A stretch of DNA of 64,000 nucleotides. It comes from Watersipora subatra (lineage: Eukaryota > Bryozoa > Gymnolaemata > Cheilostomatida > Watersiporidae). Made by a program: the position numbers and the translations under genes. Below are positions 1 to 64,000 of the stretch, piece after piece. Below the pieces are notes generated by a model. It saw only the letters and a list, made by a program, of their open reading frames with translations. It did no database searches and was not told where the DNA came from. The stretch covers positions 19,810,182 to 19,874,181 of the forward strand of contig NC_088711.1 of the NCBI RefSeq assembly GCF_963576615.1, in the 5' to 3' direction. Position 1 is the stretch's first letter. The number at the start of each line of letters is the position of its first letter.

Positions 1-713
1 AGAATGCGTGACTTAGTGCTGTAAGCAATAATGTATTCAATTCCACTAAAACTGTTAGATTATCGATTTGTGGTGCCACCGTGCACGTGGAAATGTTTGT
101 AAACATGACCTACAAATACCATAACGCGTGTGTAAGCAAAAATAATGTAGGTATCAAGTTAACGTTTCTTAAACTACAACAGGCCAAGTCAATGCGTATA
201 CTAGCTTACAAACTTTATAAAACATAAGCGTTACAAAGAAATCAAACATAGTCACCTTAACCAAGCGATTGTAGCCCAACACCAATAACTTGTCATCTGT
301 CCGAGTTCTTAGCCTTGCACATCCATTATCTTCGGTGGTATTTGATTGGCTCAATTGAAGCATGCGCACATCTTTTTACAAATACGTCTAAGCACCTAAG
401 TGTAGTGTTAACAAGAAAACTAACGGCCTGAGAAAAGCTTAATTACTGTAGGAGCACAGGTTATTTTTTTTTTATCAGGATGACAACTCTCCATTAAATA
501 GATGATTCAGCTCAGAGCCGTATAGCTTCGCAAAGTCCCGCGACCGACAGAAGCGTATATGGGAGCTCGCTTCATTTCATTTCGTAAACAAACAAGCTGC
601 ACTCACTACACTATTTTTATACAAGTTATAATGAAGAGGCCTGAACACTCACCAACTAAAACCACTAAATAATCCCTTTGACAGTCGCTCGAAAGTGTGT
701 TGTTGTATTACAC
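1..713. other. Left-edge stretch without a recognised gene
   Basis: No coding exon or RNA gene could be supported. Bases about 504-540 match about 6,773-6,813 in inverted orientation, and about 556-630 resemble about 6,975-7,045 in direct orientation. The stretch therefore probably belongs to repeats flanking the inverted-repeat element that begins at 714. Confidence 0.4.
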
Positions 714-1995
714 GGAAAAATCTAGTTCCTATCCAAAAAGTCCTGCGATCGCGGTGCGCGATATACGGTATATACGGTAGAGGAATTTCCTATCTCAAAA
801 GTCTCGCAACAACCCGCTTAATCTCTCTCACTCCAATCCTGCATGTAATTGATATAGGAAGTAATAAATAACTAATTTATTCAGAATAGTGCACCATCCT
901 CATTTTGCTACTAGCCCGAGGTGAGATAAGTAGTTAGTGAGTGGAGCTTTGTTGTAAAATAATAAACCAACACCAAGTCTGGCTTGCATACAGGCTAGAC
1001 CATCCACAGAGGGAGAGCAGAAAGTTCAGCAACATTTGTTATTGAGCTTGGTGCTTTCCTTCTGTGATAACTAGTTCCTCTTGAGTAGTATTATTGTTTA
1101 CTAGGCTTATTTATCTTAATAATTATTATATGACGAAACATTTACGTCAACATCCCAAACAACCACCCTCTTTTTCCTTGTTAATATTATCGCTCTTTGT
1201 GTGGCAGACTGATTGTAGTGGCAAACTTTTGATCGTGACTGTGTAGACTTATTAGGACTAAAGGTTAACATAAATCTCAGTCAATCAATAATCAGTACAG
1301 GCCCAGGCAAAAGTAAGTGCAATGTAACAGTAATTATACCTTGCACAACATTACCCACTTACTTTAAACGACTGCAGCTGTACCTTTTTCACTTGTCAGC
1401 ATCACTCTTTAGAACAAGATTGCATTGGTCAGTAGATTTGCAATAGTTTTGATGTTTGTTAGTAGTAGTCTGAGCCAAATACTGGTATTATTTCCTAAAC
1501 TACTGTTACAGTACATGTTCTGTTTGTTTACAGCTTGAAGACGGTGGTTACTCCATTACCATGTACACAGTAGGCTACATGCGCTCAGTACTTTAGATGG
1601 TCTTCTTCCGAGTGCGATTGTTGGTTCGAAGATAATACTATGCAAACATGGCTGAGATATGAACAGAAGAAAGAAGCAGCAATACAAAGACAAAGTGCAG
1701 GTGAGTGACAGCGATATCTTTGTGTATAGGGCTGACGTACTGCACTCATGGTAGATTTTAATAGCAATGCTACTTTCCTACATGTATCAGGCTCGTCTGC
1801 TTTTTTCTTTCCCAAATTATAATTTGTGGTTTCATTGTAATCTTTTATCTGCTTCACTCAGTGATTTCATGCTTAGTTGGGTCATATAAAATATCTATCT
1901 GCGTTGTAGAAAGAGATTTATTCTGATCATCCATCAGTGAGGAAACGGCGAAATCTGGTTCAGGATGCGGTAAAGATGATTGCTCAGACAGATTG
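714..1995 (+). repeat. Left inverted arm of the foldback element
   Basis: The reverse complement of this arm matches 4810-6595. Clear anchors are the terminal sequence at 714-734, the stretch at about 1318-1400 (matching about 5925-5975) and the exon-like block at 1910-1995 (matching 4817-4939). Confidence 0.6.
1597..1995 (+). pseudogene. Duplicated 5' exons of the foldback element's gene
   Basis: The plus strand carries an exon-like block ending at 1700 before GTGAGT, with residues TMQTWLRYEQKKEAAIQ. A second block starts at 1910 after a TTGTAG acceptor, with residues SDHPSVRKRRNLVQD. Both match blocks on the minus strand of the right arm, so this is an inverted copy of the gene's 5' part with no downstream gene to join. 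It is probably inert. Confidence 0.45.
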
Positions 1996-2619
1996 ACAAT
2001 AAGTCAAGAATTGTGCTCCTCAAAAGTTACAGAGGAGTCAGTGCGGCCCAAAGCCAAACGATAGGTTTAGTAAGCACCTGGGACCCACGATATCATTATC
2101 AACAGCTAAATGTTTTTACTGTAATGTCTACAACTTAACATTCTCTTTTTTGTTTGTGCACACGCACAATATGCAAATCCAGTCGCTTTGAAATAGAATA
2201 TGCATGTTAGGCCAGCGTAACTGACACAAGATCTGTGTTATATCCACATTATCTTTGATATCAAAAGAAATGCTTTATTCACTACCTCACTCATAAAAAG
2301 TTCAAAATACATTATAAATTAAAATATCAATAAATCTATAAACAAGTATTCAAATATCTCTCAACATGTACATACTAGAAACACATAAAAACATTCCACC
2401 CTGATGGCTTGTGGTGCTAATTGGCCATAAGAAAAACAGAAAAAAGCATCTCTCTCGACATATAAATGAGACGTTACAAAATATAAACGGAAACCGTGGC
2501 TGTTGACACAAGCACGCTTCATCATGAGCGTATACATGTTGGTAAAACTTAAAACTGTTACTTAGACTGTAGAACAAGTTTATACATATCTATACATATG
2601 CCATAACATTAATCTTGCA

Positions 2620-2934
2620 TCATGTATGTAAATAAGTAAAAGCATAACCTAGAGGATCACACCTTCCTACATTGCTATTCATTATCCACAGCTCCAGTGA
2701 AAGGCTCCAAATCTGTAGGTTTGATAATGATGCACCGACGATTAAACCATTCGTTGCAACTGTCACGCAGTACCATCCCTCCGCCAGGCGCATCGAAATC
2801 AGTGTTGTCATGAGGTCTTCAACATGTGCAGAATAGCTAAAATGAACATAGGCTGGCTTGTTAACAGAAAGTATGGAAATCCTATTATAAATATTTTTTT
2901 CATCACCGAAATATTTTTTTGGTGAATTGACCAT
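2620..2934 (-). other. Open frame of unknown nature inside the foldback element
   Basis: A 104-codon minus-strand frame downstream of the ULP1 piece. It shows no motif I recognise and could be a 3' exon of the element's gene or chance. Confidence 0.2.
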
Positions 2935-3299
2935 TTACTATGAATAATAAAATGCCACCATCCAATGTGTTCCAACAAATGAAGAAGTTCCGTTATTTTC
3001 TCATTTCCCGCAAACTAAAACTGATAGCGGCAACTCAGACCAGATGTTAACTTTTCTTTAAACCAATGCATTGTGTATATAAAATTTTTGAAGAGCGGAA
3101 AGTTTGCAGAAAGTCTGTTTGAAACACCCCTTCCACTGAGTTTTAACGAGGAGAAAACCGTTTACTGGACGTTTTGCAGGATAATTGAAACACCCCCAGG
3201 TGTGTTTTGTGAACCCCAAGGTGTGTCATGAATTTTGTTATCGACACCAAGAGGTTTGTTGACAAGCAAAAGAATTGTGTGATTATTCGCGTGGTTGTA

Positions 3300-5260
3300 T
3301 CAATGATTTCTTACCTTGTCGCGGATGGTGTGGGCCCGGGTCCGTCTGACCTCTGATGGCAGTTGTAATCGAGGGAACTGTGTCCATTCACCCTGCTGGA
3401 GGCAGGTCACAACATGTGCCCTGAGTTTCTGCTGATCGAATGCAGTTTTGCGGAGGTTAGTTCCAAATAAGGTTTCGATCATGTACATAGTAACTGCAAA
3501 GAGGCCACAATCGGTGGAGCCATTTTGTGCTTGAACTGATTCAACTGCCAATGCCAACTCCTCTAAGCCTTCAAAGAGACCATCGTAAAGTAGTGAAACA
3601 TTTGTCCCACACAAACTGTAGTGGTAGAATTGGCTCCTATGCAACAAAAACAGTGGCTATCATATAACATTCAATTTAGTGAAAGTATAAAGTACATATA
3701 TAAAGCCTGGCTATTTTCAGCACAAATTAATTCGATCGTTAGCAAATACAAAAGAAAAATTATCGATTACGTGACTTTTAAGCATTGTCATAAAAATTCA
3801 ATGCAAACACCCAATGAGAATCTCAGCTGTGGAATGAATACTACTGAAATTCAATACTAACATCATGGAAGAGAATGCAGAATGCATGTGATTGGCAATG
3901 TCACGATCTATAGGCCAATATCTTCTATTCGATCTGTCAGGAAGGGCATCATTGAACATGGTTTTAAGATACTCAAGTATATGTGGCCTCATCTTAGGTA
4001 GAAAGTTAACTCCTTGGGACACCATAAGATGAATGTGACACTTGATTCCATCATCGACATTTTGAAGCACACCTGCTTGCTAAAAAGACTATATACAAGT
4101 GTGGGTGTCAGATAGAGAATAACTTGAGAAATGCGCAAATTTATTTATAACATGTACAGACTGTGAGCACAATGTGTAATGGGGTACGTCTGTCTCTTTT
4201 CACCGATTCAATTGCATGGTGGAAAGGAGCAATTACACTTTGCTCAGCTTCTGTGATAACAATATACAGTTGCACGGTTATTCTATTTTTTACGAAAGTC
4301 ATACAAATATATCCAAAGACATTAATAGTAAAGATGATATTTTTAACATACTTTGCCAACTGGGTGATTTTGATGGCATTCCACTTTGAGTAGACTGAGT
4401 AAAAAGTACTCCTCTAGCCTCAATGGCCAGGCATCCTTCATGCTCCTCAGCATCTTAGTCTTCTGTGTTCTGACAGAAGTGTTTTCAGACATCGGCTTCA
4501 ACTTAGAAACAAATAATGGTTTTTGTTGGTATAAATGTTATCATTGATAACTGCATAAATGACACTGAACAGACCAAGGAGACAGAATAAGTGCTCAATA
4601 TGACTAGCAAGTTTGGAAAAATTGGACGTTTATATAGTTGACGTAGGACAATACCTAGAATGTTGGTGTGACAACATGTAATTTATTTCAATGTTGGCAT
4701 CGCTACCTAGGGTAGTGAATAGTTTTAAAAAAGATTTATACTGGCATTGGCGCGGTATTGACATTTGTTGACATAAATGTATTGACATAAATGTTGGACA
4801 ACTTTGAAACACCAACCTGAAAATCAGGATATCTGACTATTCTCTTTATTGTCAATCTGGCAGGGCAATCCATTTTTACCGTGTCCTGAACCAGATTTCG
4901 CTGTTTCCTCACTGATGGATGATCAGAATTAGTCTCCTTCTACAACACAATTGGATAGATATTTTATATGACCCAATTAAGCATGAACTCACTGAATGAA
5001 GCAAATACAAATATTACGCTGAAACAACAAATCATAATTTGGGTAAGAAAAAAGCAGATGAGTCTGATACATGTAGAAAAGTAGCATTGCTATTGACATC
5101 TACCAAGAGTGCATTACGTCAGCCCTACACACAAAGATATCGCTGTCACTCACTTGCACTTTGTCATTGTATTGCTGCTTCTTCCTTCTGTTGATATCTC
5201 AGCCATGTTTGCATAGTATTATTTTCAAAACGAAATGCCTGGACTTCTTTGCAAGACTTT
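3300..5260 (-). pseudogene. Transposon gene remnant: basic N-terminal region plus ULP1 (C48) protease half
   Basis: Four minus-strand pieces lie in order. One ends at 5154 before GTGAGT (TMQTWLRYQQKEEAAIQ). One is 4817-4939 between AG and GT, with SDHPSVRKQRNLVQD and CPARLTIKRIVRYPDFQ, like the CPA-type DNA-binding region of CARF-like and Mutator-like animal proteins. One is about 3862-4072 with NRRYWPIDRDIANHMH, also typical of those proteins. The last, 3300-3647, holds the C-terminal half of a ULP1-type cysteine protease: LYDGLFE followed by the Cys motif QNGSTDCGLFAV, ending in a stop at 3300. The catalytic His region and any DDE transposase are not visible, so the gene looks incomplete. 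The family comparison is from memory of domain patterns, not a search. Confidence 0.55.
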
Positions 5261-6595
5261 CTGAAGATTAAGAAAATGGAAAAACTTATAGCACCCCAAA
5301 CAGAAGCAAAGTTTATATATATATATATATCTCTATATACTGCATAATCTTTCAAGGATTAGTACGGTATTAGTAACTAAACTGAAAACCTAGTGAAATA
5401 TCACTAAACAAAAACAGAAGGCTGATCAATCATGCTTGTTATACATGCAATAAAATCTGTCACCCGAGACTCAATTCTAGCTCAGACAGGCCTGATTGAA
5501 CATTATATATATGTATACACTGTATATATTTTTTTTTTTTATATATATTTATATATATATACATATTTAAGCCTGTAAGTAACCAGTTTCAGAGCGTTTA
5601 GAGCGTACCGGCATTGAGTGGAGCAGTGAAGCTCTTGTCTTGCTTTATGACCACATATTTCACCGTGTGTCTCAGCTCATGTTCTTTTATATATACTTGA
5701 AGACCATCTAAATTGCTGAACGCACGTACCGTGTACATGGTAATGGAGTAGCCACTGGTCTTTTAGCTGTAAACAAACAGAATGAGTTTTGTAAAAGTAG
5801 TTTAGGAAATAATACCGATATTTGGCTCAGACTACTACTAACAAACATCAAAGCCTATTGCGTATGTACTGACCAATGCAATCTTGTTCTAAAGACTGAT
5901 GCTAACAAGTGAAAAAGGTACAGTCGTTTAAAGTAAGTGGGTAATGTTGTGCAGGTTATAATTACTGTTACATTGCATTTTGTTGCAAGTCAACCTTTAG
6001 CCTTTAGTCTTAATAAACCTGTGCAGTAATAATAATAAAGTACTCAGCTCAGGATGGTGGCAAAATGCTTATATAATTATATACTACTTAACAATATACC
6101 ACTCAGTCAACAATACACCACTCCGAGTCCACAATACACCACTCTATCATCATATGTCAACGATACATCACTGAAAGTCGACAATACACCACTGAAAGTG
6201 AACAATACACCACTCAAAGTGAACAATACACTACTCAAAGTTAACAATATACCACTCAAAGTTAACGATACACCACTCAAAGCCGACAATACACCACTGA
6301 AAGTTAGCAATACACCACTCAAGGTCAACAATACACCACTCAACGTTAACAATATAGCACTCTTAATTAACAATGAAGATGATGCACTGTGTATTCCGAG
6401 TACTCTCAATAAATGATCATTAGTTATTACCTATTTGCTCATCAAGGTTTAGCGGAATGGGAACGAGAATTTCGCGGGTTGTAGCGAGTTAATGGGAAAT
6501 GAGACTTTTAGGATAGGAACGGAAATTTTTCTACCGTATATGCCGTATACCATGACTCTCCCCTAGGACTATTTGGATAGGAACTAGATTTTTCC
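4810..6595 (-). repeat. Right inverted arm of the foldback element
   Basis: Inverted partner of 714-1995. It is longer because it contains a 21-bp tandem repeat at 6090-6362 and an AT-rich run around 5500-5565. It also carries 5' exons of the element's gene on the minus strand. Confidence 0.6.
6090..6362 (+). repeat. 21-bp minisatellite encoding a heptapeptide repeat
   Basis: About twelve imperfect copies of a 21-bp unit built on ACAATACACCACTCAAAGT. Because 21 is divisible by three, the plus strand (6054-6416) stays open and reads as repeats of NNTPLKV; the minus strand is also open. It lies only in the right arm of the foldback element. A translated product is not supported by any start context or splice pattern. 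Confidence 0.75.
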
Positions 6596-7332
6596 CTCCC
6601 ACCATTTGAAAGAAAACCAAAATCGCTACAAGAAGCTACCAATAATCTATTGTAAAAAGTAAAAGTAAATGCGAAAAGGTGAGGTATTGATAACGAGTTA
6701 TGAATATTCCATAAGAGATCAGTATGTCGATCGGGTTTGTTTGGAAACAAGCGTTTCGTTTTCGGTTTTTATCACGGGACTATGTGAAGCTATAACGGCT
6801 CTGGCTAAGTTCTATGTATATGTATGCTGTACAGTTTATCTCGCCGTTGCAATGTGACTATTTAGACAACTGGAAGCTATTACAACCAGTATTGTAAAGG
6901 GACACTCATTGCAACAAAGGAAAGTAGTCGTTGTAAACAGTGCCGCGTGGCGAGGTGTTACGCGATGAATGGAAGTGCACATGAGAGCTCGCTAGTTTCT
7001 AAACAAACAGGCTACGCCCACTATTTTTATGACCTATAATAGAAAGCAAATATAACTCCCATGAGCCGTTGCTCTAAAATTAATTGATATTGTGTACCAT
7101 TTGACAAGAGGACAAAATTCCCTACAAAATAATGCCAACAATTTTATAATTTAAGAATTTTTAAGCTCAAATCAAAGCACGTCTTTCCTAAATTTCCATA
7201 TATCGGTAGCTCCAATTCTAATAAGTTTTGTATCTGAATTAAGTTTTGGGGTTGTATTTTTAAAGGAATTGTGTTTTATAGTAAAATTAATAAATTAATT
7301 CATATTTAAATTATGCAGTAAATCAGCAGAAC

Positions 7333-7800
7333 ATGGAGATTACACCAGACACAGTAAAACCTGCACAAACCCCAAACACAGAGCAGCTAATAAACCACAC
7401 AAAGGTGCCAAAGGTCATACCTAATTGTGTGACACCGAAAATGATCAGAAGCTATCCAAATAGCTGCAAGAAGCTGAAGAAATAGATGGAGTTATTCCAT
7501 TAGTTATTATCGTTGAGTTGGTAGTTGTATGAGACCCTGCTGAGGGTGATTTTGTTCTAGTTGAAACCAAACCCTCACAGTAGCCAATAAATACTATGCA
7601 GCGAAAGTGTTAGGCATGTCGAGTGACACCGGCATCACCAATAATTGTCTTCACAAAGCAGAGTTTTCATCATTTAACGGCCACAAGTTTCGCATGCCAA
7701 ATGTACCAGACGTAAGTGATGACAGTCACGACACCTCCGTCAGTTGCGATACAAGTGGGCCAGTTATGAGGGCAGAGGCACAAGTCGACATGACAGTTTG
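7333..7800 (+). pseudogene. Decayed coding fragment, possibly transposon-derived
   Basis: A 50-codon frame from ATG 7333 is followed, after frame changes and stops, by peptide-like text EGDFVLVETK (about 7540) and FRMPNVPDVSDDS (about 7690). The GDFVLV and P.V.DVS patterns recall a repeat-encoded protein common in invertebrate genomes, but the assignment is from memory and weak. Confidence 0.3.
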
Positions 7801-9035
7801 ATTGCTTCATTTTTACTAATATGTAAACTTGATAAACTGCTCCATGAATTGTTTTGGGTCATTCTACTGGATAGAAACTTGCTATAGGGTAATAAAATAA
7901 TTAACACTTGTAATAATTAGTAATAATAATTGTAAGAAACCACATTTATTAAATTACACCCATCATCTTGTTCATTCCACTGCATAGAATTACTAGTTTT
8001 AGCTTTGATAATTTGAAACAGGTGTTCTATCATTATAAACACTGTAGTCAGTGTACTGTCCATCCTATCCGTACTTACTGGAGCATTAGCTCTTTGTAGA
8101 AGAGCTGTATTACACTTTTATGCTTTTCCTTTGTTATTAAAGCTTGTCTCTCTCTATCTCAAAGTCAATCGAGATGACTAAAAGACTGGACTCTATGGAA
8201 TAAACCATAGAGTTGTATCCGAATGTTTAAGTGATTTCTGTCTTTCGCTGCACCAGAGTCATTCTCTCAACAGGAAAGACATAGTATCTAGCTGGCAAGA
8301 ACATGTGAAGATACGCCAGCATTTCCTACTTGTTCCACTGGCTGGCAAATTAATAAGTTTGTTTATCTTCGCCCTCTAGATGCTGCCAAAGTGCATCAAT
8401 GGTGTTATAGTTCAGTGCTTTTACAGATGTTTTTTGTTTGGTTTTTAAACCTAATATTAGCAATAAATGTATGGTGTAATGCTCTTTTCTCAACATCCCA
8501 ACATTATCATGAATTTTGTCTCAACTTCCTACTAAGTGCAATTATTTCAAGGTGCCCTCCAACCATGTCTCATGTTATCCTGTAAGAATTTTATGGAGTA
8601 ACATGAGACAAATATTTGTAATAGACCGTGTTCCTAAGCAGTTCATCTTGCATACCACACAACAGCCAATTTTTAAAGACCGGGATGTAGTATTTAGTGA
8701 CCAAGTATGGTAGATATGAGGCTAACGGTGAAAATTTTTTGAGCAATCGAAAATCTGTCTCCCTCTACCCGCCGTCTTCCGCTGAGTACATGAATAAACT
8801 CAATCACGCCTAGTTTGATATTTTAGGCAAACTTAATCATTTTACTAGGTTTTTCACTGATTTTTTTAACCATGCCAGCAATGAAAACAAGCAGTAAACC
8901 AGAAAATGGAATTCTAATTACTAGTCATACTAACTCTGAGTAAACTTGAAGCGTGATAGCGTATTCCGGAAATATAAAAATTCAGGTATGTAGTAGCCTC
9001 AATGGCAACTCTTATTCATATACTGTACATCACTC

Positions 9036-9452
9036 ACAGTGTTTTTCATTTGTCTGTTGGCCGTTTTTCATTCGTGCGTCCAGTGGATAAAGTGTTATAA
9101 ACAAAAAATCCAGCGCTACATACTGGATTTGAACTCAAAACCTCCTGGTCTGCTGACAGGCGTGCTTATCTACCAGGTCATGTGGCTACATTGCTATACA
9201 ATGGAATAGTTGTGCACATCATACGTACTACATCTGCCAATCTTTAATAGCGATTGGTTAAAAAACTCAAGCTTCAGCTAGCGTGCTTAAAGATCCTGAT
9301 TGCGTGAGACCATCTCGCAATATTTTTAGAGTGCTGTTTAAGTTATAATAATGGCGTCTATTATAGTACGATTAATTAGCATTAATCAATAAATTAATTA
9401 ATAAATTTTCTATGCAAAAACTTTTTTATTACCCATGCAACGCCGGTCATTC
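9036..9452 (+). mobile_element. Helitron-like or SINE-like repeat with antisense tRNA-like core
   Basis: It begins near TCACAGTG, carries the shared leader TTCGTGCGTCCAG, then an antisense tRNA-like block at 9117-9191. It ends near a decayed form of the ATTACCCGGGCAACGCCGGG hairpin (9427-9446). Related copies are near 43.2-44.3 kb and 49.8-51.2 kb. Confidence 0.45.
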
Positions 9453-9718
9453 ACCTAACCACATACTAAACAAAAAAATTTAGTTGTAAATCATAATTTT
9501 AAAAAATTTGCTAAATAGAATGATAATAATAAAATAACTAAACAAATTTATGCAAAAATAGTATATATATAAACTTTGTAATCACACAAATAGAACAATG
9601 AAGTCGATTGGAATCAACAACCTAGATATGACTTTTATAAAATCTGGAGGGATTGAGATGACCATCTAGAGCTATTTGAGCACTATGTATAAAATATCCA
9701 GAATGTTTAAATTAAACA

Positions 9719-9927
9719 TCAGTGCTTTCTCCTAAGAGGAATCGGTCGTTTCACAGTGTCGAATTTATGGCAGAGAAGCGTTTCTCCGTCGCTCTTGAGA
9801 AATGAATAGACAAACCGATTTGAGCATGTGCTAAGAAATTCAGTAGGTCCGTGTTCCGCATTGCCGGCAAGAACCAGCTTGAAGTTTGAGGATCCAACAA
9901 ACTTGCTCAGGCACTTCTTCAACTGAC
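9719..9927 (-). CDS. TBCEL: TBCEL exon 8 (3' coding end)
   Basis: Starts after TTGGCAG with GQLKKCLSKFV, the helix of the ubiquitin-like domain, and ends at TGA (9719-9721). The final 40 residues are divergent, ending VKRPIPLRRKH, without the usual strong GDKI-type tail. Confidence 0.85.
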
Positions 9928-12900
9928 CTGCCAATGAACGCAAATGATGATAAACTAATAATCATATCACCGCTTTAATGAACAAAGGCAGAAATTAACA
10001 AAGTTCAGTTCATTATGTATTGTTTCATGTTTGTTTGTAAAACAAACAAAAAACAATTGTGTTATTCAGATTGAGAACATTTTGGCTACAAAAACAAAAA
10101 TTTACAGTATTATCAGGAAATGATTTAGCCAATGTAATATATAAATTGTAGCGACGCACCATTTAAAATTGGTAATTGACAAACAGACAATATGCAACAT
10201 GATGGATCAAATTCATTTCACAGCTGTTACATTACAACTAAATCAAAAACTTACTTCAAGTGGCCAAATGAATAACTTACAAATAAATAGATCAACTATA
10301 TTATATTATAGATACTATATAAATATATAATAAATATATTCCCACGACCAAGCACGAGCGAACAATTGTTTGGGAGCTTTATGATAAATGCATATGTGCA
10401 CACAACTCACGAAAATTATTCATCAACACCGTCGCAAACCCTTGTACCGAAATATTATCAACAATTTTAACTATTTTCCAATGGAGCCGTTTAAGTATAA
10501 TAACGATACGAAACACATATAAACCTAATTAAATATGTTACTAAGCCTTTGAAATTTGTAGACACTATCCTAAACCTTACCATCTGATCGGATAACACAT
10601 AACTAGACAGATTAATTTGGCCTAAAATCGATATTAAAACCTGACAAGACTTTTTTAAATCAAAATTAAGACTGGCCAACGAAACGCCGATAAAGCCGTG
10701 CGACCGAGTGTAAAAATATTAAGTCGTGCGTATTTCACGAGAAAAATGTGCACATTTCACCAGCCTATGGCATTGTCCAATTGCCAAAGGTTTCTAATAT
10801 CTTTCCGTTTTTAATATCTTGCAAAAATTTTTAATTATAAGAATAATTATTCGATTTTATAAAATTCTTATAAGATTTAATTATAAGAATAACCATTCAA
10901 ATTTATTTATCCGAAGGTTTCTGTAATAAACGTAGACCGTTTGAGGCGTAGACCAATTTACAAGTACGAAATTGTGGTAGACAGTTTATCAGCCTATGTT
11001 TTATTTGTCCAATTACCGAAGATTTCATTAAATTATTTAGAAAATTAGCCAAAATTCTTTACATCTTATGTACAAGCTAGGGCTGAACTACAATGCCCCT
11101 TTATTATGAGAACATTTTTTTATTTTGCTCCAGTTTGCAGAAAACTTCCAGACGTGTGAATTCTGATGCTCGCTTTCTGTCATAGGTCGCTATCAAAACC
11201 ATTCTACATTCAACACAACCAACTTTCAAACTGTGCATATTACACAGCAGCTTGCCATTTTACTTCTAATATTGCATTTCAGAGATATAATAAACATATT
11301 TCATTATTGATGTTGTTAAATAACATAGAGTACAGTAGGTTAGGCCTACAGCTTTAGTTAATATTTATTTTATTGTTGTAAAACATAGGTTTGAGATAGT
11401 AGTAGATTAGATGTGATTTTTTACAACCTTTTGTTTTGCATAATTGACTTTTTGAATTTAATTTCAAAACAACTTGACTAGAAATTCCACTGTCATAGAG
11501 CCCACGACCAAAGTGATATTGGTAAAAAAGAAAGGGTACTGATGGTTGAGAAATGCAATATTAGCAGTCAAATGGCACTGCAGTGCAATATGATAACTGC
11601 AATGGTAGCTGTAATATACTGGGTGTGGGTGTTATTATATACAACAAATAGCAATAATGAAAGGAAAATATTATGTTTATATCTCTCCCCCTGCAATAGG
11701 AGAAATGCAATATTGGCCAATATTAGAAGTAAAATGCACTGATATTATTAGAATAACCAATATTATTAATATAGTAATAATATAAAACCAATGCACAATT
11801 TTGTTTACATTTCAAAACGTCATAGCTAACAATATCACGAAGTTGTGATATTTATATAGATTTTTAGAAAATCTGTACTACGTAGTCATTGTTCTGTAGT
11901 CATCCAAACTTATAATTAATTATTGTAATATTCTCATAAGAACCGTTAGAAAAAAAATCATCGTCATTTCCTTTACTTACACTGCGTTGGACATCAGAAT
12001 ATCAAAGTACTCAAAAGTGTCTAAAATGTCAGTTACTTTGAAATCGGCAAAAATGAAACGATTTCGGTACTCCTACGTTAATTACAGAAACCTTCGGCAA
12101 TTCGACAATGCTATAGACTGGTGACTATTTTTTTGTGAAATGCGCACGACTTAATCGTTCTATTCTCGGTCGCTCGGCGTTTTAATTTTCGGTCTTAACT
12201 TTGATAAAAGTGAGGCTAAGCAAATTTTAATAACGATTTTCGGCCAAATAAATCTGTCTGTTTATGTATAATCCGATCAGATGGGTTAGTTTTAGGAATC
12301 TGCGGTAACCTTTCAAAGGCTTGGTAACATATTTAAATAGGTTTATATGCGTTTTGTATCATTATTATACTTAAACCCCTTTACAGAAAAATAGTTAAAT
12401 TTGTTGATAAGATTTCGTTACAAGTGTTTGGTGACGGCCGTTAACAGATAACTTTTTGGGAGTTGTGTGCACATGTGCATTTATCATAAATCTCCCAAAC
12501 CAATCGCTTCGCTCGTGTTTGGTCATGAGACAACTACTATGGACATACAACTTCCCAGAACACCACGTCGTCGCCGACGCAGTGGCCGTCCAAGTGTCTC
12601 TCAATTATTACAGCTCAATAGGAGGATAAATAGAAGGTCCTCACCGCAACCATCAACATCAAATGCTAATGGTCAACAACACGCTACTCAAATTAATAAC
12701 AACAACACATCTGATTCAGATAATTCTTTAGTAGATGTTGCAGGCGATGTAAATGACATGGACTTAGTAGCCCCTTTGTTTCCAGATGATGATGATGTTC
12801 CCTCGAATTTATTTTATATCATCTCGAACAACTCTCATTTACACTACACTCTGTCAATTCCTGCTGACAACTACTTTTTCAACAACCAGCAGTACCCTTT

Positions 12901-15900
12901 CTTTTTTTCATTATCACTTTGGTCGTGGGCTGTATGACAGAGGAATTTCTAGTATATATATATGTAAATAAATAGATAAACATATATACAAATAAATATA
13001 CAAATAAATAGATCAACTATATTATATTATAGATACTATAAAATATATAGTAAATATATTATATTTGTAAGATTTGAATGAGACGATATTTTTGTCTCTT
13101 TCAGCTTTCAGAAGAATTACAATAATAGTCATGCAGTTTAAGAGTCCACTTCATCAAATAAAGATTTCTATCACCTTAAGAGTCTGTGACTGCCTGCACC
13201 ATCCAGTGAACAGGTGACAAATGAGGAACAATGCAAAAATAACTAAAGTTCAACATTCTGGCACTACTCTTGGGCATAAGATTAGATAGTCAAATCTCCA
13301 CTCACTTCAAGTTCAACATACAAATTTCACAACACGTAATGTAAAATTCCAGCAAACACAAGATCCTACCCCTAAGGCAATTTCCAATATTTGGGGTTTG
13401 AGATTTTTCAAAGCATTGAAAAGTTGAATAAGTAAAATCAAAAATGCTGATGAAAATTAAAAATAGCATAAGCAGTATCAAAACAACAAAACAGCAACGA
13501 TAAGTTAGCTAAAAGTTATGAATGATGCTAAAAGATGAGTTAGCTCGTTACGTTGTACCAGTATATTTATATTATCAGCTCTACCTCAATAGCTATAGAG
13601 CGTCAAACCTACATTTTTATTGGCGTGTTACTGGAATACAGTAACAACAAAAACCTGTTTTCCTTAGTTTACTTTTATAAGATTTTGCGTTCAATTTTTT
13701 TACAGAGTTTTATATAATACATTTGCTCTAATGTTAACTCTAATTTCAGTATCGATTGATTTATCAATCGATTCTGTAACTGGAGACTGAAGCAAACTAA
13801 ATTGTTTTTAGTTGTAAATTTAAATTAAATTTCAAGCTGTGAGACTGAAACAAATTAAACTCATATGTAGAGGTTCAACAGGAATTGGATATAAATATTT
13901 AATATATTAATATATATTTATTATTTGAAATATTTAAAACATAATACTACATACTTAATACTATTAAAATTACCTGATAATACTAATAATCCACCCAAGC
14001 AGTAAAACTAATTTTTTTGTGGATTAGCAATGCAGTAAGTTAAAATAGTGACACAATAAATTTTAAACAGAAAAGTATCTTGATCGATACAGCTATAAGA
14101 TCTACAGTACCCATAAACCAGAAAGCATTAGCGTGTCTGATGATCAACAGGAAACACGTGGCCTAATAGTACTTGCAACACGGTAATAGCAGAACACACA
14201 AAAGATTCACTAAAGGTCCACTACACGTGTATCAGTCCAAAATCACCAATATTTTCATTCAACATACCTATAGTCTGTTTTGCGGGAATATCCCAGACCT
14301 CCTGGCGACCATCGCATTCGATTGTTGTAGAAAAAGAAAAGGGTGGAGTCATGTCTACCTCAGCCAATTGTTGCAAAGTGCCATGCTTAGCCACCAGCTC
14401 ATGATACCTACACAATGAAATATAAGCCAACTAAAACTCTCTGATCAAGTACTAAGACATGCAAGTGTGCTAAAAGCATATTTGCAGACTTTTAGCGTTC
14501 ATGAAAAACCAACATATTGGAAGCAGCCGTAAACTAACTTAGCTGGTTTATCGCTGCATTCCTCAAAATGTCTCATGTAGACTCGCTCGGCTGTATCCCC
14601 ACTGACTGCAGGACTTCCATTAATTAACCGTAACTGAGAAAAATGGACAGAGAGTAGCCTCATCAATTTCTCTCTGTCAGCGATACCCTACAACACAGAA
14701 ATAAATATCAAAATCAGAGCACAGTAAATCAGTGTGAACACAAGAACTTTTAATGTATATGTGTATAGATAGCCTAGAGCAATTTTTGTTTAGTATTACC
14801 CTTGAAGTTTACTAGTTGAAATATATTATTTCATATAAATACATAAATAAATAAAAATTTCATAATAAATGTTTACAGTACAATGTTTGTTAGATTTGTT
14901 TAGACATGAGCCAAGGGTGAAGCCAGGCTCTACTGGTCATGTAAAAATGAACGTATCTAGGAGACATCACCGTCCAAAGCGTTTTATATTTTATAATGAC
15001 AAATAGTGCCATCAAAAGCACTCAACAACGAGTTTATTAATTACCTTGTTTCTTGATAACGTTTTTGAATTCCACAGATACATAACCGATTTTAAATACT
15101 CAATGTTTAAAATAAAGCATTGGATTCATCGTGATAAACTTGCTGTAACACCTTCCACTAAAATATGCCTCTAGTACCGCGAGTACAATGTATTCGTCTA
15201 ACAAGTGCTGGTAGAACCAGGCAATGAGACCAAGTTTTGATAGCAAAATTATTGTTGCTATTTAAAATTTAATGCACTTTTCTTATATAAAATATAGTTA
15301 CAATCAAAGACTGTAATACTGGTAAAATAAAACAGCTATAAATAATCAAATAAATAGATAACTCAATTAATTTAATGAAATTGAAAACTTTAGCATTATC
15401 TAAGAATATTTATTATCTATCGACTTTTACTGTTCTATAGGTTGCTCACCAGATAATCCCATAAAAGAATTACTGCAGATAGACTTGAAGTTTTTTTTAG
15501 AATCATTATTCATGCAATGATGGCAGTGAGACGCTTGTGCCGTTCAATCAGCCAACCTGAAGTTGATGCGAGTAAACTGACAGGGCCACCAAAAGCTTGT
15601 TGTAGTTTGCAGCTTTTCACAAACGCACAAATGTCAGAACTGGCATGGTTGTGGCATGATCAAATTACAAAACAGGACTGAAAACGAGTAAGTGCAAAAA
15701 AGATAACAAACATATAGAAAGGTAATGAAAACAGATGATGAAATCATAAGCAAACATCAGCGAACTCGAAACTAAAACAACAGACAATGTCAAACTTGAT
15801 TCATTTGTGTCAATATTTTTTCCGTCGAGAAAAGTATTTTTATAATGATGAACTTTGAATTGTTTAATTTGTTCTACAGCTCAAAAACTAAGGACTAATC

Positions 15901-18900
15901 CTTTCAAAAAACAATAGACTGTATAAAAACCTAAAGACTAATCCCTTCAGATAATTAAAGACTGTATGAAAGCCTAAAGACTAATCCCTTCAGATAACTA
16001 AAGACTATGAAAACCTAAGGACTAATCCCTTCAGATAATTAAAGACTATGAAAACTAAGGACTAATCCTTTCAAGAAACAATAGACTGTATAAAAACCTA
16101 AAGACTAATCCCTTCAGATAATTAAAGACTGTATGAAAGCCTAAAGACTAATCCCTTCAGATAACTAAAGACTATGAAAACCTAAGGACTAATCCCTTCA
16201 GATAATTAAAGACCGTCCAAAGTGGTCTTGAAAACTTAAAGACTAATCCTTTCAGACAACTAAACACTATGAAAACCTAAGGACTAATCCCTTCAGATGA
16301 CTAAAGACTGTATGAAAACCTAAGGACTAATCCCTTCAGATAACTAAAAACTGTTGAAAACAAATACACACTGTGAAATAACATTAAAAAAAATTTTTAA
16401 GAACCTAAACTAGACATCAATATAGTAATAATAATATTCAAAATAATCAACTAAAAAGAGTTTTCTTATTCCAACACAGAGATAATAATAACAACAATAA
16501 TAATTATAGGAGATACAATAAAAGGAAGTATAGGCTTGACAACGCTTTCCTTATTTTTAGAGGTGATAAACTTAGCTGGTATCTTTATATAATTAAAAAA
16601 AACTAATTTATTTAAATTTCACCTATCGCTCCATTTTACTTATGAAGTAAAATGGAGCGATTAACTTACATCACTATTGTATGAAGTGAACCAAGCCGGA
16701 AACATAGCACATACTCACCGAAGTTAAAGGAATGGAAAAGAGTCTGATATCCGACACGGATTTAATAGCTGACAATTTGTCAAGTTCATCCCATTCAGAT
16801 ATTGCTGTATTGTTCATGTTTAACACTGACAGGTGAGCAAACATGGAAGCATTTTCGTCTCCATTGCCTACAAAAAAGAAAAGCGAGATATCTAGCCTAG
16901 TCTTAAGGTGAGCCCTTTGAACAGTCTCTCACATCTTATCATGCAGGTATCGAATGTTGACCTGTAGTTTAGCACAATTGAAAATGTTCGAAGAGGAAAA
17001 AATGATAAGAATGAGCAAGCATTCTACTTTAAATTTTAAAATTGCCACATGATAATAATCTCGTTTTACCGCAAGTTTCGACATCAACTCTCGACTTTTT
17101 GTTCCTAAAAAAAGTAAAAAATGATCACAGGTATAACCACAAAAACAAAAGGTCAAATAAGCTCCTCTAAAACCGTAAAACAGGCAGTTGTAATGAAAAG
17201 GGTTACAAAATGTGACAGAAACTCGATGTGGAGCAGAGAATATTAGAGCTAAAAGTGAAGTAAGAAAGCGTTGATCTTCCCACTGAGTCACCATGGCTGA
17301 AAAAATCAAAAGTAGCAGTACAACTTTTCCAGCATAAAAGAAGTTATACTATGTTGGGAGCATTGTATGGGCATATCTTAATGACTGCAACATTTAACCA
17401 AAACAAAGAATGAGTTTGAGGGATCTTCTTATGACAAACCCTGAACAGGAGCGAAATCATCAATAATCTTCGAAAATCATGTCATACTTGACCTTAAAGC
17501 CATAAAACCTTGAATAATTGCGTCTAAGCTGAAATCCGATGCAAGAAATGGCCATGAAATCAAAACAATCACGAGACATTATAAGAAAAACTGAAAAAAT
17601 GAATGAAGCGTGTATCGAAATGTGATCACACGCCCGAGGTCCAAACTAACTACCCTGAGATAAAGGATCCCATGCTCTCCCGACTGAGCCACCCGGGCTG
17701 ATGTACCAGTACTTTTGTGTTACACTCAGCATTGGGATAAAACAAATGTTACTTGGAAGCATACATTGAACCATACAATCTTGAAAATCGCAACATAAAA
17801 CCAACCACCAAAAGCCACATTCGCCAACAATGAATATGCTATACAAAAAATTGTAAGCAAAATACAAAAACAAGTATCGTGTGAACCAGTAAGATAGAGA
17901 ATCTAGTCATACATCATTTTATTGGCATCGAAACTTAATTTTTTGTTCGTAAACAATCCGAAATTGATCCAAAGTATAACCGGGATAAGAAGGGTTCAAA
18001 TCAGCACTAGCATTAACATTTCGAACCTACTGCTTTCAAAAACCAAAGAAAACATGTGAAAACAACGCCCGAGGTGGGGCTCGAACCCACGACCCTGGGA
18101 TTAAGAGGTAGCAATACTTTTGCGTTACACTCATCATTGGGATAAAACAAATGTTACTTGGAAGCATACGTTGAACCATACAATCTTGAAAATCGCAACA
18201 TAAAACAAACCACTGAAGGCCAAATTCACCAACAACGAATGCGCTATACAAGAAATTGTAAGAAAGTTACAAAAACAAGTATCGTGTGAACCAGTAAGAT
18301 AGAGAATCTAGTCATACGTCATTTAATTGGCATCAAAACCAATTCCTGGTTCGTAAACAATCCGAAATTGATCCAAAGTATAGCCGGAAGATGAAGGAAT
18401 CAAATCAGCATTATCATGAAAGTTTGACTTGCAACAAAATTCACATCACAGTTATTTGGTATCAAAAGATTTACCATGTCTTACTCTGCTGTGTTGTAAG
18501 TGCCGAATATGTGGAAATGTGATTACAAGGTCTTAAAAGCTCAAAAACGAAAAGCCGCCGTAGATTGGAATCTTTTTATTTCGATGAAGTAACCACGAAA
18601 TTTGGTTATCGTCTTGTCACGTATGTTCTCACATGAATTCAAAGATCAATACAAAACTCTATATAAAACTTATCGTAGTACTAGTTTATGACAATCACTT
18701 CGGGTCTTACCGAAGACCCCGTATCAAGCATAGATGCTCGCTACTTTACAGTTTTGTTTCGGCATTATTCAATCGTCAAGTCGTAATCTGATCATGTGAC
18801 CCAATACTGCGCAAATAATTTTTGCAGCACTTTCAGATTATCACAGATGACCAACAGGCTCGTCATGATTATCAGACAATGATATGTACTCCTTCGAGCT

Positions 18901-21900
18901 AAGGTTAAATAGTTCAACGAATTTTTACGGTAAGTTATAAGATATCAGTGCTAAAAGTGACAGCATTACAATGACGATAAAATAGACGCGTAAGAACAAT
19001 AGACATAGTTTTATTGAATGCGTGAAGTATATTTGTGAAAATATTTCGATGAATGAGGTTGCAAGAAAGTGTAAACAGAAGCCATCTGTCACAACTACAT
19101 CACATTTGAGGCGTTTAGGAACGGGAATCCAAACTACGGCGATCTCGTGTGGCTGCGATTTTCTGTTCGTTTTGGAGCATTTAAGAGCTTGTAATCACCT
19201 TTCCACATATTTTGCACCTACAACACAACAGAGTAAGACATGGTGAATCTTTTCATATCAAATAATGGTAATGTGAATTTTGTTGCAAGTCAACCTTTAA
19301 CATGTGGAAGCTACTGCTTTCAAAAGCCGAACAAAAAATTCGAATACACGCCCGAAGTGGGGCTCGAACCCACGACCCTGGAATTAAGAGTCCCATGCTT
19401 TACCGACTAAACCACCCGGGCTGATGTAGCAATACTTTTGTGTTACACTCATCATTGGGATAAAACAAATGTTACTTGGAAGCATACATTAGACCAAACA
19501 ATCTTGAAAATCGCAACATAAAACCAACCAACAAAATCCACATTCACCAACAATGAATGCACTATACAAAAATTTGTAACAAAAAAACAAAAACAAGTAT
19601 CGTGTGAACCAGTAAGATAGAGAATCTAGTCATACATCATTTTATTGGCATCGAAACTTAATTTTTGGTTCGTAAACAATCCGAAATTGATCCAAAGTAT
19701 AACCGGGATAAGAAGGGTTCAAATCAGCACTATCATTAACATTTCGAAGCTACTGCTTTTAAAAACCAAAGAAAAAATGTCAAAACAACGCCCGAGGTGG
19801 GGCTCGAACCCACGACCCTGGGATTAAGAGTCCCATGCTCTACCGACTGAGCCACCCGGGCTGATGTACCACGACTTTTGTGTTACACTCATCATTGGGA
19901 TAACACAAATGTTACTTGGCAGCATACGTTGGACCAAACAATCTTGAAAATCGCAACATAAAAAGCACGAGCAAAATCGACATTCACCAACAATGAATGT
20001 ACTATAGAAGAATTTGTAAGAAAAATACAAAAACAAGTATCGTGTGAACCAGTAAGATAGAGAATCTAGTCATACATCGTTTCATTGGCATCAAAACTTA
20101 ATTTTTGGTTTGTAAACAATCCAAAATTGATCTAAAAGTACAACCGGGGTAAGAAGGGTTCAAATAAGCACTATCATTAACATTTCGAACTTACTGCTTT
20201 CAAAAACCAAAAAAAAGAGAAAACAACGCCCGAGGTGGGGCTCGAACCCACGACCCTGGGATTAAGAGTCCCATGCTCTACCGACTGAGCCACCCGGGCT
20301 GATGTACCACGACTTTTGTGTTACACTCATCATTGGGATAACACAAATGTTACTTGGAAGCATACGTTGGACCAAACAATCTTGAAAATCGTAACATAAA
20401 AAGCACGAGCAAAATCGACATTCACCAACAATGAATGCGCTATACAAGAAATTGTAAGAAAAATACAAAGAACAAGTGTCGTGTGAACCAGTAAGATAGA
20501 GAATCTAGTCATACATCAGTTCATTGGCATCGAAACTTGATCTTTGGTTCGTAAACAATCCGAAACTGATCCAAAGTATAACCGGGATAAGAAGGGTTCG
20601 AATCAGCACTAGCATTACCATATCGAAGCTACTGCTTTCAAAAGCCTAACAAAAAATTCGAATGCACGCCCGAGGTGGGGCTCGAACCCACGACCCTGGG
20701 ATTAAGCGTCCCATGCTCTACCGACTGAGCCACCCGAGCTGATGTACCATGACTTTTGTGTTACACTCATCATCGGGATAACACAAATGTTACTTGGAAG
20801 CATACGTTGAACCATACAATCTTGAAAATCGCAACATAAAACCAACCACCAAAAGCTGCATTCGCCAACAATGAATGTGTTATACAAAAAATTGTTCGAA
20901 AAATACAAAAACAAGTATCGTGTGAACCAGTAAGATAGAAAATCTAGTCATACACCATTTTATGGGCATCGAAACTTAATTTTTTGTTCGTAAACAATCC
21001 GAAATTGATCCAAAGTATAACCGGGATAAGAAGGGTTCAAATCAGCACTAGCATTAACATTTCGAACCTACTGCTTTCAAAAACCAAAGAAAACATGTGA
21101 AAACAACGCCCGAGGTGGGGCTCGAACCCACGACCCTGGAATTAAGAGTCCCATGCTCTACCAACTGAGCCACCCGGGCTGATGTAGCAATACTTTTGCA
21201 TTACACTCATCATTGGGATAAAACAAATGTTACTTGGAAGCGAACGTTGAACCATACAATCTTGAAAATCGCAACATAAAACCAACAACTGAAGGCCAAA
21301 TTCACCAACAACGAATGCGCCATACAAGAAATTGTAAGAAAGTTACAAAAACAAGTATCGTGTGAACCAGTAAGATAGAGAATCTAGCCATACATTTCAT
21401 TGGCATCAAAACCCGATTCCTTGTTTGTAAACAATCCGAAATCGATCCAAAGTATAACCGGGATATGAAGGGTTCAAATCAGCATTATCATTAACATTTG
21501 GAAGCTACTGCTTTTAAAAACCAAAAAAAACATCATCACAACGCACGAGGTGGGGCTCAAACCCTCGAACCTGGAATTAAGAGTCCCATGCTCTACCGAC
21601 TGAGCCACCCGAGCTGATGTACCAGTACTTTTGCGTTACACTCATCATTGGGATAAAACAAATGTTACTTGGAAGCATATGTTGGACCAAACAATCTTGA
21701 AAATCGCAACATAAAACCAACCACCAAAAGCTGCATTCGCCAACAATGAATGTGCTATACAAAAAATTGTACGAACAATACAAAAACAAGTATCGTGTGA
21801 ACCAGTAAGATAGAGAATCTAGTCATACATCAGTTCATTGGCATCGAAACTTGATCTTTGGTTCGTAAACAATCCGAAACTGATCCAAAGTATAACCGGG

Positions 21901-24900
21901 ATAAGAAGGGTTCGAATCAGCACTAGCATTACCATATCGAAGCTACTGCTTTCAAAAGCCTAACAAAAAATTCGAATGCACGCCCGAGGTGGGGCTCGAA
22001 CCCACGACCCTGGGATTAAGAGTCCCATGCTCTACCGACTGAGCCACCCGGGCTGATGTACCATGACTTTTGTGTTACACTCATCATCGGGATAACACAA
22101 ATGTTACTTGGAAGCATACGTTGAACCATACAATCTTGAAAATCGCAACATAATACCAACCACTGAAGGCCAAATTCACCAACAACGAATGCGCTATACA
22201 AGAAATTGTAAGAAAGTTACAAAAACAAGTAACGTGTGAACCAGTAAGATAGAGAATCTAGTCATACATCATTTTATTGGCATTGAAACTTAATTTTTGG
22301 TTCGTAAACAATCCGAAATTGATCCAAAAGTATAACGGGGGTAAGAAGGGTTCAAATCAGCACTATCATTAACATTTGGAAGCTACTGCTTTTAAAAACC
22401 AAAAAAAACATCACCACAACGCACGAGGTGGGGTTCGAACCCTCAACCCTGGAATTAAGAGTCCCATGCTCTACCGACTGAGCCACCCGGGCTGATGTAC
22501 CAGCACTTTTGCGTTACACTCATCATTGGGATAAAACAAATGTTACTTGGAAGCATACATTAGACCAAACAATCTTGAAAATCGCAACATAAAACCAACC
22601 AACAAAATCGACATTCACCAACAATGAATGCACTATACAAAAATTTGTAAGAAAAATACAAAAACAAGTATCGTGTGAACCAGTAAGATAGAGAATCTAG
22701 TCATACAACATTTTATTGGCATCGAAACTTATTCTTCGGTTCGAAAACAATCCGAAATTGATCCAAAGTATAACCGGGATAAGAAGGTTCAAATCAGCAC
22801 TATCATTAACATTTGGAAGCTACTGCTTTCAAAAACCAAAGAAAACATATGAAAACAACGCCCGAGGTGGGGCTCAAACCCACGACCCTGGGATTAAGAA
22901 TCCCATGGTCTACCGGCTGAGCCACCCGGGCTAATGTACCAGTACTTTTGTGTTACAATCATCATTGGGATAAAACAAATGTTACTTGGAAGCATACGTT
23001 GAACCATACAATCTTGAAAATCGCAACATAAAACCAACCACCAAAAGCTGCATTCGCCAACAATGAATGTGTTATACAAAAAATTGTTTGAAAAATACAA
23101 AAACAAGTATCGTGTGAACCAGTAAGATAGAAAATCTAGTCATACACCATTTTATTGGCATCGAAACTTAATTTTTTGTTCGTAAACAATCCGAAATTGA
23201 TCCAAAATATAACCGGGATAAGAAGGGTTCAAATCAGCACTAGCATTAACATTTCGAACCTACTGCTTTCAAAAACCAAAGAAAACATGTGAAAACAACG
23301 CCCGAGGTGGGGCTCGAACCCACGACCCTGGGATTAAGAGTCCCATGCTCTACCGACTGAGCCACCCGGGCTGATGTACCACGACTTTTGTGTTACACTC
23401 ATCATTGGGATAACACAAATGTTACTTGGCAGCATACGTTGGACCAAACAATCTTGAAAATCGCAACATAAAAAGCACGAGCAAAATCGACATTCACCAA
23501 CAATGAATGTACTATAGAAGAATTTGTAAGAAAAATACAAAAACAAGTATCGTGTGAACCAGTAAGATAGAGAATCTAGTCATACATCGTTTCATTGGCA
23601 TCAAAACTTAATTTTTGGTTTGTAAACAATCCAAAATTGATCTAAAAGTACAACCGGGGTAAGAAGGGTTCAAATAAGCACTATCATTAACATTTCGAAC
23701 TTACTGCTTTCAAAAACCAAAAAAAAGAGAAAACAACGCCCGAGGTGGGGCTCGAACCCACGACCCTGGGATTAAGAGTCCCATGCTCTACCGACTGAGC
23801 CACCCGGGCTGATGTACCACGACTTTTGTGTTACACTCATCATTGGGATAACACAAATGTTACTTGGAAGCATACGTTGGACCAAACAATCTTGAAAATC
23901 GCAACATAAAAAGCACGAGCAAAATCGACATTCACCAACAATGAATGCGCTATACAAGAAATTGTAAGAAAAATACAAAGAACAAGTGTCGTGTGAACCA
24001 GTAAGATAGAGAATCTAGTCATACATCAGTTCATTGGCATCGAAACTTGATCTTTGGTTCGTAAACAATCCGAAACTGATCCAAAGTATAACCGGGATAA
24101 GAAGGGTTCGAATCAGCACTAGCATTACCATATCGAAGCTACTGCTTTCAAAAGCCTAACAAAAAATTCGAATGCACGCCCGAGGTGGGGCTCGAACCCA
24201 CGACCCTGGGATTAAGCGTCCCATGCTCTACCGACTGAGCCACCCGAGCTGATGTACCATGACTTTTGTGTTACACTCATCATCGGGATAACACAAATGT
24301 TACTTGGAAGCATACGTTGAACCATACAATCTTGAAAATCGCAACATAAAACCAACCACCAAAAGCTGCATTCGCCAACAACGAATGTGTTATACAAAAA
24401 ATTGTTCGAAAAATACAAAAACAAGTATCGTGTGAACCAGTAAGATAGAAAATCTAGTCATACACCATTTTATGGGCATCGAAACTTAATTTTTTGTTCG
24501 TAAACAATCCGAAATTGATCCAAAGTATAACCGGGATAAGAAGGGTTCAAATCAGCACTAGCATTAACATTTCGAACCTACTGCTTTCAAAAACCAAAGA
24601 AAACATGTGAAAACAACGCCCGAGGTGGGGCTCGAACCCACGACCCTGGAATTAAGAGTCCCATGCTCTACCAACTGAGCCACCCGGGCTGATGTAGCAA
24701 TACTTTTGCATTACACTCATCATTGGGATAAAACAAATGTTACTTGGAAGCGAACGTTGAACCATACAATCTTGAAAATCGCAACATAAAACCAACAACT
24801 GAAGGCCAAATTCACCAACAACGAATGCGCCATACAAGAAATTGTAAGAAAGTTACAAAAACAAGTATCGTGTGAACCAGTAAGATAGAGAATCTAGCCA

Positions 24901-27900
24901 TACATTTCATTGGCATCAAAACCCGATTCCTTGTTTGTAAACAATCCGAAATCGATCCAAAGTATAACCGGGATATGAAGGGTTCAAATCAGCATTATCA
25001 TTAACATTTGGAAGCTACTGCTTTTAAAAACCAAAAAAAACGTTATCACAACGCCCGAGGTGGGGCTCGAACCCACGACCCTGGAATTAAGAGTCCCATG
25101 CTTTACCGACTAAACCACCCGGGCTGATGTAGCAATACTTTTGTGTTACACTCATCATTGGGATAAAACAAATGTTACTTGGAAGCATACATTAGACCAA
25201 ACAATCTTGAAAATCGCAACATAAAACCAACCAACAAAATCCACATTCACCAACAATGAATGCACTATACAAAAATTTGTAACAAAAAAACAAAAACAAG
25301 TATCGTGTGAACCAGTAAGATAGAGAATCTAGTCATACATCATTTTATTGGCATCGAAACTTAATTTTTGGTTCGTAAACAATCCGAAATTGATCCAAAG
25401 TATAACCGGGATAAGAACGGTTCAAATCAGCACTAGCATTAACATTTCGAAGCTACTGCTTTCAAAAACCGAAGAAAAAATGTGAAACCACGCCCGAGGT
25501 GGGGCTCGAACCCACGACCCTGGGATTAAGAGTCCCATGCTCTACCGACTGAGCCACCCGGGCTGATGTACCAGTACTTTTGCGTTACACTCATCATTGG
25601 GATAAAACAAATGTTACTTGGAAGCATACGTTGCACTAAACAATCTTGAAAATCGCAACATGAAACCAACCACCAAAAGCTACATTCACCAACAATGAAT
25701 GCGCTATACAAGAAATTGTAAGAAAAATACAAAGAACAAGTATCGTGTGAACCAGTAAGATAGAGAATCTAGCCATACATTTCATTGGCATCAAAACCCG
25801 ATTCCTTGTTTTTAAACAATCCGAAATCGATCCAAAGTATAACCGGAAGATGAAGGGTTCAAATCAGCACTTTCATTAACATTTGGAAGCTACTGCTTTT
25901 AAAAACCAAAAAAAACATCACCACAACGCACGAGGTGGGGTTCGAACCCTCGACCCTGGGATTAAGAGTCCCATGCTCTACCGACTGAGCCACCCGGGCT
26001 GATGTAGCAATACTTTTGCGTTACACTCATCATTGGGATAAAACAAATGCTACTTGGAAGCATACGTCGCGCTAAACAATCTTGAAAATCGCAACATGAA
26101 ACCAACCACCAAAAGCCACATTCACCAACAATGAATGCGCTATACAAGAAATTGTAAGAAAAATACAAAGAACAAGTATCGTGTGAACCAGTAAGATAGA
26201 GAATCTAGTCATACATCAGTTCATTGGCATAGAAACTTGATTTTTTTGTTCGTAAACAATCCGAAATCGATCCAAAGTATAACCGGGATAAGAAGGGTTC
26301 AAATCAGCATTAGCATTAACATTTCGAAGCTACTGCTTTCAAAAACCGAAGAAAAAATGTGAAAACAACGTCCGAGGTGGGGCTCGAACCCACGACCCTG
26401 GGATTAAGAGTCCCATGCTCTACCGACTGAGCCACCCGGGCTGATGTAGCAATACTTTTGCGTTACACTCATCATTGGGATAACACAAATGTTACTTGGA
26501 AGCATACGTTGAACCATACAATCTTGAAAATCGCAACATAATACCAACCACTGAAGGCCAAATTCACCAACAACGAATGCGCTATACAAGAAATTGTAAG
26601 AAAGTTACAAAAACAAGTATCGTGTGAACCAGTAAGATAGAGAATCTAGTCATACATCATTTTATTGGCATTGAAACTTAATTTTTGGTTCGTAAACAAT
26701 CCGAAATTGATCCAAAAGTATAACGGGGGTAAGAAGGGTTCAAATCAGCACTATCATTAACATTTGGAAGCTACTGCTTTTAAAAACCAAAAAAAACATC
26801 ACCACAACGCACGAGGTGGGGTTCGAACCCTCGACCCTGGAATTAAGAGTCCCATGCTCTACCGACTGAGCCACCCGGGCTGATGTACCAGCACTTTTGC
26901 GTTACACTCATCATTGGGATAAAACAAATGTTACTTGGAAGCATACATTAGACCAAACAATCTTGAAAATCGCAACATAAAACCAACCAACAAAATCGAC
27001 ATTCACCAACAATGAATGCACTATACAAAAATTTGTAAGAAAAATACAAAAACAAGTATCGTGTGAACCAGTAAGATAGAGAATCTAGTCATACAACATT
27101 TTATTGGCATCGAAACTTATTCTTCGGTTCGAAAACAATCCGAAATTGATCCAAAGTATAACCGGGATAAGAAGGTTCAAATCAGCACTATCATTAACAT
27201 TTGGAAGCTACTGCTTTCAAAAACCAAAGAAAACATATGAAAACAACGCCCGAGGTGGGGCTCAAACCCACGACCCTGGGATTAAGAATCCCATGGTCTA
27301 CCGGCTGAGCCACCCGGGCTGATGTACCAGTACTTTTGTGTTACAATCATTATTGGGATAAAACAAATGTTACTTGGAAGCATACGTTGAACCATACAAT
27401 CTTGAAAATCGCAACATAAAACCAACCACCAAAAGCTGCATTCGCCAACAATGAATGTGTTATACAAAAAATTGTTTGAAAAATACAAAAACAAGTATCG
27501 TGTGAACCAGTAAGATAGAAAATCTAGTCATACACCATTTTATTGGCATCGAAACTTAATTTTTTGTTCGTAAACAATCCGAAATTGATCCAAAATATAA
27601 CCGGGATAAGAAGGGTTCAAATCAGCACTAGCATTAACATTTCGAACCTACTGCTTTCAAAAACCAAAGAAAACATGTGAAAACAATGCCCGAGGTGGGG
27701 CTCGAACCCACGACCCTGGGATTAAGAGTCCCATGCTCTACCGACTGAGCCACCCGAGCTGATGTACCAGTACTTTTGCGTTACACTCATCATTGGGATA
27801 AAACAAATGTTACTTGGAAGCATACGTTGGACCAAACAATCTTGAAAATCGCAACATAATAAGAAAGTTACAAAAACAAGTATCGTGTGAACCAGTAAGA

Positions 27901-30900
27901 TAGAGAATCTAGCCATACATTTCATTGGCATCAAAACCCGATTCCTTGTTTGTAAACAATCCGAAATCGATCCAAAGTATAACCGGGATATGAAGGGTTC
28001 AAATCAGCATTATCATTAACATTTGGAAGCTACTGCTTTTAAAAACCAAAAAAAACGTTATCACAACGCCCGAGGTGGGGCTCGAACCCACGACCCTGGA
28101 ATTAAGAGTCCCATGCTTTACCGACTAAACCACCCGGGCTGATGTAGCAATACTTTTGTGTTACACTCATCATTGGGATAAAACAAATGTTACTTGGAAG
28201 CATACATTAGACCAAACAATCTTGAAAATCGCAACATAAAACCAACCAACAAAATCCACATTCACCAACAATGAATGCACTATACAAAAATTTGTAACAA
28301 AAAAACAAAAACAAGTATCGTGTGAACCAGTAAGATAGAGAATCTAGTCATACATCATTTTATTGGCATCGAAACTTAATTTTTGGTTCGTAAACAATCC
28401 GAAATTGATCCAAAGTATAACCGGGATAAGAACGGTTCAAATCAGCACTAGCATTAACATTTCGAAGCTACTGCTTTCAAAAACCGAAGAAAAAATGTGA
28501 AACCACGCCCGAGGTGGGGCTCGAACCCACGACCCTGGGATTAAGAGTCCCATGCTCTACCGACTGAGCCACCCGGGCTGATGTACCAGTACTTTTGCGT
28601 TACACTCATCATTGGGATAAAACAAATGTTACTTGGAAGCATACGTTGCACTAAACAATCTTGAAAATCGCAACATGAAACCAACCACCAAAAGCTACAT
28701 TCACCAACAATGAATGCGCTATACAAGAAATTGTAAGAAAAATACAAAGAACAAGTATCGTGTGAACCAGTAAGATAGAGAATCTAGTCATACATTTCAT
28801 TGGCATCAAAACCCGATTCCTTGTTTTTAAACAATCCGAAATCGATCCAAAGTATAACCGGAAGATGAAGGGTTCAAATCAGCACTTTCATTAACATTTG
28901 GAAGCTACTGCTTTTAAAAACCAAAAAAAACATCACCACAACGCACGAGGTGGGGTTCGAACCCTCGACCCTGGAATTAAGAGTCCCATGCTCTACCGAC
29001 TGAGCCACCCGGGCTGATGTACCAGCACTTTTGCGTTACACTCATCATTGGGATAAAACAAATGTTACTTGGAAGCATACATTAGACCAAACAATCTTGA
29101 AAATCGCAACATAAAACCAACCAACAAAATCGACATTCACCAACAATGAATGCACTATACAAAAATTTGTAACAAAAAAACAAAAACAAGTATCGTGTGA
29201 ACCAGTAAGATAGAGAATCTAGCCATACATTTCATTGGCATCAAAACCCGATTCCTTGTTTGTAAACAATCCGAAATCGATCCAAAGTATAACCGGAAGA
29301 TGAAGGGTTCAAATCAGCACTTTCATTAACATTTGGAAGCTACTGCTTTTAAAAACCAAAAAAAACATCACCACAACGCACGAGGTGGGGTTCGAACCCT
29401 CGACCCTGGGATTAAGAGTCCCATGCTCTACCGACTGAGCCACCCGGGCTGATGTAGCAATACTTTTGCGTTACACTAATCATTGGGATAAAACAAATGC
29501 TACTTGGAAGCATACGTCGCGCTAAACAATCTTGAAAATCGCAACATGAAACCAACCACCAAAAGCCACATTCACCAACAATGAATGCGCTATACAAGAA
29601 ATTGTAAGAAAAATACAAAGAACAAGTATCGTGTGAACCAGTAAGATAGAGAATCTAGTCATACATCAGTTCATTGGCATCGAAACTTGATTTTTTTGTT
29701 CGTAAACAATCCGAAATCGATCCAAAGTATAACCGGGATAAGAAGGGTTCAAATCAGCATTAGCATTAACATTTCGAAGCTACTGCTTTCAAAAACCGAA
29801 GAAAAAATGTGAAAACAACGCCCGAGGTGGGGCTCGAACCCACGACCCTGGGATTAAGAGTCCCATGCTCTACCGACTGAGCCACCCGGGCTGATGTAGC
29901 AATACTTTTGTGTTACACTCATCATTGGGATAAAACAAATGTTACTTGGAAGCATACATTAGACCAAACAATCTTGAAAATCGCAACATAAAACCAACCA
30001 ACAAAATCCACATTCACCAACAATGAATGCACTATACAAAAATTTGTAACAAAAAAACAAAAACAAGTATCGTGTGAACCAGTAAGATAGAGAATCTAGT
30101 CATACATCATTTTATTGGCATCGAAACTTAATTTTTGGTTCGTAAACAATCCGAAATTGATCCAAAGTATAACCGGGATAAGAACGGTTCAAATCAGCAC
30201 TAGCATTAACATTTCGAAGCTACTGCTTTCAAAAACCGAAGAAAAAATGTGAAACCACGCCCGAGGTGGGGCTCGAACCCACGACCCTGGGATTAAGAGT
30301 CCCATGCTCTACCGACTGAGCCACCCGGGCTGATGTACCAGTACTTTTGCGTTACACTCATCATTGGGATAAAACAAATGTTACTTGGAAGCATACGTTG
30401 CACTAAACAATCTTGAAAATCGCAACATGAAACCAACCACCAAAAGCTACATTCACCAACAATGAATGCGCTATACAAGAAATTGTAAGAAAAATACAAA
30501 GAACAAGTATCGTGTGAACCAGTAAGATAGAGAATCTAGTCATACATTTCATTGGCATCAAAACCCGATTCCTTGTTTTTAAACAATCCGAAATCGATCC
30601 AAAGTATAACCGGAAGATGAAGGGTTCAAATCAGCACTTTCATTAACATTTGGAAGCTACTGCTTTTAAAAACCAAAAAAAACATCACCACAACGCACGA
30701 GGTGGGGTTCGAACCCTCGACCCTGGAATTAAGAGTCCCATGCTCTACCGACTGAGCCACCCGGGCTGATGTACCAGCACTTTTGCGTTACACTCATCAT
30801 TGGGATAAAACAAATGTTACTTGGAAGCATACATTAGACCAAACAATCTTGAAAATCGCAACATAAAACCAACCAACAAAATCGACATTCACCAACAATG

Positions 30901-33900
30901 AATGCACTATACAAAAATTTGTAACAAAAAAACAAAAACAAGTATCGTGTGAACCAGTAAGATAGAGAATCTAGCCATACATTTCATTGGCATCAAAACC
31001 CGATTCCTTGTTTGTAAACAATCCGAAATCGATCCAAAGTATAACCGGAAGATGAAGGGTTCAAATCAGCACTTTCATTAACATTTGGAAGCTACTGCTT
31101 TTAAAAACCAAAAAAAACATCACCACAACGCACGAGGTGGGGTTCGAACCCTCGACCCTGGGATTAAGAGTCCCATGCTCTACCGACTGAGCCACCCGGG
31201 CTGATGTAGCAATACTTTTGCGTTACACTAATCATTGGGATAAAACAAATGCTACTTGGAAGCATACGTCGCGCTAAACAATCTTGAAAATCGCAACATG
31301 AAACCAACCACCAAAAGCCACATTCACCAACAATGAATGCGCTATACAAGAAATTGTAAGAAAAATACAAAGAACAAGTATCGTGTGAACCAGTAAGATA
31401 GAGAATCTAGTCATACATCAGTTCATTGGCATCGAAACTTGATTTTTTTGTTCGTAAACAATCCGAAATCGATCCAAAGTATAACCGGGATAAGAAGGGT
31501 TCAAATCAGCATTAGCATTAACATTTCGAAGCTACTGCTTTCAAAAACCGAAGAAAAAATGTGAAAACAACGCCCGAGGTGGGGCTCGAACCCACGACCC
31601 TGGGATTAAGAGTCCCATGCTCTACCGACTGAGCCACCCGGGCTGATGTAGCAATACTTTTGTGTTACACTCATCATTGGGATAAAACAAATGTTACTTG
31701 GAAGCATACATTAGACCAAACAATCTTGAAAATCGCAACATAAAACCAACCAACAAAATCCACATTCACCAACAATGAATGCACTATACAAAAATTTGTA
31801 ACAAAAAAACAAAAACAAGTATCGTGTGAACCAGTAAGATAGAGAATCTAGTCATACATCATTTTATTGGCATCGAAACTTAATTTTTGGTTCGTAAACA
31901 ATCCGAAATTGATCCAAAGTATAACCGGGATAAGAACGGTTCAAATCAGCACTAGCATTAACATTTCGAAGCTACTGCTTTCAAAAACCGAAGAAAAAAT
32001 GTGAAACCACGCCCGAGGTGGGGCTCGAACCCACGACCCTGGGATTAAGAGTCCCATGCTCTACCGACTGAGCCACCCGGGCTGATGTACCAGTACTTTT
32101 GCGTTACACTCATCATTGGGATAAAACAAATGTTACTTGGAAGCATACGTTGCACTAAACAATCTTGAAAATCGCAACATGAAACCAACCACCAAAAGCT
32201 ACATTCACCAACAATGAATGCGCTATACAAGAAATTGTAAGAAAAATACAAAGAACAAGTATCGTGTGAACCAGTAAGATAGAGAATCTAGTCATACATT
32301 TCATTGGCATCAAAACCCGATTCCTTGTTTTTAAACAATCCGAAATCGATCCAAAGTATAACCGGAAGATGAAGGGTTCAAATCAGCACTTTCATTAACA
32401 TTTGGAAGCTACTGCTTTTAAAAACCAAAAAAAACATCACCACAACGCACGAGGTGGGGTTCGAACCCTCGACCCTGGAATTAAGAGTCCCATGCTCTAC
32501 CGACTGAGCCACCCGGGCTGATGTACCAGCACTTTTGCGTTACACTCATCATTGGGATAAAACAAATGTTACTTGGAAGCATACATTAGACCAAACAATC
32601 TTGAAAATCGCAACATAAAACCAACCAACAAAATCGACATTCACCAACAATGAATGCACTATACAAAAATTTGTAACAAAAAAACAAAAACAAGTATCGT
32701 GTGAACCAGTAAGATAGAGAATCTAGCCATACATTTCATTGGCATCAAAACCCGATTCCTTGTTTGTAAACAATCCGAAATCGATCCAAAGTATAACCGG
32801 AAGATGAAGGGTTCAAATCAGCACTTTCATTAACATTTGGAAGCTACTGCTTTTAAAAACCAAAAAAAACATCACCACAACGCACGAGGTGGGGTTCGAA
32901 CCCTCGACCCTGGGATTAAGAGTCCCATGCTCTACCGACTGAGCCACCCGGGCTGATGTAGCAATACTTTTGCGTTACACTAATCATTGGGATAAAACAA
33001 ATGCTACTTGGAAGCATACGTCGCGCTAAACAATCTTGAAAATCGCAACATGAAACCAACCACCAAAAGCCACATTCACCAACAATGAATGCGCTATACA
33101 AGAAATTGTAAGAAAAATACAAAGAACAAGTATCGTGTGAACCAGTAAGATAGAGAATCTAGTCATACATCAGTTCATTGGCATCGAAACTTGATTTTTT
33201 TGTTCGTAAACAATCCGAAATCGATCCAAAGTATAACCGGGATAAGAAGGGTTCAAATCAGCATTAGCATTAACATTTCGAAGCTACTGCTTTCAAAAAC
33301 CGAAGAAAAAATGTGAAAACAACGCCCGAGGTGGGGCTCGAACCCACGACCCTGGGATTAAGAGTCCCATGCTCTACCGACTGAGCCACCCGGGCTGATG
33401 TAGCAATACTTTTGCGTTACACTCATCATTGGGATAAAACAAATGTTACTTGGAAGCATACGTTGAACCATACAATCTTGAAAATCGCAACATAAAACCA
33501 ACCACTGAAGGCCAAATTCACCAACAACGAATGCGCTATACAAGAAATTGTAAGAAAGTTACAAAAACAAGTATCGTGTGAACCAGTAAGAGAGAGAATC
33601 TAGTCATACATCATTTTATTGGCATTGAAACTTAATTTTTGGTTCGTAAACAATCCGAAATTGATCCAAAAGTATAGTGGGGTAAGAAGGGTTCAAATCA
33701 GCACTATCATTAACATTTGGAAGCTATTGCTTTCAAAAACCGAAGAAAAAATGTGAAAACAACGCCCGAGGTGGGGCTCGAACCCACGACCCTGGGATTA
33801 AGTGTCCCATGCTCTACCGACTGAGCCACCCGGGCTGATGTAGCAATACTTTTGCGTTACACTCATCATTGGGATAAAACAAATGTTACTTGGAAGCATA

Positions 33901-36900
33901 CGTTGAACCATACCATCTGAAAATCGCAACATAAAACCAACGACCAAAATCCACATTCTCCAACAATGAATGTACCATACAAGAAATTGTAAGAAAAATA
34001 CAAAAACAAGTATCGTGTGAACCAGTAAGATAGAGAATCTAGTCATACATTTCATTGGCATCAAAACTAGATTTTCTGTTCGTAAACAATCCGAAGTTGA
34101 TCCTAAAGTATAGTGGGGTAAGAAGGGTTCAAATCAGCACTATCAATAACATTTCGAAGCTACTGCTTTCAAAAACCGAAAAAAAAATGTGAAAACAACG
34201 CCCGAGGTGGGGCTCGAACCCACGACTCGGGGATTAAGAGACCCATGCTCTACCGACTGAGCCACCCGGGCTGATGTACCATGGCTTTTGTGTTACACTC
34301 ATCATTGGGATAAAACAAATGCTACTTGGACGCATACGTCGCGCTAAACAATCTTGAAAATCGCAACATGAAACCAACCACCAAAAGCCACATTCACCAA
34401 CAATGAATGCGCTATACAAGAAATTGTAAGAAAAATACAAAGAACAAGTATCGTGTGAACCAGTAAGATAGAGAATCTAGTCATACATCAGTTCATTGGC
34501 ATCGAAACTTGATTTTTTGTTCGTAAACAATCCGAAATCGATCCAAAGTATAACCGGGATAAGAAGGGTTCAAATCAGCATTAGCATTAACATTTCGAAG
34601 CTACTGCCTTCAAAAACCGAAGAAAAAATGTGAAAACAACGCCCGAGGTGGGGCTCGAACCCACGACCCTGGGATTAAGAGTCCCATGCTCTACCGACTG
34701 AGCCACCCGGGCTGATGTAGCAATACTTTTGCGTTACACTCATCATTGGGATAAAACAAATGTTACTTGGAAACATACATTGGACCAAACAATTTTGAAA
34801 ATTGCGACATAAAACCAACCACCAAAATCCACATTCACCAACAATGAATATACTATACAAAAATTTGTAAGAAAAGTACAAAAACAAGTATCGTGTGAAC
34901 CAGTAAGATAGAGAATCTAGTCATACATCATTTTATTGACATCGAAACTTAATTTTTGGTTCGTAAACAATCCAAAATTGATCCAAAAGTATAACGGGGA
35001 TAAGAAGGGTTCAAATCAGCACTATCAATAACATTTGGAAGCTACTGCTTTCAAAAACCGAAAAAAAAATGTGAAAACAACGCCCGAGGTGGGGCTCGAA
35101 CCCACGACCCTGGGATTAAGAGTCCCATGCTCTACCGACTGAGCCACCCGGGCTGATGTACCAGTACTTTTGTGTTACACTCATGATTGAGATAAAACAA
35201 ATGTTACTTGGAAGCATACATTGAACCATACCATCTGAAAATCGCAACATAAAACCAACCACCAAAAGCTACATTCACCAACAATGAATGCGCTATACAA
35301 GAAATTGTAAGAAAAATACAAAGAACAAGTATCGTGTGAACCAGTAAGATAGAGAATCTAGCCATACATTTCATTGGCATCAAAACCCGATTCCTTGTTT
35401 TTAAACAATCCGAAATCGATCCAAAGTATAACCGGGATATGAAGGGTTCAAATCAGCATTATCATTAACATTTGGAAGCTACTGCTTTTAAAAACCAAAA
35501 AAAACATCACCACAACGCACGAGGTGGGGTTCGAACCCTCGACCCTGGAATTAAGAGTCCCATGCTCTACCGACTGAGCCACCCGGGCTGATGTACCAGC
35601 ACTTTTGCGTTACACTCATCATTGGGATAAAACAAATGTTACTTGGAAGCATACATTAGACCAAACAATCTTGAAAATCGCAACATAAAACCAACCAACA
35701 AAATCGACATTCACCAACAATGAATGCACTATACAAAAATTTGTAAGAAAAATACAAAAACAAGTATCGTGTGAACCAGTAAGATAGAGAATCTAGTCAT
35801 ACAACATTTTATTGGCATCGAAACTTATTCTTCGGTTCGAAAACAATCCGAAATTGATCCAAAGTATAACCGGGATAAGAAGGTTCAAATCAGCACTATC
35901 ATTAACATTTGGAAGCTACTGCTTTCAAAAACCAAAGAAAACATATGAAAACAACGCCCGAGGTGGGGCTCAAACCCACGACCCTGGGATTAAGAATCCC
36001 ATGGTCTACCGGCTGAGCCACCCGGGCTGATGTACCAGTACTTTTGTGTTACAATCATTATTGGGATAAAACAAATGTTACTTGGAAGCATACGTTGAAC
36101 CATACAATCTTGAAAATCGCAACATAAAACCAACCACCAAAAGCTGCATTCGCCAACAATGAATGTGTTATACAAAAAATTGTTTGAAAAATACAAAAAC
36201 AAGTATCGTGTGAACCAGTAAGATAGAAAATCTAGTCATACACCATTTTATTGGCATCGAAACTTAATTTTTTGTTCGTAAACAATCCGAAATTGATCCA
36301 AAATATAACCGGGATAAGAAGGGTTCAAATCAGCACTAGCATTAACATTTCGAACCTACTGCTTTCAAAAACCAAAGAAAACATGTGAAAACAATGCCCG
36401 AGGTGGGGCTCGAACCCACGACCCTGGGATTAAGAGTCCCATGCTCTACCGACTGAGCCACCCGAGCTGATGTACCAGTACTTTTGCGTTACACTCATCA
36501 TTGGGATAAAACAAATGTTACTTGGAAGCATACGTTGGACCAAACAATCTTGAAAATCGCAACATAATAAGAAAGTTACAAAAACAAGTATCGTGTGAAC
36601 CAGTAAGATAGAGAATCTAGCCATACATTTCATTGGCATCAAAACCCGATTCCTTGTTTGTAAACAATCCGAAATCGATCCAAAGTATAACCGGGATATG
36701 AAGGGTTCAAATCAGCATTATCATTAACATTTGGAAGCTACTGCTTTTAAAAACCAAAAAAAACGTTATCACAACGCCCGAGGTGGGGCTCGAACCCACG
36801 ACCCTGGAATTAAGAGTCCCATGCTTTACCGACTAAACCACCCGGGCTGATGTAGCAATACTTTTGTGTTACACTCATCATTGGGATAAAACAAATGTTA

Positions 36901-39900
36901 CTTGGAAGCATACATTAGACCAAACAATCTTGAAAATCGCAACATAAAACCAACCAACAAAATCCACATTCACCAACAATGAATGCACTATACAAAAATT
37001 TGTAACAAAAAAACAAAAACAAGTATCGTGTGAACCAGTAAGATAGAGAATCTAGTCATACATCATTTTATTGGCATCGAAACTTAATTTTTGGTTCGTA
37101 AACAATCCGAAATTGATCCAAAGTATAACCGGGATAAGAACGGTTCAAATCAGCACTAGCATTAACATTTCGAAGCTACTGCTTTCAAAAACCGAAGAAA
37201 AAATGTGAAACCACGCCCGAGGTGGGGCTCGAACCCACGACCCTGGGATTAAGAGTCCCATGCTCTACCGACTGAGCCACCCGGGCTGATGTACCAGTAC
37301 TTTTGCGTTACACTCATCATTGGGATAAAACAAATGTTACTTGGAAGCATACGTTGCACTAAACAATCTTGAAAATCGCAACATGAAACCAACCACCAAA
37401 AGCTACATTCACCAACAATGAATGCGCTATACAAGAAATTGTAAGAAAAATACAAAGAACAAGTATCGTGTGAACCAGTAAGATAGAGAATCTAGCCATA
37501 CATTTCATTGGCATCAAAACCCGATTCCTTGTTTTTAAACAATCCGAAATCGATCCAAAGTATAACCGGAAGATGAAGGGTTCAAATCAGCACTTTCATT
37601 AACATTTGGAAGCTACTGCTTTTAAAAACCAAAAAAAACATCACCACAACGCACGAGGTGGGGTTCGAACCCTCGACCCTGGGATTAAGAGTCCCATGCT
37701 CTACCGACTGAGCCACCCGGGCTGATGTAGCAATACTTTTGCGTTACACTCATCATTGGGATAAAACAAATGCTACTTGGAAGCATACGTCGCGCTAAAC
37801 AATCTTGAAAATCGCAACATGAAACCAACCACCAAAAGCCACATTCACCAACAATGAATGCGCTATACAAGAAATTGTAAGAAAAATACAAAGAACAAGT
37901 ATCGTGTGAACCAGTAAGATAGAGAATCTAGTCATACATCAGTTCATTGGCATAGAAACTTGATTTTTTTGTTCGTAAACAATCCGAAATCGATCCAAAG
38001 TATAACCGGGATAAGAAGGGTTCAAATCAGCATTAGCATTAACATTTCGAAGCTACTGCTTTCAAAAACCGAAGAAAAAATGTGAAAACAACGCCCGAGG
38101 TGGGGCTCGAACCCACGACCCTGGGATTAAGAGTCCCATGCTCTACCGACTGAGCCACCCGGGCTGATGTAGCAATACTTTTGCGTTACACTCATCATTG
38201 GGATAACACAAATGTTACTTGGAAGCATACGTTGAACCATACAATCTTGAAAATCGCAACATAATACCAACCACTGAAGGCCAAATTCACCAACAACGAA
38301 TGCGCTATACAAGAAATTGTAAGAAAGTTACAAAAACAAGTATCGTGTGAACCAGTAAGATAGAGAATCTAGTCATACATCATTTCATTGGCATCAAAAC
38401 CCGATTCCTTGTTTTTAAACAATCCGAAATCGATCCAAAGTATAACCGGAAGATGAAGGGTTCAAATCAGCACTTTCATTAACATTTGGAAGCTACTGCT
38501 TTTAAAAACCAAAAAAAACATCACCACAACGCACGAGGTGGGGTTCGAACCCTCGACCCTGGAATTAAGAGTCCCATGCTCTACCGACTGAGCCACCCGG
38601 GCTGATGTACCAGCACTTTTGCGTTACACTCATCATTGGGATAAAACAAATGTTACTTGGAAGCATACATTAGACCAAACAATCTTGAAAATCGCAACAT
38701 AAAACCAACCAACAAAATCGACATTCACCAACAATGAATGCACTATACAAAAATTTGTAACAAAAAAACAAAAACAAGTATCGTGTGAACCAGTAAGATA
38801 GAGAATCTAGCCATACATTTCATTGGCATCAAAACCCGATTCCTTGTTTGTAAACAATCCGAAATCGATCCAAAGTATAACCGGAAGATGAAGGGTTCAA
38901 ATCAGCACTTTCATTAACATTTGGAAGCTACTGCTTTTAAAAACCAAAAAAAACATCACCACAACGCACGAGGTGGGGTTCGAACCCTCGACCCTGGGAT
39001 TAAGAGTCCCATGCTCTACCGACTGAGCCACCCGGGCTGATGTAGCAATACTTTTGCGTTACACTAATCATTGGGATAAAACAAATGCTACTTGGAAGCA
39101 TACGTCGCGCTAAACAATCTTGAAAATCGCAACATGAAACCAACCACCAAAAGCCACATTCACCAACAATGAATGCGCTATACAAGAAATTGTAAGAAAA
39201 ATACAAAGAACAAGTATCGTGTGAACCAGTAAGATAGAGAATCTAGTCATACATCAGTTCATTGGCATCGAAACTTGATTTTTTGTTCGTAAACAATCCG
39301 AAATCGATCCAAAGTATAACCGGGATAAGAAGGGTTCAAATCAGCATTAGCATTAACATTTCGAAGCTACTGCCTTCAAAAACCGAAGAAAAAATGTGAA
39401 AACAACGCCCGAGGTGGGGCTCGAACCCACGACCCTGGGATTAAGAGTCCCATGCTCTACCGACTGAGCCACCCGGGCTGATGTAGCAATACTTTTGCGT
39501 TACACTCATCATTGGGATAAAACAAATGTTACTTGGAAACATACATTGGACCAAACAATTTTGAAAATTGCGACATAAAACCAACCACCAAAATCCACAT
39601 TCACCAACAATGAATATACTATACAAAAATTTGTAAGAAAAGTACAAAAACAAGTATCGTGTGAACCAGTAAGATAGAGAATCTAGTCATACATCATTTT
39701 ATTGACATCGAAACTTAATTTTTGGTTCGTAAACAATCCAAAATTGATCCAAAAGTATAACGGGGATAAGAAGGGTTCAAATCAGCACTATCAATAACAT
39801 TTGGAAGCTACTGCTTTCAAAAACCGAAAAAAAAATGTGAAAACAACGCCCGAGGTGGGGCTCGAACCCACGACCCTGGGATTAAGAGTCCCATGCTCTA

Positions 39901-42900
39901 CCGACTGAGCCACCCGGGCTGATGTACCAGTACTTTTGTGTTACACTCATGATTGAGATAAAACAAATGTTACTTGGAAGCATACATTGAACCATACCAT
40001 CTGAAAATCGCAACATAAAACCAACCACTGAAGGCCAAATTCACCAACAATGAATGCGCTATACAAGAAATTGTAAGAAAAATACAGAAACAAGTATCGT
40101 GTGAACCAGTAACATAGAGAATCTAGTCATACATTCCCTTGGCATCGAAACTTAATTTTTGGTTCGTAAACAATCCGAAGTTGATTCAAAAGTATCGTGG
40201 GGTAAGAAGGGTTCAAATCAGCACTATCATTAACATTTAGAAGCTACTGCTTTTAAAAACCGAAAAAAAACATTATCACAACGCCCGAGGTGGGGCTCGA
40301 ACCCACGACCCTGGGATTAAGAGTCCCATGCTCTACCGACTGAGCCACCCGGGCTGATGTACCAGTACTTTTGCGTTACACTCATGATTGGGATAAAACA
40401 AATGTTACTTGGAAGCATAAATTGGACCAAACAATCTTGAAAATCGCAACATAAAACCAACCACCAAAATCCACATTCACCAACAATGCATGTACTATAC
40501 AAGAATTTGTAAGAAAAATACAAAAACAAGTATCGTGTGAACCAGTAACATAGAGAATCTAGTCATACATCATTTTATTGGCATCGAAACTTAATTTTTG
40601 GTTCGTAAACAATCCGAAGTTGATCCAAAAGTATAGTGGGGTAAGAAGGGTTCAAATCAGCACTATCATTAATATTTCAAAGCTGCTGCTTTCAAAAACC
40701 GAAGAAAAAATGTGAAAACAACGCCCGAGGTGGGGCTCAAACCCACGACCCTGGGATTAAGAGTCCCATGCTCTACCGACTGAGCCACCCGGGCTGATGA
40801 ACCAGTACTTTTGTGTTACAATCATCAGTGGGATAAAACAAATGTTACTTGGAAGCATACGTTGAACCAAACAATCTTGAAAATCGCAACATGAAACGAA
40901 CCACCAAAATCCACATTCACCAACAATGAATGTACTATACAATTTGTAAGAAAAATACAAAAACAAGTATCGTGTGAACCAGTAAGATAGAGATTCTAAT
41001 CATACATCATTTTATTGGCATCGAAACTTAATTTTTGGTTCGTAAACAATCCGAAATTGATCCAGTATACAACCGGGAGATGAAGGGTTCAAATCAGCAT
41101 TATAATCACCATTTGGACTGAGCCACCCAGGCAGATAAAAAGCCAGTTTTGGGTTACAGTAATCTTCTGTCGTTGGCATAAAACAAGTATAACAGTACTT
41201 GCGATCATACATTGAACAATTAACTTTAAAAATCACACTATGAAGGAACTCACCAAAAGCTTGTTCCCAAAGAAACAAAACAATGAGATCAAGGGTTCAA
41301 ATCAGTAAATTTCGAGCACACTGAGCTTAAAACTTCCACATAAAAAGTTAATCAGGAACAATATCAGTTACAAACATAATTATAAGAATACATATTTTAT
41401 TTTATTCGTTTCTGAATCCTAAAAAGCATGACGAATACTTCAAAAAATTATCCTGCGTTAAAACAAATACAATATATAAAAATTATGTAAAAAATGCGTG
41501 ACAAATTTTAATGGTATGTGAAAACTACATGACAAATTTAAATGTTATGTGAAAACTCCATGATAAGTTTTAATGGTATGTGAAAACTTCATGACAAATT
41601 TAAATGTTATGTGAAAACTTCATGACAAATTTAAATGTTATGTGAAAACTACATGACAAATTTAAATGTTATGTGAAAATTCCATGATAAATTTAAATGT
41701 TATGTGAAAACTTCATGACAAATTTAAATGTTATGTGAAAACTACATGACAAATTTAAATGTTATGTGAAAACTTCATGACAAATTTAAATGTTATGTGA
41801 AAACTTCATGACAAATTTAAATGTTATGTGAAAACTTCATGACAAATTTAAATGTTATGTGAAAACCACATGACAAATTTAAATGTTATGTGAAAATTCC
41901 ATGATAAATTTAAATGTTATGTGAAAACTTCATGACAAATTTAAATGTAATGTGAAAACTACATGACAAATTTAAATGTTATGTGAAAACTTCATGACAA
42001 ATTTAAATGTTATGTGAAAACTTCATGACAAATTTAAATGTTATGTGAAAACTTCATGACAAATTTAAATGTTATGTGAAAACTTCATGACAAATTTAAA
42101 TGTTATGTGAAGACTTCATGACAAATTTAAATGTTATGTGAAAACTCCATGATAAATTTAAATGTTATGTGAAAACTTCATGACAAATTTAAATGTTATG
42201 TGAAAACTACATGACAAATTTAAATGTTATGTGAAAACTTCATGACAAATTTAAATGGTATGTGAAAACTAAATGACAAATTTAAATGGTATGTGAAAAC
42301 TAAATGACAAATTTAAATGGTATGTGAAAACTAAAGCAATAAAGTAAAAATCAGTAAAAAGAGGTTTTTATTATCATTTTACTTTAGAGATTTACCAAAG
42401 GTGAGTATACGCTCAGCAATGTGTAATTGGTGAAATGATTAATAGAAATAACTTACTATAGTACACACTTATTATAGTTTACTTGAGATAGTTTACACAA
42501 CTATTATTTTGACATTATCTTTAATTTTAACCAGCTTCTCTATTTTTAACAGCAAAATTGTAACATTTCAAAAACTGACAAACGTAGGATGTGAATTATT
42601 TTAAATATTAAAACAAGTTTTCCACTTTTACATTATATAAAGGTGAGCGTAAGTGAACGTTTAGCTGCAACAAACTCACCACAGGAAGTGATGTTATTGT
42701 GCGCGAGTGTAAGATTTCTCAGTTTAGGAAAGACTTTATCAAGCCTTTGCACATCTTTCCAGTCCCTTATATTGTTCTCAGTTAACTGAAGTAGTCTGAG
42801 ACTATCATATGCAGGTATATCTAGAGTTACCTCCTCATAGGAATTCCCACTGAGATAGAGCTCTTCAAGACTACAATTAAAAGCCACTCTTGTTCTCCTC

Positions 42901-45900
42901 ATAACAAACAATGGAACATTAGAAAAACATCTTTCAGCTATGCCCGTAAGTAAAGTTTCAGCCTGATTTGATGACCACAGGCTAAATACACCATATGAGT
43001 CTATGGTAAAAAATCCTATTTATAATCGCCAAGAGCCTAAAATTAGCTTAGGTTTCTCGCATCTCACATGCCATCTTTAAATGCCATAAATTAATTTTTA
43101 AATCAACATTTTAACCATTTTACCTCTTAATTGAAGCTCTCGAGTAAAGGTAAAAAAGTTCATCTTTGTGTATGCTATAAGTTTAATTAAGTTCATGCTA
43201 TACATATCTTATATATACATGTATATATTTCTCAAAGTCCGTCTGTCTGTCATTCCCGCTATAGCTATTATTAGAACAGCGAGCTGGACAATGTTGACGT
43301 ATCGTCATGGAGTACGTCATTATTAACTAGCTTAGTGGAATTTTCCATTGGCAGTATGCCAGGCTAATAGCTTGAAAGCTACAGTTGTTTGACAAAGTGT
43401 TAAAACCTTTACAATTGTTTTTATTTTTCTCTTAATTTATTTCAGCTAGACAAAACACTTCTCTCATGATACGTAGTTTGAAAGTAAAAATGGGAAATGT
43501 TGTTATGTTAAATACAAATCAATTTTTTGTCCAAAGACTTTTTTATTACCCAGGCAATGCCGGGTGGTACAGCTAGTATATGTATATTTCCGTATGTGTG
43601 GCGTTCCAGCTATAGCTATTAAAATCTTGGAATAATCTTGAAATAATTCGTACTGAAGAGGATTTGATCTCAGACTCTACCGTTCCCCAGTCCGACGCCC
43701 TACCCAATAGACTATAGAGATTACATTCTTCTATGCCGGTATTTGTCCCTATATGAAAGCATATACCTAACGGCTTTGCATATCATACATGGTTATTGCG
43801 TAAGTATGTGATTATCATTAGTTACCTTACTAAAATTTTCCATTGGCAGTGTGCCAGGCTAATAGCAAGTGGCAGGCGACTCTCATTACTTCCTATAGTT
43901 TATAAGCTTATTCTTATTACCCGGGCAACGCCGGGTAGCACAGCTAGTATACATATATTTATGGCATTGCAGGTAAGCCAGGGCTCGTTTTTGTTTTAGT
44001 AGCTCAAGCGGGCTAGATGAAGTTCACATATTTTAACCAAACGCCATTAAAGATTGGCAGGTATAATAAATATGTGCACAATTATTCCATAGTATGGCAA
44101 GTAGGCTGTGTGGTGTAGTGGGTGATAGCACACCAGATCTACAGCACTGGGATTTTCAAAGTCTATTTTAATGCGAAGCGGCCTTTTGGTTTCTAAAACC
44201 TTATTGCTATAACTGGACATACATGTACAGGCAACAAACTAACAAATGATAAAAACTGAGATTTATATATATATTCACATTATATGAACTCTTTACTTTG
44301 TAGAGAATGCAACATTTAGTTACAACTGAAATGAATAAACTGAACCTTTTTAAGAGAATGCTCTACAACAATCACTGAATCAAACAATTCTGTGCTTCGA
44401 ATAGGTTTGGAGTTGCTTCAACTCCGAAACATAGAAGCGGCAAAATCCGAATGCATTCGACGCCATTTCGCTTTGCTAAAATCGTGTGAAGGCATTTCCT
44501 AGGAGAGAACTGTTTGACATCATAGAAATGCTCACTGCTGATTGATCCAAATCGATAATACTCGAGTAAGCTCTCCCCAGCGGAAGTAAAAAAATTTCAG
44601 CATGACGATCAATGCGATCAGGCACCCTGCACTAGGTAGTGCAACTAGTCAGCTACGCATAAATTGAACAGTGACTGACCCAAATACAATTCTACTCTAA
44701 CAAGTTTTGTTTTGAGGGATACATCGCGAATCTTGCAAAGATCTATAGAATGTAACTCCGAACCATTAAAAAGGTAAGGTGCAAATTCGTCGACAGTAGG
44801 CAACTCCGAACTCATTCAAAGCATGAAAGCACAGATATTATAATTATTCAAAAAGGAACATAAATTACAGACGTTCACAGAAGCGTTTTTTGTGATGACA
44901 ACAGATATTGAACAAGTCGTACATTTGTTCACTCACTTGGGTATGGCAGATAAAATATTTCCGATCGTTTGCCAAGTCATGTTTGTAAAATTAAGTACCA
45001 GTTTGGTTAATACTGGAAAGATCTTGCCAGGTAGACTAGTGGTTAGTTGCAGCAATGGATTTCTGGTAACATTGATTAGTTCTAGAGATGGCAAAGCCTC
45101 AAGAATTCTAAATACCTACAAGAAAAGTGATCTAAAAGGTAATTATAAGTAACTTGATAACACAATTATAATTTCTACATGAATTTCATCCAAAGGTGTG
45201 ATCAAAAATATAGGTTTTGAAGAATGACCAAAAAATATTTTATGATAACCCAAGGTTTTTTATAAGTGACTTCAAAGACTTTTTCATTTGTTGGCTTCCT
45301 TGCAACAACATGAGAATTATAACTAAAACCTCAAGAAAACCATCTCTCATGGTGAAATGCAAAAAAGGTGAGTGACATTTTGCTTCTGATGTTTTCATTT
45401 CCATGTATTTACCATTAGTGGATCAGAAGATTGGGTTAAAGATGAACTTACACAGAACTTTAGTAGATTTTATTAGATTTATTAGAAAGTATTGGTATTT
45501 TTCAACCATTTGAGATTGTTTTTGTTTGAGACGATCTAAGTACCATGATGATTCAAAATTACAATCGACAAAACTTGATCGTGATTAAAACGATCATAAG
45601 AAGAATATGTATGAAATGATGTGACTAGTTGACATCGAATATTACCTTCAAGTTGCAGCGTTATTTCTATTCTGTCTTTATTCTGTCGGTCTTTTTGCAA
45701 TTATAGACATCATAATCGCACTTTCGCTTGATCTGAGCAATTAAACAGCGATGAAGTTGTGTCGATTTTAATCTTAAAACATTCTGGCAGTCGATTAAAC
45801 TCAAACATCAAAAACAACCGCAAATTTTAGAAAAATACTGATACTTTCTAATAAAATTGCTAAATTATTGCCAACGTTCCAAAAATAAATATCAGAATAT

Positions 45901-47142
45901 TTTAAATAACGGAGAGTCTACCTGATGCCAGTCACTGATACTGTTGTGAGTTAGATTGAGTTCCTTAACAGCGGAGCAAAGTGTGGACAATGCATTGGTG
46001 TCCCCTGCACATGTTATGTTGTAGGACTCAAGGCCAATACTATCAGGCAGCTGAAGAACTTGACCAGCTGAAGAAACAAAAGATGCATTAGACAAGTTGA
46101 ATTAAAATACTAAATTTGCTATTCAAATGATATCTGAAAATCATGTGAAATAATTGAAATAATCAAACCTAGACATTCCTGGAAAATTCGAAGTTTGCGC
46201 CAGCAGATTCTGACAGATGAGGTCAGAAAAATTTCTTCTTAAACTGTGCATGCAATGCTTATACGTAGAACAGAAAAAGCCTTGCTTAAAGATATGCTTA
46301 CACAACATTGTAGTAAATTTTATTAGAATGTATTGATATTTTTCTATCATTTGCAATTGTTTTTGATGTTTGAGGTGATCTGACTGCCAGAATGCTTCAA
46401 GATTAAAATCAACAAAATTTGATCACAGTTAAAACGTTCAGAAAACAAATGTGTGCAAAATAACGTCACTAGTTAATATCGTTGCAATAGTTGATCGAGA
46501 CTATAATAGCCTCGATCAAGCTAATGTGCAATTATGTCATCTATAATTGAAAAGAGACTGACGGAATAAAGACGTGTAATGCTGCCACTTGAACTCAATA
46601 ATTTAGTTCAAGTGACAGCATTACCCATCTATTCTGTAAGTCTCTTTTCAAAGTCTATAGATGTCATAATCACACATTAGCTTGAATCTTAGTGGTTTAC
46701 CCGCGATTGAGTTTTTCGAATTTAATCTTGAAACATCCTGGCAGTCAGATCACCTCAAACATAAAAAACAATCGCAAATGATAGAAAAGTACTGATAAGT
46801 TCCGATAAAATTTTGTGTACATTCATTTTTAAAACTGGATTTCAGTTATGGTCCATATAATGAACCTTATTCTCATTCTATGCTCATGATCACACCCAGT
46901 CCTATGAGAAATAGTACCGAAGTATACCATATCACACAACACAACTTGGAGAAGCTTGTTTAGCGAGTTAAAAACAAATAGCTTTGATAGGTCTTACCTG
47001 TTTTTCCTGGACCTTTGGCCGGTACAAAAATTTCACAGAAGTCGCTGTGATCCTCTTCTTTTCCACTTGTAGCATCATAATCGTACTTTTCATGTATCGC
47101 AGTCAGTATGGATTTAGAATGTTGTACATTTGGTGAAGCCAT
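9719..47142 (-). CDS. TBCEL: TBCEL, tubulin-folding cofactor E-like protein (eight exons)
   Basis: TBCEL is a relative of tubulin cofactor E that lacks the CAP-Gly domain and is known to destabilise tubulin and act on microtubule turnover. Coding exons, in order of transcription, are 46998-47142, 45922-46067, 44937-45115, 42680-42870, 16719-16867, 14539-14687, 14268-14407 and 9719-9927. All joins have AG acceptors and GT donors and keep frame. The total is 1,308 bp, or 435 residues plus stop, close to the vertebrate protein (about 424). Residues about 60-330 are leucine-rich repeats (for example CSAVKELNLTHNSISDWHQ and FPKLRNLTLAHNNI). About 330-380 bridge to a C-terminal ubiquitin-like domain that starts after LAEVDMTP and includes GQLKKCLSKFV. 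The start is the first Met of exon 1. Intron 4 is 25,812 bp and holds the tRNA-Lys array. Confidence 0.93.
10335..12540. repeat. Inverted repeat pair in TBCEL intron 7
   Basis: The arm at about 10,335-10,800 matches about 12,075-12,540 in reverse complement; both contain, for example, TTTATGATAAATGCA and a rare run ending in CACACAACTC. The spacer is about 1.3 kb. A further direct repeat of about 60 bp (about 10,275-10,335 and 13,005-13,065, sharing AGATCAACTATATTATATTA) lies outside, so several insertions are nested. Confidence 0.6.
11480..12951. mobile_element. DNA transposon-like element with about 40-bp terminal inverted repeats
   Basis: The left end GAAATTCCACTGTCATAGAG (11,481) and the reverse complement of the right end (ending 12,950) agree for about 40 bp, through GCCCACGACCAAAGTGATA. 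Both ends sit in CTAG, so the target duplication is either TA or CTAG. It contains the open frame at 12,539-12,937. The superfamily is not assigned. Confidence 0.55.
12539..12937 (+). CDS. Hypothetical basic, low-complexity protein fragment in a transposon-like element
   Basis: A 132-codon frame from ATG 12,539 starts MDIQLPRTPRRRRRSGRPS and runs into Ser/Asn/Gln-rich sequence and an acidic PDDDDVPS patch. It resembles a disordered protein N terminus. The last 10 or so codons read into the terminal inverted repeat, so the frame is probably a first exon or a truncated remnant. No family recognised. Confidence 0.3.
   Translation: MDIQLPRTPRRRRRSGRPSVSQLLQLNRRINRRSSPQPSTSNANGQQHATQINNNNTSDSDNSLVDVAGDVNDMDLVAPLFPDDDDVPSNLFYIISNNSHLHYTLSIPADNYFFNNQQYPFFFSLSLWSWAV
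13066..14267 (-). other. TBCEL intron 7, proximal part
   Basis: AT-rich intron sequence with no recognised gene or element. It includes a short palindrome ATCGATTGAT/ATCAATCGAT at about 13,751-13,772. Confidence 0.4.
14268..14407 (-). CDS. TBCEL: TBCEL exon 7
   Basis: Encodes YHELVAKHGTLQQLAEVDMT, strongly typical of TBCEL, and the first strand of the ubiquitin-like domain. The donor is GTATG at 14267. Confidence 0.92.
14539..14687 (-). CDS. TBCEL: TBCEL exon 6
   Basis: Encodes the linker after the repeats: ADREKLMRLLSVHFSQLRL, then NGSPAVSGDTAERVYMRHF, which matches the LRRcap-like region of the family. It ends in phase 2 before GTTAGT. Confidence 0.88.
15881..16353 (+). repeat. About 40-bp minisatellite in TBCEL intron 5
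   Basis: Eleven imperfect copies of a 38-52 bp unit with core GGACTAATCCCTTCAGATAA. The first three to four copies (from about 15,890) and a second set from about 16,055 are nearly the same in order, showing a block duplication within the array. One copy near 16,210 has a 10-bp insertion. Confidence 0.85.
16625..16661. other. Perfect 17-bp hairpin in TBCEL intron 5
   Basis: ATCGCTCCATTTTACTT is followed by the 3-nt loop ATG and its exact reverse complement. It lies 57 nt downstream of the exon 5 donor in the transcript. Its role is unknown. Confidence 0.8.
16719..16867 (-). CDS. TBCEL: TBCEL exon 5
   Basis: Encodes FAHLSVLNMNNTAISEWDEL, the last leucine-rich repeat, and IRLFSIPLTS. It joins exon 4 in frame across the 25.8-kb intron. 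The bounds are TTTTTTGTAG and GTGAGTATG. Confidence 0.9.
16868..17630 (-). other. TBCEL intron 4, 3' flank of the tRNA array
   Basis: Unique-looking intron sequence between exon 5 and the array. A 126-codon minus-strand frame (16,929-17,309) has no family features and does not join the exons in frame, so it is not annotated. Confidence 0.5.
17631..17698 (-). pseudogene. tRNA-Lys pseudogene, array edge
   Basis: The 5' half of the tRNA is near normal, but the anticodon loop has changed (CCTTTAT in place of CTCTTAA) and the T arm is destroyed, with no B box. The length is 68 nt. Confidence 0.8.
18066..18107 (-). pseudogene. tRNA-Lys pseudogene, 5' half deleted
   Basis: The 3' half, including the T arm and part of the anticodon loop, matches the consensus. 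A deletion then joins it directly to the upstream spacer, removing the D arm and A box. Confidence 0.85.
18421..19296. mobile_element. TTAA-flanked MITE inserted in the tRNA array
   Basis: 876 bp with terminal inverted repeats: the left AGTTTGACTTGCAACAAAAT and the reverse complement of the right (AGGTTGACTTGCAACAAAAT) agree for about 28 bp. The right flank is TTAA and the left flank TGAA, a likely mutated TTAA. It splits a spacer between ATTATCAT and AACATGTGG. A second copy is at 51,717-52,632. TTAA targets are typical of piggyBac-type transposition. No transposase is encoded. Confidence 0.75.
19349..19421 (-). tRNA. tRNA-Lys(CUU), D-arm variant
   Basis: The D stem reads GTTT/AAGC instead of GCTC/GAGC: C13-G22 has become U13-A22, a compensated change, and C11 is now U, giving a G-U pair. 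It also has U66 (wobble with G7) and U40. The anticodon loop CTCTTAA is intact. Same D-arm type as 25,052, 28,067 and 36,775. Confidence 0.8.
19789..19861 (-). tRNA. tRNA-Lys(CUU), consensus copy
   Basis: This is the array's reference sequence, found unchanged in 19 copies. The acceptor stem GCCCGGG pairs with CTCGGGC (one G-U), with discriminator G73. The A box is TGGCTCAGTCGGTAGAGC, the anticodon stem TGGGA/TCCCA, the loop CTCTTAA with anticodon CUU, the T stem GTGGG/CCCAC, and the B box GGTTCGAGCCC. No intron and no encoded CCA. A TTTT run for polymerase III termination follows within about 5 nt (plus-strand AAAAC just left of the gene). Confidence 0.95.
20227..20299 (-). tRNA. tRNA-Lys(CUU), consensus copy
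   Basis: Identical to the consensus. A near terminator TTTT is followed by a second, longer T run. Confidence 0.95.
20667..20739 (-). tRNA. tRNA-Lys(CUU) with U33 changed to G
   Basis: The anticodon loop is CGCTTAA: the near-universal U33 before the anticodon is G. C3 is U, giving a U-G pair with G70. Stems otherwise hold. Folding may be normal but decoding is likely impaired. Same as 24,177. Confidence 0.75.
21107..21179 (-). tRNA. tRNA-Lys(CUU), near-consensus
   Basis: Two changes: U40, pairing with G30, and a C to U change in the D loop giving AGTTGG, which fits the A-box consensus at least as well. Likely functional. Confidence 0.9.
21542..21614 (-). tRNA. tRNA-Lys(CUU), degraded variant
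   Basis: Carries the acceptor and T-stem mismatches of the GCACGAGG class plus U3 and a B box changed to GGTTTGAGCCC (C56 to U). Probably a pseudogene in function. Confidence 0.55.
21981..22053 (-). tRNA. tRNA-Lys(CUU), consensus copy
   Basis: Identical to the consensus gene, but its 3' flank has lost the usual TTTT close to the gene; the first T run lies about 10 nt downstream. Confidence 0.93.
22420..22492 (-). tRNA. tRNA-Lys(CUU), acceptor/T-stem mismatch class
   Basis: U70 opposes C3 and A50 opposes A64. The variable loop has U48 and the anticodon stem has a G30-U40 wobble. The B box GGTTCGAACCC is intact, so transcription is possible. Confidence 0.65.
22859..22931 (-). tRNA. tRNA-Lys(CUU), degraded D-stem and B-box variant
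   Basis: The loop is TTCTTAA (C32 to U), the D stem has a C11-C24 mismatch, and the B box reads GGTTTGAGCCC. Same changes as 27,247 and 35,955. Confidence 0.6.
23299..23371 (-). tRNA. tRNA-Lys(CUU), consensus copy
   Basis: Consensus. It begins a block that repeats 19,789 onwards at an offset of 3,510 bp. Confidence 0.95.
23737..23809 (-). tRNA. tRNA-Lys(CUU), consensus copy
   Basis: Consensus; block partner of 20,227, with the same 3' flank. Confidence 0.95.
24177..24249 (-). tRNA. tRNA-Lys(CUU) with U33 changed to G
   Basis: Block partner of 20,667 with the same U33G and C3U changes, so this allele was copied by segmental duplication. Confidence 0.75.
24617..24689 (-). tRNA. tRNA-Lys(CUU), near-consensus
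   Basis: Block partner of 21,107 with the same D-loop and U40 changes. Confidence 0.9.
25052..25124 (-). tRNA. tRNA-Lys(CUU), D-arm variant
   Basis: GTTT/AAGC D stem with U40; the acceptor stem is consensus, unlike 19,349. Confidence 0.82.
25491..25563 (-). tRNA. tRNA-Lys(CUU), consensus copy
   Basis: Consensus; the 3' flank is GTGGTTTCAC, a spacer type shared with 28,506, 30,258, 32,010 and 37,214. Confidence 0.94.
25927..25999 (-). tRNA. tRNA-Lys(CUU), acceptor/T-stem mismatch class
   Basis: C3 opposite U70 and A50 opposite A64, but with the normal anticodon stem (C40). A and B boxes are intact and the anticodon is CUU. Confidence 0.7.
26369..26441 (-). tRNA. tRNA-Lys(CUU), one acceptor mismatch
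   Basis: A71 opposes C2 in the acceptor stem; otherwise consensus. Confidence 0.8.
26808..26880 (-). tRNA. tRNA-Lys(CUU), acceptor/T-stem mismatch class with U40
   Basis: C3-U70 and A50-A64 mismatches and a G30-U40 wobble. It begins the block copied at an offset of 8,708 bp (35,516). Confidence 0.67.
27247..27319 (-). tRNA. tRNA-Lys(CUU), degraded D-stem and B-box variant
   Basis: Same allele as 22,859: C32U, C11-C24 mismatch, C56U. Confidence 0.6.
27687..27759 (-). tRNA. tRNA-Lys(CUU) with A73 discriminator
   Basis: The discriminator is A instead of G and position 3 is U (U-G pair). The upstream spacer carries the 58-bp deletion shared with 36,395. Confidence 0.83.
28067..28139 (-). tRNA. 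tRNA-Lys(CUU), D-arm variant
   Basis: GTTT/AAGC D stem and U40. It lies only 380 bp from its neighbour because of the deletion. Confidence 0.82.
28506..28578 (-). tRNA. tRNA-Lys(CUU), consensus copy; unit A of block 1
   Basis: First position of the 1,752-bp four-unit block that repeats at 30,258 and 32,010. Confidence 0.95.
28942..29014 (-). tRNA. tRNA-Lys(CUU), mismatch class with U40; unit B of block 1
   Basis: C3-U70, A50-A64 and G30-U40. Repeats at 30,694 and 32,446. Confidence 0.67.
29377..29449 (-). tRNA. tRNA-Lys(CUU), mismatch class; unit C of block 1
   Basis: C3-U70 and A50-A64 with C40. Repeats at 31,129 and 32,881. Confidence 0.7.
29819..29891 (-). tRNA. tRNA-Lys(CUU), consensus copy; unit D of block 1
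   Basis: Consensus gene with a TTTT run close downstream. Repeats at 31,571 and 33,323. Confidence 0.95.
30258..30330 (-). tRNA. tRNA-Lys(CUU), consensus copy; unit A of block 2
   Basis: Same gene and flank as 28,506. Confidence 0.95.
30694..30766 (-). tRNA. tRNA-Lys(CUU), mismatch class with U40; unit B of block 2
   Basis: Same allele as 28,942. Confidence 0.67.
31129..31201 (-). tRNA. tRNA-Lys(CUU), mismatch class; unit C of block 2
   Basis: Same allele as 29,377. Confidence 0.7.
31571..31643 (-). tRNA. tRNA-Lys(CUU), consensus copy; unit D of block 2
   Basis: Same gene and flank as 29,819. Confidence 0.95.
32010..32082 (-). tRNA. tRNA-Lys(CUU), consensus copy; unit A of block 3
   Basis: Same gene and flank as 28,506. 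Confidence 0.95.
32446..32518 (-). tRNA. tRNA-Lys(CUU), mismatch class with U40; unit B of block 3
   Basis: Same allele as 28,942. Confidence 0.67.
32881..32953 (-). tRNA. tRNA-Lys(CUU), mismatch class; unit C of block 3
   Basis: Same allele as 29,377. Confidence 0.7.
33323..33395 (-). tRNA. tRNA-Lys(CUU), consensus copy; unit D of block 3
   Basis: Consensus. The spacer to its right differs from the earlier D units, marking the end of the triplicated block. Confidence 0.95.
33763..33835 (-). tRNA. tRNA-Lys(CUU) with U33 changed to A
   Basis: The loop is CACTTAA and all other positions are consensus. An independent loss of U33 from that at 20,667. Confidence 0.78.
34199..34271 (-). tRNA. 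tRNA-Lys(CUU), damaged anticodon stem
   Basis: The stem is TGGGT/TCCCC, so the 27-43 and 31-39 pairs are lost, and the variable loop is changed. Acceptor, D and T arms are consensus. Probably inactive. Confidence 0.6.
34640..34712 (-). tRNA. tRNA-Lys(CUU), consensus copy
   Basis: Consensus. Its surrounding unit recurs at 39,406 (offset 4,766 bp). Confidence 0.95.
35081..35153 (-). tRNA. tRNA-Lys(CUU), consensus copy
   Basis: Consensus; the unit recurs at 39,847. The spacer on its right shows TGATTGAGAT in place of the usual TCATTGGGAT. Confidence 0.95.
35516..35588 (-). tRNA. tRNA-Lys(CUU), mismatch class with U40
   Basis: Block partner of 26,808 (offset 8,708 bp). Confidence 0.67.
35955..36027 (-). 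tRNA. tRNA-Lys(CUU), degraded D-stem and B-box variant
   Basis: Block partner of 27,247, with all its changes. Confidence 0.6.
36395..36467 (-). tRNA. tRNA-Lys(CUU) with A73 discriminator
   Basis: Block partner of 27,687, with the same A73, U3 and deleted spacer. Confidence 0.83.
36775..36847 (-). tRNA. tRNA-Lys(CUU), D-arm variant
   Basis: Block partner of 28,067. Confidence 0.82.
37214..37286 (-). tRNA. tRNA-Lys(CUU), consensus copy
   Basis: Consensus, type A flank. It matches both 28,506 (offset 8,708) and 25,491 (offset 11,723), marking a mosaic join. Confidence 0.95.
37650..37722 (-). tRNA. tRNA-Lys(CUU), mismatch class
   Basis: C40 form; partner of 25,927. Confidence 0.7.
38092..38164 (-). 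tRNA. tRNA-Lys(CUU), consensus copy
   Basis: Consensus; positional partner of 26,369 but without the A71 change, so that mutation arose after the duplication or was repaired here. Confidence 0.95.
38530..38602 (-). tRNA. tRNA-Lys(CUU), mismatch class with U40
   Basis: Type B unit. Confidence 0.67.
38965..39037 (-). tRNA. tRNA-Lys(CUU), mismatch class
   Basis: Type C unit, with the ACTAATCATTGGG spacer form found in blocks 1-3. Confidence 0.7.
39406..39478 (-). tRNA. tRNA-Lys(CUU), consensus copy
   Basis: Consensus; partner of 34,640. Confidence 0.95.
39847..39919 (-). tRNA. tRNA-Lys(CUU), consensus copy
   Basis: Consensus; partner of 35,081. Confidence 0.95.
40282..40354 (-). tRNA. tRNA-Lys(CUU), consensus copy
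   Basis: Consensus; the first long T run lies about 12 nt downstream instead of directly after the gene. Confidence 0.94.
40722..40794 (-). tRNA. tRNA-Lys(CUU), B-box variant
   Basis: Consensus except C56 to U, giving B box GGTTTGAGCCC, which may weaken TFIIIC binding and the T-loop fold. It is the first full-length copy of the array in the direction of transcription. Confidence 0.75.
41115..41132 (-). pseudogene. tRNA-Lys 5' remnant at the array edge
   Basis: Only about 18 nt of the 5' half remain (reverse complement GCCTGGGTGGCTCAGT), followed on the right by a degraded spacer to about 41,330. Confidence 0.6.
41493..42332 (+). repeat. 31-bp minisatellite in TBCEL intron 4
   Basis: About 27 copies of a 31-bp unit containing ATGACAAATTTAAATGTTAT and GTGAAAACT. 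The variable point is mainly the trinucleotide after GTGAAAACT (TTC, TAC, TCC). Edge copies at both ends carry ATGGTATG. It is about 350 bp from exon 4. Confidence 0.92.
42680..42870 (-). CDS. TBCEL: TBCEL exon 4
   Basis: Two leucine-rich repeats: LEELYLSGNSYEEV and LRLLQLTENNIRDW, then FPKLRNLTLAHNNI. The acceptor is TTAATTGTAG and the donor GTGAGT at 42679. The open frame continues upstream into the intron, so the splice site, not the Met, sets the start. Confidence 0.92.
43236..43576 (+). mobile_element. Helitron-like non-autonomous repeat in TBCEL intron 3
   Basis: Starts near TCTCAAAGTCCGTCTGTCTG and ends with a hairpin ACCCAGGCAATGCCGGGT (43,548-43,565), followed 7 nt later by CTAG and then T. 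A 3' hairpin just before CTRR and a TC start are Helitron hallmarks. No Rep/helicase gene. Confidence 0.5.
43577..43947 (+). mobile_element. Second Helitron-like repeat, directly adjacent
   Basis: Shares the leader TCCAGCTATAGCTATTA and ends with the hairpin ACCCGGGCAACGCCGGGT (43,919-43,936) and CTAG at 43,944-43,947. It contains an antisense tRNA-like block at about 43,655-43,728. Confidence 0.5.
44000..44265 (-). mobile_element. Inverted Helitron- or SINE-like fragment with tRNA-like block
   Basis: A reverse-oriented relative of 9036-9452. The tRNA-like block is at about 44,108-44,166 on the plus strand (A-box-like TGGTGTAGTGGGTGATAGC). The family leader TCTCAGTTTTTATC is at the right end on the minus strand. 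Confidence 0.4.
44937..45115 (-). CDS. TBCEL: TBCEL exon 3
   Basis: Has no methionine-started open frame and was found by matching the expected repeat pattern. It encodes LPSLELINVTRNPLLQL and FPVLTKLVLNFTNMTWQ between TTCTTGTAG and GTGAGT. It ends in phase 2. Confidence 0.9.
45477..45857. mobile_element. Palindromic foldback element, copy in TBCEL intron 2
   Basis: The whole element is an inverted repeat: ends TTTATTAGAAAGTATTGGTA and the reverse complement of the right end TTTATTAGAAAGTATCAGTA. It is homologous to 46,313-46,814. No coding potential. Confidence 0.65.
45922..46067 (-). CDS. TBCEL: TBCEL exon 2
   Basis: Follows a TTCTTCAG acceptor and completes the split codon. It encodes LPDSIGLESYNITCAGD, a hallmark segment of TBCE/TBCEL, and the first leucine-rich repeat. 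It ends in phase 0 before GTAGA. Confidence 0.9.
46313..46814. mobile_element. Palindromic foldback element, copy in TBCEL intron 1
   Basis: Two arms of about 240 bp meet near 46,590, at TTGAACTCAATAATTTAGTT. The ends AAATTTTATTAGAATGTATT and AAATTTTATCGGAACTTATC (right end, reversed) match each other and the copy in intron 2. A transcript would fold into a long hairpin. Confidence 0.7.
46998..47142 (-). CDS. TBCEL: TBCEL exon 1
   Basis: Encodes the start, MASPNVQHSKSILTAIHEKY. It ends in phase 1 at a GTAAG donor (46993-46997). The L..I.EKY pattern fits the N terminus of the family. Confidence 0.85.
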
Positions 47143-47208
47143 CTAAACCATCAGATGCTATACAGACATAAGATACGCACATGTAGCTATTCTGTGAATG
47201 TGTGTGTA
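47143..47208 (-). promoter_or_regulatory. Only non-transposon sequence between TBCEL ATG and the MITE
   Basis: Sixty-six bp separate the start codon from the MITE. If exon 1 is the first exon, the 5' UTR or core promoter lies here or inside the transposon. An upstream non-coding exon cannot be excluded. Confidence 0.3.
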
Positions 47209-48065
47209 CAGTAGATGCTCTTATAACGCATATCTTCTATAACATATATTCCAGATAACGTAAAAAAATTATGCAAAGTTTTCGCTTCATACTACGTAAA
47301 AAATTCCATATAACGTAAAAGTAGGGTCAACTTCTTAAATTCGATTTGAATATCTCACCGCAGTTGTAAAAAAACGACGTATAGCGTTATATCTATTATA
47401 TATACAACTTCCATAACATTCTAGTTCATCATGATAGATCGTCAGATGTGTCGACAAAATAGAGAATAGGTAGCTGCACAATTGTTAATAAATACTTAAA
47501 GGCCATCGATTGGTGCAGGTGTTACAGCGTCGGTCCACCAATCTGGATGTCAAAAGTTGTATTGCCAAAAGTTAATCCTAACCTTGACCCCTGGATACAG
47601 ATAGGTAACAGACAGGGTAGGGTAGCCACCGCAACTTTTATAGTAAAATATATTTCTGTTTTTCTTGTTTTATTGTAAACGTATAAAATATTTGTTATTA
47701 GTTTGGCTTTCTAGAATAGACTTGGCTGTCTAAAAAAAAGTAAACAAATCATCGTAAATGGACATAAAATAAGTGCGTTCCCCATCAACGTATTGTGAAA
47801 TTACCGCAATCCTTGTCTATAAAACCAGTGAAATTGACCGGAAAAAGGAGACAAGTTCTCGATGCAAACTAATAATATTACAGTTATGATACAGCCAACA
47901 AATTAAAAAGTTAACTCTAGTTTTTTTGTATGGCCAAAGGGGTGAGTTTAGACACATTAGGAATGGATTAAATAATTTACATGAGTTTACTGTTCATATA
48001 ACGTAAGATAACAACCGCGTGAACATTCCTGGAACGGATTATTTACGTCGTAGGAGCGTCTACTG
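47209..48065. mobile_element. CAGTAGA-ended MITE just upstream of TBCEL exon 1
   Basis: The terminal repeats CAGTAGATGCTCTTA and CAGTAGACGCTCCTA (reversed right end) are flanked by TA on both sides (47,207-47,208 and 48,066-48,067). CAGT ends and a TA target fit the pogo/Tc1-mariner group. At 857 bp without a transposase, it is non-autonomous. It contains several repeats of ATAACGTAA-like sequence. Confidence 0.72.
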
Positions 48066-48239
48066 TACTCTCTTTCTGTGGTGTACTATCTTTCACTTTT
48101 ACATTTATTAATATTAATAAATATATATGTATATTCATTAATAAAACTATATACCTATTTCTTAAAAGTGGTCGTATGTTTATTCGTCGTTTTGATTGTC
48201 TAGCTATAGCTATTATTTTAGCACTGCGCCTACACGTTA

Positions 48240-49655
48240 CAATGCCCCTGTTGGAAAATTTTTTTTTGTAAGGTTCAATTACTATATATATGGGGTCAAG
48301 GCCAATTCTTCTCACGCGGACATTTATGGGAAGAGCTTCGACGTTCTCTCTTCGTTCAGTCAGACAGACAGTACGATATCTCATTTTTATATTTGCACCA
48401 GTATCGATTTTGTAGTGATTTGTGTAGTTGAAATAGATTAAGAGAAAAAATAAAAACAACTGTGAAGGTTTTCAAACTTTGTCAAACAACTGTCCAGTTG
48501 TGCTGCACCAGTTGTGCTACCTGGCGTTGCTCGAGTAATAAAAAAATCTTTGGACAGAAAATTGGTTTGTATTTAACATATAACAAAATTTGCCATTCTA
48601 ATTTTCAAACTGCATATCATAAGAAAAGTTTTGATGGATAGCTTCTGATAAAACAGAAACCTTTTTTATACACATACAATTCTATGCAAGAATTGTTATT
48701 ATTAATTCAACATATTCAGGATTTTTATTTTGTTTTCTCAGTTCGTATTAATTGTATTACTACCGAATAACCTTTTATTGTAATCGTAGCAAAACCGACT
48801 TGATTTAGCTATTACTTGCTAATTATTTCACACTTATATCTAAACCCTTTTATAGTTGTTTTATTTTTTTTAATTTATTTGACCTGCTCAAAACATTTTC
48901 CTCATGATAAGAAGATTGAAAGTTACAGTTGTTTGAGAAAGTTTAAAAACCTTTACAGTTGTTTTTATTATTTTTAAATTATTTCAACTACACAAAACAC
49001 TTCTCTCTTGATATGTAGTTTAAAAGTTAGAATGGCAAATGTTGTTATATGTTAAATACAAATCAATTTTCTGTGCCAAAACCTTTTTATTACCAGTATC
49101 GTCGTATTCAAAGTTTTGATGGATAGCCTCTGGTGGAACAGCAACCTTCTTTATACATACACACTTCTATGCAAGAATTGTTATTATTAATTCACCATTA
49201 TCAGGATTTATATTTTGTTTTCTAAATTTGTATTAAATTATTAATTGTATCATTATCGAATCATATTTTATTGTAATCATAGCAAAACAGACCTAATTTA
49301 GCTATTACTTGCTAATCATTTCACATTTACACCTAAACCATTTTATAGTTCTATTTTTTTAGTTTATTTGACCTGCACAAAACATTTTTCTCATGATATG
49401 AAGTTTGAAAGTTACAGTTGTTTAACAAAGTTTGTAAACCTTCACAACTGTTTTTATTTTTTTCTCAATTAATTTCAACTACACAAAATACTACAAAAAC
49501 AACTACGCAATCGATACTGGCGAAAATGTAAAAATGAGATATCCTAGTGTCTTTGTATGACCTAACGAAGAGAGAATGTCGAAGCTCTTCCCATAAATGT
49601 CCACGTGAGAAGAATTGGCCTTGACCCCATATATAGTAACTGAACCTTATGAAAA
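48240..49655. repeat. Large inverted repeat with nested Helitron-like 3' halves
   Basis: About 48,240-48,510 and 49,380-49,655 are inverted copies; both carry, for example, GGGGTCAAGGCCAATTCTTC or its complement. Between them the motif ending CAAATCAATTTTCTGTGCC-ATTACC recurs, as at 43.5 kb, and GATATGTAGTTT-type sequence is repeated. A minus-strand frame (48,043-48,459) crosses the arm but has no family features. Confidence 0.55.
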
Positions 49656-49699
49656 ATATATATATTATGTAAATATTACAGATTATATAGATATATAAT

Positions 49700-49775
49700 C
49701 ATGATATATGTATATATCATGATTCAATAAATGCATGATATATATGTATACATATCATGCATTTATAAATATATA
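49700..49775. repeat. AT-rich nested palindromes
   Basis: Two near-perfect palindromes lie side by side: AATCATGATATATG with its mirror, then AAATGCATGATATATATG with its mirror, inside an outer ATATAATC/GATTATAT pair. Likely to extrude as a cruciform. Confidence 0.7.
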
Positions 49776-49784
49776 ATCTACAAA

Positions 49785-50010
49785 TCTCAGTGCTTGCTTG
49801 TTTGTCATCTGTCTGTTATTCGTGTGTCCAGTTATAGTAATAAAGTTGTGGGAACTAAAAATTCGCTTTGCACTGGACTTGAACACAGAACCTTCAGTTC
49901 TGCATACACTACACTGTCCAACTGGCTATACTATGAAATAAATTGTGCACATATTTATTACAACAGCCTATCTTTCATGGCTTCACGCTTAATACTTCAG
50001 CTAGCGTTAA
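49785..50010 (+). mobile_element. Helitron- or SINE-like repeat with antisense tRNA-like block
   Basis: Starts ATCTCAGTGCTTGCTTGTTT, with leader TTCGTGTGTCCAG. The antisense tRNA-like block is at about 49,880-49,935 (reversed: B-box-like GTGTTCAAGTCC). Related to 9036-9452. Confidence 0.45.
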
Positions 50011-50980
50011 GCGTGAAGCTATATCGGAAAAAAAATTTGAAAAAAAATGCTCAACCCTTTGATCAGGTATAAGCCCCCAAAAAACAACTGAAACTCATGT
50101 AATTTATTTTTGAAAATTCAATAAAATCGATATTTTATGAACATGCATAGCTCAAATCTTAAATTTATTTCTACAAACAAAAATTTTTGTACATATACAT
50201 TCATTCACATATCTACTACTCAAAAAAAATACAACCATGTGCAATTATCCCTGTATGAAATGCTTGGAAGCATTTATTTTTCGGTAGAGTCAAACGCTAT
50301 AACGTAGCCGTGCGAGCCACCATAACGATCATTTTCTCTGTAAATTCCAAGTTTATTAAATGTCCAAAAAGTTTACATCACTTCTATCATTTGAATTATT
50401 TTTATTCTGATCAGACAAAAAATCACTAACGATCGCAGGATCAAATAATCTTTTATTTTACCGTTTTGAAAGTCGAGCCGATGTTGACTGGTTTTTTCTA
50501 ACTTTTATTCTTTTCCAAGGAGGCGCGAATTGTTTAGCTTTTAGCCCAAAGCAACGCCTCTCAGATAATCGTTTCATATTGTAAATCATCGACAAATATC
50601 TTGTTGATGATATTTAAAACTTACTAGTGTTCATATCCTTTGTTTAACGTTACTAGGCGACAGGTTTATAAACGTCTACCGAAATAGACATAAATGTCGT
50701 TTCCCCACACAACCGGTAAACGACATTCTGGTCGTTTCCCCTGCCAAAGAGTTAACCTCACATGGCCACCAACATTATGGCAACCAATATAGAGCTGTAG
50801 TAGACATGCAGCCAGTACAGTATGAATTACACATACATAAACACAATACACAGAAATAAACAAACACCTTCATTTAAAAGTTAGAAAGGTAAATGTTGTA
50901 TATGTTGATTAAAAGTAAATTTTCTGTGCAAAACTTTGTTATTACCGGTGTAAGGACGGGCATTCAGTAGTATATCTATA
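50010..50980. other. Intergenic AT-rich sequence
   Basis: No gene supported. Near 50,900-50,970 a further decayed Helitron-like 3' end is seen (TGTGCAAAACTTTGTTATTACC). Confidence 0.35.
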
Positions 50981-50984
50981 AATT

Positions 50985-51230
50985 GAAGTGCTTGTCGTAT
51001 GTCCGGTTAATAGCGATTGGTTAAAATACACACACTTCAGTCCAGTGCACCATGAGAGATCATGATGTGTAATGATTATATGTACAATTATTCTGAAGTT
51101 TTGGCATGGTGGTTGCGTGGTTTAGTGGTAGTGTTCTTGACTTCCCATCCGTGCATCTCCGTGCATCCACATGTACTGGTTTGATTCCTGTGATGTGTAA
51201 TCTTTTTTCCTAACGCTCTTAGCTACCTTT
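50985..51230 (-). mobile_element. Inverted SINE-like fragment with tRNA-like block
   Basis: Contains TAATAGCGATTGGTTAAAA as at about 9,247, and on the plus strand a tRNA-like A box GCGTGGTTTAGTGGTAGTG (about 51,115) and B-box-like TGGTTTGATTCC (about 51,178). Confidence 0.45.
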
Positions 51231-51716
51231 TGACAGACACGACTCTTATTATAGTAAAGATTAAAATATTAGCTCAAGTTACTAGCTTACGTTACTCAAA
51301 TTCATTGGGTAAAGAAACTTAGCTGACGGCAACTACATTAGAGTTTCTCATCTCTATACATGTAATTCTAGATCGGACATTCCCAACTTGCGTCCCTAAA
51401 AAGCTAGGTTACATCACATATTTATGGGCGAGGGTTGTAGCGTCCATTGCGACACCGATATTGAATCACTGTAAAAAAGCCCTCAAAACAAAAATTACTT
51501 TGAAAGTTAGTGGACCAATCTTTATTTTGAGTACAAAATCGGCATCGGCGTGTCTGATTACCTGTGAACAAACTATGAAAGCTGTTCGTGGCAGTTATGG
51601 TTTAACATTTCTTTTAACTGTATGTACTTATCTATTAAGATTCTAAGATCTGTTGTAACATATTTAATGCATATGTTTAATACTTAATGTTATATGTTCA
51701 TTTATTTAATGCTTAA

Positions 51717-52632
51717 AGGTTGACTTGCAACAAAATTTTCATTACAGTTATTTGGTATCAAAAGGTTCACCATGGTTCACTCTGTTGTTTTGTAGGCTCA
51801 AAATACATATGTAGAAATGTGATTACAAGCTCTTGAAAGCTCAAAAACGAACAGTTAAAAAAAACGGCCGTAGGTTGGAATCTCCTTATTTGGATGACGC
51901 ATTCAACCCGACGTGGTTATTGTTTTGACACGTGATGGACATAGGCCAATAAAAGGCTCAATATAGCACTTCTCGTAACACTAGTTTATGATAAACATTT
52001 CGGGTTCTACCGGAAAGCCCTTATCAAATATAAACACTCGCTACTCTACAATTTCGTTTCAGCTTGGTCTAATCATCTAGTCATAATCTGATCATGTGAC
52101 CCATATTTTCTGCCAAAAGGCGCGAACAACTTCTGCAACATTTTTTTACTATTACAGGTGATCAATAGGCCCTTCATATTTATCAGAGGATGATACGCAC
52201 CCCTCGAGCTAAGGTTAAAAAATTGAACTAATTTTAGGCGAGATTTTGAGATATCAGTGCTCAAAGTGACAGCATTACAATAATAATAAAATAGAAATAG
52301 GACAGTAGACATGGTTTTATTAAATGCGTGAAGCTTATTTGTGAAAATATTTCAACGAATGAAGTTGTATGAAAGTGTAAACAGAAGCACAACTTGTTCA
52401 ACTACATCACATTCGAGCCATTTTGAGAAGGATTTCAACCTACAGCGCTTTCGTGATGGCTGCGATGAACTGTTCATTTTTGAGCTTTTAAGAGCTTGTA
52501 ATCACATTTACACATATTTTGTGGAATATGTGGAAATGTGTCATCACATCTTATTCTACAACACAGCAAAGTAAGACACAGTGAACCTTGATACCATATA
52601 ACTGTAATGTGATATTTGTTGTAAGTCAACAT
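51717..52632. mobile_element. TTAA-flanked MITE, second copy
   Basis: 916 bp, flanked by TTAA at 51,713-51,716 and 52,633-52,636. The left end AGGTTGACTTGCAACAAAAT matches the element inside the tRNA array. The interior is collinear with that copy, for example TTTATGATAAACATTTCGGG here and its relative at about 18,686. Confidence 0.8.
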
Positions 52633-52636
52633 TTAA

Positions 52637-53158
52637 ATAAATGCAAATGGTGACCTCTTAGAAGATTGTTGCCTTTTCATGATAGTTTGCAATATGTAAA
52701 CTGAACATACTAGAAAAGTACTCTTCTTCTTTATGACTAATAAAACGGTTTTGTTGGTGAGATACACACCAGAGAGAGTTGCAACTCACAATATAATTCA
52801 ATTTTAGCATAGCTGAATACATTATTTTTTAGACTCAATGTGAACTAGCAAGGCCAAAAAGGGGCCGTAGCAGTCAAAGAGTAGCTATTATTTTTACAAT
52901 TGAATTATTGTCAAATTGAGCCAAGATGTCACCGAGGCACAGTGAAGCATGCAAAATTCTGCTCAGGCTATGGATGAATATAAGTTTGACAGAAACATAA
53001 CACAGAAAGGTTTTCTCTATTTGTATCTATAATGCTACATAAAAATTCTGACTACATATTTAAAACTGAAAGAATCAAACACAAAATATGTCGGGCTGAA
53101 TATTAGCTTCCTAGAACAATGATAATTACAGTTGCCTGAAGTGTCTTTGGTTTGCAGA
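52637..53158. other. Intergenic sequence
   Basis: No recognised gene or repeat. Confidence 0.35.
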
Positions 53159-53278
53159 TTTGTGTACATACCTGCCAACTCTCACACATTGGGCGTGAGA
53201 CTCACGCAATCACCCCAAAGAAAAAATGGAAATGCGTGAGATTTTTTGCCCCAATTTCCCCAATTTTAAATATACTAT

Positions 53279-53447
53279 TGTTATAGATTTAGTTTAGTTA
53301 TTAGTTTAGAGGTTATTGTGACTTCCAGTAGACCGTGAGACAACCTCAATGGTGGATGCTGCTTGTGTTATAACTTACATAAATTAATCCTAATAAATAC
53401 TTGTTTATACCTGACATCTGATCCTGTAATTAATCAAAACTAAAACA
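53279..53447 (+). repeat. 5' LTR
   Basis: 169 bp, TGTTATAG...AAAACA. It differs from the 3' LTR at two visible positions, in CTTCCAGTAG versus CTTCCGGTAG and GCTTGTGTTA versus GCTTGTATTA. Confidence 0.92.
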
Positions 53448-53465
53448 TGGCGCTGCGAGTAGGGT
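53448..53465 (+). other. Putative primer binding site
   Basis: TGGCGCTGCGAGTAGGGT starts directly after the LTR, with the TGG that pairs with a tRNA CCA end. I could not assign the tRNA. Confidence 0.6.
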
Positions 53466-53629
53466 CAGCAAGCACCCTATGATTCATGTGAACTGTCAAG
53501 AGTGAGACATTGTTTCAACAAAGCGTGCCAAAGGCAAATCAGTCTATCAATGGAATATTGATCTGACTTTAAACCTCTCAGATAAGTGCAGTATAGTAAC
53601 CATATAGTATTTTATAATCTAAAGAAATT

Positions 53630-55162
53630 ATGCCAGCAGTAAAACCTCCCAGTGAACTGGATTTCACTAATGCCAGTGAAATGTGGCCTGAGTGGAAAAA
53701 GCGTTTTGCCAGATATAGGAGTGCAGCTGACATTGATGCTAAAACAGCCCAGAAACAAGTGGACATACTCATTTTTGTAATGGGGGAAGAAGCTGAAAAA
53801 ATATTCCCTTTGCTAACAGTAGCACCTGATACTAGTGGTACACCTGCGAATACATTGTATGCCAGAACATTAGCTGCGTTTGATGCATATTTCCAACCCA
53901 GAGACTGCTCACTACACTACAGTATACTGTTTTCTAACCGTGTTCAGGGTAATCATGAATCTAATGAGGAATACATTAGGGCGCTATATGAGTTAGTCAC
54001 CAAATGTAATTGGGGAGATGAACAACAAGTGTCTATGTTGAGAACAAGAATCTTGGCTGGTATGAAAGATAAAGAGTTATCCAGGGAGTTGCAATTAGAT
54101 GACCGTGTGACTTTAGACGCAATTAAATCAAAAATGAGGGCCAAAGAAATAATTTTCAAGCATCAGAGAGAGGAAGTAGATGGGCTAGGCAGCTCTAGCA
54201 GCTCAGTAGTAAATTCAGTAGGCCTAGGTGCTGAAGGAGGAGTGGCACCACTGAATGCAATAAACCGAAAGTGGAGAGGTCAAACGACACCTCATTCTGA
54301 CAAAAAACTGGTTTCTGACTGTAAATATTGTGGGGGTAGCCATGCACAAGGCCGGTGTCCCGCGTATGGAAAGCGGTGTAACACATGCAATCTATTCAAT
54401 CATTTTGCCCGAGCGTGCAAACAAGGCCGAGGACAGAGAAGTGACAATTCTCTAAAAACTCTATCTGTAGAAGTAGATTCTCAATGGGAGGGTAATGCGT
54501 ATGGAAAGCATCAGGCACTGGCGGTGTCTGTAGGAAACCCAGACTCTGAAGAAGAGAGTGACATTGAATTTTCAGTTTTTAGTGTTAACGGGGGTAATGG
54601 GGGTTGGTTCTTAGATATTTCTATTGTGAACAAAATTGTAAAATGTCAAGTTGACACGGGGGCCCAGGTAAGCATTATGGACATGTCTACTTTGAAGAGT
54701 TTGGGGGTTAGTCGCATCAAGAGCTCTAGGATTTCACTACTGGGTTTGGGGGGCCAACAAATTCGGCCACTCGGTAAAGTCTCATTGCGGGTGACAATCA
54801 ATAAAAGGGCATGCAAAACGATGTTTTATGTAGTTGATGGTTCAGCGCATCAGGGGACTTTGTTGGGATTACCTGCCATCAAGGATTTGGGGCTCATACC
54901 GGGTGTAAATGTAGTAAACGAGCTGTCAATCAGCAATGCCGGTTCTAAAAAATGTGAAGACATTGTGAAAAGTTATGAGAGTGTTTTCCAGGGTTTGGGT
55001 AAGCTTCAAAATGAAATCAAGTTTCAGTTAAAGCCCTCAGCTGTGCCTAAAGCAGTAGCACCTAGAACAATACCACAGGGTATTAGACAAAAGTTCAAAG
55101 ATGAATTGAACAAACTGGAAAATGATGGTATCATATGTAGGGATGACGAGCCCTCCGAGTGA
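53630..55162 (+). pseudogene. gag-pol: Retrotransposon gag, protease and start of reverse transcriptase
   Basis: 510 codons. Residues 1-200 are gag-like (WPEWKKRFARYRSAADI). A double zinc knuckle lies at about 228-263 (CKYCGGSHAQGRC and CNTCNLFNHFARAC), and an aspartic protease at about 340-420 with active site VDTGAQVSIM. The start of the reverse transcriptase domain follows. It ends early at TGA (55,160-55,162), where the family normally continues; the downstream RT frame is the same, so this is a single nonsense change. Confidence 0.88.
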
Positions 55163-55651
55163 CTAAGTCCAACAGTAACTGTTAGAAAACCAAATGATAA
55201 GATCAAAATATGCTTGGATCCACAGTACTTAAATACTCAAATGATCAGAACACAGTGTCTCATTAGTACCAGCACAGAGATATTTGCTCGTCTACATGGG
55301 GCTAAGTATTTCAGTTGTTTAGATGGGAAGCAAGGCTTCCACCAGTTGCCGTTGACTTATGAGTCTTCGAGGCTCACCTGTTTCGTCACACCATACGGTA
55401 AGTTTAGATACCTCAGATGCCCTATGGGTATATGTAACGCACCTGAGCTATTTCATGCCAAAATGGTTGACATGTTACAAGGCATTGAGGGAGTAGAGGT
55501 ATATATCGATGATATTTTGATCCATGCCAAAACGTTCAAGCAGCATAATGATAGGCTACGCCAAGTTTTAGAGAGATGTAAAAGCACTGGCCTAACCCTA
55601 AACAAAGAGAAGTGTTTTTGGACAGCAAGTGGTGACTTTTCTAGGTCATGA
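55163..55651 (+). pseudogene. pol: Retrotransposon reverse transcriptase segment
   Basis: Same frame as the upstream part, past the TGA. It contains the RT core: LDGKQGFHQLPL, FRYLRCPMGICNAPELF, and the catalytic YIDD box in VEVYIDDILIHAKT. The frame fails near 55,630 by one base. Confidence 0.85.
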
Positions 55652-56021
55652 GTTATCCGAACACGGCGTCCGACCTAGGGCCGACAAGGTAAGTGCTGTG
55701 AAGAATATGGTCATACCCACTGATAGCAAAGCAGTTGAGAGGGTACTCGGATTTATAAACTACTTGTCCAAATTCATTCCAGGGCTGTCTGAATTGACTT
55801 ACCCTTTGAGAGATGTGTGCAAAAAGTCGAAGGAATTTATCTGGGAGATTAAGCAAGCTCAGGCTTTTGAGGCATTGAAAAAGAGTATCCTTGATGCTCC
55901 CACTCTTTCTTACTTTGATCCAAACTCTCCAGTCACCCTCTCAGCTGATGCTAGCTCTCATTCTTTGGGAGCCGTACTCCTACAGAATGGTAGGCCATTG
56001 AGTTTGTGGCTAAGTCTCTAA
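55629..56021 (+). pseudogene. pol: Retrotransposon RT thumb and RNase H start
   Basis: Shifted by one base from the upstream RT. It carries FLGHELSEHGVRP, the connection region, and the RNase H start LSADASSHSLGAVLLQNG with catalytic Asp. It stops after a second one-base frame change near 55,995. Confidence 0.85.
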
Positions 56022-57721
56022 CGGAAACCCAACAAAGGTACTCGCAAATCGAGAAGGAGCTGTTGGCTACTGTTTTTGCATGCAAACGATTCCGATATTA
56101 CTGTTTGGGCAGACATGTCACCATTGCCACAGACCACAAACCGCTGTTGGGTATCATGGAAAAAGAGATAGCCACGCTTTCCCCTAGGCTGGCCGCCATG
56201 CGACTGGAGCTGCTAAGTTACTCATTCACGCTGACTTATGTTCCGGGTAAGGACATGGTAATAGCTGATACTCTCTCCAGAACGTGCCCTGCAGGTACAG
56301 GGCTGGTAGAAGATCTGGGACCGGATCCGCTTATGCAGGTTTGCAATGTGGTAATTAGATCTGAAAAGACTATGTATAAGTATGCCCTGGCTACGAGGAA
56401 TGATGAAGAACTGGCTGTAGTGCTGCAGTTCATCAGGGAAGGGTGGCCAACTGCCAGACGAGCGTGCCCAAGTCGGGCTTTACCCTACTGGAGTCTGAGA
56501 AATAACCTAGTAGAGGTAGGGGGTATTGTATTTTACGGCAGCAGACTAGTAATTCCGGTAACATTGAGAAATGAGGTTTTAGATACATTACATTCTGCTC
56601 ATCAGGGTATAACTAAAACATTACAACGCGCTCAGACAGCTGTCTTTTGGCCTGGCTTAAGACGGCGGATAAAAGACAAATGCATGGCTTGTGAGCCTTG
56701 TCGTACAGTGGAAAGAAAAGGTAAGAAAGAACCACTGATTCCTGTACCAATACCAGATTTCCCATTTCAGAAAGTTGGTGTCGACTTGTTTAGTTTCAAA
56801 GGTAAGGAGTACCTTATGGTAATAGACTATCTTTCCAAATGGCCGGCGATAAAAGAATTAGCGACCACAACCGCTAAAACTGTGGCACAAGCACTATCAC
56901 AAGTGTTTTCAGATTTTGGGACTCCGCAAGTACTGGTATCAGATAATGGTCCTCAGTTCTCGTCTTCATATTTTAGAGAATACTGTAATTCAAAAGAAAT
57001 TAAGCATGTCACCAGTTCGCCGCTTCATCCCTCAGGGAACGGCCAAGTTGAGCGAACTATTAAAACGGTAAAGTCGATGATGGGTCGATGTGTTGACTGG
57101 TGGGAAGGGTTGACTACTCTCCGCAACACGCTGGTTGCAGAGGGCTTGCCTACCCCTGCCCAGCTGCTGCAGGGGCGCTCTCTGCGGGATGGTCTGCCCC
57201 TCCCAGAAAGTAGGTATCAAGTTCAGACATACGAGTTAGGTGATATCAGATTAGCACTAGGCGAATGCAAAGCAAAGGATAAGTATTACCATTATAGAAA
57301 AGCTGGGCCTGAAAAAAAAATGTTTAGATCAAAGCAACAAGTATATTTCAGAACTGCAAAGGATACATGGATACAAGGTGAGATTGTGGATACACATAGT
57401 GATAGATCATATTTAGTGAAGACAGCCAACAACATGGTATTCAGACGTAATAGTATAGATATACGAAGTAGTCAAGTCAACAGCTCAGGGCCTCCTAAAG
57501 AGTTTCCTATGCCCAACAATGATTCAGAAATTATAAAAAATGCAAGTGCTGGGGATCCAAACAGAGTCCGCACAAGCGAACCAGGGGGTTCTGATGGACT
57601 GTCGACTAGCATCGCGAGCGCACCGCAAATTGTCCCAGCATCGAGTCCGGTGGTAACGCGGTCTAGATTTGGCAGAGAACTAAAAAGACCTGCGTATTTA
57701 GATCAGTATGAGTGTTCATAA
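56006..57721 (+). pseudogene. pol: Retrotransposon RNase H end and integrase
   Basis: 571 codons in the original frame. RNase H residues include SQIEKELLA and ATDHKPL. The integrase zinc-binding HHCC region lies at about residues 193-232 (HSAHQGITKTL, then CMACEPC). The DDE core has Asp in VGVDLFSFKG, Asp in SDNGPQFSS and Glu in GNGQVERTIK. The tail ends VVTRSRFGRELKRPAYLDQY. This part is intact, but it is cut off from gag by the upstream breaks. Confidence 0.9.
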
Positions 57722-57937
57722 GTGGGTCCTGAGCCGCGGTCGGCTGATACCTCATGCTCTTGGGTGGGGTTCCGAGTGCTTGGGTGGGATCCCGTGTTTT
57801 ACTTAGAGGTTATAGTTTTTCTTGGTAGTTAGTAGTTGTAGTTTACTTGTTTGATATTATATTGTTTGACAATCACATTTACAAGTTTGGGTTCTACCTT
57901 TTATCTCTGGAAATGGTTTATGGTTTAAACATTTTGG

Positions 57938-57950
57938 TAGTGAAGGGAGA
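57938..57950 (+). other. Polypurine tract
   Basis: AGTGAAGGGAGA lies directly before the 3' LTR, as needed for plus-strand priming. Confidence 0.7.
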
Positions 57951-58119
57951 TGTTATAGATTTAGTTTAGTTATTAGTTTAGAGGTTATTGTGACTTCCGG
58001 TAGACCGTGAGACAACCTCAATGGTGGATGCTGCTTGTATTATAACTTACATAAATTAATCCTAATAAATACTTGTTTATACCTGACATCTGATCCTGTA
58101 ATTAATCAAAACTAAAACA
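57951..58119 (+). repeat. 3' LTR
   Basis: 169 bp, same length as the 5' LTR, and followed by the ACTAT duplication. Confidence 0.92.
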
Positions 58120-58199
58120 ACTATCATTGCTACATCAAATGCCCCAAAACCAAATCTCATGCATTGCCTCACTCTTGGGTTGGCAGGTCTGTTTGTGTA

Positions 58200-58962
58200 C
58201 GTACTTTCAAGAAAGAACTCCTTAAAACCGAGGTAGATAGTGTTGTGCTAGTACTACCATTGTGACCATTAACAATATTTTAGCAATGAGTTGTGCAATA
58301 AATTTTTCAGTAATTCACCACAATACTTGATGTAAGTATATACATGTACATTTGTACGTATCACTATTTGTTAAGATGTATGCTTGTTTTAATCTGAAAA
58401 AAGGCAGGCTAAACGCAAACAGCTTTCAAGTAATACAGTGGTTTTATAGTGCTAAATTGGCATATTTTATCTGACCACGCCTTGGCCAATGCAAAGAAAT
58501 AACCTTGCCATGTTGACAAACACATAGGGTCTCAAAATTAATTCGTTTTATTAAGAGCTTAAAAATGACGAAGGTAGCGCAAATTACATTACTCGAGTTT
58601 ACCTTTTAAAATTCAAATATTTGTATTGGACATATAGCAACAAAGTACAGAATTTAGGCAACTAAAAGGCTAACTAGCGTGTAAAATGCTTCGAAACACG
58701 CCAAACCATCAGTTGAAATGGAACGTCCTCTTAGTGACATTGCTCAAATTCGGGTGGAAAACTAAGACGACAGAAGAGCGGTGCGGGGTGGGCATCGAAT
58801 ATAGACTCGAAGCAACTGTATGCGCATAGACTCAGATTGAGGAGTCGCTAAAACTTCGTTGATTCAGGTAACTTCCTACACACCGGAAATGACTCATTGT
58901 CGCTATGTAATAAATTTTTAGGTGTTGGCATTGCGTTTATTAACAAGCTAACACTATTAAAT
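58200..58962 (+). promoter_or_regulatory. Upstream region of RABAC1
   Basis: Contains the promoter and 5' UTR of the next gene, but no TATA box or start site can be fixed. Near 58,878 ACCGGAAATGACTCATT combines an ETS-like CCGGAA and an AP-1-like TGACTCA. A possible 53-nt intron (GATTCAG|GTAACT at 58,867 to TTTTTAG at 58,920) is weak. Confidence 0.35.
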
Positions 58963-59051
58963 ATGTCTAACGGGGAAGCAAACTTTGATCTATCTGGTAA
59001 CATTGATTCTCCTCCAACTTATCATGCTGCAACAACTGGTGCAAAAACTGG
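58963..59051 (+). CDS. RABAC1: RABAC1 exon 1
   Basis: Starts MSNGEANFDLSGNIDSPP and ends in ATTGAKTG, phase 2, before GTAAGG. The ATG is the first in frame and lies close to a TTTTTAG that may be a 5' UTR acceptor. Confidence 0.8.
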
Positions 59052-61830
59052 GTAAGGAAAGGAGTGCTGTTAGATATTAGTAAAATAATTTCACATTTAC
59101 CACGGCAAGCCCAATATAACCAAATATTAAATAATACGTACGGGGTAATGTCGAAGATGAAAGAAGCTTAATTTTTAATTGAAACAAAAATAAACAGCAA
59201 TGCAATTTTGCCATTGATTTGTATTATACTCTTTTCAGTACAAGTTTAGCAATTGCGTTTTAATCAAAATCTAAATTAGGCTAAATCTTGGTAAGTCTAA
59301 TATGTTCTAAGAGGTTTGGAGCAGTTTATAATGCATTATTAATTGATGTGTACACATAAAGTACAGTATTGAGCAAGAAAATTGACTAATTTAATAGCTA
59401 GTCGATCTCATAGGAGTCTGAGGATGAAAACATGTAAAAAGTAAAAATAAAGATGAAGAAAAACCTGCGTGATTAAATTTTATTATTGTACTTTTTGGAA
59501 TGAAAATTATGGAAAGACAGTAGACTCTATTATTTTGGGTGATAAGACAAAAAGCATGTGATGTGCCTACTGGTTGATTATATATGTCACTGTTTGGGGT
59601 ATCGACGCCCCAAACAGCTGAGATGACTGTCATGGCATGAGATTGACTAACGGATAGTCTTTCATTGGTCAGGCGAGAATTAGTATATTGATTTTATGGA
59701 CTCATCATAATTCTGTGAAATAAACCAATTACAGCTATGTAGTTGAAATTTGGATAGATTATTGAGCGTTGAACTATTAAAATGTTGTTGACCGCATATA
59801 TTTGAATTGTAGAGACTGGTAACCAGGCAAGTAACCCTTGCTATAATTTGCAGTAAGCAAATCGTTGAACCTTTTGCTCAGTTTATGCGGTCGTTCGGCA
59901 TTCTGATAATAGATTGTGGTTTCATATAATTCTGCATATTTTCTAGTTGCTTGTGGTAGATTAATAAATTGCTGTGAAGTGCATATATTGTGGCACTTCA
60001 TGAAAAGAAAAATCATAATTTTGAAACAAGGGTGTAAAGAGGAGTAATGTCAAACATTTTTGCGGAAAACTAGCCACTAATTGTTTAGATAACATACTAA
60101 ATTAGTTGGTTAACACTACGCAAATAGTTTACATACCACATACTTTTTGTGAAGTTCTTGATATTAATCATTATATTATATTGTATTAATATTTCACATG
60201 CTTTTCTCAAATGTATATATATATTCAAAAATTTCACTATGCATAATATGCGGTATTTTCATTAATCACTAATTGTTTAGTTTTTGGGCTACATCATCCA
60301 TTCTCTATGCATTACGATGGGTAACTGTAAAATAGAGTGCACTCATCAAACACTATCAATACTCAATCGATCAGTTAATATGTATCTATTACCTCTGTAT
60401 ATCTGAAAATAACTGTCTGTTGACTATCCACCACTTTAGTCACACTTTAGTAACGATATAGTAACTCTATGCGTATCACAAGTAATCTGATCTCTAGTTA
60501 ATTACTAGCCCAATATCATATTTTAGCATGCTGTTATTAACCTTCATGTGACATAGGATATATGCCGTTCACTCCTATCTCAATCCTGTTGAATATTTAT
60601 CTCTAAGATATCGATATTGTGAAGTTACAACTAGCATAGACAAAACCACTCATGTTTGGTGTGCACATGTTTGAGGTAACATTCGAAATATCATTTTTGA
60701 AATATTAAAAGTGAAATTGAAATATTCCTTTTTTGAAATTTCATTAAAATATAATTTTTCAGGTTTACAATTAATTCTGCGATGATGATAATATCATCAA
60801 TAAACTGTAGCAACATATGTATGCGGCATATGTACATGTATAATAGTAATAATATTATGACACAACACATTGTTGTGCATAGATTCTGAGGCGTTACATT
60901 TAGAAAATCGTTTCACGTAGTTCTGAACTACATGTATTAGTTTTCTGACAAAATACAAGCTGACATGTTTTACATGTATTTGTAAGATTGCCTGTAAGCA
61001 GTGGAGATACCAAAGTGGATTTATCTGGAAATCTAGATGTTCCTACACCTGCTGCCACCAGTGCTAAAACTGGGTGAGCAAATCTAAATATCACAAAAAG
61101 TCACATAATAAATTAAAATTTTCTAAAGATGTTTGTAACCGATTAGTGAGTGGTCATGCTGGGTGTAGGTCTACCAGTTAGTATACTTATCTATAACTTA
61201 AAAGTGTAGACAATTTTAATGGCTATTTTTTCTAATGACCATTTTGCTGTATTTGTTTTGAGTTTGGTATAACCATTAAACCTCTAGGCATCAAATCTAT
61301 TGTCTGGTTTGGAGTATGTATAAATGTATAAGTAGTCAAAACTACAGCGAACAATACTCTACTTATTAGAAACATAGAGTACGTGTATAGGTTTGAGTGC
61401 TGAAATTGGCGGACTTATACTTAGCTTGAGTTGTTATTTTTTCATTAGAGTCGGGATAGGTCGATTTCATGCTAATATGAACAGTCATCTAGTGCAGTCA
61501 TCTAGTGCAGTCATCTAGTGCAGTCATCTAGTGCACTAGCACGAAACCCGGCTTTTCATAAATCCAGTAAAATAACAACTCAACATATATATGAACGATA
61601 GTGTCTGCTTATCTTTCTTTGTTCTGTTCCAGCTACTAACAGTTTCACCTTTCTGTATGCATCATCTCTCTCTCTCCATATACATGTATATATACATCTG
61701 TACGCGTCATCTCTCTGGCCATATGTATATACATCTGTATGCGTCATCTCTCTGGCCATATGTATATACATCTGTACGTGTCATCTCTCTGGCCATATGA
61801 TTATACATCTATATGCGTCATCTCTCTCTT

Positions 61831-61883
<53 letters not shown>

Positions 61884-64000
61884 TAATTTATAGTATGAAG
61901 ACTACTAAACTGTTGGTTAATCACTAACAGCTAAGTACTCTCCGTATTATATTCTACATCTGTATAGTGCAATGTATAGTATGCAGCTTTAATGTGCCTG
62001 TGTGAGTATATATATATACATATATACATATACCCTATATAGGCATTCAGGACCTATACAAATTTATATAGACGCTATACTTGAACCAGTCTAATTCCAC
62101 TGAACCTGTTTTTAGACCCCTTGTTATTCCTATAAATATATATAGGAATAACGCGCACAGATGTATATATAGGCCTATATATTATTTTCTCATCCCTGTT
62201 AACCTAAGTGCGTGGTAATGCCAACTCAAGCTCTGGTCTCCTACCAGAGACTTGGGAGTTTGAGCTCTCACTTCAAGATCATAGCTGTTTCCAATAGTGC
62301 CCTTTTCTATACCTGACTAATTTACAAATGTACCCTGTATGGTGTCACTTTATTGTTTATTGGATGCCTTATAAATGCACCATTGACTGTTTCTGTTTGT
62401 TATACTTAATATTTCAATTTATAGGGTGATGGAGGCATTATCTGCTGTGCCTGTCACACCTGGAGCCGCCAAGGACTGGGTGCTCAGCAGAAGGAAATAC
62501 GTTCGACCTTGGTCCGAGTTCCTGAATACAGCTCGGTTTTCCAAACCTACGAATGTTGCCGCTGTGGGATCGCGAGCCGTCAAGAATATTGAACATTTTA
62601 TGAGCAACTATCTGTTTGTTTTCCTTGGTTTGATAGTCTTCTGCATGTAAGTGCTTGTATTAGCTTTCTTCATGTTCTTTAATGTGTTGTCGAGTGTCTA
62701 GCGATGTTAGATCAACATCCATTTATTCGTATTGTTTGTAGTCTCACCTCACCGATTCTCCTCATCGTTCTTGGACTATGCGGTGGAGCGATATATTACG
62801 TTGGAGTAAAGAGTCAATCTCAGCAAAATGTTAAACTGTTTGGTAAGATCAGGATATGTTTGATATTATGTCTGATATATCAGGGTATTTAGATCAGGAT
62901 GTAAATATCAGGATATGACTGCTATATTTTAGCTGGTTTCCTTAATGCGTGTTGGGAATTGCACGCTCCTTCATTGAAACAGTTATATGATGGATAATCT
63001 ATTGTAGTACGTAAATTCAAACCGCTCAATCTTTGACCGCGATATTATATACATGCTTTAAATCATATGTATGTGTTTATGTCGGAGCTTTTTATTATAC
63101 AAAATGCAAGAATACAGTATGAGTTGCGGTTTCGTTGCAGGGCGAGAGTTGACACCGAGTCAACAATATGCTGCTATCGGAGTATCTTCTGTGCCTCTTC
63201 TGTGGCTTTCTGGAGCCGGTGGTGCTGTCTTCTGGATTCTTGGTACGGTTTAATTAATACTCATTGCCTCAAATATTTATGACAAGATATTTCATTTTTT
63301 ATCTTTCAACTTACTCTATAGCTGAACGTAGAAATCTCTTCCTTAGTCGTTGATCTGTCCAAGATTAGTTGACTGTGCATTCATTCAGTCGCCTAACACT
63401 AATCTAGTTTCAGTGGTTAGTTTAGACTAGCATTAAGACCAGTGTTGGTCAGCATGTCTTTTATTTTCAATCAAATAGTCCGGAGCACGCTCGTGAATTC
63501 GCTTGTAAATTTTCGACGCAAATTGCTACACCGCTTTCATGACAACAATCCATTAATGCATTCATTGAGGGCAATTGACCTTAACGTAATATAACGACCT
63601 TAACGTAATATAACAACCTTAACGCATGCGTAGGCACATTTCTGAGTTTCTAATCAGATGTGTGATAAAGAGGCTGGTTCTCTGGAACCGGATCGAGGTG
63701 TGAGACCAAGTATTTTACCAATCTCTCAGAAATCACGTAACAGATGTGTGTAAAGTTTGGACTAAATGGACAAAAAAAGTGAAAACTCGTTGCCCTTGCG
63801 CAACTAACATACACACAAAATAACAAAGCGTGATATGTTATTGTAGATAGCTTGCTTAGAGAATTTAAACAATGCATTTACAATGCTCACTTGAGTGGAC
63901 GAATGAGGAGGTTTTGTGGCTTTGGCATTTACTCAACAGACCTGTGTTTTCATTCATTAAAGGTCGTATTGCATGGATAGTGAATGATTTTGGTTTTCAT
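58963..64000 (+). CDS. RABAC1: RABAC1, prenylated Rab acceptor 1 (PRA1 family), 3' end outside the window
   Basis: PRA1 proteins sit in Golgi and endosome membranes, bind prenylated Rab GTPases and help them on and off membranes. Exons are 58,963-59,051, 61,002-61,073, 62,425-62,646, 62,742-62,842 and 63,141-63,242, all with AG/GT borders and in frame; the last visible exon ends in phase 1 at GTACGG. The PRA1 domain shows RRKYVRPWSEFLNTARFSKP, NIEHFMSNYLFVFLGLIVF, then hydrophobic hairpins (TSPILLIVLGLCGGAIYYV; VPLLWLSGAGGAVFWILG). The terminal exon, usually about 25-30 residues, must lie beyond 64,000. Residues before the domain are Ser/Thr/Gly-rich and extended by a duplicated exon. Confidence 0.9.
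61002..61073 (+). CDS. RABAC1: RABAC1 exon 2, duplicate of the exon 1 end
   Basis: Twenty-four codons with GDTKVDLSGNLDVPTPAATS and AKTG, parallel to GEANFDLSGNIDSPPTYHAATTGAKTG in exon 1 (partial match). It follows TAAGCAG and precedes GTGAGC. It starts and ends in phase 2, so it can be kept or skipped without frame change. Confidence 0.75.
61482..61533 (+). repeat. 13-bp tandem repeat, four copies
   Basis: CAGTCATCTAGTG repeated four times exactly in RABAC1 intron 2. Confidence 0.9.
61660..61880 (+). repeat. 37-bp minisatellite followed by a TA microsatellite
   Basis: Four copies of a 37-bp unit (GCGTCATCTCTCTGGCCATA then TGTATATACATCTGTAT), starting at 61,704 in register, followed by about 23 TA repeats at 61,834-61,880. 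In RABAC1 intron 2. Confidence 0.88.
62123..62152. other. Short perfect hairpin in RABAC1 intron 2
   Basis: GTTATTCCTATA pairs exactly with TATAGGAATAAC across a 6-nt AT loop. Confidence 0.7.
62425..62646 (+). CDS. RABAC1: RABAC1 exon 3
   Basis: Encodes the PRA1 N-terminal cytosolic helix and first membrane segment (DWVLSRRKYVRPWSEF to LFVFLGLIVFC). The first codon is completed across the splice; the in-frame GTG and ATG near its start are not the gene's start. Confidence 0.92.
62742..62842 (+). CDS. RABAC1: RABAC1 exon 4
   Basis: Encodes TSPILLIVLGLCGGAIYYVG, the second membrane segment, and QNVKLFG. The preceding intron is only 95 bp (GTAAGTG to TTTGTAG). Confidence 0.9.
63141..63242 (+). 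CDS. RABAC1: RABAC1 exon 5
   Basis: Encodes RELTPSQQYAAIGVSSVPLL and the third membrane segment, to FWILG. The donor is GTACGG. Matches the SP.QQY...GG motif region of the family. Confidence 0.9.
63243..64000 (+). other. RABAC1 intron 5, right edge
   Basis: No terminal exon recognised. A short direct repeat ACCTTAACGTAATATAACG occurs near 63,590-63,625. Confidence 0.5.

Follow-up and report, generated by a model that had tools for sequence, protein, structure and literature searches.

A tandem array of 50 tRNA-Lys(CUU) genes within an intron of a predicted TBCEL-like gene in a bryozoan genome

Analysis of a 64-kb window (the whole stretch of DNA studied here, which sits within a 67-Mb contig of the assembly) revealed a tandem array of 50 tRNA-Lys(CUU) genes in units of ~439 bp (19297..41117, minus strand; ARAGORN, Rfam RF00005, TRF, and unit alignment). 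The array tRNAs are intronic (nested) genes of a predicted spliced TBCEL-like gene and lie on the same strand as their host. We suggest, with a probability of about two in three, that unequal exchange multiplied a tRNA cassette in this intron and that the resulting gene bank is functional in part.

The array and its host intron

ARAGORN reported exactly 50 tRNAs in the 64-kb window, all of them tRNA-Lys(ctt) and all on the minus strand, and Rfam RF00005 gave exactly 50 matches, scoring 50.5 to 69.5 bits (gathering score, 29); both agree with the initial annotation, which had described 50 full-length 73-nt minus-strand tRNA-Lys(CUU) genes. The copy number of 50 is that of the assembly. Together, the full-length 73-nt genes span 19349..40794 (minus strand; ARAGORN). 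The main TRF periods were 435, 439, and 440, with the units head-to-tail in one orientation; 47 of the 49 complete units measured 435 to 442 bp, in line with the earlier description of one gene per 439-bp unit, and the other two measured 380 bp (unit alignment). Nineteen of the 50 tRNA genes are identical, as had been claimed, and equal the consensus. With head-to-tail tRNA units in one orientation and spread by local duplication, the array has the features of a tDNA satellite.

A higher-order block of four units (1,752 bp) occurs in three tandem copies (28130..33414, minus strand; exact repeat list), and at an offset of 1,752 the block repeat has 0 differences across an overlap of 3,533 bp; an exact repeat search found repeats of 3,533, 2,036, and 1,781 bp inside the array. 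Divergence among units reaches a maximum of 18.9%. The two right-most units are 6 to 7% from their nearest unit, and the interior units at 33763 and 34199 are still 6 to 8% from theirs. At the left edge lie a decayed tRNA-Lys pseudogene (17618..17698, minus strand; nhmmer with the unit profile, E 3.4e-15), two spacer units with a truncated tRNA between them (17699..18426, minus strand; nhmmer E 7.9e-143 and 1.6e-99), and a transposon-like insert with inverted ends (18419..19303, no strand assigned; self-BLAST), in which 18419-18554 matches 19163-19298 in inverted orientation at 88%. Relatives of this insert were found at 51709-52636 and in the adjacent stretches L012 and L015. Decayed unit remnants mark the right edge (41145..41323, minus strand), where 41145-41262 matched at E 1.3e-7 and 41279-41323 at only E 0.33 (nhmmer). 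A possible older and strongly decayed unit at 17056..17292 (minus strand) is uncertain, as its nhmmer score of 14.9 bits (E 1.3e-4) equals its bias.

The host intron measures 25,812 bp (16868..42679, minus strand) and is bounded by splice sites GTGAGT...TTTTTTGTAG; the array fills 84.5% of it, or 94.0% when the insert and all decayed edges (17056-41323) are counted. Exon 4 (191 bp; 42680..42870, minus strand) and exon 5 (149 bp; 16719..16867, minus strand) were delimited by splice sites and by tblastn with Bugula neritina TBCEL (P0004) and with human TBCEL. The same human query located exon 2 (45919..46074; E 1.3e-8), exon 3 (44936..45115; E 2.4e-5), and exon 7 (14248..14409; E 3.0e-6, with paralog comparison), and a paralog exon located exon 6 (14547..14678; tblastn E 6.3e-7); for these four minus-strand exons, the coordinates are match limits, not splice sites. 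Exons 2 to 7 are collinear, with open frames on the minus strand, while homology matches of this kind did not reveal exon 1 or the 3' end. The host gene is a conserved, cytoskeleton-related one. Bugula neritina TBCEL matches exons 4 and 5 in one chain, and GT..AG sites join the two exons in frame, which upholds their earlier assignment to a single gene. The satellite-scale, single-isoacceptor array in sense orientation within one intron was likewise borne out, with 50 of 50 genes being Lys(ctt) on the strand of the host.

Conservation and decay among copies and relatives

All 21 stem pairs and all checked invariant bases are kept in 27 of the 50 array tRNAs, and the other 23 have at least one structural defect, which changes the initial picture. 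About half of the array's tRNA genes therefore look usable, as judged from predicted structure. In the consensus tRNA, which is complete, every pair is kept. T-run terminators, also claimed at the outset, are present throughout: TTTT lies within 15 nt downstream of 50/50 array tRNAs, versus 27.6% of 15-nt spacer windows on the same strand. Changes per column within the array amount to 0.44 in the tRNA versus 0.89 in the spacer (P 0.005 in a column permutation test that takes columns as independent); besides windows overlapping the tRNA, 2 of 440 circular 73-column windows (starts 203 and 204) are equally low. Among 14 nonconsensus tRNA variants, 4 are fully structured versus 2.7 expected at random (P 0.26), an excess too small to demonstrate selection on single copies. 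Intact and defective units are coamplified: within the four-unit block, the tRNAs at 30258 and 31571 are intact and those at 30694 and 31129 are defective.

Searches of the spacer for a second RNA gene, with Rfam at E values up to 5 over 29880-31660, returned only the four tRNAs, and when five segments of the spacer were folded on both strands, no z-score was strong (lowest, -1.9). Variation inside the array is lowest over 45 bp of spacer, at unit positions 226-270, where 8 changes were counted (P 0.005 by permutation); compared with a related locus on another contig, C5, this block has 4/45 mismatches, which is near the spacer average, and we therefore claim no function for it. A 27-base spacer pattern had 0 matches in viral contigs and 0 in the genome contigs scanned.

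The C5 locus, a relative one unit long, is the only match besides the array edge that the spacer search of the genome lists (these counts are lower bounds). Its tRNA part has 0/73 mismatches to the array consensus, versus 56/363 in the spacer with its outer ends (Fisher P 2.7e-5) or 45/335 with the ends trimmed (P 1.2e-4); thus, the tRNA was conserved while its surroundings drifted. The locus lies 11.9 to 18.4% from array units, which are themselves up to 18.9% apart, so that it may be either the source of the array or an early daughter.

Two tandem TBCEL paralogs lie below the window. The corresponding intron measures only 166 and 175 bp in them (its acceptor was picked by motif and frame) and contains no tRNA, indicating that the array expanded in one paralog. 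No tRNAs were found in stretches L012 to L016 beside the window, and the best match to the array unit in the 40 kb below it had an E value of only 4.7. The adjoining paralog combines a short intron with open exons, and loss of the host transcript might therefore be tolerated. These short-intron paralogs provide a natural control for the effect of the array on host splicing.

Across the assembly, we found 60 full-length Lys(CUU) genes, 50 in the one intron and 10 elsewhere, although strongly decayed copies elsewhere could escape these searches. Position 9 is invariably G in the array copies, with 0 variants, whereas 9 of the 10 other genes have A9, and G9 is shared by the C5 copy alone; use of the array is therefore testable through mature tRNA-Lys. 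The number of tRNA genes is often taken as a proxy for tRNA supply, and sequencing of mature tRNA-Lys could reveal whether the tRNA genes of an intronic satellite are used. There are at least two further tRNA arrays in the same genome, a tRNA-Lys(UUU) satellite on contig C3 and a mixed Arg/Gln/His array on contig C8 (8-kb sample each). The array had been portrayed as unusual in being a single-isoacceptor satellite in an intron; it is not the only tRNA array in this genome.

Origin and possible function

The position and strand of the array, its splice frame, higher-order blocks, and decayed edges, the short paralog introns, the single-copy relative, and the conservation of the tRNA are all supported at the sequence level. 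We propose that a segment of ~435 bp, which comprised a single tRNA-Lys(CUU) gene and its flanking sequence and is related to the single-copy C5 locus, was inserted into the short exon 4-5 intron in one member of a tandem trio of TBCEL paralogs. The relative is one unit long, which suggests, speculatively, that what moved was a small circle or some equivalent copy of unit length. Head-to-tail unequal exchange would then have produced the 50-copy satellite that fills most of the 25.8-kb intron. Amplification was probably blind to the state of individual tRNA copies, of which about half may still be usable Pol III genes that contribute to the supply of lysine tRNA. Two circumstances would let the host gene tolerate the array: tRNA genes that lie in an intron in sense orientation need not obstruct Pol II, and a paralog with a short intron lies adjacent. 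It is conceivable, but in our view improbable, that the intron holds a lysine tRNA bank gated by its host, in which transcription from the TBCEL promoter switches ~27 structurally intact Pol III genes open or closed together, and that in this lineage entire isoacceptor pools were relocated from dispersed genes into satellites; if this were true, lysine tRNA supply would be tied to how active a single protein gene is.

A neutral satellite, whose tRNA genes are carried along unexpressed in inactive chromatin while the neighboring paralog provides TBCEL function, is a less likely account, though one to be taken seriously. The 23/50 defective copies, coamplified with intact ones, and the 4/14 intact variants versus 2.7 expected would fit it, as does the Arabidopsis SYY cluster, described in the available text as silenced in most tissues (PMC12308677). 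Against it stand the C5 comparison (0/73 in the tRNA versus 45/335 in the spacer), although this may reflect selection that predates amplification; the tRNA trailers, which vary and yet keep a run of at least four T in 13/13 distinct forms; and the values for host exon 4 relative to paralog 2 (pN 0.115, pS 0.541). That the assembler multiplied a few real units is quite improbable: blocks of 1.7 to 3.5 kb with zero differences and an identical sister for 26/50 units would be expected of such an artifact, but the array comprises 20 unit types among 49 units at a 2% threshold, has a mean divergence of 9%, and is structured by decayed edges and an insert within a 67-Mb contig. The zero-difference blocks could in part be assembly products.

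Hardly credible, in our judgment, is an origin of the units as SINE copies, or as a Helenus-type LTR element with a tRNA-like promoter, that were later tandemized. Every unit has a tRNA-derived promoter, and tRNA-like sequence occurs in Helenus LTRs according to the available portion of the source (PMC10886601). However, the spacer search points to just the array edge and C5 (a lower bound), so that among the matches listed there are no dispersed copies as a SINE or a Helenus-type element would leave; the C5 copy includes ~140 bp upstream of the tRNA, so that it does not start at the Pol III start site as expected of a Pol III retrocopy; and the consensus tRNA is complete, with all of its pairs unbroken. 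The 33 primer-binding-pattern matches all have 3 mismatches and fall at tRNA 3' ends or in their truncated copy. The multiplied cassette is our preferred reading.

Comparison with known tRNA clusters

Satellite-scale tRNA repeats occur in animals, as in the Xenopus 3.18-kb tDNA satellite, which has several tRNA genes per unit. Tandem or clustered tRNA organization is reported to have arisen many times independently, and the Entamoeba arrays and other eukaryotic clusters resemble the present array in this respect, but no single-isoacceptor intronic satellite is described in the available text (PMC2888827). The human tRNA variable-number tandem repeat at 1q23.3, with 9 to 43 units per allele, is likewise a head-to-tail tRNA macrosatellite; its GC-rich 7.3-kb units contain CTCF sites and five tRNA genes that are not all of one kind, and the word "intron" is absent from the accessible text (PMC4041453), whereas the present array has a single isoacceptor in each 439-bp unit and lies within one intron. 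In Arabidopsis, the SYY and proline clusters share tandem tRNA units and local duplication, and SYY also shares pseudogene copies, but SYY is a plant cluster with two isoacceptors per repeat (PMC12308677); the tRNA-Cys cluster has units of similar size (0.4 kb) but only four genes, also in a plant (PMC10701932). The accessible parts of these two sources make no mention of an intronic position. The Bombyx silk-gland tRNA-Ala cluster is an animal tandem cluster for a single amino acid, but it is linked to silk production (mentioned in the available text of PMC12308677). Caenorhabditis elegans likewise has tRNA genes within introns of protein genes, and the host promoter affects their expression, but the available text describes no satellite (PMC4999229). 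The literature covered (titles and abstracts, with few subscription journals) contained no single-isoacceptor intronic tRNA satellite and no bryozoan nuclear tRNA arrays, and the word "tRNA" is absent from the main text, as available, of two bryozoan genome papers (PMC10213821, PMC13326412).

Host gene, intron and tandem paralogs

Matching with human TBCEL and with the peptides of the paralogs described below placed exons 2 to 7 of the host gene collinearly on the minus strand, and exons 4 and 5 can be joined in frame across GTGAGT...TTTTTTGTAG; a second GTGAGT lies directly after exon 5. As far as the sequence can tell, this supports the proposal in the initial annotation that the tRNA array lies between TBCEL exons 4 and 5 in the sense direction. 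Exon 4 drew eight protein matches, the only named one being TBCEL of the bryozoan Bugula neritina, which extends into exon 5 and suggests that the DNA itself comes from a bryozoan; exon 1 and the gene end of this TBCEL-like gene were not found. The array makes up 84.5% of the 25,812-bp host intron, or 94.0% if counted as 17056-41323, with a transposon-like insert and an uncertain piece included.

The same intron holds, beside the tRNA array, a 31-bp satellite of 27 copies (41483-42332). A transposon-like repeat of about 0.9 kb with inverted ends occurs at 18419-19303, adjoining the edge of the array, at 51709-52636 and in two stretches below the window (L012 and L015). The window also contains an LTR-type retrotransposon (53279-58119; terminal matches of 169 bp at 98.8%; protease, RNase H and integrase domains) and, on the plus strand, an open frame matching the PRA1 family (62387-62650).

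Within the assembly (783.7 Mb, 239 contigs; the window is C4:19810182-19874181), exon 4 is matched at two further sites, located below the window at distances of 8 and 21 kb, which represent tandem TBCEL paralogs. Paralog 2 has open matches to exons 2 to 7; paralog 3 carries a stop within exon 2, and the human query gave no exon 3 match there. With acceptors picked by motif and frame, their exon 4-5 introns measure 166 and 175 bp. ARAGORN predicted no tRNA genes in 40 kb of sequence below the window, where the best match to the array unit had an E value of 4.7. Between the window copy and paralog 2, exon 4 shows a pS of 0.541 against a pN of 0.115, and it therefore resembles a constrained coding exon. 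The two copies are more alike in exon 5 (pS, 0.112; pN, 0.078), which points to a recent conversion event between paralogs. Between the window copy and its two paralogs (L013 and L015), pS ranges from 0.11 to 0.19 for exon 5 (16719-16867) and from 0.49 to 0.54 for exon 4.

Organization and amplification of the tRNA-Lys(CUU) array

ARAGORN and the Rfam tRNA model recovered the same 50 tRNA-Lys(CUU) genes, all on the minus strand (19349-40794), the number first reported from inspection; the claim of nineteen identical copies also held, among 15 distinct tRNA sequences. No stem pair is broken in the consensus, and 27/50 copies keep all stem pairs and checked invariant bases; among the 23 that do not, broken pairs 3-70 and 50-64 form the most frequent defect class. 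The T-run terminators previously noted are present as TTTT within 15 nt downstream of every one of the 50 genes, versus 27.6% of spacer windows on the same strand, and a TTTT-type run is retained in all 13 distinct trailers.

Unit length is 435 to 442 bp in 47 of the 49 complete units and 380 bp in the other two. At 2% divergence these 49 fall into 20 types, and their arrangement shows higher-order blocks: four units, together 1,752 bp, are repeated in tandem with zero differences across 3,533 bp, an exact repeat of 2,036 bp recurs at an offset of 8,708, and 26/50 units have an identical sister. The two right-most units diverge by 6 to 7% from their nearest unit, and units 33763 and 34199 are interior exceptions (6 to 8%). 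The 50 genes are flanked by a tRNA pseudogene, two extra spacer units, the transposon-like insert and, at the right, decayed pieces; an older decayed piece at the left is uncertain. Higher-order blocks with old units at the edges are the pattern that would be expected under unequal exchange.

Per column, the tRNA accumulated 0.44 changes and the spacer 0.89 (P = 0.005 by column permutation); 14 of 440 circular windows of tRNA length were as low, of which 12 overlap the tRNA and two begin at unit positions 203 and 204. The least variable stretch of the array is a 45-bp spacer block (unit positions 226-270), which showed no notable conservation against the related locus on contig C5 discussed below. 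Structure is retained in 4 of 14 variants, versus a random expectation of 2.7 (P = 0.26), and intact and defective copies have been amplified together. We conclude that amplification was probably blind to the state of single copies and that any benefit would lie in the set.

A single-copy relative and the dispersed lysine tRNA genes

A genome search with one spacer, in which counts are lower bounds since very common words were skipped, returned, among the matches listed, only two locations: the array's own edge and a single site on C5. The C5 locus comprises one unit, ordered as unit positions 299-440 and then 1-287. Its tRNA matches the array consensus at all 73 positions, versus differences at 56/363 non-tRNA positions (Fisher P = 2.7e-5), or at 45/335 once the outer ends, where homology fades, are removed (P = 1.2e-4); the tRNA gene was thus conserved as the sequence around it drifted. 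Divergence between C5 and the array units is 11.9 to 18.4%, within a unit-to-unit range reaching 18.9%; the locus is thus not a recent daughter of the array. It may be either the source or an early daughter. Because the locus is one unit long, we speculate that the unit might have been transferred via a circle or an equivalent event.

A 32-base core is matched exactly 31 times; 22 of these matches fall inside the array and nine outside it, and a shorter core with one mismatch allowed added one more outside, so that the non-array places number ten. All array copies share an invariant G9, and nine of the ten non-array Lys(CUU) genes have A9, with C5 the only one of the ten to carry G9; one base can therefore separate array-type tRNA from nearly all dispersed tRNA. 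Five tRNA-Lys(CUU) genes lacking the array spacer lie on both strands inside 37 kb at C3:67118764-67155769 (L020-L024).

Other tRNA arrays and comparison with known systems

Of 81,024 first-look candidates in the Rfam tRNA genome search, 63 were scored, and all of these lie in two plus-strand regions: 40 at C3:53.72-53.84 Mb and 23 at C8:62.50-62.61 Mb. An 8-kb sample of the former (L061) contained a 259-bp tandem repeat with 24 genes for tRNA-Lys(UUU). The matches of a Lys(UUU) query, with 40 of 468 candidates scored, spanned 53,717,337-53,801,627. In this satellite (C3:53717337-53839084) the Lys(UUU) matches thus cover 84 kb, the tRNA matches extend across 122 kb, and all are on the plus strand. 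The C8 array (C8:62501760-62606577; tRNA matches over 105 kb) yielded, in its own 8-kb sample (L062), 11 tRNA genes for Arg, Gln and His, most of them spaced 0.65 to 0.7 kb apart. To judge from the 16 kb sampled in these two arrays, tRNA satellites seem to be a recurrent feature of this genome, one each for Lys(CUU) and Lys(UUU) among them; of the three arrays seen, the intronic Lys(CUU) array is apparently the smallest.

Tandem tRNA arrays are described for man (PMC4041453), Arabidopsis (PMC12308677) and Entamoeba and others (PMC2888827). Two further reports describe intronic tRNA genes under host-promoter influence in C. elegans (PMC4999229) and tRNA-like elements in human introns with an effect on splicing (PMC7722341). 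The literature searches turned up no intronic satellite of one tRNA isoacceptor.
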